From the NCBI RefSeq assembly GCF_019320115.1, contig NC_089598.1:28243711-28307710 (forward strand): a stretch of 64,000 nt of DNA. Reading direction: 5' to 3'. Origin of the DNA: Miscanthus floridulus. Its lineage: Eukaryota; Streptophyta; Magnoliopsida; Poales; Poaceae. Below are positions 1 to 64,000 of this stretch, one piece after another; the stretch's first letter is position 1; the number at the start of each line of letters is the position of its first letter. The notes below the pieces were generated by a model. The model was not told the DNA's origin. It was given only the letters and a program-made list of their open reading frames with translations, and did not search any database. A program made the position numbers and the translations under genes.

Positions 1-955
1 AACATAAAATATGCGGGAGCATTTGTCAAGCCAAAAGACATGACAAGATACTCATACAACCCGTATCTGGTGGAAAATGCAGTTTTTGGTATATCCTGTG
101 GCCTAATCTTAATCTGATGATAACCGGATCTCAAATCTATTTTTGAGAACACCTTGGCCTTGGATAATTGGTCAAACAGAACATCAATATGTGGCAAGGG
201 ATATTTATTCTTGACGGTCACAGCATTGAGTGGCCTATAATCTACGCACATTCTCAACGTGCCCTCTTTCTTTTTCTTCACAAACAAAGCTGGACATCCC
301 CATTCAGACTTGCTTGGCCGAATAAACCCCTTTTTCGACAAATCTTCTAATTGCTTCTTTAGCTCAGCTAACTCGTCGGGAGGCATCCGATAGGGCCTCC
401 TTGAAATCGGAGCTGTTCCGGGGACTAACTCAATTCCAAACTCAATCTCCCTATCTGGCGGAAGACCAGGTAGCTCATCCGGGAATACGTCCGGGAATTC
501 ACACACTACCGGAATCTGATGAATAGGAATGACTGCCGTAGCGCATGTAACACTTATAAGGTCTGTTCTTCGAGGCAATGGTACTTGGAAAGTACCCTCA
601 CCCAGGGGATCCTTAAGGGTAAGTACTCGACCTCCAGTATCTATGACTGCTCCCCAATCCTTCATCCAATTCATCCCTATAATGACATCCAAGACTAACC
701 CAGGCATAACTATCAAGTTCACTCGGAACTTCCTGCTACCTAATTCAAGGGTTGCCCCTCGAACCATCCGGTTGGTCAAAACATCAGCCCCTGCTGAACT
801 TATACGGTAACCATAACCCAATTCTGTGCATAGTTGTTCATGCTTCTGTGCAAATGCTTGACTCATAAAAGAATGCGATGATCCAGAATCAAATAGAACA
901 ACTGCAGGGTTTTCATTGACAGTAAACTTACCAGCAGTGACGGGCTCTCCCTCTG
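1..955 (-). CDS. pol: E1 Ty3/gypsy protease and reverse transcriptase (partial)
   Basis: This is the N-terminal part of pol, cut by the left window edge. On the minus strand an aspartic protease motif (VVLFDSGSS) lies near 900-876. It is followed by the usual linker ([20 protein letters not shown]) near 500-440. The start of reverse transcriptase includes [11 protein letters not shown] and ends at [13 protein letters not shown] at position 3. The DSG codon at 890 and the ATG at 5 are in one frame, and the parts I translated by hand are open. The same frame matches the gag start at 2132, so gag and pol were one reading frame. The sequence resembles chromovirus (Tekay/Del) pol. The YVDD/FIDD box, RNase H and integrase lie outside the window. 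As the innermost element it looks younger than its neighbours. Confidence 0.88.
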
Positions 956-2132
956 AATTTCATCCACTGTTGTACTGTGCACTCTAGCATTATAAGTCTG
1001 CTGCTTCTTCTTGGGCGGGTATGGACAAAACCTCGAGAAATGACCGGGTTGATCACAGTTATAGCAGGGTCCTCTCACTGTCCCGGCAGATCCCACAGCT
1101 CCCTTGGAACTGCCTTGTACCGCAGTTGCGGCTGCTTTGTTGGGCTGTACTGCCATCTTGTACGGCTTTTGAGGTCCACAGAAAGTTCTGGCTTCTTGGC
1201 TGAGGTGGCCTGAATCTAGCACCAGGTGCCGATGGGCGATAAGGAGGACGACCTCCCATAGGTGCTCTAGCTTGAGACGGCCCACCTTCGAAGGCTCTCT
1301 TGCGTGTCTTGGCTGCGGTGCTGGCGTTGTTATTCTTCTCCTGCTTCAGACAGTCACTGATGAAGTCGTTGAATCTGACGCGGTTGTTGGTACCAACATG
1401 CTTCATCATTTTTGGATTGAGACCCCTCTTAAAACTGGCTATCCTTTTGGCATCTGTGTCAACCATGTCGGGAGCATAGCGACACAAGTTGTTGAAGGCA
1501 TGCAGGTATTGCGTCACGGTTTTGGTACCCTGGTTCAATGCCAGAAACTCTCCCAACTTCATTTCAGTCAGCCCGGGTGGAATATAGACTCCACGGAAGG
1601 CCTCAGCAAACTCTCTCCAAGAAATCTGAGCATTTGGAGGGAAGGTGGTGCGATGGTGCTTCCACCACATTCCCGCCGGTCCTTGCAATTGAAGTGCAGC
1701 ATACTCCGTTTTCAGCACCTCAGTCATCCTCAACACACGGAATTTATCTTCCATCGTGTTGATCCATTCCTCAGCATCGAGTGGCTCTGTTGCTTCCTTG
1801 AATACGGGTGGCCTGGTGTCCATGAAATCCTTGAAGCTGCTGTACTGGTTTACTCCCATGCCACCGCCTTGATTGTTACCACGTTGCACGTTGTTGGCTA
1901 TGGTGCGCAGAAAATCTTCCATGTTCTTCTGGGATTGTTCTGCATTGCGCTGACTCCCGAGCAGCTGTGCGAGAAACATCTCGGTGGTGAACGGGGGAGG
2001 AGGTGGCAAATGCGGTTCATGGGGAGGCTCATTGTTGTTGCCATGATTTCCTCCACCACCACCAGTCCCTGAACCGTTAGCACCGGGCTCAGCGGCTTCA
2101 TAAGTGGTTCGGCGAGTGTTTGTCATCTGCAT
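956..2132 (-). pseudogene. gag: E1 gag polyprotein with two compensating frameshifts
   Basis: Gag forms the virus-like particle and binds the element RNA. The ATG at 2132 opens a frame with a Gly/Asn/Pro-rich N-terminus. The retrotransposon gag core follows (PPVFKEATEPLDAEEW, then GPAGMWWKHH, then GEFLALNQGTKTVTQYLHAF). The zinc knuckle CYNCDQPGHFSRFC (about 1073-1030) lies in a different frame. The original frame returns in the protease, since 2132 and 890 are in register. One indel near 1200 and an opposite one near 955 therefore shift only the knuckle segment. The frame is otherwise open. As it stands, the protein made would stop before the knuckle, so E1 gag is probably non-functional unless this is a sequencing error. 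Confidence 0.85.
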
Positions 2133-2493
2133 ATTTCAGCAACAAGTAATGATTGAGTGGAGCTGTAATAATTGCGAGTGAAGGAAAAATTATGCCGTAC
2201 TGAATTTACTAGAGAGAATAAATTCATACAATAAAACAGAGGCACAATAATCGCAATTCCAATTAAAACAACAGCACTTAATCGGATTACTTAAACGGCA
2301 AACATCGCGTCCATACAATCACATTGCCAGCATACATACACTGGACTTTTTATGCGTTCAGATATCGCATTCGAAAATCAAGTTCCAAACACATGCAAAT
2401 TCTCATACGTTCGAAGCAACATATGATAGATTACATGCCAACAAAAGAAAGGTCATCGCGACAAGACCTAGTTACTAGCGCAAGGCAACTAGC
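2133..2493 (-). other. E1 spacer between the H3-like ORF and gag
   Basis: These 361 bases separate the stop of the H3-tail-like ORF from the gag start. They are AT-rich and I see no coding sequence on either strand. Gag translation from a full-length transcript would need re-initiation, an internal entry site or splicing. I see no clear splice pair. Confidence 0.55.
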
Positions 2494-3483
2494 CTACTCC
2501 TCGTGGCCATCGTCGGGATCGGAGACGTCACCATCGCCTCCCGGTGAAACTACAGGCTCATCCTGGTTGTCGTCGTCGATGTCCATGCCAGCGGCGTTCG
2601 GCGGAGCATATGGGCCAACCCCATTGTAGAGCGCGTGAAACTCTTCGTGCAGGTTGCCGTTGTATTCCTCTAGCTCATCGACTCTCTGCAACAAAAGGTT
2701 TCTTGCGTTCCAGGCTTCATTCCTTTCCTGGACCAACTGTCCAATCATGCGGTCTGCATTGTTGTTGGCTTGAGTCAACGTATGCACTCGCTGCATAGCT
2801 CTATCACCTCTCTCAACCGCCTGATCTCGCTGTAAGTTCATATCAGCCAACTGCTCCTGCAAGCTAGCTATGGCTCGTGCCTGTCTCTTCTTCTGCTTCT
2901 TCCCTTTGAGCTTATCCTCACTACGCAAGCCAGTCAAAGTCCAGTAGGTACTCTCGAGACCCTCATACGCTCTGATGGCGGCGAACATAGCACTCATTGT
3001 CTGGTTGTCGCTAGCCTATCCCTCAGCTGGACCTCTGACCAATGCGCTTCCTTGAGGCTGAACCCAAATGGCATCACGAGGATCATCCCTAGGAAAAGTA
3101 CCAGCTAGAGCTGCAGCAAGCTCACTGGGAAATCTGCTCATAATGTCCCTGATGACACGGAAGGCTGCTCCCTCTGCACCCTCAGCTGGAGTGCGACCCT
3201 CAAACTCCAAATACCAACCATCCCAATCTGGGGCATCACCAAGAGCAGGAACCGTGATCTCCACCACTGCAAGTCCATCATCTGCTAACTGGCTCTCATT
3301 CCAAGAGTACACCGGCTCTTGACCCTCTGGGTACCCCACATCATGGAGCACTCTCCAAAGCAAAGTTGGCATGCCAAACTCGCTCAAGAAGGTGTCCATG
3401 GTGCGGTGCTCCCTCAGGGCCAACGGACGTCGAGGTGCTCTTCCTCCGGTGGACTTACGGGCGGTCTGCTTTGTGCGGGCCAT
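2494..3483 (-). CDS. E1 extra ORF with histone H3 tail mimic, coiled coil and acidic end
   Basis: The ATG at 3483 begins MARTKQTARKSTGGRAPRR. Without Met, residues 1-13 equal histone H3 and 18 of the first 21 match; the changes are K14R, K18R and Q19P. The modifiable residues R2, T3, K4, R8, K9, S10 and T11 are kept. About 130 residues with no recognised family follow, including WRVLHDVGYPEGQEP and WYLEFEGRTPAEGAEGAAF. An in-frame TAG stands at 3018-3016. The same frame then resumes as a Lys/Arg patch (KLKGKKQKKRQAR), a coiled coil (ERNEAWNARNLLLQRVDELE) and an Asp/Glu-rich end. It lies between primer site and gag, a place used for extra ORFs in some plant gypsy elements. An ATG three codons upstream (MLQM) is possible, but 3483 gives the H3 register. 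Function is inferred: competition for H3-tail readers or writers. It is not a host H3 gene, as no histone fold follows. Confidence 0.85.
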
Positions 3484-4258
3484 CTGTAGCAAAAGTTCTC
3501 TTATTACTTCGGGGAAACATATTTTTGGTGATACACTTTTATCAAAATGAGATAATCAATTTATAAGGGGAGGTATGCATGAGATGAATGAGATGCACAA
3601 GTAACATGATGTATGTTCGTGTCGTACGTTCTCACAAACTTAGGAAATAAATAATTTCTAACGACGAATTCGGTGGCATAACAACGATCTCTCAATTACG
3701 TAGCTAATACGTTCTACATGATAGCGTTGTTATGTACCTGCAGAAGATTCATTTCAGCCCAATTCCCAATGAATGCATAAAAGCAGTAAAATTTTTATCT
3801 ACACGCTCTACACGAATCCCCGATACGTGTACAACGGTAGTAACTACCCGAATCATCATCCTAATGATGGCATCGCCTCCACAGACGGAAGACCCTCACA
3901 TGAGATACCTTGGTAAAACATGCGTAGAACATGTAATTACTCCAGCACCATATAAGCATTCACCCTAGATCGGCGGTGTATCCGATCATGCTCTCACAAC
4001 TCACACTTACCGAGGCGTAGAGGCAATTGATCCATTCATTACCACTCAAACAAGTGGCACTCATACAATAGCACGCCGTATGAGCGACGAAAGAGAAATA
4101 TGATGCAAGAACCCCAGTCAGTACTTAATTAAGCCACCTAAAGTCCTTAACTGGGCATAAAGGATATGATCACTGGCACACTTTATAGTTTTAAAAATCA
4201 CGTTTTCCAATGCCTTTTTGTTTTAAATACACTTGTGAATAGTAACACGCTAAACCAT
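3484..4258 (-). other. E1 untranslated leader
   Basis: This AT-rich stretch between primer site and first ORF has no coding sequence I can support. It should be the 5' leader of the genomic RNA, where packaging signals would lie. No specific signal was recognised. Confidence 0.6.
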
Positions 4259-4270
4259 GCTCTGATACCA
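4259..4270 (-). promoter_or_regulatory. E1 primer binding site (initiator Met tRNA)
   Basis: The minus strand reads TGGTATCAGAGC, complementary to the 3' end of plant initiator Met tRNA. It is two bases from the LTR end at 4273. This is the priming site for minus-strand cDNA and fixes the orientation of E1. Confidence 0.93.
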
Positions 4271-4272
4271 GC

Positions 4273-7200
4273 TGTGACAGAACCGACCAATTATACGAAA
4301 TTAAGTGAGAAAATCATCCACTAGAGCAGACGATTTATCCAACTTAAGCCCGTATAACCCGGTAGTCCGTGAAATCACGAAGGATTTCAAACCAACTCGT
4401 GTCCCAGCCATGATCATAGTAAGTTTAGCGGTCACCATCACATATTACATAAAAGTTCGCGGTCTCAGATACATCAGAGTTTAAACATAGTTATTACAAA
4501 CCAGTTCGAATAAAAGTAGCGGAAGTCATTTGTTCAAACCACACACACACTCACGCGGAGTTTAAATACAGTGCCAGCGGATGATCATCTCCAACAAAAG
4601 CATTAGATGAGACGTAAGGAATGACCATGCCCATGGTCCTAAGCATCACCCATTGCAGGATACAGGCAGTTGATACAGTAGCCATAGTACATCTGCCCAT
4701 CTGCAACAAGTGGGAATAAAACCCTGAGTACGAGAAGGTACTCAGCCAGACTTACCCGACATAACCGAAAATAATGACACCAAGGATTATGAAGGGCTTT
4801 ATAGTAGGGTAGCTGACTCATTTGCAAAAGAAGCATTTTTAGCATTTCAAGAACCTTTCTAAAAGCATTATTGCCAAGTTAATTATTATTAACCTGTCCA
4901 CTAGATTCGCACCTATACTAGAGTAAACATGTGATTAAGCAGATAATGATAACCAATGATCATTAAGCAACTTCCATACTGTCATATTCACTATAACTGT
5001 CCAAGTGTTCCATAACATTTACTACGATGAAGTAACTCAAGTCAAGTGCTCACTATCTAGGAGCGATGGCGATTCGAATCGATTCCTAACCAGCTGGTGA
5101 TTTATTCCTTACACAAACCTCACTCACCCGCTAAAGTGAGATATTGATCACCGAGTCAACTTTCCAGGAATCTCGAGTTTGCCAGGAACCACATGTACCC
5201 GGGGGCCGACCGACTGCACTTTGGTCTTATCATCCCGCCCCCGTGTCCTACCACACCTGCTCCAGTACAGTGCGTTGCGGGCAATCTACTCGGCCCAAAA
5301 AATCTCCTAGCTTCGCGGTCGGAAGGTACTTTATCCGGCCAGCTAAATGTAAGGCATGCGTTCAACATGACTCGAGGCCCAACAACGGTCGGTCCTTAAT
5401 CGACACAGACGGAAACACTACAGTCCAGAACTCTGCAAGTCTCCGTCCGGTCTCAACTTCATTTAACACTTAGTTATACCATGACTTCATAGTCATCCAA
5501 GCAGATCCAGGTAACCACCTATAGCTCGCAGGTGACAGGAAATCACCCGACTTCTACCGGTCTAAGCCAGCTAAGCATTGACTCGACTGCGGATACCAGG
5601 GTAACAAGGATATAGTATAACAAAGGTAAACAAGGTATAATGCAGCAACGGTTGCAAACAACTCCTGAACGTAATGCATCAATTAAAGTAAAGCATTTAA
5701 TTAAATCATTGCAAACCGGGAGAAAAATGCTCCGGGGCTTGCCTCTCTCGAAGGAGCTCGGACGGTGATCGGGGCACTCCGGAAGTTCCTCAACGTCCTC
5801 CTCGTCGGCTTCTGGCACTTCCTGCTGCTGCACCTCGAGCTGCTCCTCGGGCTCCTCGGGTATGACGACTGGGTTCTCGGTTTGCGATCCTGTATGATGC
5901 AATGCGTGTAAGTGATTATGCAAACGGTGCATCGAAGGAGATGAATGCAATGGATATGTTGAAATGCAAGGTAGTCAACATCATCTAAGAACTATACTAC
6001 AAGCACATGTCATCTACTGCATTCTTTTCTACTACTAATATGTTAAGTTAACCTATCTTATGAAATGCTTCAAAGATACACCAAAGCTTTACGACTTTCT
6101 TAATCACACTTAAAGCGACACTGGCTTAAACCCTAGTTAATAATAGGTTTGAATAGCAACCTATATTTCTGATGCTCCTAAAAATCTGAGAAAATTGCAG
6201 TAGCATACTACTACCCTAAACAGACTACCATAAAAATTTCATGGCATTTGGATAAGTAAACCATCCTACACAAAAATGACAAGCTATAGCATGAAAATGA
6301 GCATGAAATTACTTTGTACTATGAAAAGTGTCAAACAACAGAATTAATATTTTTCCTAGGTTCTTCATAGCATATAATGACTGTACAAAAATTACCACAT
6401 GCATGTTTTATACAAAGTTTGCTCTCTATCAAAAATAACAAAAATCAGCCCTTAAAGGCACTTGAACTACACCTCCAAAGTTTTCCACAGCACATGCATG
6501 AAACAGATTTTTCCTAAGGAGTACATGACACAAGAAGATTAACAAACTTGGAATCATATTTTTCTGAAGCCTATATATTTTTCTACATATTTTTCAAGTT
6601 ATCAGCAATATTCATGATTAAATAAAGTTCTACAGAAAAGTATCTCAAAAATGACATGCACAATTTTTCCCAAGTAGATCTGGTGATAAGGAACCTAGAA
6701 AAATTTGTTTCAACAAATTTGGAGCAACTTTGAGTATCCAAATATTTTGCAAACCATTTCTGTTTTCAAATAACAAATAATAAATGGAAATTAATTCATT
6801 TCAGAATGCTGGGCCGGCCCGAATGGAACAGCTGGCCCATGGCCATCACCGGCCTGCACGGCCCGAGCGCGGGGGAGAGGAGATGGCCCATCAGGGCGTC
6901 AGCCCCCGGCCCGGCTCGGCCTGGCCAGCCGAGGCGAGGCGCCATGCCGGAGCGCGCGCTGGCGCGACGGCGGGGCTCGGCCAGCGGCCGGCGGCCGTCT
7001 CCGGCCACGGCAGCGCCAGCGAGCGAGCGCAGGAGACGCGCGAGGAGAAGGCGAGCTCGGTAGGGTAGCTAGGCGAGGCTGGAGGGGAGAAGGAAGACGG
7101 ATTCCACGGCGGCCGTGCACAGCGGCGCCATGGCCGTCGGCGGCGAGACGCGGGGAGGCCCGACCTGTGCTCGGAAGGCGGAGCAAGTTTGAGCACGACT

Positions 7201-8161
7201 TCGAGGAAGGCGAGGCGGAGCTCGGGGCACGAGGAATTGGAGAAAGGCGCGGTGGTGAGGGAGTTTGATGCCGGCGGAGCTCGGGCGTGGCGAGGGCGGA
7301 GCTCGGGGCTCGCGGCGAGGGCGGAGGGAAGGGCAGCGCGGCAGGAGTGAAGGCAGAGCGCGTACGGCTGGCAGCAGGGCGCGCTCCTCTTCAAGCCCGC
7401 CAGCGCGCTGCGTGGTCAGAGCTAGCCGGGCGCGTGGCGGACACGCGGCGGGCGTCGCCTGACGCGGGTCGGGACGTGGCGCGGCGACGGGCACGGCGCG
7501 CGGGAGAAGAAGGCGCGGCGCGCGGAGGCAGGCCGGGCTGGCGCGGTGCTGGGCTGGGCCGAGCGAGGCGAGGCGCGCGGCGCACGGGAGCTCGCTGGGC
7601 CGGCTTCGGCTGGCAGGCCAGAAGCGAGGCGGCGGCCCAGAAAAATTGAAATGGAATTTTTCAATTGATTTTTAAGAAAATTTTAAAATGCCATCTTTCA
7701 AACATTATTTTGAGCAAGAAAATGACCTCTTTTGAAAATGTACCAAAAATGAAAGTTGCTTAGAATTTAATTCCCTACAACTTTGCTTTAGGTTGCTCAG
7801 ACATGCATAGACTCTAAGTTATACTTTTTAAACAGTCAAACCAAAGAGTCCAGGAGTCAAAACAAGTCAACCACTATTTGAAAACTTAATTTGTCAAAAT
7901 GGTTAACATGAACATTGTTCCTAATGACTTTCTAAGCATAGCTAAGGTGTTTAGAAATATATTTAGCCATATCACACATTGGTCACGCAAGAATCAAGCA
8001 CAGAATGCACTGAAACGATGAAAAACAATACAAATGTTATATTTGTTTCAAGGCCATGTTTTCCCATGTTTCAAGTGACATATGCTCATGAATTGATGAA
8101 TGATGCTCATGAATATGAAATGCAAGTGCAATTAGGCAAGAATAACACCAGGGGTGTTACA
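4273..8161 (-). repeat. E1 5' LTR, about 3.9 kb
   Basis: On the plus strand it runs from TGTGACAGAACCG, beside the primer site, to GGGGTGTTACA at 8161. In element sense it starts TGTAACACCCC and ends in CA, a normal TG...CA LTR. At 3889 bp it is long, as in Tekay/Del-type elements. It shares short blocks with the E2 LTR (such as AATCACCCGACTTCTA near 5541) although most of the rest has diverged. The ORFs in it have no homology I recognise. Immediately to the right the E2 RNase H frame begins, so 8161/8162 is an insertion junction. The partner LTR and target duplication lie outside the window. Confidence 0.88.
6790..7655. other. GC-rich, CpG-dense block inside the E1 LTR
   Basis: About 860 bp of very high GC with many CGCG and GGCGG runs, in an LTR that is AT-rich on both sides. 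Overlapping open frames on both strands (up to about 167 codons) come from the lack of AT-rich stops and have Arg/Ala/Pro-rich translations, so I do not call genes. It lies about 0.5-1.4 kb from the LTR start in element sense. The E2 LTR has a weaker GC block in the matching place (about 14345-15230). Confidence 0.8.
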
Positions 8162-9498
8162 GTAATGCACCTCCAAGTCATAATCTTTAATCAATTCTAA
8201 CCATCTTCTTTGCCACATGTTCAATTCTGATTGAGTAAAGATATACTTTAGACACTTGTGATTTGTATAAATATGACAAATATTACCAAGCAGATAATGC
8301 CGCCAGATCTTCAAAGCATGGACAACTGCTACTAATTCCAGATCATGAGTTGGATAATGTTCTTCATGTTGCTTAAGTTGTCTAGAAGCATAGGCAATGA
8401 CTTGGCCTTCTTGCATCAATACACACCCAATACCAATACCAGACGCATCACAATAAACATCGAACAGCTTCTCGATATCTGGCTGTGCTAACACTGGTGC
8501 AGTGGTTAATAATCTATTCAAGGTCTGGAAAACTTCTTCACAGTTGGGTGACTAGACAAACTTGGCTTGGTTTTTCACAATCCAGTGATGGCCTTGGATA
8601 TTCTAGAGAAATCTAGAATGAAACGACGGTAATAACCCACCATTCCCAGAAAACTTCAAACCTGATGAACAGTGGTTGGTGGTTTCCAATCTAGTATATC
8701 CTTAACTTTGCTTGGATCTACTGCAACTCCTTCAGCTGATAAGACATGTCCTAAAAACTATACATCCTTTAACCAGAAGTCACACTTACTAAACTTGGCA
8801 TATAACTGATGTTCTCTTAGGCGTGTCAGAACAACTCTGAGATCTTCAGCATGTTCTTTCTTGTTCTTGGAGTATATTAAGATGTCATCAATAAAGACTA
8901 CTACAAACTTGTCTAGCTCAGGCATGAACACTGAATTCATTAGATACATGAAGTGAGCTAGGGCATTCATCAAACCAAAAGACATTATCAGGTATTCATA
9001 TAATCCATATCTGGTGGTAAATGTCGTTTTGGGAATATCTTCAGGCTTAATTTTGATTTGATGATATCCTGACCTCAAATCAATCTTGGAGCAAACCTTG
9101 GCTCCAGCCAGTTGATCAAAAAGCAAATCTATCCAGGGTAAGGGATATCTATTTTTAATTGTCACTTTATTCAATGGTCGATAGTCAACACATAATCTCA
9201 GGGTCTCATCTTTTTTTTTCACAAAAATTGTAGGACATCCCCAAGGTGATGAACTAGGTTGGATAAAGCCTTTATCAATCAACTCTGGCAATTGAGTCTT
9301 CAACTCAGCTAATTCCTTAGGAGGCGTCCTATAAGCTCTCCGAGAGATCGAAGCTATTCTAGGATTAAGATCTATTCCAAATTGAACATCTCTATCAGGT
9401 GGTAGACTGGGTAAATCTTTAGGAAAAACATCTAGAAATTCACAAACTACAGGGATGTCTCTAATCTCTTTGATGGAAGTTGCACAAACTTTTTCCAC
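8162..9498 (-). pseudogene. pol: E2 gypsy reverse transcriptase and RNase H, cut by E1
   Basis: Reverse transcriptase covers 9498-8758, from [17 protein letters not shown] through [20 protein letters not shown] and [13 protein letters not shown] to the active site [18 protein letters not shown] is the usual chromovirus form. NAPAHF has become NALAHF. The part from 8757 to 8522 is recognisable but broken by stops. RNase H begins at 8521 ([14 protein letters not shown], then [20 protein letters not shown]). A normal TDHKSLKY reads TNHKCLKY. The frame then runs into E1 at 8161/8162, so the end of RNase H and the integrase are displaced beyond the left edge. Not functional. Confidence 0.88.
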
Positions 9499-9538
9499 TG
9501 ATCTCTTTAAGATTGGAAGTTGGATAAGAAGCTGAGAA

Positions 9539-9880
9539 TTACTGTGACAAACTCAACCTTATTGTCCTATTCAAAGTATCTACAACAGCCTTATGCTGAT
9601 ACATCCAGTTCATATCTAGGATCACATCTATATCCTGATCTTTTAAAATAATTATGGTTGTGGGAAAAATGTGCCCACCTAGGTTTATGGGTACCTGGTA
9701 CACCATTTCCTTAGTACACAGATGTCCCCCGGGTGACTGTATATAGAAATTTTCCTTTGTTTCCCCAATTGGAATTTCATGCTTTATGACAAAGGTTCTA
9801 TTGATGAATGTATGAGATGCACCAGAATCGAAAAGCATAACTATAGGATGATCGGCGATAGGAAACATACCCAGCATCAC
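9539..9880 (-). pseudogene. E2 gypsy aspartic protease
   Basis: The protease cuts the Gag-Pol precursor. The minus-strand frame carries the active site IVMLFDSGASHTFINR about 12 residues in, then a flap-like Gly-rich part and DVILDMNWMYQHKAVVD, where families usually have ILGMDWL. About 113 residues, the usual size. It is out of frame with reverse transcriptase (start 9498) and with the gag pieces, so the polyprotein is broken. Confidence 0.82.
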
Positions 9881-9891
9881 GGGTTCCCCTT

Positions 9892-11067
9892 CTAGAATCT
9901 CCCTAGCTTGAGTATAGAAAACCTACCCTGTCTTCTTTTCATTTCTGCCCTTCTGAGCATTTTGGTTGTTGTTCTTGTCCTGAGCTTGACCCTATTGTTG
10001 ATTTCTCGGAGCCTTCTGAAAATTTGGATTATACTACTTAGGATATGGACATTCCCTAGAGAAATGACCTGACTTCCCACAATTGAAACATGGGTAATTG
10101 TGGCCTTGAGGTGTTGGAGCACGAACACCAGGAACATTTGTCTATTGTGTGTTCAGGTAAGTTATAGCAGGAAGGATATTTCGTCGCTGCCCAGCTTGGA
10201 ACTGCGGTGGACGATAAGGAGGATGGTTGTGATTCACCAGATGATAGATTATCTTCTGTATCTTTTGATTTCCACCATAAGACCCAGATGGCACGCTCTT
10301 TTTCTTCTTAATTTCCTTATGCTGCCGATATTTCTCCTCTGAAGCAATAATAATGTTAACCGTCTCATGATATGTGACATTTGTGCAGGTAGTCATCATG
10401 GTCTAAAGTTTGGTACTAAGACCACGCATGAACCACTTCTTCTTCTTAGCATCTGTGTTAACATGCTCATGTGCATACTGTAAAGGTGATTGAACTTGCC
10501 CACATACTGCATGACTGTTTGATCACCTTGCTTCAAAGCAAGAAACTCATCAAGCTTCATGGCCATAACTCCATCTGGAATATAATGGGCATGGAAAGCA
10601 GTGCGGAACTCGACCCAAGTTAACCGAGCACCAGCTAGTTGCATGGCCACAAGGTTCACCCACCAAGCACCTGCTACACCTCTAAGCTGTTGGGCAGGAA
10701 AAATAGGCTTCTAGAACTCAGTGCATGGAATGAGGTCGAACTTCTGCTCTATGGTACGTAGCCAATCATCAGCTTCAAGTGGTTCGTCAGCCTTGGTAAA
10801 TACTGGTGGTCATGTATCCATGAAGTCAACATACATAGCTTCCTATCTTTGATGATTACGACCATGATTCCCTTGCATCATATTTTGATTGCTTTGAGCT
10901 AACTCCCAAAGCAACCGAGCATTATCTACGGTCACATGGACCAGTGCCGTGATAGCATCAGCCAAAGTTGGCAGAACTGGTGGTGGATCAGGAACACCAC
11001 CCTCGTCTTGTGAAGAACCAAGAATATCCAAAGCCCGAGTATGAGGCATCTGTTCATGACAAACCAA
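9892..11067 (-). pseudogene. gag: E2 gag, broken
   Basis: Gag pieces lie in several frames. The likely start is MPHTRALDILGSS near 11050, beginning about 156 bases beyond the H3-like ORF in element sense. The core shows PPVFTKADEPLEADDW, then LTWVEFRTAFHAHYIPDGVM, then LDEFLALKQGDQTVMQY. The zinc knuckle is CFNCGKSGHFSREC near 10090-10045. Several stops interrupt it, one just after the knuckle (CPYPK then TAG). Order and motifs match E1 gag, which supports common descent. Confidence 0.82.
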
Positions 11068-11223
11068 ACTTTACTCACAAGCATTTATTGAAAGATTAAA
11101 AGAGCTTACTACAAACACATTACATTGTGTTTACTTATTTATACACAAGTCTGCACTTAAGCAAGACTACCCAACTTGTCTAGAACTCACTATATTACAA
11201 CTCTACTCGTCTCCTTGATCACA

Positions 11224-11793
11224 TCAAACCTCAGGATCGGTATCCATTCTAGAAACATTTCCACCTTCATCACCACTTTCATTGACCACCACTACTTCTT
11301 CTAGATCCTCTTCTTCTTCCTCTTCAGGTTCATCGTCATCTGCTATGATGACACCTGGGTCCATTGCATCTGCTTGAGGCTCATGATTTGGATTCAGGAG
11401 ATTGTTCAGCCTATGGACTTCTTCATGCAGATTGGTATAATATTCTTCTAAGTCTTCTACATAAAACTCTAACTCATGAACTCGGGCTCTAGCTACATCT
11501 TCTGTATGCCAAGCTTCATTTCTTCCTTCCACCATATGAACTAACATACGCTCATAGTTCTTATGAGCGGTGGTGAGATACCTCAATTGATTCTGTAACT
11601 TGCCCACCTGGATGGCATCCAAGGCCCTATCTCTAGTAGCCTATGCTAATTCTGTTGAAAGCCTCTATACCTCAGCCTGGGGATCAGGCCTCAAGCTACT
11701 ACTGCTAGCACCATCACTCCTAGGGGCAAGCTGGTGACGAGGGACTCCTTTAGGTCCAATGGACTTACGGGGTGTTACCTTGGTACGAGCCAT
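11224..11793 (-). pseudogene. E2 extra ORF with histone H3-like N-terminus
   Basis: The ATG at 11793 reads MARTKVTPRKSIGPKGVPR. Against H3 it keeps A1, R2, T3, K4, T6, R8, K9, S10, G12 and K14; it changes Q5V, A7P, T11I and G13P, and then gains one residue. In the same frame there are two TAG codons (11667-11665 and 11643-11641). A coiled coil (VEGRNEAWHTEDVARARVHE, then YYTNLHEEVHRLNN) and an acidic tail (DDDEPEEEEEEDLEE) follow, with the stop at 11224. The coiled coil aligns with E1 (shared RNEAW, RV-ELE, NLHEE-H-L). The roughly 130-residue middle part of E1 is absent, so the frame has 189 codons rather than 329. Position before gag is as in E1. Two stops suggest a dead copy, yet the H3-like residues outlasted much other change. 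Confidence 0.82.
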
Positions 11794-12168
11794 ACTGTAG
11801 AAAGCAAGATTTCATAACAGTAACACAATCTGAGAAGAGTCTAAAGAGTAGTAAGAATGGGACTTATACTACTCAACCCAAACTAAGAGGGAAAGTAATT
11901 AACAAGTGGATTAATCATGATGCATGAATCGTCCTTATGAAACTTAAACATCAAAGCTCATAAGGTACATAAACAATAGTTCTTATTATATAGGGCATAA
12001 TAAGATTACTACTCCACCATATAAAACCCTTTTAATCAAATAAGGAATTGCGAGAATGAAGTAAGATAAGTCGAAAGCAATTTGGACCAAATTAACAAGT
12101 TAAATTTATTTGCCCCAAATCGTTTTGAAGTTTTTGTAAAACAATACTACAACAATCTTTGTAATGGT
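11794..12168 (-). other. E2 untranslated leader
   Basis: AT-rich sequence between the E2 primer site and the H3-like ORF, about half the length of the E1 leader. No ORF or recognised signal. Confidence 0.55.
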
Positions 12169-12180
12169 GCTCTAATACCA
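12169..12180 (-). promoter_or_regulatory. E2 primer binding site (initiator Met tRNA), one change
   Basis: The minus strand reads TGGTATTAGAGC, one base from the initiator Met tRNA complement, three bases from the LTR end at 12184. Confidence 0.85.
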
Positions 12181-12183
12181 TTC

Positions 12184-15100
12184 TGTGGTAGAACCTCCTA
12201 AATTATAGGGCCCATATGCACCTGTTATTGTCCAATGACTTCTGACGACTATGCATATGTTCCCGATAACTTAAGAAGCCTGTCGGGTGTCCTCGGGAAA
12301 CCCGAATCATCCATGATTTCTTTCGAGCAGGATCCATCACAGAGTCATTGTAGTATTACAATAGTTTATTCATTAATATACATTAGAGTAAAATAGCGGA
12401 AGTCTTACAATAACTTAGTTACAAAACAGTTGTTTCACAAACTAAGAGCGATTATTATTACAAACCATAGTAGTGGAGTAGCCTAAGTAACATGATATAA
12501 AACACGCAATTTAAAGTGCCCTACCCAAGGGCCACACATTTACTCGACATCTTCGATTTGAACAACCGTCATGCAGCACGGTCCAAGGCAGACCTGCCCA
12601 TGAGGCTCACCTGCAACAAGGGTTAAAGAACCCTGAGTACAAAAGTACTCAACAAGACTAAACCGATGTAAAAACGGAGAAAACTCGAGAAATGCAGGCT
12701 TAGGGATTCAAGGAAAGGCTTTAGCAAGAATCAAAGTTCTTTTATGTAAAAGCTCTATCATAAGATTCTTTCTTTCAACATATAACTCTCATCAAGATCG
12801 TATATGAATCTGCCATGATCCGTATTGAGACCATGAACTTCATATCAAACCCTTTCTCAAATCTTCCTCAAGTTTTATTTATTAACTACGATGATGAACA
12901 GTGAGTTGAGTCTCCATAACCGAGGAGCAATGACCATTCGAACCGATTATAACCCAGCTGGGGATTCCCAACTACATGACATATGCAGGTCCCTGACCTA
13001 CATATACCAACCTACCCTCAGATTCTCTAAAACAAGAATGGGTTCGTGCCACCTGAGAACACAATACTCCTCCAGTCCAGCCCATTGCCATGTGGGTACA
13101 CGCTACTCTTGCCATCTCTCCACTCCTAGTGCGCGAGTAGCCATTCTCGTAATAGAATAGCCGAGTTAAGGCTTACCGGAGTATGTGACTAGTACTACAA
13201 AGTCTCACCTCATGCAACTCAATAGCGGATGGTTCTTAACTGACATAGGCGGAAAGAACCCGCTCACAAGACATCCATGTCTTGTGGCTCTCATACACCG
13301 AGTCCGCCCGGTCTAAAATTATTACTCCACATGGTTACATCTTATGATAACATAAATACCCAATCGTATCCAAAATCCATTTATATCTCGCAGTGACAGG
13401 TAATCACCCGACTTCTATCGGTCTAAGCATGGCTAAGCATAATTAGGCATTCTCGAATTGAAACTGGTAGCAAGGTTGATATGGAAAAACAAGGTTGGTA
13501 ATGCACCAATTAGGTTTCCACTCAGCTCCTAATCACTTAATGCAACATTTAATAATAAAAGCGATATAAATTTGTAAAACATAAGGTAGGTTTAAATGCA
13601 TCCGGGGCTTGCCTTGATTGCCGGAAAAGTCTGGTTCCGGAGATGTTCCACAAATATCAAATCCGACCTCAATAGGTGGATTAACTCCCTCAACAACTTG
13701 GTTGACTATCACGTTCTCACTTTCGTTCACTACACGTAGTAATAATACCATGTCTAAAATGATGCGAAATATAAAACATGATGCTTGACGATGGATGCAA
13801 AAGTTATTAACTTGAATACAACTTTCCTTCGTGGTATAGTTACAAGCCAAAAACTAACTAAACCTTTTTATAACTCAAATACTTACTTTAAATGCCAAGG
13901 ATCATTTTATGCTTATGACCCAAGGTCATCACTCAATCTCGAATTCAAACAAAACCTAAGTCATTAGGAGTTAATATTTGTTTTTATTAATTAACAATTA
14001 ATTCAAAATTATGAAATAAACCAACTTTTTCCAATTGAGCTCAATTTTTTTGTGAAGGCTCATCACATGATAACTAAGTGTAAAAACAATTTTCATAATT
14101 TTTGGATAACTACACAAGCCTAGAAAAATCATGAAAACTCATTTCTTAATTAATTTGAGCAATTTTTATCATGTTCAAAATGTACTGAAAAGTAACATTT
14201 AATATTTTTCCTAAATAGTTTACAGCTTAGAGAGGTCACTCAAAAATTTTCATAATTTTTGGAGCTGTATTTAATTCTACACAAAATAAACAAATCATAG
14301 CACTATTTAATCATTTCTGCAAAATAGAAAATTTCATTTTCATTAAAACGGTCACTGATAGGGTGACCCCACCGGTCAGCCCGTGCTGCCCACAGCGGCG
14401 AGACCCTCTGACCGGTGACTACTTGCTGATGGTGAGGTTGCCGGCGACGGCGAGGGTACCATCATGTTCCCCACCTCACGGCGCGTCGGTTGGTGGCACT
14501 AGTTGAACCAATTACTCCTTGGTCCGAGCTCGGCGCCGGCCATGGCGGCTCGGCCGAGCTGTGCATGACGGCACGGCGGCGTTCTAGCTGCTAGAGTTAG
14601 CTAGAGCTTCATTTAACTACTCGAATAGCAGCAGAGGCTCACCTAGATCGGGCTAGAGCGCTTGGTTGGCTGTGAGCACCAAAGGGCGTGTCTGTCAGCG
14701 TTGATGGCGATGGCGGCAACGGCGAGCACGATGTTCCGGTGGCTACAGTGGATGAACAGATCAACCAACAAGACATAGAGCATCACGGAAACATAGAGAA
14801 GATGGAACTATGCTAAGCAAGGATAGAGACGCACCGTAGAGTGCTAGCCACAGAGAGGCGAGGTCGGCGGCGTTGCGGCCGGTCACGAAGAAGAAAGCCG
14901 GCGCGCAGCGTCTCTCGATGAATTCTAGTGTCTAGGACTGGTCGACTGGGTTTGCAAGGTACAAGCAGATCGGTGACATGCTCAATTGAGGCTAGGGGAG
15001 CTCTGTGACTCCGGCGCGAGCTCGACGGAGCAGGGCGGCGGTGACGGGAAAAACAGAGGAAGGAATGGATGAGGACAACGACGGCGTCCCGGCTTTATAG

Positions 15101-15778
15101 CACGGCCAAGGAACATGGAGACGACATGCAATAGCTTCCCCATGCCAGCGCGAAGTAGGAGGTGGCTACGGTCGCACCTAGAAGCCGGTAGAAACTGGCC
15201 GGCGGCGAGAGCTGCTTGCTTGCACTGTTCAAGCAAATTACAGAATTGCCACTCACTCAATTTCTCAAATTACTCTCAAATTTGTATGGAAACTCAAAAA
15301 TCTCCAAAAATAAAAGTTGTTCCAAATTCAAAGTTCTACAACTTTGCTTTAATAACCATACCAAAATTCTATCTAGATTTGAAAATGCAAGTTTGAAATC
15401 AAAAGGGGACACTTTAAGAATTTATCCCCTTTCAAATTACTCCAAATTTTACATAACAACTATGAAAACTCTAAAAACCAACTTTGTACACATTGACAAG
15501 CTCTACACTTTTCATTTTAGGCTCGACCCCAAAATGTGCTTAGATTTTGAATTAGGTTTTCTAGGGCAGAATTTAAATGCTTGAAATTAGGGTTTTGGAA
15601 TTCAAATTTAATACTAGAGTTATGAACTTGATTCATCCATACAAGTCAACACATATAATCATAAAAGTAAACTTGTTTTAGTGAATGCATTATCAAAGTT
15701 TTCACTAACTCAAAAATGATGTGCAATGCATATGATGACATGGTATATTTTAGTGTTTAAAACACCAGAGGTGTTAAA
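12184..15778 (-). repeat. E2 5' LTR, about 3.6 kb
   Basis: It runs from TGTGGTAGAACC beside the primer site to CCAGAGGTGTTAAA at 15778. In element sense the start reads TTTAACACCTCTGGTG, a worn TGTAACACC. Blocks shared with the E1 LTR include AATCACCCGACTTCTATCGG near 13400, CCGGGGCTTGCC near 13602 and AGCGGAAGTC near 12394. A GC-richer segment lies at about 14345-15230. The ORFs inside have no recognised homology. At 15779 the copia reverse transcriptase of E3 begins, marking the insertion junction. Confidence 0.83.
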
Positions 15779-16306
15779 GTAGCTTTGCACATATGCTTAG
15801 ATAGGAAATATCGGAGACAATTTCTACCAAATGATATCATCAACATAGATTTGCATTACAAACAAGTTATTTCCAAGCTTCTTGCTGAAGAGAGTGGTGT
15901 CAACCTTTTCCATCTTGAATCTCTTAGAGAGTAGGAAATCCCTCAATCTCTCATACCATGCTCTAGGTGCTTGTTTTAATCCATACAAAGCCTTTCTCAA
16001 CTTGTAAACATGGTTGGGTTTCTTTTCATCTTTAAAACTGAGAGGTTGCTCAACATACACAAGCTCATTGATGTACCCATTAAGAAATGCACTCTTCACA
16101 TCCATTTGATACAACTTGATGTTGTGGGCACAAGCATAGGCTAACAAGATCCTAATTGCTTCCAATCTTGCAACCGGGGCATATATTTCTCCAAAGTCTA
16201 GACCTTTAACTTGAGTGTAACCTTGAGCCACTAATCTTGCTTTGTTTCTTATTACTATCCCATATTTATCTTGCTTGTTCTGAAAGACCCACTTGGTTCC
16301 AATCAC
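15779..16306 (-). pseudogene. pol: E3 copia reverse transcriptase, cut by E2
   Basis: Ty1/copia reverse transcriptase of the SIRE/Maximus type. From 16306 the frame reads IGTKWVFQNKQDKYG, then RLVAQGYTQVKGLDF, MDVKSAFLNGYI, ALYGLKQAPRAWYERL and the active site QIYVDDII at about 15850-15827. The final FGS has become W plus stop just before the E2 junction. The remaining thumb and RNase H lie left of the window. E10 carries the complementary 3' half of such a pol, from a different copy. Confidence 0.9.
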
Positions 16307-17086
16307 ATTATGATTCTTAGGCCTCTCAACTAAATCCTATACTTGGTTTCTTGTGAAGTTGTTTAGCTCTTTATGCATAGCATTGACCTAATAAACATCC
16401 CTCAAAGCTTCATCTATCTTCTTAGGTTCAATGGATGATACAAATGAGAAATGCTCATAAAATGAAGCCAATCTTAATCTTGTTTGCACACCTCTTGAAA
16501 TATCACCAATGATAGTGTCCAATGGATGATCTCTTGTAACATTGGTTGGTTGAAGCACTTGCACTTGATTGCTAGCATTTGATTGATCACTTGGTTGAGA
16601 TGATGAACTAGCCACTTGTTGATCTTGCATATTACCATCACTAGTGCTTGCTTAGATTTGATCATGAGAACCACTAGTTTCCACATTTGAGTTAGAGAGC
16701 ACTTGATTTTTGTCATCTTCAACATCAATCACCACTCTAGGCCTTAACTCACCAATGTCCATGTTTCTCATTGCCTTGACCAAGTGAGTGCCTTTCACAT
16801 CATCTAGATTCTCATCTTCCTCTTGGGAACCATTTGTTTCACCAAACTCCATATCATGAATCTCCTCAAGAGTACCACTAGCCAAATTCCAAACTCTATA
16901 AGCCTTGCTAGTAGTAGAGTAACCAAGCAAGAAACCTTCATCACATTTCTTTTCAAACTTGCTCAATCTAGTGCCTTTCTTCAATATATAGGATTTACAA
17001 CCAAAAACCTAAAAGTATGCTATGTTGGGTTTTCTTCCATTCAATAGCTCATAAGGTGTCTTCTCCATCATGGGGTGACAATAGAG
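16307..17086 (-). pseudogene. E3 integrase C-terminus and linker to reverse transcriptase
   Basis: Low-complexity Ser/Gln/Asn/Asp-rich linker typical of copia pol. It includes FLLGYSTTSKAYRVWN (end of the integrase region) and SIEPKKIDEALRDVY, then a TAG and VNAMHKELNNF leading into reverse transcriptase. The stops can each be explained by one C-to-T or G-to-A change: CAA to TAA after HDQI, CAG to TAG after RDVY, TGG to TAG after RNQV. Confidence 0.8.
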
Positions 17087-17623
17087 TCAGTTGCTATAGT
17101 AGCAAGACGTGTTGATTGCTTCGGCCCAAAATGAATGACTCACATTGTACTCACTCAACATTGATCTTGCCATATCAATTAAGGTTCTATTCTTTCTTTC
17201 AACTAACCCATTTGATGGAGGAGTATACTTGGCCGAGAATTGATGTCTAATTCCAAATTCATCACACAACTCATCAATTCTAGTATTCTTGAATTCACTA
17301 CCATTGTCACTTCTAACTTTCTTGATGGTTGTTTCAAACTCATTGTGAATACTCTTGACAAAAGATTTGAATGTTGCAAACGCATCACTCTTGTCAACAA
17401 GAAAGAAGACCCATGTATATCTAGTGAAATCATCCACAATCACAAATCCATATTTATTTCCACCAATGCTAGTGTATATGGTTGGTCCAAATAAGTCCAT
17501 GTGCATCAACTCAAATGCCTTAGATGTGCTCATCATACTCTTCTTAGGATGTGTGTTACCAACTTGCTTTCCGGCTTGACATGCACTACATAGCTTATCT
17601 TTCTCAAAAGTGACATCTTTCAA
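17087..17623 (-). pseudogene. E3 copia integrase core
   Basis: Integrase joins cDNA to host DNA. The frame holds the Cys pair of the zinc-binding region (LCSACQAGKQ), then MDLFGP with the first catalytic Asp, VDDFTRYTWVFFL, RSDNGSEFKN with the second Asp, and the catalytic Glu in NGLVERKNRTL. Both Asp and the Glu are present, so the core is well preserved over 178 codons, but the polyprotein is broken elsewhere. Confidence 0.9.
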
Positions 17624-17659
17624 GCCTCTAACTAAGTCATGCTTGATTAACTTGTTTAA

Positions 17660-18094
17660 TTATTTCATTCTAACATGACCAAGCCTTCTATGCCATAACC
17701 AACCCATGCTAGATTTAGTGATCAAACATGTTGACAATTGAGCTTCTCTATCATTGAAATCAACCAAGTATAGATTCTCGTATCTAAATCTTTTGAATAT
17801 CAAGTTAGAGCCATCTACACTTATGATCTCTACATCATCCACACCAAATATGCACTTGAAACCAAGATCACATAATTGAGATACCGACAAAAGGTTGAAG
17901 CTCAAGCTCTCTACTAGTAGCACATTGGAAATGCTCAAGTCATTGGATATTGCAATCTTACCAAGCCCTTTGACCTTGCCTTTTCCATTATCACCAAATG
18001 TGATACTATCAAACCCATTGCTCTTATTTTCATTGATTGAATTGAACATTATTGGATCACCGGTCATGTGTTGTGTACACCCACTATCAAGCAC
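17660..18094 (-). pseudogene. E3 copia protease and pre-integrase segment
   Basis: The protease active site is WMLDSGCTQHMTGD-like, near the frame start, giving about 100 residues of protease with VLLVESLSFNLLSVSQLCD. The GAG-pre-integrase motif LWHRRLGHVRMK closes the frame. In intact elements it continues into integrase; here a stop and a short gap separate them. Confidence 0.88.
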
Positions 18095-18137
18095 ACAATG
18101 CCTTCCTTCGGCTTTATAATTTACCTACAAAAGAAGA

Positions 18138-18404
18138 TCAATTCCTTTTAGGTACCCAAACTTGCTTGGGTCCTTGTAGGTTAGTTACCAAGGTCTTTGG
18201 TACCCAAATGGACTTCTTCTTTAGGCCCACAATTGGTGTACCAATGAACTTAGCATTCACACCATTGGCACCCTTATAAAGCATGTAACAAGAATCAAAT
18301 TTGATTGAGGATACATTAGGTAGCTTGTTCTTGTTAGTCTTGCAATTTTGCTCTATATGCCCAACTTGCTTGTATCTATTGTAAAACCAACCATTGCCCT
18401 TCAC
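18138..18404 (-). pseudogene. E3 gag C-terminal region before protease
   Basis: It contains a degenerate knuckle (FYNRYKQVGHIEQNC, first Cys lost) and the junction motif QGPKQVWVPKRN that leads into protease. The same motif (RGPKVVWVPSKNG) ends the E4 gag frame, where protease does not follow. Confidence 0.75.
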
Positions 18405-18483
18405 AAAGCTAGCTTTGGGAGTGACAAAGCTGCCTTGCCTTTCTTGGGGTATAGCCTAATCCCTCTTTGTTGAGAGAAAACCT

Positions 18484-20220
18484 TTAGCTACCCAAGCACT
18501 TTAGCAAGCAGGCTTCTCCATCATAGGCATTGCCTAAGGCACGAGTGAGCTCATTCACCTCCTTCTTGAGGGTCTTATTTTCCACCATTAGTGAGGTTTC
18601 ACAAGTGAGACCATCACTCAAAGGTGAAGTAGAAGTGGTAGTGCTACAAGAAGTGTTAGTGGGAGCAACAAAAATAAATTCATCAATAAGATCACATGTT
18701 AGTCCCACATCACATGATACGATCACTTGCTCCTTCTTGGCTTCCTCCACTTTGACTTGCTCAATGAGAGAGGAGTGAGCCTTTTCAAGTTTAGAGTGAG
18801 CTTTGCCAAGCTTCTCATGGGCTTCCATTAGCCTCTCATGAGTAGCATTGAGCTTATCAAAGGATTGCTCAAGAAATTTTACTTTCTTGCACAATTCTTT
18901 GCACTCATTTCTCTTCATCTCATTGCAAGCGTGCACTAGCTCACACATGTCTAAGAGCTCCTCCTTGGTGTACTCCTCATCATCATCATTATCATTCCTA
19001 CAAGTGTCACTTTCACATTCATCATCATCACTCTCATCATATTTTACCTTGGTAGGCTTTGCCATGAGACATGTCAATGGAGTGTCGAAGATGGAGGGCT
19101 TGTTGTTGATGGCGATGCTTGATAGTGCTTTCTTGATAGATTTCTTGCCATCATCACTAGAGTCATCACTATCCGATGAGCCATCACTATCCCAAGTGAC
19201 TACAAAGCCTCCACCTTTCTTCTTCTTTTGGAAGGTCATTCTCTTCTCCTTTTTTTCATTTTTATCTTTCTTGTGCTTCTTCTTCTCATCTTCATCATTA
19301 TCACTATTGTAGGGACAATTTGCTACAACATGATCAGGGCTCTTGCAATTGTAGCATCTTCTCACATACTCTTTGCTCTTGGTGTGATCTCTTCTCTTTC
19401 TTGCACCATAGCCCTTCTTCTTCATGAATTTACCCATCTTGCGCACAAATAGAGCCATGGCTTCATCATTAATGTCACTAAGATCATCATCATCACTTGA
19501 TTCTTTCTTGGACTTGCCCTTGTTCTTGGATGATGATGAGCTAGCCTTAAAGGCTACACTCTTCTTCTTCTTGTCCTCTTCTTCCTTCTTGTCCTCCTTG
19601 TCATCCCCCTCCCTTTCCACACGGTATGTCTCTTGTGTCATGACATCACCTAGTACTTGGTTGGGGGTAATGTCCTTCAATCCTCCTCTTATGATGAGCA
19701 ATCTCAACATCTTAAATCTTGGAGGTAAGCACATCAAGAATCGATGAGAGACATCATCATCCTTGATCTTCTCTCCCAATGCCTTCAAGTCGTTGACAAT
19801 GACTTGTAATCGATGGAACATCTCCGGAATGCTCTCATCATCCTTCATCTTGAAACTTGTCAACTTGTCCTTGAGGATGTACAACTTGGCACGCTTCACC
19901 GCCGGTGTGCCCTCATATATTTCTTCCAATCTTTTCCACACCTCATTTGCTCTTTCACAATCCTTGATTTGCTCAAACACCTTGGAATCAATGGCATTGT
20001 ATATTGTGTTGAGAGCCATTGTATTGCATTGCTTGTTGATCTTATCTTGGTTGGTGGGATCATCGGGATCGATGATAGCATAATCATTCTCGGTCACTTC
20101 CCATACTTGATCATTGATTGAACCAAGATACATCCTCATCTTTCTCTTCCAATAATCATAGCATTTGCCATCAAAGAACGGTGGTTTGCCCCCCACATGG
20201 TTGAACACAACTTGAGCCAT
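18484..20220 (-). CDS. gag: E3 copia gag, long open frame
   Basis: The 578-codon frame opens MAQVVFNHVGGKPPFFDGKC, a typical SIRE/Maximus gag start. Next come the UBN2-type gag core (EVWKRLEEIYEGTPAVKRAK, then FHRLQVIVNDLKALGEKIKD, then FLMCLPPRFKMLRLLI), a Lys/Glu/Ser-rich basic-acidic stretch, one knuckle CYNCKSPDHVVANC at about residue 290, and a long C-terminal coiled coil (LEQSFDKLNATHERLMEAHE). It is uninterrupted, unlike the pol parts of the same element. It lies about 45 bases inside the primer site. The DDDDLSDINDEA-like acidic runs are low complexity, not sequencing noise. Confidence 0.9.
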   Translation of the reverse strand: MAQVVFNHVGGKPPFFDGKCYDYWKRKMRMYLGSINDQVWEVTENDYAIIDPDDPTNQDKINKQCNTMALNTIYNAIDSKVFEQIKDCERANEVWKRLEEIYEGTPAVKRAKLYILKDKLTSFKMKDDESIPEMFHRLQVIVNDLKALGEKIKDDDVSHRFLMCLPPRFKMLRLLIIRGGLKDITPNQVLGDVMTQETYRVEREGDDKEDKKEEEDKKKKSVAFKASSSSSKNKGKSKKESSDDDDLSDINDEAMALFVRKMGKFMKKKGYGARKRRDHTKSKEYVRRCYNCKSPDHVVANCPYNSDNDEDEKKKHKKDKNEKKEKRMTFQKKKKGGGFVVTWDSDGSSDSDDSSDDGKKSIKKALSSIAINNKPSIFDTPLTCLMAKPTKVKYDESDDDECESDTCRNDNDDDEEYTKEELLDMCELVHACNEMKRNECKELCKKVKFLEQSFDKLNATHERLMEAHEKLGKAHSKLEKAHSSLIEQVKVEEAKKEQVIVSCDVGLTCDLIDEFIFVAPTNTSCSTTTSTSPLSDGLTCETSLMVENKTLKKEVNELTRALGNAYDGEACLLKCLGS

Positions 20221-20266
20221 AATTTGACACCATGGTTGTTAAGCCTTCAATCAAACGGTGACCACG

Positions 20267-20278
20267 GCTCTGATACCA
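20267..20278 (-). promoter_or_regulatory. E3 primer binding site (initiator Met tRNA)
   Basis: The minus strand reads TGGTATCAGAGC, two bases from the LTR end at 20281. Confidence 0.93.
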
Positions 20279-20280
20279 CT

Positions 20281-22136
20281 TGAAAGGTCCTAATATAGCT
20301 AGAGGGGGTGAATAGCCTATTTAAATTCTAGAAATCAACTAGAGCAATTTGATTAGTGTGATAAATGGCGAAATGCAAACTTGCTCTAGCTCTACAAGGG
20401 TTGCAAGCCACCTATCCAACAATTCTAGTAGCAATGATCACTTGACACACCACTTGCAATCCTACTAGCTAGATGAACTAGAATAACAATACAAGCTCTC
20501 AATTCTAATTACACTAAAGAGCTTGCTACAACTAGTTTTCAAGAATGTAAGTGAGTGAGTAGGATGATTATACCGCCGTATAGAGGAATGAACCAATTAC
20601 AAGATAAAGATTACGCCAATCACTGAGAGAATACAAATGACAAGAGACAACCAATTTTCTCCCAAAGTTCATGTGCTTGCCAACACACTAGTCCCCGTTG
20701 TGTCGACCAACACTTGGTGGTTCGGCGGCTAAGAGGTGTTTCACAAACCTCGTCCACACGATTGGACACTGCAAGAACCTACCCACAAGTGAGGTAACTC
20801 AATGACATGAGCAATTTACTAGAGTTACCTTTCAGCACTCCACCAGGGAAGGTACAACTCCCCTCACAATCACCGGAGGCGGCCATGAACAATCACCAAC
20901 TCGTGCCGATCCTCCACCGCTACACCAAGCCGTCTAGGTGGTGGCAACCACCAAGAGTAACAAGCGAAATCCACAGCGCAACACGAATACCAAGTGCCTC
21001 TAGATGCAATCACTCAAGCAATGCACTTAGATTCTCTCCCAATCTCACAAAGATGATGGATCAATGATGGAGATGAGTAGGAGTGCTTTGGCTAAGCTCA
21101 CATGGTTGCTATATCAATGAAAATATGCAAGAGTGTGAGCTTGAGCTAGCCATGGGGCTTAAATAGAAGCCCTCACAAAATAGAGCCGTTGTATCCCTTC
21201 ACTAGGCACTAATCGGGTTGACCGGATGCTCTGGTCCTACAGATTGAACGCAGGGCTCAGCATCCGATCGCCCAATGGTGGCCACATGTCATTCAGCATT
21301 CAACAGGAGCCAATGGATCTCAACGGTCAAGACTTGACCAGACGCGTCAGTTAGAAAGTGACTGGACGCTGGACCACAGCGTTCGGTTGTTTCTAGTATG
21401 CTCCTAGAGATGCATTTCTTTGATCGGACATGTCCGATCGCACTTGACCGGACATAGTCAGTGTCCGATCAGTTACCCTGACTTCTATGCAGCTATGTCA
21501 GCTCTGACCGGACGCTACCTTTCAGCGTCCAGTCAGTCAGAAGCCTAGTGTCTGGTCGCATGACCAACGCCAGGATATCACTGCCACGCCTGACCAAACA
21601 CGTCGGTCCCCCTGAGACTAGTGTCTGGTCAGTTGTAAAATAGCGAGACTGACCTTCTATCATCTCTATCTCCTTCACCCTTGCTCAAATGTGCCAACCA
21701 CCAAGTGTATCACCTTGTGCACATGTGTTAGCATATTTTTACAAATATTTTCAAGGGTGTTAGCACTCCACTAGATCCTAAATGCATGTGCAATGAATCA
21801 GAGCATCTAGTGGCTCTTTGATAACCGCATTTTGATATGAGTTTCACTCCTCTTAATAGTACGACTATCTATTCTAAATGTGATCACACTCACTAAGTGT
21901 CTTATCACTAAAATAAAATGGCTTCTACATTTTATACCTTTGCCTTGAGCCTTTTGTTTTTCTCTTTCTTCTTTTCCAAGTTCAAGCCTTTGATCATAAC
22001 CATGCCATCACCATTGTCATGATTTTCGTCATTGCTTCATCACTTGGAATAGTGCTACCTATCTCATGATCACTTTGATAAACTAGGTTAGCTCTTAGGG
22101 TTTCATCAATTAACCAAAACCAAACTAGAGCTTTCA
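20281..22136 (-). repeat. E3 5' LTR (SIRE-like, about 1.86 kb)
   Basis: The plus strand runs from TGAAAGGTCCTAATATAGC to CCAAACTAGAGCTTTCA, so in element sense it starts TGAAAGCTCTAG and ends ACCTTTCA. It contains several GACCGGACGC/GCGTCCGGTC motifs (about 21210-21640) and a TATTTAAG box held in a GGGCTT/AAGCCC stem near 21150. The same LTR family appears as E9 and E10. To the right the sequence becomes the E4 LTR. Confidence 0.92.
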
Positions 22137-24336
22137 GAAGGGCAAGTCAGAGGCTTTGGAGCGATGGACCGCATGGCGGTGAAGCTTGAGCAAGACTTGG
22201 CGCCGATGGATGAAGGCAACAGTGAAAAGCAAGTGAAGTCAAGATCGATGATCCAATATAATCACGTGATGATATGAAGTGGATCATATCATTGTTGATC
22301 ATGTTGGTGCATGTGTTGCATCGACATTGGAGGAGATGGAATGGAATGCGCAAGGCAAAGGTATAACCTAGTGCATTTCATTTCACCGGTCATAGGTGTG
22401 TAGAGAAGTTGATGACCAGGTTTAGGATAGATGGTCATACTATCAAGAGGGGCAAACTTGTTTGCATATCGGTCATCTAGTGCCACTCGAGTGATCTAAC
22501 TTTGCATCATTGCTAGGATCGAGTGGCGTGGCAAGTTGAGTGGCTAATCCTTTGGAAAAATGATTATGAAAATGCTAGCACACATACACATGATGGTGTA
22601 CACTTGGTGGTGTTGGCACATTTACAAAGGAGATGAAGTTGGAGTTGATGTGGATCAACTCGGCGATGAAATGGAGGCGAGAAGGGTTTGAAACTCCATC
22701 GGCGGAGTGTCCGCCCATAGAGTGCGGACAGTTCGACGGTGCCACTGGTGCCCTATATAGAAAAGATAGGGGTTCACAGAGTGATCAGACGCTAGTGGCA
22801 TAGTGACCGGACGCTGGGGTCCTGCGTCTAGTTAGTAGTGGCAGAGAGCGTGCAGGTGTCGGTCTTTGACCGGACGCTGGCACTGGAAGTGACCGGACAC
22901 TGGCAGGGTGTGTCCGGTCAGCTGACGTATGGTGACGTAGGTGATACAGAAAAGTTGGAGAAGGACCAGACGCTGACGCTATGTCCGATCATGACTGACC
23001 GGACGCGTCTGGTCACGACTAGTACCTTACTAGAAACGACCGGACGCTAGGGTTGTTGCGTCCGGTCAGTTTGTGCAGCTACATCCGGTCATCACTTGAC
23101 CATTGGGATCAAGTGGTTAAGGTTGAATAGAGGCGACACATGGTGAGCATCCATTTACCGAACACTGAGGTCCTGCGTCCGGTCGATACGACCGGAGCGT
23201 CCGGTCGTCCTGAGTTTTGCCCAATGAAGGGATAATGGCTAGTTTAGCCTGTGAGGCTATAAATAGAAGGTGGCCTTAGCCATGGCTGGAGCTGAGCACC
23301 TCAGGGGACTTTATGTCCATGCTTGTGAGTGCTTAGGAGCCCTCCATCTCACATATGCTTGATAGTGATCATCCGATTGTGTGAGAGAGTGATTCTAGTG
23401 TGATTGCATCATAAGGTTGCATCGAGTGGCACTAGGTGATCGAGTTGCAAGCCTGTGGTGCTTGTTACTCTTGGAGGTTGCCACCTCCTAGATGGCTTGG
23501 TGGTGGTCTCCGTTGAAGCCCGCAAGAAGCTTGTGCGGTGCTCCAAAGAAGAGCTTTGTGAGTTACATTGTGCTCGCCCCGCAGGAGCCGCGAAGAGCAA
23601 CTTTAGTAAAGCATGTCATTGAGCTACCCTCGCTTTTAGGGTAGGTTCTTGTGGTGCCTGATGTGCGGGCTTGGCGGGTGATGCCAATTAGCCGCCAAAC
23701 CACCAAGTGAGCGGTCGACACAACAGGGACTAGCATGTTGGCAAGCACGTGAACCTCAGGAGAAAATTCACCATGTCAACCTTGTTCTTCCCGTTGGTTT
23801 GCATCCTCATTACACAAGCTTGTAGTTACTTTCATATACATTGTGCTTGTGTAGTTGCTCTTGTATTTAGTTAAAGCTCACTAGTTACCTTCTTGCTTGT
23901 GTAGCATAGAAGTGGCTCCCTTGCGTGGCTAATTTGATTTGTGTAACCTTGTTAGTCACATTGCTTAGTTTGTGTAGCTAAGTATTTGCGCTCTCTAATT
24001 TGGCATTGGTTGCCTTGTTATTGAGCATTGTTAGTGAGCATTAGGTGGCTTTGTGTTTTTGCTTACTAGCATGTGTAGGAGCTCCCTTGTTGCTTAAAGT
24101 ACTAGTGGCATAGGTTTGTGTGACATTGCTTCTAGAATTAGTTAGGTGAGCTCTAGCTAGCCCGACACCTTTGTTGCTTAATTAGTATCTTTGGAAGGTG
24201 CTAAAGAACATAGATAGAGGGGTGTAGTCTTGGCTAAACCGATAGTTTTAATTCCGTACTTGTTTCAATTAGCCGACGCGATTAATTTTAGAAAGGACTA
24301 TTCACCCCCCCTCTAGTCTGTCATCTTGACCTTACA
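22137..24336 (+). repeat. E4 5' LTR, truncated at its start by E3
   Basis: The sequence from 22271 onward matches 44655-46728 closely, so these are the two LTRs of one element. It ends CCTTACA two bases before the primer site. A TATA box (GGCTATAAATAGAAGG) lies near 23260, with many TGACCGGACGC-type motifs at 22780-23200. A CACCCCCCCTCTAG tract precedes the end. The first part of the LTR lies on the far side of E3, outside the window. Confidence 0.9.
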
Positions 24337-24338
24337 AG

Positions 24339-24350
24339 TGGTATCAGAGC
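24339..24350 (+). promoter_or_regulatory. E4 primer binding site (initiator Met tRNA)
   Basis: TGGTATCAGAGC, exact complement of the initiator Met tRNA 3' end, two bases after the LTR. Confidence 0.94.
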
Positions 24351-26516
24351 TAGGTCTCTCATTTGTGGTCTTCACTGACCCGAGAGGCCAGTCTAGTGGC
24401 CTAGATGTTTGTGAAACACACATTTTTTATGGCACAAACTTTGCACTTTGGAAAAATCACATGATTGATCATTTTCGTGCAAAGGGACCTAAGTTTTGGT
24501 GGATTGTCACTAGTGGTCTCACTCATGTCTTAGATCATAGAAATCTCACCAAAGCTCAAAGAGTTCTCTATAAACTTGATGCACATGCTTGTTGTTTTCT
24601 AATGGATGCTTTGAGTTTTGATTTGATGAAACAAGTAAACTACACGGGAACCGCTCGTGAGATATGGGAGTCCCTCAAGCGCACCTTCGGTGATTCCTCC
24701 ACATGGGATGATGGCAAATTCAAGAAGGAGGATGAGCCCAAGAAGAAGGTGCATGAGTGTGTCGAGCATGATCACAATTTGGTGATTGTGAAAGATTGCT
24801 CCACCTCATGGTCAAGTGATGATTATGATGATCGATTCACCACAAGTTCACTTGACAAGGTTGATGATGATGCCACAAGTGTTGCACATGAAGATTCTAC
24901 CTCAAGCACACTTGGTGGTGATCTTGATGATGTTGGTTCATGCTCAAGCCATGGTGATGATGCTACTACAAGCTCTTCTACTACACCACATTGTTTCATG
25001 TCACAAGGTGACACCAAGGTATCAAATAATAATGTGGTTGATCATGCTGATTCATATGATGAGCTTGTTAGTAGACTTGCTAGCATGACTGTGTCTTTAG
25101 AAAATAAGAAAGCTAAAACAATGAAATTAGAAAATGAAAACTCATTTCTAAAGAACTCTTGTGAAAAACATAAGAAATTACTTGATGCTTTTAAATCTTC
25201 ACATGATGTGCTAAAATTGAATCATGAGACACTACTTGCATCTCATAAAGAATTATTAGAACAACATGCTTCCTCTCAATAAAGTATTTACAAAGAAACT
25301 TAAAAATAATGAGAGCTCATAACATGGATCAAATGATAAATTGCAAAATATTGCTAACCCTTGTGATGTAGACAAGAAGCATGTATCCACCTCTTGTGAT
25401 GATTTATTGGATATGTCATGCTCTTCAGAATTAGATGCTTGTTCTACTTCTATGTCTTGTGAGACTAACCTTTTGAAGGAGAACAATGAGCTCAATGAAC
25501 AAGTGAAGAAATTGAGCAACAAGTTAGAGAGGTGCTACAACTCTCAAGTCACCTTTGAGCATATGTTGAAGACTCAAAAAAACTTTGGTGATAAGAGTGG
25601 TGTCGGCTTCAAGACTAGCAAAGTCAATCATCAAGAAAGCCACAATGACATAAGTGGCATTGGCTTCAACAAGAGCAAGATCAAGGGTAAAAGATGGGGC
25701 AAAAGAAGATATGAAAGAGAGATGAAGAAGCAAGAACAAGAGAAGCTCTCTCATTTCTTGTGCTTCAAGTGCCATGAAGTGGGACATCTTGCAAATGGTT
25801 GCCCCAATGAAGAAAAGCTCAAGTTGAAGAAAGAAGAAGAGAGGCTAAGGCATGTTAAGTGCTTCAAGTGCCATACTTAGGGTCATCTTACCTCAATGTG
25901 CCCAACCAAACAATTGGTGAAGCAACTAGAAGAGGCTCAACCAAAGCCACAAATTGAGCAAGAGAAGACACCCTAAGAACAAATCAAGATCAACCATGAA
26001 GATGGTGGTGATTTGATGATAAAGAAGAAGAAAACTAGAAGGGGTGGAAAAGCGAGAGAAAGAGCAATGCGTCCAAGGATGAATCAAGATGCAAAGCAAG
26101 TGAGCAAGAACAAAGAAGAGAAAATGGAGAAGATTGCTCACATGAGATGCTATAGTTGTGACACATTGGGCCACCTAGCTTCGGGTTGTCCAAACAAGCT
26201 TGAGAAGAAGGCTCAAGCAAACAAGGAGAAGCAAGGCAATGAGAAGCACAACATAAGCAAGGAAGAAAAGGCTCAAGCAAAGAGAAAGTGCTACTCATGC
26301 CGGGAAAAGGAACACATGGCACATTCATGTCCCCTAGGTAACACCCCTAAGCATATTTCAATTAATGATGATTCTATGCTTAGGAAGGGTGGTAATGGTA
26401 CCTCTATGGTTGCTATTGCAAAACCTCCCGCTATTCATACTACGGCTATGCCTAAGTATGTTGCACCTAACTTGAGAGGACCCAAAGTTGTTTGGGTACC
26501 ATCAAAAAATGGATGA
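24351..26516 (+). pseudogene. gag: E4 copia gag with four zinc knuckles, no pol behind it
   Basis: The gag core (HIFYGTNFALWKNHMIDHF, then AREIWESLKRTFGDSST) is followed by an acidic, Ser-rich stretch and a coiled coil. The frame closes at 25282 and a shifted frame resumes by 25341. The knuckles are CFKCHEVGHLANGC, CFKCHT-stop-GHLTSMC, CYSCDTLGHLASGC and CYSCREKEHMAHSC (about 25760-26330). In-frame stops are a TAG inside knuckle 2 and a TAA before 26013. The frame ends RGPKVVWVPSKNG, the motif that leads into protease in E3; here no protease follows. No convincing ATG: the open frame runs back through the primer site and LTR, so the start is lost or lies inside. Four knuckles, against one clear one in E3, is unusual. 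Confidence 0.85.
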
Positions 26517-29500
26517 TTGTTTGTAGGTACCATCGGCATTGGAGGCTTGGTTCAAATGATATTCATCTTGTTGATCATGCAGTTGAGCCAAGTATTGCTA
26601 AGTGATGATCATTATCCCAATGCCATGACAAATTGAGTGAAGTCCAAATGTGCTACAACATACAAGTGCTATAATTCAAGTTGTTGGTGATTCATTAGAT
26701 ATATTTGATGACTTGCAAATAATTGAGTTGAAGCTTGCTAGTTGGATGATCATGAGCTAACCAAGGTATATCTCTTGTTGATCATTTCATTTGGGTGCAT
26801 ATGAGTTGATTGAATTGGATAAATATGTAATGTTGCTTGCTATGAGATGATTGAATGGATAATTGATTAGTAGTCAAGTTTGGATTGATTTGTGTTGGAT
26901 AAGTTCATAAGATGACATTTAGTAAGTGGATTGAATGGATTTATGTCTTGTGAAAGTATTCAAACGAGTTAGTTTCAAGTTTGATTCATATTTGATGAAG
27001 TATAGCTCAAGTGATTGAAATCTGTCCTATATTGAAAATCTGAGTGAGCTGTGATGTTAGCCATGTTTGAGTAATCAAAACTTATTGGATTGGCATAAAA
27101 ATTGGTGTACATGCTCTAGACTTATGGTATAAGATGATGTAAAATTTTCATGAGAATTGGATAAGAAATGCTTTAGTTTTGGAGTGGATCTTATCAGCTA
27201 TAGTGCAGCAGTTTTCAGCATGTAGCAGTGATGAAAGAATTGAAATCTGGTAGCAATCTAGAGGTCAAATGAATCTCAAAATTTTACAACTACTAGATAA
27301 CTTAGTAATGCACACCTCCACCAAATTTCGTGGTATTTGGATTTGTACTTTGGGAAATATGCATATTTCTTTGAAGGGTACAGAATCTGCCAGAAAAGTG
27401 ACAAATGTTGGATTGATCTAGAGTCACTTTGATTGAAAGGTCCTCAAGTTGGAAACATGTTTACAAGTGTTTGAGGTACCTAAGTTTGGTTTTGAGATGA
27501 TCTAGAAGCATGACAAGAAAAGAGTATAAGGCCATTTGATTGTGGAGTATACTTTGCATAATTTTGGTACTCAAGATGAAAATCAAGATCAAACTCAAGT
27601 TGAAGATGAAATTTAAGTTCTAGATATGATTGGAGATCATTTGGTAGAAAGAAAATGACTTAAAGAAGGAATCAAGGTTACTCATCAAGTTAAGTCCATC
27701 ACTTGGATCAATCAATCAAGTTATTTCAAGTGAGTGTCAAGAATGGTTCTTGGAGAGGTCACTTCTCCCTAGTGTAGGAGGTTGCCGCCTATGTGTAGGT
27801 GAACCAAGTGTGGTACTTGGAAGGCTAACATGGAAGTGGTAATCCGAGGAACATTTGATATGCTTAGTTGAAGCAATCAAAAGGGTTGATCAAGAAAAGC
27901 AAGCAACACCCAAAAGAGAGCTAGTCATGATATTCCAAGTAGTATTCTCAAATTGATGCTCTCACGCAAGTAAAGATGAAAAGAAGAAGCAAGCTAACCA
28001 CAACAAGAAAGTGCACTTGATTATAAGTGGTATTCATTTCATATGGGTGAAGAGTGAAATTCAAAATGGTGTCTATTGGTCTTCACCAAGCTTATAATTG
28101 GACTTCACATTGCTATTGGAGTAATGAATTGGAATCTATGTGACTATCCTCTACTCCAACATAGCAAATGTATCATTGTAATGTGCATGATCATTTCATC
28201 CCTTACTAGTATGCGGTTAGTGCATATAGTACATGCTTCATAGGATCATGCATAACAAATGAAATGTTTAAATTCATAGCCTACCACTATTGCTTGAATG
28301 ATAAATTGATCTAGTGGTTAGTATATGAATTTATTCATGAGCTAGTAAAACTAAGTACTTGATCTAATTTGAATTGCTAACAAGTGACAAGTACAACATT
28401 GGCAAGATAACCCTTGCAAGAGGTGTGAAGAAGCTTGTCATTGGTTCAAACCAGACTTAAAAGCTTAGGCAAATCAATTTAGTTCAAGTTAACCATAGAA
28501 GCTCATGATAGTGATAAGAGTATAAGCACAAGACAACAATGCAAATGGATATCTAGTTCGTTTGTTTCAAGTGGTATCTAGACTCAAGCATTTCATCAAG
28601 AATCTACAAATGATGTCTAGATCAACTCACAAGTAATATCCTATAAGTGGTACTCATGAAGATAGCAAATGTTCAAGAAATGATTTTTATTGATACATCC
28701 AACAAGTGGTTCCATACTAGAAAATTCTTTCAAGTGATATCATATCTACACATGGTATCAATCATGCAAGACGATGGTTCCACAAGTGATCCTCAACTTT
28801 AAGTGATCATCAAATGAAAAATGCATCCTTCACCTACAAGAGCTCAAGTGTATCAAATGGATGACCCATGCTATCACATAGGGGGAGGTGTCCCACAAAT
28901 TGATCTCAAGATCAAAAATCTTATGTGTGGTATCTCAAGAAGCCCTACACAAGATACAAGTGGTATTTACAAATGGTGTCATTCCAACAACCAAGTGATG
29001 TCCATAAAAAAATGCAAGATTCAAGCATCAACCATCTACCCCAAATGCATACCTTTGCATCAATGAGAAGCACACCTTTTATGAAAATTGATGACAAAGG
29101 GGGAGAGATTGTACAAAGATATGATAGCTTTGAGATTGAGATTGTACAAGGGGAGATATAAGATATAAAAGCTCAAAGAAGTAGAGGTTGGACATGGACA
29201 TGGACAAAGTGGGAGCAACATTGAAGAAAAGAGATGGATCAAAATTCTTGGACAAAGAGAAGCACACAAGTAGGGGGAGCAAGCTCATGAACTTTGATTG
29301 ATTGCATTTGATATGTGCATATTCATATGCTTGCTTGCATTGCATAAGCTTTCAAATTCAATATGCATGCTTGTGTGGTGTATGCTAGTTGTAGAACTTG
29401 AATGGTGATTTGATAACTAGCATGCATAGAATGATAGCTAGACACTTGGTATGCTTTTCAAGTAAAGCTAGTACCTTGCTTTTAATGTTGATCTCACAAG

Positions 29501-29835
29501 GTATCTAGTGCTTTTATTTCCAAGTGATATCTAGCTAACCATGGTACTAAGGATGAACTTAAAGGTGCAACTCTGATTGGTACACGCTTCAAAGGTTTAT
29601 TCTATACACCTTAGCATCATTTAGTAGTAATTACTCTCCCACAATTTTAATCTATGCATATGTGCGAGCTTCAAATCAAACACTCTAGCACATATGTAGG
29701 AGGAGCTAATACTACCATCTCGGGTTTGTGGTACTTGTCCAAAATCATTTTCACATGGTATAATTGCTTGGGCAAGCAACATGAATCCAAAAGAGCTTAA
29801 TTTCCATATCTTTGTAGAGTTGTCATCAATTACCA
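26517..29835 (+). other. E4 non-coding interior replacing pol
   Basis: About 3.3 kb of AT-rich sequence with no protease, integrase, reverse transcriptase or RNase H in any frame that I can recognise. From about 28140 it follows the same order of motifs as the 3' region of E10 (GATAACCC, then GAAGCTTGTCATT, then TCAAACC). So the 3' end is that of a SIRE-type element and pol is missing. CAAGTGGTATC-like phrases recur between 28560 and 28980. Confidence 0.75.
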
Positions 29836-29848
29836 AAAAGAGGGAGAT
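29836..29848 (+). promoter_or_regulatory. E4 polypurine tract
   Basis: An AAAAGAGGGAGA purine run directly before the 3' LTR start TGAAAGG at 29849; it primes plus-strand cDNA synthesis. Confidence 0.85.
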
Positions 29849-30598
29849 TGAAAGGTCCTTGTATGGTTTTGGTAATTGAGTGACAACCTAGGTGGACTAA
29901 TTGTGTTTATGTGACACTAGTAGAAAACCTAGCTGTAGTCCCGGTTCTCAACCCCTTTAATCCCAGTTTTGGAACCGGGACTATGCAATCGGGACTAAAG
30001 GTCTTGATTTTTAGTCCCGGTTCCTCCAACCGGGAGTAGAGGTGTTTATTGGGTAAAAAAGTTGCAGCGTGGAGATTTGAACCTATGACCTCCCACTTCA
30101 GCTCTTGCACGCGTTACCATCTCACCTACCACCACACATCTAACTTAGAAAAGATGCGCTTTCCTTTTAAATTTAGTTTGGAGACACCTTTAGTCCGGGT
30201 TTGAGACATAAACCGGGACTAAAGGTACCTTTAGTCCAGGTTCGTGTCTCTAACCGGGACTAAAAGTCACACTTTTAGTCCGGGTTTATGTCTCAAACCG
30301 GGACTAAAGATTCTTGCACTGACATGCCTCTGACACACCTCAGTAACCGTTACAACCGTGACTAAAGGGTAGAATTAGTCCCAGTTTATATTACAAACCG
30401 AGACTAAAGGTCTAGTCCTCCCTTTAGCCACGGTTGCAATTTTTAAACCAGGACTAAATACTTTTTGGCCATGGGATGAAAGGTCGTTTCTCTACTAGTG
30501 TGAGATACATAGGTGATTAGTCCATAGGAACATATGTGTGAGCAACATATGCCATGAAGGTGAAAATGGCTTAGAGATGTTGCAAAGCTCACACATGT
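29849..30598 (+). repeat. E4 3' LTR, left part, interrupted by a MITE and by E5
   Basis: Begins TGAAAGGTCCTTGTATGG. After removing the MITE (29915-30500) the LTR reads through to about 30598, where E5 starts. It resumes at 44655, but at least the stretch matching 22137-22270 is absent between the two parts. Confidence 0.8.
29915..30500 (+). mobile_element. CACTA-type MITE, 586 bp
   Basis: Starts CACTAGTAGAAAA and ends TTTCTCTACTAGTG, an inverted terminal pair. It is flanked by the 3-bp target duplication TGA (29912-29914 and 30501-30503), as expected of CACTA transposons. Inside are repeated inverted subterminal motifs, TAGTCCCGGTT and AACCGGGACTAAA, which can fold into hairpins. No transposase; non-autonomous. 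Strand is arbitrary. Confidence 0.92.
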
Positions 30599-32387
30599 TG
30601 TCGACACAGAATTTTGTCCCATGCCGAGGACACACGCAGCAAGCCGAAAGGGTCTGCTCGATGGAGCAGATCCACCTAGCTTCAGTGCAGGGGTGGCCGA
30701 TCCTACACAATCCTCCTGAGGTGTGCCAGTCAATTTGACCCTGCAATTGACAAGGAGAGAAAGTTCATCAGTAATTAAGGGCGGAACTTACTAGTGTTGC
30801 CAGACAATCCCGAATGTACGGCTGTGAGAGCCGATATGAAAGGAAATCGGCTAAATAGCCAATTCTAGTATATTCATGAGAATAAGTCAGTTAGAGCTCA
30901 TGGGGTCATGTGAAGAGAATTGGTTATCATTCAGGATAAACATCATTTAAACGAATATTAATCAATGGCAATAAGATATCAATGATGATCGGTCCATACT
31001 GAGCCAATGATTATGAGAAACTGAACTCCTTTTTATATAAAGAAACAATTCAACATCACTTAATCATTTAATAAAGATAAATCTAATGAACATGTTAGAT
31101 CTCATTATCGCCATGACTAGTGGGGCATGAGGCAGAATCATGCAGGCCGTAGAAACAATAATAGACTCGACGACCCTAACTCATTACTAATATCAGTGGG
31201 GCATGAGGTAGAATCATGCAAGCCGTAATACAATAACAATATCATGGGGCTAACGCATCTTTCAACTTATCTCTACTTCAACGATCTCGTGATGTGAACT
31301 GTTCATGAAAGTATTCGATATCGGCTAAACAGCCGATTCATGCATAGCGCACAGTTAAGGTCATGTCTTCTTAGGAACGGATCTATCAACCAACGATCCC
31401 CACTCCATGGTGCCAACAGTGGGGTGAGAGGCAGAATCCCACAGGTCGTGATGACGGGCCATCAAATGGTTCTCGCTAACCGATAGATCTACTCAAGATC
31501 GAGCATGCCTTAACCGCACACTATGCACAATTAAGATTGACGCAAAATAGCCGATAAAAACATAACTCATCGCTTAAGATGTAGATTAGATTAGTTTTAG
31601 ATTAGCAAATGATGAGTTAAACAAGATATAAGGCCAATCTAGATCAATCTCAATCGGGTAGAGTGATATTGATGCAATTAGATAAGCAATGAAAGCAATA
31701 AGTAATATCGGTAACTTAATGAATCTACCAAAGACTGCCACTCTAAGATAGAGCCGATAACTTGACCTCGATCCAATTCAAGCAGTGGGGTGTAAGGCAG
31801 AATCACACAGGCCATACTTGAATTAGGCAAGAGTCGATAACTAGCTTATACCAGAGCCATAGTGGGGGTCGACCGGATCGATGCAGCCATACGAATAGAG
31901 GTATAAACCATGACGGTACTTACAACAAGCAGTGGAGGTCGACTGGATCGATGCAGCTGTACTTGCCGAAGAACTCACCAAGATCTACTCTACTCCTACT
32001 CCTAAGGGGTGGCTGGAGCCAAAAAAATAATTGACTTGTATTGATTGATTGATTCCTTTTACAATAGCCGAGGTTTGGTATTTATACCTGGGCCCTAAAA
32101 TGAACCCTACTCGAGTATGACTTAATACAATCTTTGGCATAATGAAAACATTCCTAATTTAAGATAACTTGGACTTTAATCTTTCCCTTTTTGTAGAGTC
32201 CAGCATGTCTCGTCTCAACGCCGATCATAGCCTCCGTCATTATCTGCTGGCGCTATCTGAAGAAAGCTAATTCTAGCATTGCATCCGAATCAGCTGGTTT
32301 TGATCTACATGCAACTGATCCCCTACTGTCATGATCTTGGGAGCTCCCGAGCTTCTGAGATCCTTCTTCCAAATTCTAGTGTAAACA
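30599..32387 (-). repeat. E5 3' LTR (Tat-like gypsy)
   Basis: From TGTCGACACAG to CTAGTGTAAACA on the plus strand; in element sense TGTTTACAC...GTGTCGACA. The second copy is at 42883-44654. The two differ at many positions, mostly transitions, so the insertion is not recent. Minus-strand TATAAATA near 32070. It carries four copies of a GGCAGAA-loop hairpin (31125-31143, 31201-31219, 31419-31442, 31791-31807). E5 is minus strand, so this left copy is the 3' LTR. Confidence 0.9.
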
Positions 32388-32403
32388 CATGCCCCCCAAT
32401 TTT
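32388..32403 (-). promoter_or_regulatory. E5 polypurine tract
   Basis: The minus strand reads AAAATTGGGGGGCATG directly before the LTR start TGTTTACAC, a G-rich plus-strand primer. Confidence 0.8.
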
Positions 32404-33400
32404 GGGATAAAAGTAATTTTATTCCAAAATTATCGTGTCTGCATCCCTGATTGATCCATAGTCATGGGTAGAGAACCTTGATCCGGGGCCCACTGTTTGT
32501 CGCCGCTTGCGTCCATTCATGAGCCCATGCCTCAAAACTTTTGACAAGAGCATCACTGTTTCACGAGCACTTGGATTCATCTTCCCGGGCTAGCTATAAA
32601 ATGCCTATCAGACCCCGGCGAGAGCAACTCAACTATTCAGCTATGTTTCTCTTCTTCCTGCCCTCTCGAGCTCTGACTTCACCGAACCCTCCATGGTTCA
32701 TTTCTTTGCTATGAAGATCTTGAGTGGTTAGAAGAATTCTTGTGCATAGGGTGATTGTGTCGCTTATTCTAGCACCTTGTCGAGCAAGAGAATCAGTTGC
32801 TACGGCTAGAAGAAGTCTTATGATGTCGCCTGCGTCTTCTCACCAGGCTCATAGAGCTATTCTAGTGTTTGCAAGGGCTAGAATGTGTGGACACTTTTCC
32901 CTTGTTTGTTTCATCAAACGCCCACTGGGAGAGCCACAGGCTTCTTTCCCACAATTCCCAGTCACCGAGAAACTAGTTAGGCGTCTGTTAAGCGGGTGGC
33001 CTTTTCCTTTCTTCTGACATAAGTTTGCTAACTAGCCGATGTGACTTAATTCATGATAACCTTCGGCCTCATGGGGACCCGAACTCCCTTCAATCCAAAG
33101 AAGTCTTGGGGGGTTAATTTCTGGTCAATGTAGATCCTTTGTACTCATCCCACAACGTTTCATAATCTGGGGAAGCAATAAGCCCAAATCTGTTATCTCT
33201 TCATTATATATCCCCTAAAATCCCAGAATGCCGATCCGTTTCCGTATCTGTTTTCAGTTTTCACATCCACGGTGAAATCCATCTCCTTGCCTCCTCGGGC
33301 TATATATACGGACCACGGCTGGGGCTCATAACGCTACCTGTCTTGTCTCAAACCTTCTACGTCCTTAGTATAGTCCCTGCTCTTCTGTAGGTTTGAGATC
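32404..33400 (+). promoter_or_regulatory. E5 3' region with two antisense TATA sites
   Basis: This part of E5 lies between integrase and 3' LTR. In the antisense (plus) direction it has CTATAAAATGCC near 32596 and GGCTATATATACGG near 33298, each followed by a C-rich leader. The second precedes the ATG at 33401 by about 100 bases, a normal plant spacing. A 97-codon plus-strand frame at 32724-33017 is open but unrecognised and I do not call it a gene. Antisense ORFs in this place are known in the Tat lineage. Confidence 0.5.
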
Positions 33401-33577
33401 ATGGAGAACAGCAAGAGACCTACTGAGGAGGGTCTTAATGAGCCCGCATCATCACGCCAGCGCCTTCATCACCGGGAAGGTGCCACTCCCAGATGTCCCC
33501 ATCGTTCTAGAGCACAGGGTCAACCCGGCTCAGCCATTGAGATCATCCTCAACACTTATTCATCGCTAGCTCCCTAG
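33401..33577 (+). CDS. E5 antisense ORF start (58 codons, probably truncated)
   Basis: ATG at 33401 opens MENSKRPTEEGLNEPASSRQ, hydrophilic with Arg/His-rich content (RQRLHHREGATPRCPHRSRA). It closes at TAG 33575-33577 close to the apparent E7 boundary, so the natural gene was probably longer. It runs opposite to E5 gag-pol and lies downstream of a good TATA box. It could match the first exon of the antisense gene seen in E8, but I cannot align them. Function unknown. Confidence 0.5.
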   Translation: MENSKRPTEEGLNEPASSRQRLHHREGATPRCPHRSRAQGQPGSAIEIILNTYSSLAP

Positions 33578-33660
33578 TTATTTGAGGAGGCAGATCGATA
33601 ATGTCGATCTAATCGCTTCCATCGATCGGACTGATCAGAGTCTATCCAACTACCGAGCAG

Positions 33661-33865
33661 ATAAGCTACTTGGTCATCCAGATCAATATAATACACCAAA
33701 GACACAGGACATAGGGTATTATGTCGATCAGACGGCCCAAACCTGTCTAAATCGCTGTCTCTACGCCTTGTGTCACCATCCGGTTCCTGATCACGCGCAC
33801 CTCCACCGACAAATCTACCATCGTGGGATACTCCTTGGTGGACTATCGAGCATATTCTATCGATA
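33661..33865 (+). repeat. E7 5' LTR remnant
   Basis: Matches the 3' LTR from ATAAGCTACTTGGT to the end (AGCATATTCT...GATA). The first half, with the TATA box, is missing, so this copy cannot drive transcription. Confidence 0.85.
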
Positions 33866-34869
33866 ATTGGCATGCTAGGTAGGTGTGTGCGCTTGATCCC
33901 ATGGCAAGCCAGATGGACCTCAAATTAACAATGTGTTCTCATCATCAATCTCATGGAGATCCATGCTGGTCCACGATGATGATTCATCGCTGGCTACACT
34001 AGCCCTCATGACAGTAGATCCGATCTCGGAATCACCTCCGAGGTCATCTTCACTGACAACTCACCGCCCGCTAGGTGCTCGACGTCAATGCCAACCAGAT
34101 AACACCATACGTCACTGACTAGATGCTCCGTCTAAAGCTAAGTCATGCTTTAATATTCTTCTAAATATTCTCTGATCTTCGTATCTCGCCATAATGTTTC
34201 TCTGAACTGTTTTCTCCATATTTGCTCTCCAAACAATTTTCTGAACCCACGAATAGTCCTGTTGATGCTTGGACGCCTCCAGAGATGGCCCTGTCTCTGG
34301 CTCCTCCCTACACTGCACGAGTGCCTGCCCTCTGCGTTATGGGTGGTCGGCAGTGGCTCCTTAGCGACGCTTGTTCCTCCTACACGTGCACAAGCTCCGC
34401 GCTCTGTGTTATGATTAACGGGCTAGCTAGGGCTGGAGACTCAGCTACACACTAACTGTTCAGGCGGTTTATATTAAATATAAATACATCTTTACACCAA
34501 CTAATCGCCGAACTGCATACGCCATTTCATCACCATTGTTAATTTTTCTCCAGAGTTCATTTATTTTTACAACATGTACTACCCATTCTACATGTTTGTA
34601 TTGCAGGATCATCGTCTAGGTGATTGGGTCACTTGGTGCTCGGACTTCTCAACCGATCAACTAGTCAAACCGCTTGGTTCATGGACTCCATCGCCGACTA
34701 GTTGATCAGACTATTCGGCGATCGCTTCTACTCAATGCTCACTTTGCCATCGACCAGTTGACCAGACTGTTCGCCGCTCGTGCTTCATCACCAGCTACGT
34801 CGGTTACTCCTCAGCGCTCGGATTCTTCATGCTCGAGGACTAAGTGGGCACACTTCACTGCACGAACGT
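33866..34869 (+). other. E7 leader and 3' non-coding parts fused
   Basis: ATTGGCATGCTAGGTAGG just after the LTR matches the E8 primer-site region (TTGGCACACCAGGTAGGG). The following sequence to about 34100 aligns with E8 52080-52320. From about 34290 it aligns with E8 57950-58190 (GCGTTATGGGTGGTCGGC). So roughly 5.5 kb of gag-pol is missing. No ORF of note. Confidence 0.72.
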
Positions 34870-37262
34870 CGCCAGCTACGCTAGGGACTCCTTGGTGCTT
34901 GAACATCGCTGCCTACGCTGGGGACTCCTCGGTGCTCGGTCATCGCCAGCGACATCAGGGATTCCTCGCTCCACGGTGCTCGGACATCACCAGCGATGTC
35001 GGGGACTCCTCGCTCCTCGGTGCTCGATCATCGCCAGCGACGCCGGGGACATCTCGCTCCTTGCTGTTTGGTCATCGCCAGCGATGCTAGGGACTCCTTG
35101 CTCCTCGGTGCTCGGTCATCGCTAGCGATGTCGGGGACTCCTCGCTCCTCGGTGCTCGGACATCGCCGCCTACGCCGGGGACTTCTCGCTCCTCGGTGCT
35201 TGGTCATCGCCAGCGACCTCAGGGACTCCTCATTCCTCGGTGCTCGATCATCGCCAGCGATGCCGGGGACTCCTCGCTCCTCGATGCTCGGACATCACCA
35301 CCTACGCCGGGGACTCCTCGCTCCTCGGTGCTCAGACATCGCCGCCTACGCCGGGGACTCCTCTCTCCTCGGTGCTCGGTCATCGCCAGCGATGCTGGGG
35401 ACTCCTCGCTCCTTGGTGCTCGGTCATCACCAGCGACGCTAGGGACTCCTCGCTCCTCGGTGCTCAGACATCGCCACCTACATCAAGGACTCCTCACTCC
35501 TTGGTGCTCGGTCACCGCCAGCGACACCGGGGACTCCTCACTCCTCAGTGCTCGGACATCGCAGCCTACACCGGGGACTTCTTGCTCCTCGGTGCTTGGT
35601 CATCGCCAGTGACTCTGGGGACTCCTCACTCCTCAGTGCTCAGTCATCACCAGCGATGTCGAGGACTCCTCGCTCCTCAGTGCTCGGACAATCGCCGCCT
35701 ACACCGGGGACTCCTCGGTGCTCGGTCATCGCCAGCCATGTTGGGGACTCCTCGCTCCTCGGTGCTCGGTCATCGCCAGCGATGCCGAGGGCTCCTCACT
35801 CCTCGGTGCTCGGACATCGCCGCCTACACCGGGGACTCCATGCTCTTTGGTGCTCGGTCATTGCCAGCGACACCGGGGACTCCTCGCTCCTCAGTGCTCG
35901 GTCATTGCCAGCGACGCCGAGGACTCCTCACTCCTCGGTGCTTGAACATCGCCGCCTACACCGAGGACTCCTCGCTCCTTGGTGCTCGGTCATCACCCAC
36001 GATGCCAGGGACTCCTCGCTCCTCGGTGCTCGGACATCGCCAGTGACATCGGGCACTCCTCGCTCCTCGGTGCTCGAACATCACCACCTACACCGGGACT
36101 CCTCGGTGCTCGGTCATCGCTGGCGACGCCGGGGACTCCTCGCTCCTCGATGCTCGGACAGTCACCGCCAACACTGGGGACTCCTCGCTCCTCGGTGCTT
36201 AGACATCCCAGCAAACGTCGGGGGCTCCTCGCTCCTCGGTGCTCAGACATTGCCAGCGACGCCGGGGACTCCTCGCTCCTCTGTGCTCGGACATCACGAG
36301 CAACATCAGGGACTCCTCGCTCCTCGGTGCTCGGTCATCGCCAGCGATACCGGGGACTCCTCGGTGCTCAGACATCACCAGCGACGCTAAGGACTCCTCG
36401 CTCCTCGGTGCTTGGACATTGCCAGTGACGTCGGAGACTCCTTGCTCCTCGTTGCTCAGACATTGCCAGCGATGCCAGGGACTCCTCGCTCCTTGGTGCT
36501 CGGACATTGCCAGCGACGTCGGGGACTCCTCAGTGCTTGGTCATCGCCAGCGACGCTGGGGACTCCTCACTCCTCGGTGCTCGGTCATCACCAATGACGC
36601 CGGGGACTCCTCGCTCCTCGATGCTTGGTCATCACCAGCAACACCGGAGACTCCTCGCTCCTCGGTGCTCGGACATCGCTAGCGACGCCGGGGACTCCTC
36701 GCTCCTCGATGCTCGGTCATCGCCAGCAATGTCGAGGACTCCTTGCTCCTCGGTGCTTGATCATCGCCAGCGATGCCGGGGGCTCCTCGCTCCTCGGCGC
36801 TCAGTCATCGCCAGTGATGCCAGGACTCCTCGCTCCTCGGTGCTCGGTCATCACCAGCGACGCCGAGGAATCCTCACTCCTTGGTGCTCAGTCATCGCCA
36901 GTGATGTCGGGAACTCCTCGCTCCTCGGTGCTCGGACATCGCCAGCGACATTGAGGACTCTTTGCTCCTCGGTGCTCGGACATCACCAACGACGCCGGGG
37001 ACTCCTTGCTCCTCGGTGCTCAGTCATCGCCAGTGACACCGGGGGCTCCTTGCTCCTCGGTGCTCAGACATCGCCGCCTACGCTGGGGACTCCTCACTCC
37101 TTGGTGCTTGGTCATCGCCAGCAACGCCGGGACTCCTCGCTCCTCGGTGCTCGCACCTCACCAGCTTTGCCAGGGATTCCTCGGTGCTCAGACATCACCG
37201 CCTATGCTAGGGATTCCTCAGTGCTCGGTCATCGCCAACTACGCCAGGGACTCCTCGGTGCT
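34870..37262 (+). repeat. 44-bp minisatellite array, about 54 units
   Basis: Units such as GGGGACTCCTCGCTCCTCGG followed by TGCTCGGTCATCGCCAGCGA and four more bases. Starts at 35001, 35045, 35089, 35133 and 35177 confirm an exact 44-bp step. Some units lack about 15 bases. Two sub-types alternate: CATCGCCAGCGAYGCC and CATCGCCGCCTACGCC. Since 44 is not a multiple of three and units have few stops, all three forward frames stay open for 100-280 codons. The encoded Arg/Ser/Leu/Pro-rich repeats are an artefact of the array. It lies in the element 3' region between two copies of a CTCGRGGACTAAGTGGGC motif (34832 and 37436). Confidence 0.93.
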
Positions 37263-37592
37263 AAGATCTTGCTATGCCTCATCGGTGGGCTATCAAGCTG
37301 CTCCATGCTATTCAGATTAGGGTGCTAATCTTGGGCGGCGCGTCTAGGGTCTTGATACGCGCATGTCAGACGATGTCGGCAAGCTTTCTTTTTCTTTAAC
37401 CCTGCTACAAGATTCATTCTTCATCTTCCAACAGGCTCGGGGACTAAGTGGGCACACTTCACCTTGCGGTGAATGTGCTTGTTCTTATCTCGAGGCTACG
37501 CCCGGGGACTGGCTGCTTGCTTGGTTGGTCTTCTACCTTTTGACCCTAGCACCATGTGACTATGTCACCTACTGTCAGGCTCGAGGATTAGC
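37263..37592 (+). other. E7 region between array and 3' LTR
   Basis: Non-coding. Holds three GGCTCGGGGACT-like purine motifs (about 37434, 37494 and 37574), the last at the polypurine-tract position before the LTR. Confidence 0.6.
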
Positions 37593-37979
37593 TATGGGGG
37601 TATGGCCCCCAAGACATGGGCCGCACCATCGAAGGTGGCCCGGCCCACAAGATCAAGGCATACACGGCGCTGCTTGGCGTGCACCGCAAGACATTGTATA
37701 GTACTAAATAGGCTGCTTTACTTGTAACCCTGCCCCTCCAGAGTATATAAGGAGAGGTAGGGGTCCCCTAGCCAATAAGCTACTTGGTTGTCCAGATCAA
37801 TACAATACACTAAAGACACAGGACGTAGGGTATTACGTTGATCAGACGGCCCAAACCTATCTAAATCGCTGTCTCTGTGCCTTGTGTCACCATCCGGTTC
37901 CTGATCACGCGTACCTCCACCGACAAATCTACCATCTTGGGATACCACTCAGTGGATTACCGAGCATATTCTGTCAACA
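37593..37979 (+). repeat. E7 3' LTR, about 0.39 kb
   Basis: Starts TATGGGGGTATGG (degenerate TGTGGGGGGTA as in E8) and ends TCTGTCAACA. TATA box GTATATAAGGAG near 37742. Same family as the E8 LTR. Confidence 0.85.
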
Positions 37980-38156
37980 CCCTTCATGCACTTCGCCCAT
38001 CAAAACCTTGGCTTCTTCTTGATTTAGGCATTTGAGTAATGCCCCATCGATTGTTTTGTAATACAGTTGATCATCCAGTAAAACATACTTAGTCGATTTA
38101 TACCTTAGCTTTCTGGTAACTTTTTGTGATGGATTTCTAAGGTAGTCGACTATCAC
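37980..38156 (-). pseudogene. E5 integrase N-terminal stub
   Basis: Reads DYLRNPSQKVTRKLRYKSTK, then YVLLDDQLYYKTIDG and GEVHEG, the approach to the His-His-Cys-Cys zinc site. It is cut by E7 after HEG. The D,D,E catalytic core is not found on the other side of E7, so it was deleted. Confidence 0.82.
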
Positions 38157-38640
38157 AATTCTCCAATCATTATCTGAGGCTTCATTACTCTAGATTTCTT
38201 GAATCACTCGATACCCTGAGGCACTTTGAGCCAAATGGTTAGCTTCCTGATTCTGCGCCCTCAGAATGTGTTGAAATGAGACATGAGGAAATTCCCTGAG
38301 CAACCTTTGGCTCATAATATCTTCTTAGAGTATCCTCTTTGCACTCATACAGGCTGATCAACTGATTAATAATTAACTATGAGTCTCCAAATATTTCAAT
38401 TGCTTTGGCCTTTAGCTCATGAAGAAGTTGAATCCCTTTGAGAACAGCCTCATATTCTGCTTGATTGTTGGTAACCACTTGTTTGGTTGAAAAAGCAAAC
38501 TCAAAATTTGCCCCCCCCCCGACGCGAAATAATAACAATACCAATGCCACCACCTTGTTTACATGATGACCCATCGAAGAATAACGTCCAGGGCACCGGC
38601 TCTACATGATTCATGCTTGGCTTATGATGTTGGGTGACGA
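38157..38640 (-). pseudogene. E5 RNase H (Tat-like)
   Basis: Degrades RNA in RNA-DNA hybrids. ANFEFAFSTKQVVTNNQAEY, then EAVLKGIQLLHELKAKAIEI and FGDS include the Glu of NQAEYEA and the Asp of FGDS. The first Asp region (DGSS) is out of frame beside a run of ten C at 38511-38520, a likely slippage site. Confidence 0.78.
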
Positions 38641-40161
38641 AATTAGCTATTACCTACCCTTTAACTGCTTTAGCCAATTCGTACCTCAAGTCAAACTTTG
38701 ATAACGCGAGAATCCATTTTCCTACTCTCCCATTTAGTATCAACATTGACAACATGTGCTTGATCATATCAGCCTTAGTAACAACCATGCACTCGGCCGA
38801 TAATAAGTAATGTTCGGTGAGAGAATATCTTGTTTCTGGATCTAAAAGCCTCCTACTTAGATAGAAAACCACTCGCTCTTTTCCTTCAAATTCTTGTATT
38901 AGGGCCGATCTAATTGTTTTGTCATCGGCTGATATGTACAACCTGAAAGGCTTACCTTGCTGAGGAGGGACCAGCACGGGTGGACGCTTCATATATTCTT
39001 TTATCTCCTCAAACGCCTTCTGCTGCATGTCACCCCATCGAAATTCTTGATTATTTTTTAATTTCAATAAGGGAGAAAACGGCAGAACCCTTTTCGACAA
39101 ATTTGAAATAAACCTTCTGATGAAATTAATTTTGCCAAGCAAAGATTACAACTCTGTCTTAGTAGTCGGGGTACTATGTCATCAATTGCTTTTATGCTCT
39201 TCTGACCAACTTTGATTCCTCTCTCGTGGACCATAAAACCCAAGAACTGTCCAGCTGATACTCCAAAAGCACACTTATTAGGATTCATCTTCAGACCATG
39301 TTTTCTCGTGCATTCCAGAGTCTCCCGCAAATCAGCCAGATGCTCTTCGTATCCTTCTGATTTTACCATCACATCATCAATGTAGATCTCATCAATCCTG
39401 CTAATCAACTTATGAAAGATATAATTCATTGCCCTTTAATAGGTGGCACCAGCATTCTTTAGACTGAAGGTCATCACAACCCACTCGAACAAGCCGATTG
39501 CGCCAGGGCACCTGAAAGCAGTCTTCGCTATGTCCTCCTTAACCATGAAAATTTGGTTATACCCTACGTTGCCGTCCATGAAGCTAATAACCTTATGCCC
39601 GGCTGCTGCATCTACTAACATATCGGCTATCGGCATCAGATAACCATCCATGGGTGTGGCTTTATTCAGATCCTTCAAGTCAATGCAAACCCTTAGTTTT
39701 CCATTCTTCTTGTATATAGGGACAATATTCGATATCCATTCTGCATATCGGCATGGTCGGATAAACTTTGCCTCCAGTAGCCTTTCAGTCTCCTTTTTAA
39801 TATCATCAAGTACGTTCAGATTGAATCTCCTTAGAGCATGCTTAAAGGGCCGATATTCAGGTTTGATTGGCAACCGATGTTCAACAATTGACCGGTCTAA
39901 ACCAGGCATCTCGTAGTATTCCCCAGCAAAGCAGTCTTTAAATTCTTTTAGTAAATCAATTAATTCTCGCTTATACTCTGGATCCAATTTAGCACTTACG
40001 TACGTCGGCCTAGGCCTGTCTCCAGAACCAATGTCCACTTCCTCCAATTCATCGGCCGACGTGAAGTCATGTCCTAGTTTACCATCTATACCATCTATTG
40101 GATTATCCATTAAACAAATTTTCAAAGACGACTGCTTGGATCGGCTGTTGGCTTTCGCCAT
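38641..40161 (-). pseudogene. pol: E5 reverse transcriptase (Tat-like)
   Basis: From 40161: DRPRPTYVSAKLDPEYKREL, then FAGEYYEMPGLDRSIVEHRL, GKLRVCIDLKDLNKATP, NVGYNQIFMVKED, and a stop at NAGATY. The frame resumes at 39429 with the active site EIYIDDVMVKSEG, then LKMNPNKCAFGVSAGQFLGF and the connection domain (FRWGDMQQKAFEEIKEYM). At least two frame breaks. Gag runs almost directly into the part that normally follows protease, so protease is missing. Confidence 0.87.
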
Positions 40162-42844
40162 TGATTTTGAATTCTGATGGCAACAAAAAGTTCATTTGAA
40201 TATTAGACGATGGTTGCTTTCTATTGGCTATTTGCTTGGCACACCATACTTGAGTTTTACTGGATGCCTGAGCCTGTTCCATTTCTTTATTCCTTAGGCA
40301 CTGCACCCTTCTCTTCTGGCTCCTTGTTAGTCCTCTGGGGCACCATTGGCCTTTCTGCCAAATGTATTCTTTCTTGTTGCTTCCTTCTTCATGATCAGCC
40401 TAGTCTTGGTCAACAACTCTTTTTCTCAGCCGATCATGAATACTTTTATTTTTTGAGCATCGATCCATGTTATTATGATGATGTGAGTCCTGGACATGGA
40501 TAGACCGGCGGTTGATTTGAGATTGCCTAAATCCCCAATACTGATTGCTGCATTCTGGACAGTTATGTCTGGTAGGCAATTTCAAATCTTCGTTCTAGCA
40601 GTATCTGAAGAAAGGACAATTCCAGTGCAATTTGGCTTGCCTCCTTTCATACCTTTCTTCTTCTAGTTGACACTGGTATTCTTGATCCTCTAACCATCGC
40701 TGATAATCCTTTTCCTTCTGTAGCTGCCACTTATTCAATAGGATCCGAGATGTAACTTGCGGCTTCGTCGCTCCACTCTTTGATGTTTCCCCTTGCTCAT
40801 ATCGGCTCTTCTGCTGATCACGGCGTCGTCTAATCTCTCTGCATTCATCAGCCGATATCTGCATCTTGGGATCAACTATTCTAGCTTCTCTTGATTTAGC
40901 CGATGTTAAAACCTTAGTCTTTCCTTTGAATATCCCAACATCAATCATATTTTGATCTCCTGGGAAAGGATCATCATCAACTTTCATCTTTCAAGGCGTA
41001 TCAAACTTGAGCCTCCCTTGCTGAATAGCTCTCTGTATGTGCTGCTAGAAAATTCTGCATTCATTGGTGGAATGAGAAGTAGCATTATGAAACTTGCAGA
41101 ACTTCTTATTCTTCAACTGTTCAGGGGACAACATAACATGATTGTTCGGCAATTTGATCTGGCCCTTCTCAAGTAAGAAGTCAAAAAGCTTGTCCGATTT
41201 CGTGACATCAAAGTCATAGCTCTCCTTAACTCCTCCTCCCCAAGGATTTGACACCATTACTGTCTTCTTGCCCTAATTCCATTCAGCTACAGCAACCTCC
41301 TCTTCTTCTTCTTCATAGCTGTCTTCAATTGAGTATGGATCATAAGCTTCGGCTACTGTGGTGCTCTTCTAAAATTGGGTATCTCTGTGCATACTCTAGA
41401 ATTGGCTATTGAGCGCTGCTACCCATTGAGCCAATTGTCCCAAGTTGTCAAACTCTTGTCCTAGCAGCTTTTCCTTCCACATTGGTAGCATTCCTTGGAT
41501 GGCTAAAGCAGCTAGCTAATCATCGGCCAAGCTCAATGAGAAACACAGATTCTTAGTCTCTTAGAATCTCTAAAGAAACTCAGTGCCTGATTCATTAGTC
41601 CTCTGTCTCATGGTTGTCAAATTGGTTATTTTCTTCTCTCTAGTCCTAGTGTAAAAATATGTATGAAACTTCTTCTCTAGGTCGGCCCAATTGGCAATGG
41701 AGTTGACTGGTAATGACGAGAACAAAGTGAAAGCTGGCCCTAACAGGGACAAGGAGAAGAAACAAACTTGATGGGCATCCTCAACTGATGCTTCGCCCAA
41801 TTGTGTAAGATACCGACTGACATGTTCTATTATGCTTGTACCATCTTGACTAGTGAACTTGGCAAACTCTAGGAGCCTGTGATTTGCAGGAAGAGCGACC
41901 AAATCATACCATTCTAGATATGGGTGTTTGTACGAAAAAGTCATTCCTTTTGGCTTCAGACCGAACTAATTCTTCATCATCTCGGTCACCTTGAGCAGCA
42001 ACTCGTCAGCCTATGGATTTGGATTTCTTGGTACTTGCTGACCCATCTGTGGATTGAAATCTCACGTGCCTTGATATCCTGGATTCGGTATCATGTGGAG
42101 GGTGTTATAATCCATGCCATAGTGATAGCCTTATGGAATCTCAATCTATTGGGTCCTTTACTGGCTTGCTGCTTGAAGTCTCTGATTATAGACATAAGGA
42201 TCTATATCTCTATGGATCCTCTCAATTGATGGTGCTATCTTCTAAGCCGATGACGGTATGTGGCCTGATGTGCCAAAATTGATCATTTGGTTTTGACTTT
42301 GCCCTGCTGGCTGCTGCACATGCTGTACTGATGGTCTAGGACTATACTGTATCTGATTTATAGCAGTACCTGGAGTTTGTTCAGATGAACCTTGAAGTGT
42401 TTGGACGTCACCATTACCAACTGGTGCTGCTTCTTGATGGCTGGTACTGACTTGATTAGTCCCTTGAATCGACAGATCTGGAATATTATAACAAGTCGAT
42501 CCAACCTAACCAACTAGAATTCCATGAATCACCTCTTTCATGGCATTGTGAAATGCGTCAATGAAAGCTTCATTGTGGCTTGATATGGCATCACGAACAG
42601 ACTTGTCTATGGCTTCCATAAAGAAACGCCTGTCTTTAGCTTTGACCGTATCTATCTGCCCATGTAGTAGAACTCTTGGTAGTGGAAATTTCTAAAAAAT
42701 AATTGTGCTGTCACATGTTTTGGTGTAGGACAACAAACACTTCTTCTGAAATTCTTCTGTAGCTTTGTTGATGGTATCCTTATCTTCATCAGGTAGGTCT
42801 TCATAATATACCATAAGGATGATGTCATTGTTGTGAACCGCCAT
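40162..42844 (-). pseudogene. gag: E5 gag (Tat-like), with stops
   Basis: ATG at 42844 opens MAVHNNDIILMVYYEDLPDE. The gag core is FAKFTSQDGTSIIEHVSRYL, then GEASVEDAHQVCFFSLSL and NSIANWADLEKKFHTYFY (41944-41570). A knuckle of the form C-x2-H-x4-H-x4-C (CKFHNATSHSTNEC, near 41090) follows, then a charged coil and a second Cys cluster (CPFFRYC, later CPEC). The frame ends near MNFLLPSEFKINGE at 40180. About eight in-frame stops, mostly TAG. Protease sequence that should follow is absent. Confidence 0.83.
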
Positions 42845-42855
42845 GACGATTGTGG

Positions 42856-42874
42856 GGTCTCACCGAGCGTGCCA
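42856..42874 (-). promoter_or_regulatory. E5 putative primer binding site
   Basis: The minus strand reads TGGCACGCTCGGTGAGACC eight bases inside the LTR end, where a tRNA complement is expected. It resembles the TGGCRCRCC-type site of Tat-like elements; I did not assign the tRNA. Confidence 0.6.
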
Positions 42875-42882
42875 GAAACATG

Positions 42883-44654
42883 TGTCGACACAAAATTTTC
42901 ATCTCTATGCCGAGGACACACGCAGCAAGCTGGAAGGGTCCGCTCGATGGAGCAGATCCGCCTAGCTTCAGCGCAAGGGTGGTCGATCCTATGCAATCCT
43001 CTCAAGACGTGCCAGTCAATTTGACCGTGCTATTGACAAGGAGAGAAAGCTCATCAGTAATTAAGGGCAGAACGTGTCGGTTTTGCCAGACAGTCCCGAA
43101 TGTGCGGCTCTAAGAGCCGATATGAGAGGAGATCGACTAAATAGTCGATCCTAGCATATTTGCAAGAATGAATCGGTTAAAGCTCATGGGGTTGTATAAG
43201 AAGAATCAGTTGTTATTCAGGATAAAAATTATTTAAGAAAATATTAATCAATAGCAATAAAATATCAACAGTGATCGGTTTGTACTGAGCCAATGATTAT
43301 TAGTAACCGAACTCCTCTTTATATAAAGAAACAATTCAATATCACTTAACCATTTAATAAAGATAAATCTAATGAACATGTTAGATCTCACCTATCACCA
43401 TGACCAGTGGGGCATGAGGCAGAATCATGCTGGCCATAGAAACAAAATAGACTCGACGATCCTAACTCATTACTAATATCAGTGGGGCATGAGGTAGAAT
43501 CATGCAGGTCGTAATACAATAACAAGATCATGGGGCTAACATATCTTTCAACTTATCTCTACTTCAATGATCTCATAATGTGAACAGTTCATGAAAGCAT
43601 TCGATATCGGCTAAATAGCCGATTTAGGCATAGCGCACAGTTAAGGTCATGCCTCCTTAGGAACAGGTCTACTAACCAATGATCCCCACTCCACGGTGCC
43701 AACAGTGGGGTGAGAGGCAGAATCCCACAGGCCATGATGACACTAATAGATCTACTCAAGATCAAACATGCCTTAACCACATGCTATGCACGATTAAGAT
43801 TGACACAAAACAGCCGATAAAAACATAACTCATCATTTAAGATGTAGATTAGATTAGTTTTAGATTAGCAAATGATGAGTTAAACAAGATATAAGGCCGA
43901 TCCAGCTCAATCTCGATTGGGCAGAGTGATATTGCTGTAATTAGATAAACAATGGAAGCAATAAGCAATATCGGTAACTTAATGAATCTACCAAAGATCG
44001 CCATACTAAGGTAGAGCCAATAACTTGACCTTGATCTAATTCAAGTAGTGGGGTGTGAGGCAGAATCACACAGGACATACTTGAATTAGACAAGAGTCGA
44101 TAACTAGCCTATACCAGAGTCATAGTGGGAGTCGACCGGATCAATGCAGCCATACGAACAGAGGTATAAACCATGACGGTACTTACAGACAAGTAGTGGA
44201 GGTCAACCGGATCGATGCAGCCGTACTTTCTGAAGAACTCGCCGAGATCTACTCTACTCCTACTCCTAAGGGGTGGCCAAAGCCAAAAAAAGTAATTGAC
44301 TTGTACTTGATTGGTTGATGTCCTTTACAATAGCCGGGGTTTGGTATTTATACCCGGAGTCTAAAAACAAACCCTACTCGAGTATGACTCAATACAATCT
44401 TTGGCATAATGAAAACATTCCTAATTTAAGATAACTTGGACTCTAATCTTTCCCTTTTTGTAGAGTCCAGCATGTCTCGTCTCAGTGCCAATCATAGCCT
44501 CTATCGTTATCTGCTGGCGCTATCTGAAGAAAGCCAATTCTAGCGTTGCATCCAAATCAGCTGGTTTCGATCTGCACGCAACTGATCCCCAACTGTCATG
44601 ATCTTGGGAGCTCTCGAGCTTCTGAGATTCTTCTTCCAAATTCTAGTGTAAATA
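42883..44654 (-). repeat. E5 5' LTR
   Basis: From TGTCGACACAA to CTAGTGTAAATA, partner of 30599-32387. Minus-strand TATAAATACC near 44350 lies between GGGT and ACCC-type arms. All four GGCAGAA-loop hairpins are present (about 43410, 43484, 43706 and 44050). No 5-bp target duplication: CATGT precedes the left LTR and GATAT follows this one. Confidence 0.9.
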
Positions 44655-46728
44655 GATATGAAGTGGATCATATCATTGTTGATCATGTTGGTGCATGTGT
44701 TGCATCGACATTAGAGGAGATGGAATGGAATGCGCAAGGCAAAGGTATAACCTAGGGCATTTCATTTCACTGGTCATAGGTGTTAGAGAAGTTGATGACC
44801 GAGTTTAGGATAGATGGCCATACTATCAAGAGGGGCAAACTTGTTTGCATATCAGTCATCTAGTGCCACTCGAGTGATCTAACTTTGCATCATCGCTAGG
44901 ATCGAGTGGCGTGGCAAGTTGAGTGGCTAATCCTTTGGAAAATGATTATGAAAATGCTAACACACATACACATGATGGTGTACACTTGGTGGTGTTGGCA
45001 CATTTACAAAGGAGATGAAGTTGGAGTTGATGTGGATCAACTCGGCGATGAAATGGAGGCGAGAAGGGTTTGAAACTCCACCGGCGGAGTGTCCACCCAT
45101 AGAGTGCGAACAGTCCAACGGTGCCACCGGTGCCCTATGTAGAAAAGATAGGGGTTCACAGAGTGATTAGACGCTGGTGGCACAGTGATCGGATGCTGGG
45201 GTCCTGCATCCGGTCAGTAGTGGCAGAGAGCGTGCAGGCGTCGGTCTTCGACCGGACACTGGCGCTAGAAGTGACCGGACACTGGCAGGGCACATTTGGT
45301 CAGGCTAACATATGGTGATGTAGGCGACACAGAAAAGTTGGAGAAGGACCAGACACTGATGCTGTGTCTGATCATGACCGACCGGACGTGTCTGGTCACG
45401 ATTGGTACCTTACTAGAAATGACCGGACGATGGGGTTGTTGTGTCTGGTCAGTTTGTGCAGCTACATCCAGTCATCACTTCACCGTTGGGATCAAGTGAC
45501 TGAGGTTGAATGGAGGCGACATGTGGTGAGCATCCGTTGACCAAACGCTAAGGTCCTACGTTCGGTCGATACGACCGGAGCGTCCGGTCGTCTCGAGTTT
45601 TGCCCAGTGAAGGGGTAATGGCTAGTTTAGCCCATGGGGCTATAAATAGAAGGTGGCCTTGGCCATGGCTAGAGCTGAGCACCTCAGGGGGCTTTGTGTC
45701 CATGCTTGTGAGTGCTTAGGAGCCCTTCATCTCACATATGCTTGATAGTGATCATTCGATTGTGTGAGAGAGTGATTCTAGTGCGATTGCATCGTGAGGT
45801 TGCATCGAGTGGCACTAGGTGATCGAGTTGCAAGCCAGTGGTGCTTATTACTCTTGGAGGTTGCCACCTCCTAGATGGCTTGGTGGTGGTCTCCGTTGAA
45901 GCCCGCAAGAAGCTTGTGCGGTGCTCCAGAGAAGAGCTTTGTGAGGGGCATTGTGCTCGCCCCATGGGAGCCATGAAGAGCAACTTTAGTAAAGCGTGTC
46001 ATTGAGCTACCCTCACTTTTGGGGTAGGTTCTTGCGGTGCCCGACATGCGGGCTTGGCGGGTGATGCCAATTAGCCACCGAACCACCAAGTGAGTGGTCG
46101 ACACAACGGGGACTAGCGTGTTGGCAAGCACGTGAACCTCGGGAGAAAATTCACCGTGTCAACCTTGTTCTTCCCGTTGGTTTGCATCCTTGTTACACAA
46201 GCTTGTAGTTACATTCATATACATTGTGCTTGTGTAGTTGCTCTTGTATTTAGTTAAGCTTGTGTAGCTCACTAGTTACCTTCTTGCTTGTGTAGCATAG
46301 AAGTGGCTCCCTTGCGTGGCTAATTTGGTTTGTGTAACCTTGTTAGTCACATTACTTAGTTTGTGTAGCTAAGTATTTGCGCTCTCTAACTTTGGCATTG
46401 GTTGCCTTGTTATTGAGCATTGTTAGTGAGCATTAGGTGGCTTTGTGCTTTTGCTTACTAGCATGTGTAGGAGCTCCCTTGTTGCTTAAAGTACTAGTGG
46501 CATAGGTTTGTGTGACCTTGCTTCAAGAATTGGTTAGGTGAGATCTAGCTAGCCCAGCACCTTTGTTGCTTAATTAGTATCTTTGGAAGGTGCTAGAGAA
46601 CATAGATAGAGGGGTGTAGTCTTGGCTAGACCGATAGTTTTAATTCCGCACTTGTTTCGGTTAGCCGACATGATTAATTTTAGAAAGGACTATTCACCCC
46701 CCCTCTAGTCTGCCATCTCAACCTTACA
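44655..46728 (+). repeat. E4 3' LTR, right part
   Basis: Close match to 22271-24336, with TATA box GGCTATAAATAGAAGG near 45637. Ends CCTTACA; AATGT (46729-46733) is the candidate target duplication, whose partner is outside the window. One 14-bp TAGTTAAGCTTGTG-type insertion near 46250 differs from the 5' copy. Confidence 0.9.
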
Positions 46729-47395
46729 AATGTCCTGCATGAACTCAACTGCCTTTGTAGTGTTGAACTTGATGAGTGGCTTGTACTCTATCCACTTGGT
46801 AAACTTATCAATAGCCATGTAGATATACTCGAAACCACCTGGTGCTCGTTTGAGGGGTCCAACCATGTCGAGCCCCCAACATGAAAAAGGCCATGATGGA
46901 GGGATGTAGATAATGTTGTGAGCTAGGACATGGGCTTATTTGGTGAAGAATTGATAGTCCTTGCAGTGTCGTACTAGCTCTTCTACGTCTTTCAGTGCAG
47001 TAGGCCAGTAGTACCTAGATCTAAAAGCCTTGCCGACTAAAGTCCTAGAAGCTACATGATTACCATAGCACCTAGAGTGGATTTCCTCCTAGATCTGTTG
47101 CCCTTCTTCATGTGTAATGCATTTGAGGAGAACACCATATGATGTGCCCCATTGGTCAAGCCTATCTCTGACTAGGATGTAATTCTTACTTCTGCGTGTG
47201 ATCTGCTCTGCTTCTACTTTGTTGTCGGACAACTTGTGATCTCAGATGTAATCAATAAATACTTGCGTCCATGCCAGGTTGACCACTAGTACCTGGATAT
47301 CAGGAGTTAAAGTACTGGTGGCTGTGGAGGCCTCTTACTTGATTGAAGGGACTTGGAGTTCCTAAACAAACACATCAGGGGGTACCTAGGCTCTG
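46729..47395 (-). pseudogene. E6 integrase, cut by E4
   Basis: Zinc-binding part with EIHSRCYGNH, then RHCKDYQFF, where the last Cys of the usual CKGCQFF has become Tyr. The core starts with SWPFSCWGLDMVGPLKRAPG (first catalytic Asp) and IDKFTKWIEYKPL, then stops at EFMQDI where E4 was inserted. The second Asp and the Glu would lie left of the window. Confidence 0.87.
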
Positions 47396-47800
47396 TCTGA
47401 TCCCAATTTGGCCAAAACATCAGCTGCAACATTCAGATCTCGCATAACATGGAGGATTTCTAGACCTTGGAAGTGTTTCTCAAGTTTATGGACTTCTGCG
47501 TAGTAAGCGTCCATGGTTTCCTTGATGCAGTCCTAATCCTTATTAACCTAGTCGATGACCACCGAGGATCCACCATAGACAAGTAAACACCTGATGCCAA
47601 GTGAGACTGCACCCAGAGGCTATGAAGGAGGGCCTCATACTCGGCTTCATTGTTGGTAGCAGGCCAAAGTATTTGTTGGACATATTTAAGCTGCTTTCCA
47701 TCTAGAGATATGAAGAGAACGCCAATGCCTGCACCTCTTAGCTTGAGAGAACTATCGAAATACATTTTCCAATGGTCAAGAATAATTGTTGGAGTGGGCT
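47396..47800 (-). pseudogene. E6 RNase H
   Basis: MYFDSSLKLRGAGIGVLFIS supplies the first Asp (normally FDGS); NNEAEYEALLHSLW supplies the Glu. Broken downstream by a frame change after about residue 60, with LRIRKPWT-like noise in the shifted frame. Confidence 0.8.
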
Positions 47801-49090
47801 GCTGGGCTTTAGTCCACTTGGCTATGAAATCAGCGAAGACTTGAGATTTGATAGCCTTGCGGGAGACGAAGTCAATGTTCTAAGCTTTGAGTTCAACTGA
47901 CCACTTGGATATGCGTCCTGTTGCATCACGATTGCGTAAGACATCGCCAAGTGGGAAGTCGGATACCACTGTTACCTTATGTTCGTCAAAGTAGTGGCGT
48001 AGCTTGCATGAAGTGATCAAGAGGGCATAGAGGAGTTTTTGCACGTGTGGGTACTAGACCTTGGATTCTCACAGCACCTCGCTAATATACTAGATAGGTT
48101 GTTGTGCCTTATATAAGTGCCCTTCTTCAGCCTGCTCCATGACTATTGTCATGCTGACTACCGTAGTAGTAGCTGCTATGTAAAGTAAGAGTGGTTCGTG
48201 CTTCTTGAGTGGAGTAAGAATTAGAGAGGTGGACAAGTATTCTTTGAGCTTCTAGAAGGCTTTGCCAGCTTCGGTTGTCCACTCAAACTTGCCCTTCTTT
48301 TTTAGTAACTTAAAGAAGGGCAAACCTTTCTCCTCGAGTTGCGAGATAAAACGATTGAGGGCTGCCACGCACCCTGTCAGTTTCTAAACATCTTTGACAT
48401 AGTGAGGTTGAGTCATTTGAGTGATTGCTCGAATCTATTTCATGCTAGCTTTGATACCCCGATGGCTCACAAGGAAACCCAAAAGTTGTCCGGAAGGAAC
48501 TCCAAACACACACTTGGTTGGGTTAAGCTTCCACTTATACTCATGAAGATTGTCAAAAGTTTGCTTCAGGTCTACGATCAGAGTAGAGGGATCCTTGGTC
48601 TTGATGATGACATCATCCATGTAGGTTTATATATTATGACTGATCTGTTCGCTTAGGCATGCCTGGATAGCCCGCTGATAGGTTGCCCCAGCGTTGTTTA
48701 ACCTAAAGGACATGGTCGTGTAATAGTAGGCACCAAACGGAGTGATGAAGGATGTCTTGCTCTGATCTTCTTTACAGAGGGCAATCTAATGGTAACCCGA
48801 GTAGCAATCAAGAAAGGATAAAATGGCTGATCTAGCCATGGTGTCTACAATCTGATCAATGCGAGGTAAGCCAAAGGGATCCTTTGAGTAGTGCTTGTTG
48901 AGATCAGTGTAGTTGATGCACATGCGCCACTCTTTCGAGTTCTTTTTTTAGACGAGTATTGGATTGGCTAGCTAGTTAGGGTAAATAATTTCCCTCATGA
49001 ACCCGGCTACCAATAGCTTGGTGATTTCCTTCTTGATTGCCACTTTTATCAGGTGAGAATCATCATAGACGTTGCTTAACTAGCTTTGAG
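47801..49090 (-). pseudogene. pol: E6 reverse transcriptase (Tat-like)
   Basis: Domains in order: WRMCINYTDLNKHYSKDPFG, LDCYSGYH, TPFGAYYYTTMSFRLNNAGA, the active site TYMDDVIIKTKDP (about 48622-48585), WKLNPTKCVFGVPSGQLLGF, LEEKGLPFFKLLKKKGKFEW. About ten in-frame stops, most TAG at former Gln or Trp codons. Confidence 0.86.
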
Positions 49091-49860
49091 CCAGGATTTA
49101 AATCCCATTTGTGTTCAGCCAACTTTCTTGGAACACTCGACATATCTGCCGGCTTCTATACAAAGATATCCTTGTTTTCCCTAAGAAAGTTGGTGAGCAT
49201 GAGTTCCTATTCTTTAGAGAGGTGGGCGTTGATGATAGCTGTCTTAGAGGGATCACCAGTACCCAGATCAATCTTGATGGTATCCATCTTAGAGGATGGG
49301 GCAATGATTCCTACCTTCTTAGTCAGAATCTCCATGTCTTCTAGCTTAGTCTGCTGTGCAATATTGGCAATCTCCTATGCTTCATAGACTTGTTGTGTTC
49401 TGGCTACAATCTGGATGGCTCCATATCGCAGTTATATGAGCGCTTGAGGTCACCTCAAAAGGAGAGTACACCGTTGGGACCCAACATCTTGAGAAAGAGG
49501 TATGGGTAATGTGGTACGGCCTTAAACTTGGCCAAAGCAGGTCGACCAAAGATAGCATGGAATGATGATTCGAAATTAGCCACCTCGAACTTGATGAACT
49601 CTGTTCAGAAATTGTTTGGGTTGCCAAACGTTACTGAGAGCGTGATCTGTCCGAATGGCAAAGCAACTTTGCTGGGTACTATCCCATAGAAAGGGACGTC
49701 AGTGGGGGTGAGTAGGTTGGTAAAGTCCAAACATGTCTTCTTCAGCGTATCTACAAATATATATTCAATCCTGCGCCGCCATCGATCAAGACCTTGGGGA
49801 CTATCATGTCAGCTATTGTTGGACCTAAGACGAGTGGATAGTGGTCGGCATTAGTCACGC
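49091..49860 (-). pseudogene. E6 protease and flanks
   Basis: VLIDGGAGLNIY near 49789-49754 is a Tat-type protease site, with DGG where other elements have D-S/T-G. Then VPFYGIVPSKVALPFGQITL and FHAIFGRPALAKFKAVPHY. One TAG after NNF. Downstream WKPADMSSVPRKLAEHKWDL belongs to the protease-RT linker. Confidence 0.75.
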
Positions 49861-51586
49861 TCCTCCATTGATCTTTTTTGGAAAACTTGGTTGGGTACTC
49901 AGACCAATTAAGATATTTTTATGTTGAGGGTTCTCCTACCATGATGTCCCAAAGAGCCAACTTCCCTGCACGCTTGTTTGAAGAAGTCGGTAGCCCAGCA
50001 AAGATTACTGCAACTTGGCCCTTGGACTATTGAAAGCTAGGGTCAGCATTGTCGTCTCCATCTTTGTTGTTATCAGCTTTACCCTTGCCTTTGTTGCTTT
50101 TGGCATTGAAACCTAGTTCTTGGGGGTAGTCTGCACTCTGCCACCATGTGCTTGGCATTCTCGTGGAAAGGGCAGGGTAAAGTCTTGAGGTCTTTGAACT
50201 TCTTATTATTCTTGTTAGACTTCTTTGACCTATCCATGGAAGCAAGGGTGTTGTCGGGTCCTCTCTTTCTGGCAGATTGTCCACCCTAATTGCTTTTGGG
50301 GTCATAACCTTTGTCTTGTGGGCCACGTGGGAATCATTCGTGAGTATGTTCTTTAGATGCAATAATCTTCTGTACTGTACGCTTGAATTCTTCGACGATC
50401 TCTGGGTTATCATCGCAGAACTTTTCAAATTGCCACTTGTATTTAATCTCATTTGTGAAGTGATCAATCACCTCCCTATCTATGATATCAAAGACTTGGG
50501 CTCATATTTTAGCAAAGTGGTGATAATATTGCTAGAAGGATTCATCTGGTTTCTATTTGTAAGTTCTAAGCTCATTCCGAGTACTTAGGTGGGTGAGGAC
50601 GTCGTAAAACTTTTCATAGAATTTATGCTGAAGCTTTCCCCAAGTATCAATGGAGCGAGCTTGTAATCTATCAAACCAGGAGAGAGGCACAAGGTCGAGT
50701 GCCGTGGGAAAATATAATACTTTGATGTCATTGTCACTGCCTACCAACTCGATGGACTGAGAGTAGATGCGCAACCATTGGTTGGGTTTTGTCTTCCCGT
50801 CATACTTGGTATGGTTAGACGGCTTAAACTTATAAGGAAGCTAGATAGAGAGTAGTTTGTTAGAGAAACATGGGAAACTGTCTAGTGGGATACTGGCCTC
50901 TTTGTACTCAGACTCGCCTCTGCCTTCCCTATTGCTATACTAGTGCCCATGATAGGCCCATTGCACGGCACCCTGATTCCTATTTTGGTTACCCTGCTGC
51001 CCTAGATGGGAGTGGGCTGGTACTCGTTGTTCTCCTCCTTGGTTACCCTGCGGTCCAAGATGAGAGTGGGCTGGTGCCCATGCCTCTAGTCCTCGGGAAG
51101 GGTTAGCTTGAGACGTCGCTTTTGTAGCCTGCATCTTTGTTGATTCCAAAATGACTTTAAGTCGTTGCTGATCTAGAGTAGGGTTTTCTTTAGCTATCAT
51201 CTCTTCTACCAGGGCATAGACATTGGCGTAGGGTGTAGTAAAGACCCTGTGGCTAGCTAGTTCCATGAACTTAGGCTCAAGGTTGTGTGATGCAGATGCC
51301 CTAATGACATCACAATCTTAGTGCTGTCGTTCTGCTTCTTCATCTTGTAGACGCTATTCATATACTACCTCTACAGCCAAGCGTCGTCGTTCAATGTCTC
51401 AACAAGCCGATTGATACCGCTACCATTCTTCCCTGCAGTGTTGGGTGTGGTTGCGCCGAGCCTATCAATCTCTGCTCTTCTTTTCCCTAGCCGTCCTCTG
51501 CTCGTCGGTTCGTCGGTTTCTCTATTAGGTGGCGCAGTGGCCGGGGAGATGTTGGACAAGGTTTCCTCTCCATCTTGGATATCTGG
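49861..51586 (-). pseudogene. gag: E6 gag, cut by E8 at its start
   Basis: N-terminal pieces at 51559-51371 (Arg/Glu/Thr-rich) and 51266-50940 (ANVYALVEEMIAKENPTLDQ, then HLGPQGNQGG repeats). The core is VLYFPTALDLVPLSWFDRLQ and WGKLQHKFYEKFYDVLTH. The knuckle CPFHENAKHMVAEC (about 50171-50130) is again C-x2-H-x4-H-x4-C. Several frames. At 51587 the LTR of E8 begins, so the E6 leader and LTR are displaced to the right of the window. Confidence 0.78.
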
Positions 51587-52059
51587 TGTGGGGGGTACAA
51601 CCTCGGATACCCACGATAGACTATATGGGCTGTGCCGCTAGGGGTGGTCTAGCCCACAAGACAAAGCCTTGTGGATCACGATGCTACTCAGCGTGCCCCG
51701 CAAGACACCGAAAAGATGTCATGAAGATACGGCGTAATCTGTTAGGATATGTTATGATCCCGTGATTCCGGTTATCTGTTATTACTTATCGATTATCTCC
51801 TAGATCTAACCGACTTGTAACCCTACCCCTAGCTACATAAGGTGGGTAAGGGACTCCCTCAAAACACATGTAATATCATACAATAGCCAATACAAACCAA
51901 TAGACCATAGGAGTAGGGTATTACGTCATGTAGACAGCTCGAACTTGTCTAACTCTTGTCTCTTTGTTATCTTCTTGTTCTTGATTATGCACACCTCTGC
52001 CGATCAATCTACCTTCGTGGGATACCCCTCGGAGGACTACCAATAATATTCTGTTGACA
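51587..52059 (+). repeat. E8 5' LTR, 473 bp
   Basis: Starts TGTGGGGGGTACAACC and ends ATTCTGTTGACA. Weak TATA (GCTACATAAGGTGGG) near 51830. Related to the E7 LTR through GTAGGGTATTACGT and CTACCTTCGTGGGATA-like blocks. Confidence 0.87.
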
Positions 52060-52060
52060 G

Positions 52061-52078
52061 TTGGCACACCAGGTAGGG
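52061..52078 (+). promoter_or_regulatory. E8 putative primer binding site
   Basis: TTGGCACACCAGGTAGGG one base after the LTR; E7 has ATTGGCATGCTAGGTAGG in the same place. The tRNA was not assigned. Confidence 0.7.
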
Positions 52079-52096
52079 GAGTGTGTGTTGTTTCCA

Positions 52097-53108
52097 TGAC
52101 GAACAAGATGGTACATTTTGTAGGCTCTTCATCCTCTCTAAAGCCTAGCTAGATCTTTATGGTCAGATCGATCTCTTGGGACATCAATACTGACAAAGAT
52201 GAAGAGATCATTGAGCCGGTGTAGATCGATTATGTGCCAACCACACTAACACCTGCAATGACAGATCCAATCTCAAAACCACCTCCAAGGTCATCTTCAC
52301 CAACAACTCACCGCCTGCTCCCCTGCTACCCAAGGAAGCATATCAGCAATGATGATCTGATCACATCCATTGATCTGGTTGGCTAGAAGCTCACCGACTG
52401 CCTCTCCCTCATGGAATTGGCTCTGACCACTCTGGTTCAGCGCCGACCACCTTCTAGTTCTGATCTATCATAAGCCAAATGGGAAACTCTAGGGGATACG
52501 ACCACCATCCATCAGGATGCCCTTCAGGACAATTTCGTCGACCAGGTTAGAGACATCTACCATCTCACTAACCCAATCATCGACCAGCTCTCGCCGACTG
52601 TTAACATGCTACAAATCGGACAACGTCCCAAAGAATCCCTCCACACCATCCTAGAAGAAAATCTAGACTCTGGGTCCTAGGGCTCTATGGAGATTGTCAC
52701 TGAAATCACCACCGTCCAACCTCCTTTTCCACCCTTCCATGGAGGCAGGATCTTTAATGTCAGTATCGACAACCCTCCATGGGATGGAGAAATCGATGAG
52801 GACCATGTAGTTTGTGTCAAAAGAAATGCCAACCGTGCATAGCACCGAACGAATGAGGTCACCATTGCGCTAGCTGAGGCTGCTCGTAATGGAGAACAAC
52901 TCAACTCGCAAGGGAGGCCACGCCCACTCCGCCGCAACCTCGATGTTGAATTCATCCGTGTCGATGGCTACAATGTCTACAAGACCCCAAGCGCCAACTT
53001 GGACGTGGCCGCTAATGAGCTCACTTGGCTCGAGCAAACACCGCTAGAAGTCGCCAAGGTCGTTGCAATGCTTAAAGCTACGCACTGCCAGGTCAACGAG
53101 ATCCGCTA
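52097..53108 (+). pseudogene. gag: E8 gag N-terminal part
   Basis: ATG at 52098 starts MTNKMVHFVGSSSSL-type sequence. Later pieces read DNFVDQVRDIYHLTNPIIDQ, PFHGGRIFNVSIDNPPWDGE and EAARNGEQLNSQGRPRPLRR. Several in-frame TAGs. The matrix-like start is followed by a deletion: the capsid core, knuckle, protease and first half of reverse transcriptase are missing, and the sequence passes into the RT C-terminus near 53110. Confidence 0.68.
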
Positions 53109-54330
53109 GGATTAGGGACCTTCCTACTCAACAAGCTCATCACTGACCTCGAAGAAACATTCGCCAACATGAAAAGATACAGATCGAAGTTGAACCCTTC
53201 AAAGTACATCTTTGGAGTTCCATCCGGCATACTCCTAGGCTACATCATCAGCGCTCGTGGTATCAAACCCAACCCCGACAAGGTCTCTGCCATTACCAAT
53301 ATGAAACGGCCAACCTATGTAAAGGATATACAGAAGCTCATAGGGTGCATGGCTGCTCTTAAACACTTTATATCATGCCTCGAAGAAAAGGGACTACCAT
53401 CCTTCAAACTACTCAAGGCTTCCGAGCGCTTCTCCTGGTCGGAGGAAGCTGATATGGCCTTTGAGCAACTCAAGTTGTTTTTAAAGAAGCCTCCGATCAT
53501 GACAGCACCTCAACCAAACGAAACCCTATTGATCTACATCGCTGCTACCTCTCGTGTCATTAGCACAGCTAATGTCGTTGAGCGGGAGGAGGCCGGACAT
53601 GCCTATAAGGTTCAATGTTTGGTCTACTTCATCAGTGAGGTTTTTAATGAGTCCAAAACTCGTTACCCTTAGGTTCAGAAGCTGTTATATGCCATTCTGG
53701 TCATGTCGCGCAAGCTCCACCATTACTTCGAGTACTACAAGATCGCTATGGTCACCGAGTTCCCTATGGGGGGCATCCTCCATAAAAAAGAGGCCAATGG
53801 CCGCATCATCAAGTGGGCAGTCAAGCTCGACACTTATTCCATAGAATTCAGAAGTAGGCCGACCATTAAGTCATAGGCACTGACTGACTTCATCACTGAG
53901 TGGACCAAGATACAAGAGCCCATCCCTACCACTTGCCCTGAGCACTGGATAATGTATTTCGATGGTGCCCTCAACATCAATGGTGCTAGCGTCAGAATTT
54001 TGTTTATTACTCTGACTAAGGACAAGCTCCGATACATCCTTCGAATTCATTTTCTAGCTTCCAATAATGCCGTGGAATATAAAGCATGTCTCCATGAACT
54101 TCATATAGCCGTCGAGCTCGGTGTCAAATGCCTCAGGGTATACAAAGACTCCACGCTGGTCATCAACCAAGTCAACAAAGATTAGTCCTATTCTAGTGAG
54201 AAGATGGACGCATATTGCACTGATATCAGGAAACTCAAAGGAAAGTTTTATGGTATCGAGTACCACCACATGGTACGAGACCAAAATCAGCTCGCCAACC
54301 ACCTATCTAAGATAGGCTCTTCTCATGCCA
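53109..54330 (+). pseudogene. pol: E8 reverse transcriptase end and RNase H
   Basis: Begins after the YVDD box: LITDLEETFANMKRYRSKLN, then PSKYIFGVPSGILLGYI, the connection part (FSWSEEADMAFEQLKLF) and HWIMYFDGALNINGASV with the first RNase H Asp. NNAVEYKACLHELHIA and VYKDSTLVINQVNKD supply Glu and Asp. The frame is continuous through 53169-54330 apart from TAG codons at 53670, 53874 and 54183, each explained by CAG or TGG to TAG. No YVDD box, so inactive. Confidence 0.88.
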
Positions 54331-55464
54331 CGATTTCACCTGGGGTTTTCGTTCAAGACCTCTTTACGCCGTCTATTAAGGAAGAGAAGGAAGTTCAAGA
54401 AGTTTCCCCCGTCGAGCAGCTAGTACTTATAGTACCTTCGTCGGTCATAGATTGGAGGAAATAGTTCATCAAGTACCTCACCAGCGCTGATGTACCCGCC
54501 GATACGATCGAAACTGAATGCCTCATCCGTCGCAGCAAGCATTACGCGTTGGTAGACGAGAAGTTGATGAGGAAAAACGCCAAGGAAGGGATATTGCAGA
54601 AATGTATCACCCAAGAAGAGGGAGTGAAACAACTTCTTGAGATTCACTCTAGCTCCTGTGGCAATCACATGGCCTCTAGAAACCTAGTCGGCAAAGTTTT
54701 TGAGCTGGCTTTTACTGGCTCATGGCCATCTCCGATGCGGAAGACCTCATCTGATGTTGTGAAGGATGTCAATTTTTCACCAAGCAAATACACAAGACAG
54801 CGCAGGAATTGTAGACTATCCTAGCTTCTTGGCCTTTTGCATGCTGGGGACTAGACATGATAGGGCCTTTCAAGCCTGCGCCAGGCGGTTTTTGGTACAT
54901 ATACATCGCCATTGACAAGTTCTCAAAGTAGATCGAATACAAGCCGCCTGTTTCAGCCACTGCAAAGATGGCAGTCGAGCTCTTCGAAGATATCATCCAT
55001 AGATTCGGTCTCCCAAACAATATTATCACTGACCTCAGAACTATATTCACTGGTAACCATTTTTGGGACTTCTATGAAGACCGATGCATCTCCATCAAAT
55101 ACATCTCTGTTGCCCATCCTAGAGCCAATGGCTAGGTCGAACGAGCGAATAGCATGATCCTCGATGCCCTCAAAAAGAGACTATACCAGAAAGAGGAAAA
55201 GTGTTTGGGCGGATGGCTCAAAGAGCTCCTAGCTATGGTCTAGGGACTATGCACTCAAGCTAGTCGCAACACCGGTGTGTCTCCATATTTTTTGGTCTAC
55301 AGCTCAGAAGCCATACTTCTTGCAAACATTGCCTTCCGAGCACCTACGGTGGAACATTATAATGAAGAGCAAGCCATAGCTGTTCAGACAGAGGATGCTG
55401 ATAGAGCTGAAGAAGAATGCTTGATCACTTGCATCTGCATAGCCAAATACCTAGAAGGCCTATG
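54331..55464 (+). pseudogene. E8 integrase, main part
   Basis: Zinc-binding and core domains: EIHSSSCGNHMASRNLVGK, WGLDMIGPFKPAPGGFWYIY (first Asp), NNIITDLRTIF (second Asp; NGTQF changed) and PRANG-stop-VERAN (Glu). TAG codons at 54462, 54929, 55133 and 55241; a small frame change near 54710. Interrupted at 55465-55469 by E9. Confidence 0.88.
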
Positions 55465-55469
55465 AAGAT

Positions 55470-57505
55470 TGAAAGGTCCTAATATGGCTAGAGGGGGGGT
55501 GAATAGCCTATTTAAAAATCTACAAATTAACTAGAACAATTTGATTAGTATGACAAATAGCGTAATGCAAACTTGCTCTAGCTCTACAAGGGTTGCAAGC
55601 CACCTATCCAACAATTCTAGTTGCAATGATAACTTAGGCACACAAACTTGCTACTCCAAAGAGCTTAACTAGATGAATGTAAATAATAAAGCAAGCTCTC
55701 AATTCTAATTACACTAAAGAGCTTGTATCAACTAGTTTGCAAGAATGTAAACAAGTAAGTAGGATTATACCGCCGTGTAGGGGATGAACCAATCACAAGA
55801 TGAAGATCAAGCCAATCACTGGGAGAATGCAAATGACAAGAGACAACCGATTTTTCTCCCGAGGTTCACGTGCTTGCCAACACGCTAGTCCCCGTTGTGT
55901 CGACCAACACTTGGTGGTTCGGCGGCTAAGAGGTGTTTCACAAACCTCATCCACACGATTGGACACCGCAAGAACTGACCCACAAGTGAGGTAACTCAAT
56001 GACACGAGCAATTTACTAGAGTTACCTTTCGACGCTCCATCGGGGAAGGTACAACTCTCCTCACAATCACCGAAGGCGGCCACGAACAATCACCAACTCA
56101 TGCTGATCCTTCACCGCTGCTTCAACTGTCTAGGTGGTGGCAACCACCAAGAGGAACAAGCGAAATCCATAGCGCAACACGAATACCAAGTGCCACTAGA
56201 TGCAATCACTTAAGCAATGCACTTGGATTCTCTCCCAATCTCACAATGATGATGGATCAATGATGGAGATGAGTGGGAGGACTTTAGCTAAGCTCACAAG
56301 GCTGCTATGTCAATGAAAATGTGCAAGAGTTATCCCTTGAGCCGGCCATGGGGCTATAAATAGAGCCCCCATCAAATAGAGCCGTTGTACCCCTTCACTG
56401 GGCAAAACACGCTCTGACCGGACGCTGGCCCTCAGCGTCTGGTCACTTGATGGACGCCACGCGTCACCTGCTTCAAACGCTGTTTGTAAGATTTCAACGG
56501 CTACGAAGCTGACCGGACGCTCCGGTCAAAACTGACCGGACGCTGAAGCCCCAGCGTCTGGTCATTTCCAGTAAGCTCCCCGAGGCATGTTTTTTTCGAC
56601 CAGACGTGTCCGGTCCACCTTGACCAGACACATCCAGTGTCCGGTGCTCAACCCTTAGCCACTGTACAGACCAGTCAGTTTGACCGGACACAGAAACCAA
56701 CATCCTGTGCATCTCAGGTCCAGCGTCCGGTGCAACACCGAAACTGGCGACCTCTCTGCCAGCTCGACTGGACGCAGCCTTTCAGCGTCCGATCGCTGAG
56801 TGACCCAGTGTCCGGTCGACCAACTCCATTTCAACTCTAACTTCTTCACCCTTGCTCAAATGTGCCAACCACCAAGAATTTTGCATCCGGCGCAATAGAA
56901 AATAGGCATTTCATTTTCCCAAAAGCGCTGAATCCCGCCGAGCGCTTTTAGGAAAATGAAATGCCTATTTTCTATTGCGCCGGATGCAAAATTCTTGGTG
57001 GTTGGCACATTTGAGCAAGGGTGAAGAAGTTAGAGTTGAAATGGAGAGAGGGACCCAAACCCATCTCAACCCTGCAAACACCTTGTGCACATGTGTTAGC
57101 ATATTTTCACAAATATTATCAAGGGTGTTAGCACTCCACTAGATCCTAAATGCATATGCAATGAGTTAGAGCATCTAGTGGCACTTTGATAACCACATTC
57201 CGATACGAGTTTCACTCCTCTTAATAGTACGGCTATCTATCCTAAATGTGATCACACTCACTAAGTGTCTTGATCACTAAAACAAAATGGCTCCTACATT
57301 TCATACCTTTGCCTTGAGCCTTTTGTTTTTCTCTTTCTTCTTTTCCAAGTTCAAGCATTTGATCATCACCATGCTATCACCATTGTCATGATCTTCGTCA
57401 TTGCTTCATCACTTGGAGTAGTGCTACCTATCTCATAATCATCTTGATAAACTAGGTTAGCACTTAGGGTTTCATCAATTAACCAAAACCAAACTAGAGC
57501 TTTCA
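55470..57505 (-). mobile_element. E9 solo SIRE-like LTR
   Basis: Plus strand TGAAAGGTCCTAATATGGC to CCAAACTAGAGCTTTCA, same family as the E3 LTR. Flanked by an exact 5-bp duplication AAGAT (55465-55469 and 57506-57510). No interior or second LTR, so it arose by LTR-LTR recombination. Contains GACCGGACGC motifs, a TATTTATAG box in a GGGGCT/AGCCCC stem near 56350, and the large inverted repeat below. Confidence 0.95.
56824..57046. repeat. 106-bp near-perfect inverted repeat with 11-base loop
   Basis: Arms 56824-56929 and 56941-57046, with one mismatch found by eye (56920 C against T in the other arm). Spacer GAATCCCGCCG. The outer half of each arm is ordinary LTR sequence (CACCCTTGCTCAAATGTGCC); the inner part (TGCATCCGGCGCAATAGAAA and on) is not in the E3 LTR. 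Confidence 0.95.
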
Positions 57506-57510
57506 AAGAT

Positions 57511-57731
57511 ACTACAATTGCAATGTCAAAGGTCGTTCATTTGCCGTCGGCGACCTCGTTCTCCATAGAAAGCAGAAAACCGAAGGGATGCACAAGCTCT
57601 CCTCCCTCTGGGAAGGGCCTTATGTGGTCAAAGAGGTTACCCAACCAGGGTCTTACCAGCTATCTGACATGGAGGGAATTGATATCCCCAATTCATGGCA
57701 CATTGAGCAACTTATACGTTTCTATCCTTGA
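57511..57731 (+). pseudogene. E8 integrase C-terminal part
   Basis: Continues the integrase after E9: VKGRSFAVGDLVLHRKQKTE, then LSSLWEGPYVVKEVTQPGSY and DIPNSWHIEQLIRFYP, ending in TGA at 57729-57731. No chromodomain follows, as expected for Tat. Confidence 0.88.
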
Positions 57732-58356
57732 AACGCTCTAGATATGTACTCTTCACTGCATAATGAATGAAGTTTTTGTCGCCATAATATGTCTCCATTA
57801 TTTCTCCACTCCAGTTTAATCTCTATTTATGATTACCAGCTCTAAGCTACTCCTTAACAAACTTCGACAATTATACGTGATCTCCATAAATGCTTTGCCC
57901 TGTTTGTCCATACTAAAATATCTTTAAGATATTCCACCAACCATCGAGCAGCAAATGTTCTGCTCTATGTTCTTTGGAGAAAACCCTATCCTCAATCTCT
58001 CCCTATATATGCTATGGGCTCCAGCGCTCTGCGTTATGGGTGGTCGGCTATGGTTCCTCAGTCACGTCTATTCCTCCTACATGTGCATAGGCTCTAGTGC
58101 TCGATGTTATAGAATACGGGCTATCCAAGGTCAAGAGCCTAGTAACGAACTAACTGCTCAGACGCTACTTATACCACGTATAAATGTGTTAGGGTTAACA
58201 AAACATCTCTTTTTCACCGCAAGCGCTAGCAAGCCACCTGAACACGCACATATCCTCTACTTACAACATTTATACAAATACACAAATGTTTGCTTAGGCC
58301 CTCGTGCATTTAATTCCCCTTTCCAATTGTTCCATACAGGTTCCTCTCCACTCAGG
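57732..58356 (+). other. E8 3' region
   Basis: Non-coding between integrase and the antisense gene. Holds the GCGTTATGGGTGGTCGGC block shared with E7 (34340). A 163-codon plus-strand frame at 57955-58446 overlaps the antisense gene and is taken as a shadow. Confidence 0.65.
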
Positions 58357-59083
58357 TTATTGAGCTTGGCCCTCACCGTCTACCTCACTGAACAGATCGA
58401 CATCACCGGCCAGCCTCTTCGCCGTGTCCACCACCTCATCTTTTAGCTGCTCCTCTTTCGTCGCACCCATCCCTCTGGCGAATCTGGCCCCTATCACCCG
58501 AAGATTGATTGTAGGGTAGTGAGACCAGACCACCTCTAGGGCATGCGTCATGATGGAGATAGCGGCGTCTTGGTTGAAGCCTTTGAAGTTCTCCCACGCC
58601 ACCTTGCACCTGTCAATGATGGCGTCCAGATGGGGCGGCCTGTTGTCAGGCTGAGGAGCTACCTCCATATCGATACAGTTGAGCACCGGCCTGACTTCGG
58701 CCACCACGGCATCAAGTTTTCCCCTCTGGACTTTTGCCTCTAGCTCCAGCACGTCGAACTACGCCTTAGTTCTTCGACGGTATTCTGCAGACACCAAAGG
58801 GATCTGTTGAATGAAGAAATCATTATAGCAACAACTCCGACCATGAACTACTCACCTTTCTAGATCCTTGACCAGTTTCTCCACTCACCCAGATGTTTTC
58901 TCCTTCTCCACTTGGAGTTGACCAACGACTTGATGCAACTGGCCGAGCTCCGTATCTTGCTCTACAGACATAATGGTCGACGGCAACATCAAGACTATTC
59001 AGCAATGTAGAACAAATTCACCGATCCACAATACCTTTCTTCTATTCAGAGACACTTTTTAGCTGCTCGGAGGTGCGCTCCAT
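58357..59083 (-). pseudogene. E8 antisense gene, 3' exons
   Basis: This gene lies opposite to E8 gag-pol. The last exon (58803-58357) reads VLELEAKVQRGKLDAVVAEV, then AIIDRCKVAWENFKGFNQDA and GMGATKEEQLKDEVVDTAKR. Upstream pieces are coiled-coil (QLHQVVGQLQVEKEKTSG, then VEKLVKDLE). Between them stand intron-like ends on the minus strand: GTGAGT...CAACAG (58855-58804, 52 bp) and GTATTG...CTGTAG (59034-58962, 73 bp). The reading phase fits across the 73-bp one and is one base off across the 52-bp one. TAG and TGA codons interrupt it. It continues beyond E10 at 63688. Similar extra ORFs are known in Tat elements; function unknown. Confidence 0.68.
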
Positions 59084-59771
59084 TAAAAGATCGAGTTTAG
59101 TTTTGGTGAATTGATAAAACCCTAAGTGCTAACCTAGTTTATCAAAGTGATTATGAGATAGGTAGCACATTCTAAGTGGTGAAGCAAATGAAGATCATGA
59201 CATGATGATGGTGATGCCATGGTGATGATCAAGTACTTGGACTTGGAAAAGGAGAAAGCGAAACAAAAGGCTCAAGGCAAAGGTATAAATGGTAGGAGCC
59301 TTTTTGTTTCGGTGATCAAGACACTTAGCGAGTGTGATCACATTTAGGTTCGATAGCCATACTATTAAGAGGGGTGAAACTCGTATCGAAATATGGTTAT
59401 CAAAGTGCCACTAGATGCTCTAACTCATTGCATTTGCATTTAGGATCTAGTGGAGTGCTAACACCCTTGAAATTTTTTTGTGAAAATATGCTAACACACA
59501 TGTGCACAAGGTGATACACTTGGTGGTTGGCACATTTGAGCAAGGGTAAGAAACTTCACCGGTGGAGTGTCTGCCCATAGAGTGTGGACTGTCTGACGGT
59601 GCCACCAGCACCCTATACAGAAAAGATAGGATTTCATAGAATGCATCGGACGCTGGCTTTAACTCAGCATGACCGAACACGTATGGTCGCAAGTGGAACC
59701 TTACTGGAAATGACCGGACGTTGGGGTCCTATGTCCAGTCACTTTGAGTAGTGGGTCCAGTCACTACTTAA
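59084..59771 (+). repeat. E10 truncated 5' LTR
   Basis: Matches 61912-62600 of the 3' LTR, starting TAAAAGATCGAG (worn TGAAAGCTCGAG), and ends abruptly in ACTTAAATGTAC. The next GATG is shared by LTR and pol at the deletion junction. Confidence 0.9.
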
Positions 59772-60798
59772 ATGTACGATGGGCAAGGTTGACACCACTC
59801 TTTTCATCAAGAAGATTGGAAAAGATTTATTTGTGTAGCAAATCTATGTTGATGACATCATATTTGGATCAACCAATTAAGACTTTTGTGAAAAATTTGG
59901 AAAGATGATGGCTAATGAGTTTGAGGATTCCATGATTGGAGAGTTAAGTTACTTCCTTGGCCTTCAAATCAAGTAATTAAAGAATGGTACATTTGTAAGT
60001 CAAGGCAAGTATATCAAGGACATGATCAAGAAGTTTGGCATGAGTGATAGCAAAGCCATTAGTACACCAATGGGAACAAATGGTAACTTGGATAGTGATG
60101 CAAGTGGCAATATGGTGGATCAAAAATTGTATCGGTCTATGATTGGAAGCCAACTCTATGTGACTGCATCAAGGCCGGATGTCATGTTTAGTGTATGCAT
60201 GTGTGCAAGATTTCAAGCCTCACCAAGAGAAAGTCATTTGAAGGCTACAAAGAGAATACTGAGGTACTTGAAGCATACACAAAATGTTGGTTTGTGGCAT
60301 CCCAAAGGAGCAAAGTTTGAGCTAGTTGGTTACTCTGACTCAGATTATGCGAGATGCAAGGTTGAAAGGAAGAGCACCTCGGGCACATGTCAATTGTTGG
60401 GAAGATCACTTGTTTCATGGTCATCAAAGAAGCAAAATAGTGTTGCATTATCAACCACCGAAGCCGAATACATATCCACCGATAGTTGTTGTGCACAAAT
60501 ACTTTGGATGAAGGCCACTTTGAGTGACTTTGGAATCAAGTTCAAGAAAGTGCCATTGCTATGCGACAATGAGAGTGCAGTCAAGTTGACCAATAATCTG
60601 GTTCAACATGCAAGAACAAAGCACATTGATGTCCGCCACCATTTCATAAGAGATCACCAACAAAAAGGAGACATTTGCATTGAGAGTGTAGGCACCGAAG
60701 ATCAACTTACCGATATATTCACCAAGCCATTGGATGAGAAAAGGTTTTCTAAGCTAAGGAATGAGTTGAACATATTGGATTTCTCAAATATGTGTTAA
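59772..60798 (+). pseudogene. pol: E10 copia reverse transcriptase end and RNase H
   Basis: Starts VDTTLFIKKIGKDLF, then the active site QIYVDDIIFGSTN near 59847-59875, with TAG codons nearby. From 60022 a 258-codon open frame reads MIKKFGMSDSKAISTPMGTN, YRSMIGSQLYVTASRPDVMF, LVGYSDSDYARCKVERKSTS (RNase H Asp), STTEAEYISTDSC (Glu), CDNESAVKL (Asp) and ends ELNILDFSNMC. RNase H looks whole. As the 5' part is gone it cannot be made as a normal polyprotein. Confidence 0.92.
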
Positions 60799-61897
60799 TG
60801 CACCTCCCACTTATATGACATGCCTCTCCTTTGAGCAATCCAAAGTAAAAGTTGATTGGTATGGCATACATCCTTGCTAAGGACATGTTTAGTGCATCTA
60901 GACATCTTTCACATTTAATAGGCTCATTCATGAAAATTAAATGAATTTGATGATTATATGGTACCACTATTGCTTCTATACTTATTTTGGTCTAGTGGTA
61001 GCATATGACATGTTTGTGGGCTTGTAAACCTAGTGTTTGATCTAGAAAATGAGCTATAAGTGTTTAACTCAACATAGTACAAGATAACCCTTATTTGGAG
61101 GTATAAAGAAGCTTGTCATTAGATCAAACCGAGTTAAATATCTTTGGCAAATGATCTAGATTGGACCAAATTTGGGAAAATGATCCTCACCCCATTGATT
61201 GGCATTGATAATCTCAACCTATCTACATTTTAAACCTTTGTGGTCATTGATGACAAAGGGAGAGAAAACAAAGATATATTAGTGTACTAAGATAGTGTAA
61301 AGACAACAAAGGGGGAAAGAAATAAAGATATAAGTGATAGGGGAAGAATTTGACATGGGCAGAGATATGATAAATGAAAGGGATCAATTAAAATTTTGAG
61401 CACACAAGTAGGGGGCGCAAGCTCATGAACTTGTATGGTACATTTAAATGTGCATTTCATATGTTTGCTTGCATGGCACAAGTTTTAAATTTCAATATCC
61501 ATGCTTGTGTGGTGTATGCTTGTTGTAGGTTTGAATGATGAAATGAAAAGCTAGCATGCATAGGTTATCTAGTGATTTCATTTCCAAGTGGTATCGAGCT
61601 AACCATGGTGCTAAGGATGGTATATTGGTGCACTCCGATTGGTATCATGCTTCAAAGGTCCATCTTTTATACCTTAGCATCATTTGGTAAACATTGTCTC
61701 CTATATTTCCTATCTAAGCATATGTGCAAGCTACAATCCAAACACTTAGCACATATGTAGGGGGAGCAATTGCTACCATATGGGGTTCATGAAACTTGTC
61801 CATATTCTTTTACACATGGTAAATATGCTTGGGCAAGCAACATGGATTCAATTGAATTTTAATTCATATCTTTGTATAAGGGTTGTCATCAATTACT
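60799..61897 (+). other. E10 3' untranslated region
   Basis: AT-rich, no ORF of note. Motif order (GATAACCC, GAAGCTTGTCATT, GACAAAGGGAGAG, CACACAAGTAGGGGG) is shared with the E4 interior 28380-29280. Confidence 0.75.
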
Positions 61898-61911
61898 AAA
61901 AAGGGGGAGAT
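61898..61911 (+). promoter_or_regulatory. E10 polypurine tract
   Basis: AAAAAGGGGGAGAT directly before the LTR start at 61912. Confidence 0.88.
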
Positions 61912-63682
61912 TGAAAGCTCGAGTTTGGTTTTGGTGAATTGATAAAACCCTAAGTGCTAACCTAGTTTATCAAAGTGATTATGAGATAGGTAGCACATTC
62001 CAAGTGGTGAAGCAAATGAAGATCATGACATGATGATGGTGATGCCATGGTGATGATCAAGTGCTTGGACTTGGAAAAGGAGAAAGAGAAACAAAAGGCT
62101 CAAGGCAAAGGTATAAATGGTAGGAGCCTTTTTGTTTTGATGATCAAGACACTTAGTGAGTGTAATCACATTTAGGTTTGATAGCCATACTATTAAGAGG
62201 GGTGAAACTCATATCAAAATATGTTTATCAAAGTGCCACTAGATGCTCTAACTCATTGCATTTGCATTTAGGATCTAGTGGAGTGCTAACACCCTTGAAA
62301 TTTTTTTGTGAAAATATGCTAACACACATGTGCACAAGGTGATACACTTGGTGGTTGGCACATTTGAGCAAGGGTAAGAAACTTCATCGGTGAAGTGTCT
62401 GCCCATAGAGTGCAGACAATCTAATGGTGCCACCGGCGCCCTATACATAAAAGATAGGATTTCATAGAATGCGCCGGACGCTGGCTTTAACTCGACGTGA
62501 CCGGACACGTCCGGTCATGAGTAGAACCTTACTGGAAACGATCGGATGCTGGGGTCCTGCATCCAATCACTTTGAGTAGCATGTCCAGTCACTACTTAAA
62601 TGTACTGATGACTGTTGAGATCGGGCGATCAACGTTTGAAGCCGATGACATGTGGCAAGCATCGGGCGACCGGACGCTGGGGTCCTATGTCCGATCGATC
62701 TGACCGGAGCATCCGATCACCCCTAGTTGTGCCCAGTGAAGGCGTACAATGGCTCTATTTCATGGGGGCTTCTATTTAAGCCCCATGGCTAGCTCTAGCT
62801 CACTCTCTTGACCATTTGCATTGACATAGCAACCTAGTGAGCTTAACCAAAGCCCTCCCACTCATCTCCATCATTGATTCAACATCTTTGTGAGATTGGG
62901 AGTGAATCCAAGTGCATTGCTTGAGTGTTTGCATCTAGAGGCACTTGGTGTTCATGTTTCGCTATGGGATTCGCTTGTTACTCTTGGTGGTTGCCGCCAC
63001 CTAGACAGCTTGTAGCGAGGATCGTCAAGCAGAGGTTGGTGATTGTCTCCGGCTCCGATCGTGGTGATTGTGAGGGGTTCTTGATCTTTCCCCAGTAGAG
63101 AGCCAACAGGTACTCTAGTGAATTGCTCATGGCTTGTGTGATCCTCATCTTGTGTTGGTTGTGCGGCACCCTATTGAGGGTTTGGCGTGTGATGCCAATT
63201 AGCGCGTGAACCTCCAAGTGAGTGAATCGCCACAACGAGGACTAGCTTGCCAGCAAGCAAGTGAACCTCGGTAAAAAGTCACTGTGTCATCATTTGATTC
63301 TGAGGTGATTGGTCTTCATTGGTATTCATTCTTGTGATTGATTGGTTCACTCCTCAACTCAGTGGTATAACCATCCTACTGTCTCTCTTTATATTACCGC
63401 AAACTAGTTATCAAGCTCTTTAGTGTAGCTAGTTGTGAGAGCTTGTTAGTTTGGTTAGTGTGGCTCTTTAGTTAGTCTTTGAGAGCACACTAACTTAGTG
63501 TAGTGACATAGCCATTGTGTGGATAGAAACTATAGAAACTAGAATTGGGGTATGTGGCTTGCATTTTTAGTAGGCTAGTGCAACACTTGCTTCGCCTCAT
63601 AATTGTCTAACCAGTTTATTAAGTGTTGTTGTAGAAATTTTTAATAAGCTATTCACCCCCCTCTAGCCATTAGGACCTTTCA
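61912..63682 (+). repeat. E10 3' LTR, 1771 bp
   Basis: TGAAAGCTCGAGTTTGG to GGACCTTTCA. TATTTAAG box in the loop of GGGGCTT/AAGCCCC near 62768-62787. Several GACCGGACGC and GTCCGGTC motifs at 62470-62720. Confidence 0.94.
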
Positions 63683-63687
63683 TCCAT

Positions 63688-64000
63688 CTACTTGGAGGTG
63701 CGCTCCAGATGCTCGGAGATGGTCTTCAAATGCTCAGATAAGGTGCCCTTTTGGTACTCTAGGTCCTTGGTGTTTGATTCAGCAAGATACCTTTCGCGTT
63801 GGGCCCTCTAGACGTTCTTCTCCATCAGTTTCACCGCCTCCCTTAGTTTCTCATTCTCCTCGGTGAGGGGCTCCATCCTCTTGATCAACTACTGCCATTG
63901 TTCGGTAGTCCATGCTATGCCCTGCAAAGCAACAAGATTATAAAAGAACATAGTCTCCAACACCAAAGATGGACACCATTGATGCAACACTAACCTCAAT
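63688..64000 (-). pseudogene. E8 antisense gene, upstream exons (runs off window)
   Basis: On the minus strand a Glu/Lys/Leu-rich coiled coil: EPLTEENEKLREAVKLMEKN, then RYLAESNTKDLEYQKGTLSE and HLKTISEHLERTSK, with TAG codons where CAG is likely (for example after EKNV). An intron-like segment GTTAGT...TTGCAG spans 63994-63922 (73 bp), so exon ends lie at 63995 and 63921. It joins the exon at 59083 once E10 is removed. Confidence 0.65.

Follow-up and report, generated by a model that had tools for sequence, protein, structure and literature searches.

A histone H3-like tail opens the accessory protein of an abundant Ty3/gypsy retrotransposon family in Miscanthus floridulus

Two nested elements and their extra reading frames

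The window analysed here, a stretch of 64,000 nucleotides of Miscanthus floridulus contig NC_089598.1, carries two nested Ty3/gypsy elements on the minus strand with element 1 lying inside element 2 (Table 1). Element 1 runs from its 5' LTR through the primer site, the accessory reading frame E1 and gag to the protease and the start of the reverse transcriptase, and element 2 contains a 5' LTR, a related frame termed E1b, gag and a reverse transcriptase. Gag, protease, reverse transcriptase, RNase H and integrase of Ty3/gypsy type were all detected in the element, the zinc-binding and SH3 parts of the element 1 integrase scoring over the Pfam cut-off and its rve core below it. The traits of Tekay/Del (Retrosat2-like) elements were present, namely LTRs over 3 kb, an ORF ahead of gag and a primer site (4259..4270 in element 1) that we take to be of the initiator Met tRNA type.

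Table 1. Positions of the features of the two elements, numbered along the window unless another stretch is named
Feature	Position	Strand	Remarks
Protease and start of reverse transcriptase, element 1	3..959	minus	runs off the window
gag, element 1	1059..2132	minus	Retrotrans_gag, E=3e-18
E1 ORF	3483..2494	minus	between primer site and gag of element 1
E1 part 2: coiled-coil-like region, acidic C-terminus	2497..3015	minus	stop codon 2494-2496
In-frame stop of the window E1, after codon 155	3016..3018	minus	unbroken copies elsewhere in the genome
E1 part 1, 155 codons: tail, linker, conserved domain FLSEFGMPTLLWRVL...	3019..3483	minus	
H3-like tail of E1, codons 2-24: ARTKQTARKSTGGRAPRRPLALR	3412..3480	minus	H3 match and between-subfamily constraint
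CTACAG immediately ahead of the E1 ATG	3484..3489	minus	candidate 3' splice site
Primer binding site, element 1, TGGTATCAGAGC	4259..4270	minus	
5' LTR, element 1	4273..8161	minus	
3' LTR, element 1	L034:3716-7605		left of the window, where the remainder of element 1 lies
Reverse transcriptase, element 2	8758..9498	minus	RVT_1, E=3.7e-29; pol interrupted further on by element 1
E1b of the older element 2	11224..11793	minus	diverged H3-like tail, two in-frame stops
Primer binding site, element 2, TGGTATTAGAGC	12170..12181	minus	
5' LTR, element 2	12185..15779	minus	ends placed by eye against element 1

The LTRs of element 1 differed by 16 mismatches and 3 gap positions across 3,891 columns, and a GTAAT target-site duplication was located on both outer flanks (window position 8161 and L034). 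Element 1 is a young insertion that interrupts pol of element 2; its age is about 0.16 million years at a rate of 1.3e-8 substitutions per site per year. Elsewhere in the window, an array of mostly 44-base spacing with 39 repeat copies (30 listed) and spurious long ORFs extends from 34817 to at least 36717, and two pairs of direct repeats, 22552-24298 with 44934-46690 (spacing about 22.4 kb) and 30621-32390 with 42907-44657 (about 12.3 kb), are possible LTR pairs of further nested elements.

E1 opens with MARTKQTARKSTGGRAPRRPLALR and, as a preliminary description had reported, its first 13 residues are identical to those of histone H3 and 18 of the first 21 agree, in register from residue 1. 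H3 chains were the top PDB matches of E1 (E=7.5e-6), the best 60 of 144 matches starting at residue 1 or 2 and ending at residue 22-28, and a profile of 35 sequences that included the one from the window matched PDB H3 chains at E=9.8e-8, with the matches stopping at profile position 23-29 (best 60 of 137). The low E-value, the register and the family-wide presence of the tail rule out a chance likeness, and the H3-like nature of the E1 tail is confirmed. The further claim that no histone fold follows the tail was borne out, as histone-fold families were absent from the Pfam matches at E<=10 for both E1 halves and for the 35-sequence set.

The region after the conserved domain was assigned as a coiled coil by eye and from the source names of relatives rather than by a predictor. 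E1b starts at 11793 with MARTKVTPRKSIGPKGVPRHQLAPRS, an H3-like tail more diverged than that of E1, followed by a coiled-coil-like and acidic part but without the middle domain of E1. The frames of both E1 and E1b are broken in the window and we therefore make no claim on the activity of the window copy of E1.

A CAG adjoins the ATGs of E1 and gag in both elements (3484-3486, 2127-2129, 11795-11797 and 11050-11052), a context shared by 55 of the 2,979 ATGs in the window. In E1b the CAG is one base more distant from the ATG, and in the gag of element 1, which has two in-frame ATGs, the CAG stands ahead of the second. A CAG ahead of the E1 ATG was also found in 49 of 53 genome copies of the window type and in all six copies of a second type (P0053 type, see below). 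Upstream ATGs number 21 and 9 in the leaders, and the donor-like sites also present there are uninformative. The CAG next to each start codon suggests alternative 3' splice sites, by which separate E1 and gag messages would probably be made.

Distribution of the tail and constraint on its codons

Relatives of E1 were gathered in three protein searches (best 120 of 222, all 108, and best 120 of 229) and fell into two forms. Form A has the layout of tail, domain, coiled coil and acidic end, and form B, exemplified by E1b (11793-11224), keeps the tail without the domain. The start of the form A domain was present in 36 of the 336 gathered proteins, and among the matches listed the H3-like tail was found in all 29 form A relatives that extend at least 20 residues upstream of the domain, a count obtained with a query that contained the tail and from lists of the best 120. 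A form B search with the C-terminal piece only recovered the whole tail in 11 of the best 120; P0272 starts inside the tail, P0334 has a different N-terminus and the others begin further on. In one protein, P0100, the tail and beginning of one E1 subfamily are followed by a middle domain that is strongly diverged and lies on a long branch, possibly as a result of recombination between E1 subfamilies. The viral_contigs, genome_contigs and plasmids collections held no relatives of E1.

The concern that E1 might be an oddity of the two copies in the window was ruled out by the candidate lists from the source genome (2.68 Gb), in which the two E1 halves gave 8,880 and 8,489 first-look candidates and a query from a second subfamily gave 8,447. 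The best 150 were scored in each search, so that 150 scored places are listed for each of two subfamilies. The E1 frame was unbroken in 18 of 26 copies selected by the N-terminal half and 31 of 53 selected by the C-terminal half, and the E1 family is thus abundant with many frames unbroken.

Constraint on the tail was assessed between the window type and six P0053-type copies (6 of 150 listed places), which represent one subfamily and hence one comparison. For each of the six copies, 4-6 of the 11 synonymous sites in codons 2-14 had changed, as against 0 of the 28 non-synonymous sites (p 0.004 to 0.0001). Over the domain, non-synonymous change reached 71-76 of 237 sites (0.30-0.32 per site, with synonymous change at 0.76-0.81 per site), and the difference in non-synonymous change between tail and domain was significant at p=1.6e-4 (72/237) and p=7.7e-5 (76/237). 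The P0053-type copies were picked with a query holding both tail and domain, and any selection bias would affect both. Compared with the same six copies, E1b had a ratio of 0.22-0.33 over codons 2-24 and of 0.27-0.34 over codons 2-14. Between the tails of E1 and E1b, differences fell on 12 of the 19.8 synonymous sites and on 12 of the 52.2 non-synonymous ones (p=0.004), with dN at 0.27 in the tail versus 0.52 in the C-terminal part and synonymous sites saturated. Among form A proteins the mean pairwise identity of the tail was 0.857 against a median of 0.617 over 13-residue windows, and the stretch around FGMPTLLWRVL alone was better kept than the tail, while the form B tail was not better kept than the remainder (0.86 versus 0.88-0.97).

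Within the young family a different pattern was obtained. Across 53 copies (of 70 loci, 16 were dropped as gapped or only partly matched and one as a duplicate; the copy in the window was retained) codons 2-14 carried three synonymous and nine non-synonymous variants, a pN/pS of 0.88 in which constraint was not visible, and codons 2-24 gave 0.36; for the tail, such within-family ratios are a weak measure. Selection of this set by the C-terminal half biases its C-terminal ratios, which were set aside; its ratio for codons 34-140 was 0.20. For codons 141-285 a pN/pS of 0.08-0.09 was obtained from 26 copies (26 of 28 loci, window's own copy included) selected by the N-terminal half, with codons 141-155 falling within that query. 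The tail ratio of 0.18 from the 26-copy set is biased low and was not used because the set was chosen by the N-terminal half. E1 beyond the tail is, by these ratios, constrained too.

The preliminary description had named neutral evolution of the tail codons as grounds for dropping its idea, and neutrality was seen to fail between subfamilies while the variants within the young family gave no visible sign of constraint. That the tail is a fossil of an H3 capture without present use would fit those within-family variants of codons 2-14, which resemble plain decay, and the broken state of both window copies. We consider it highly improbable, as the between-subfamily constraint on codons 2-14 leads us to reject a plain fossil and the tail has been retained in two body plans. 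Comparison of the aligned codons shows the tail to have been kept by selection between two A subfamilies.

In the residue counts position 9 was Lys throughout, in all 30 form A rows, all 11 form B rows, all 53 genome copies and all six P0053-type copies. K4 was Lys in 25 of 30 form A rows (four R, one W) and in 11 of 11 form B rows, and the exceptions P0091, P0104, P0107, P0112 and P0115 form one clade (support 100/99) in which K9 is kept. T6 and S10 were each kept in 38 of 39 tails. Position 5 varies, form B included, and all 11 form B tails have Pro at position 7, three of them with Ala at position 3. In form A, K14, K18 and K23 are exchanged mostly for Arg or His. Of the 28 form A tails, 27 have Arg at position 14, whereas P0066 and all 11 form B tails have Lys there, so that the K14 site has not been lost throughout the family, and Lys at position 18 or 23 was absent from the 39 database tails (28 form A, 11 form B). 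The earlier picture of intact K4 and K9 with lost acetylation sites thus stands for K9, for K4 in most tails and for K18, to which K23 can be added, and holds for K14 in form A only.

These counts bear on whether the H3-derived tail is simply a basic segment for nuclear import or nucleic-acid binding, in which likeness to H3 beyond charge would be irrelevant. The tail is basic, grass Tekay 5' aORFs are predicted to be nuclear in the text of Kazancev et al. 2024 (PMC11728184), and the Arg and His exchanges in form A would suit such a role. Under charge alone, however, K/R exchange would be expected at position 9, yet Lys stands there in all rows counted, T6 and S10 are almost always kept, and the codons free of non-synonymous change between subfamilies include those of neutral residues. 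We regard a plain basic segment as unlikely and prefer mimicry, because conservation extends to neutral residues and to the identity of K9, beyond what charge would require. The emphasis placed on K9 derives solely from its conservation.

Candidate roles of E1

The 5' aORF of Tekay elements was reportedly dealt with by Steinbauerova in 2011. Extra reading frames in the place of E1 have been published as ORF0 (Gao et al. 2012, PMC3485330) and as the 5' aORF of Tekay (Kazancev et al. 2024, PMC11728184), and E1 corresponds to these by position, the likeness being one of place and not of compared sequences. As described in the main text of Gao et al. (PMC3485330), the bearers of ORF0 (Retrosat2, RIRE3, RIRE8, FRetro3, ZMsat2, Sorsat2 and Brasat2) resemble the present elements in being Ty3/gypsy with LTRs over 3 kb and an extra ORF ahead of gag-pol. 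ORF0 is given there as limited to grasses and very divergent in sequence, and the proposal made for it, unlike our account of E1, is of metabolic enzymes. The grass Tekay 5' aORFs share with E1 their position, a long C-terminal helix and, in maize and sorghum members, a folded part (PMC11728184). The words 'histone' and 'MARTK' are absent from the main text of Gao et al. (PMC3485330), 'histone' is absent from the main text of Kazancev et al. (PMC11728184) and, by term search, from Vicient and Casacuberta 2020 (PMC7264820), and it occurs once in the text of Neumann 2019, on chromodomain binding (PMC6317226). No H3 tail on a retrotransposon protein was described in the titles and abstract openings surfaced by literature searches.

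The aORF proteins of maize Tekay and sorghum Sb7 have a weak fold match to a DRBM protein (TM 0.35-0.37) in Kazancev et al. (PMC11728184), from which E1 could be chiefly a dsRNA-binding silencing suppressor acting through its middle domain, with the tail secondary. Sequence support for a dsRBD in the middle domain was absent: dsRBD families were not found among Pfam matches of the 35 sequences at E<=10 or among the 13 PDB hits of the domain at the same threshold, and in a profile comparison against five dsRBD sequences the score was 1.37, lower than all ten top-scoring shuffles out of 100, with shallow alignments and without a positive control. Form B also keeps the tail without the domain, and we consider such a suppressor very unlikely to be the main role of E1.

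The same tail conservation could be expected of a chromatin tether or guide that docks E1, and with it the particle or integrase, onto readers of the H3 tail and thereby directs integration into chosen chromatin. In the text of Neumann 2019, type II chromodomains have no identified partner (PMC6317226), and E1 could join that contact. Homologues in five non-grass plants lack ORF0 in the account of Gao et al. (PMC3485330), which indicates that the enzymes can spread without it, an argument qualified by sunflower Tekay group 2, whose 5' aORF has no sequence likeness to the grass ones (PMC11728184). Docking of this kind appears to us quite unlikely. As an explanation, tethering of E1 to the chromodomain that the element itself encodes is weaker than a decoy: the integrase C-terminus matched Pfam Chromo at E=0.0031 and 17.8 bits, under the cut-off of 25.1, and the domain appears, with the cage residues judged by eye, to be of type II, which is without residues of the aromatic cage for H3K9me (PMC6317226). 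Because the chromodomain appears to be of a type without parts of the methyl-lysine cage, a decoy is favoured over such a tether.

The reading we put forward, tentatively and as possible rather than probable, is that E1 is the 5' accessory protein of a young and abundant Ty3/gypsy chromovirus and carries a captured H3 tail under selection, which acts as a mimic on silencing factors centred on H3K9. The tail corresponds to about H3 residues 1-24, and its capture from a host gene would probably predate the divergence of forms A and B. Removal of the initiator Met would expose A1-R2-T3-K4 and T6-x-R8-K9-S10 as in H3, and the coiled coil could display several such tails per particle. SUVH-type methyltransferases, SHH1 and CMT-type readers act on H3K9, and the displayed tails would occupy enzymes or readers of this kind and, as pseudo-substrate or decoy, weaken the silencing of the element. 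Loss of K18 and K23, and in form A of K14 too, would keep acetylation at these positions out of play. Binding of the tail to H3 writers or readers and a benefit to the element are what we infer from sequence comparison, and the decoy is a possible form of them. A stronger version, in which the captured tail is presented on the coiled coil as a pseudo-nucleosome that sequesters the H3K9 methylation machinery, the removal of K18 and K23 blocks release by acetylation, and silencing is affected in trans across the genome, seems to us somewhat unlikely.

Viral histone mimics exist, for example the tail of influenza NS1, and share with E1 a short copy of the H3 tail on a non-histone protein of a parasite. 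The E1 tail differs from them in being N-terminal, 21-24 residues long and probably captured, and in belonging to a plant retrotransposon present in very many copies. The VANC proteins of VANDAL elements are, like E1, accessory proteins of a plant transposon, and VANC opposes silencing; unlike E1 they are described as sequence-specific, and the opening of the abstract mentions no histone likeness (PMC10398659).

The ORF0 and 5' aORF proteins of abundant plant elements are presented without a tested function in the texts available from the publications on them. A conserved H3 tail on such a protein offers the testable idea that the element addresses the H3K4 and H3K9 machinery directly, and suggests that it imitates host chromatin, perhaps to escape silencing. 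If true, this would help explain how the element multiplies under RdDM and H3K9me2, and histone mimicry, known mainly from animal viruses, would be added to the arms race between plants and their transposons.
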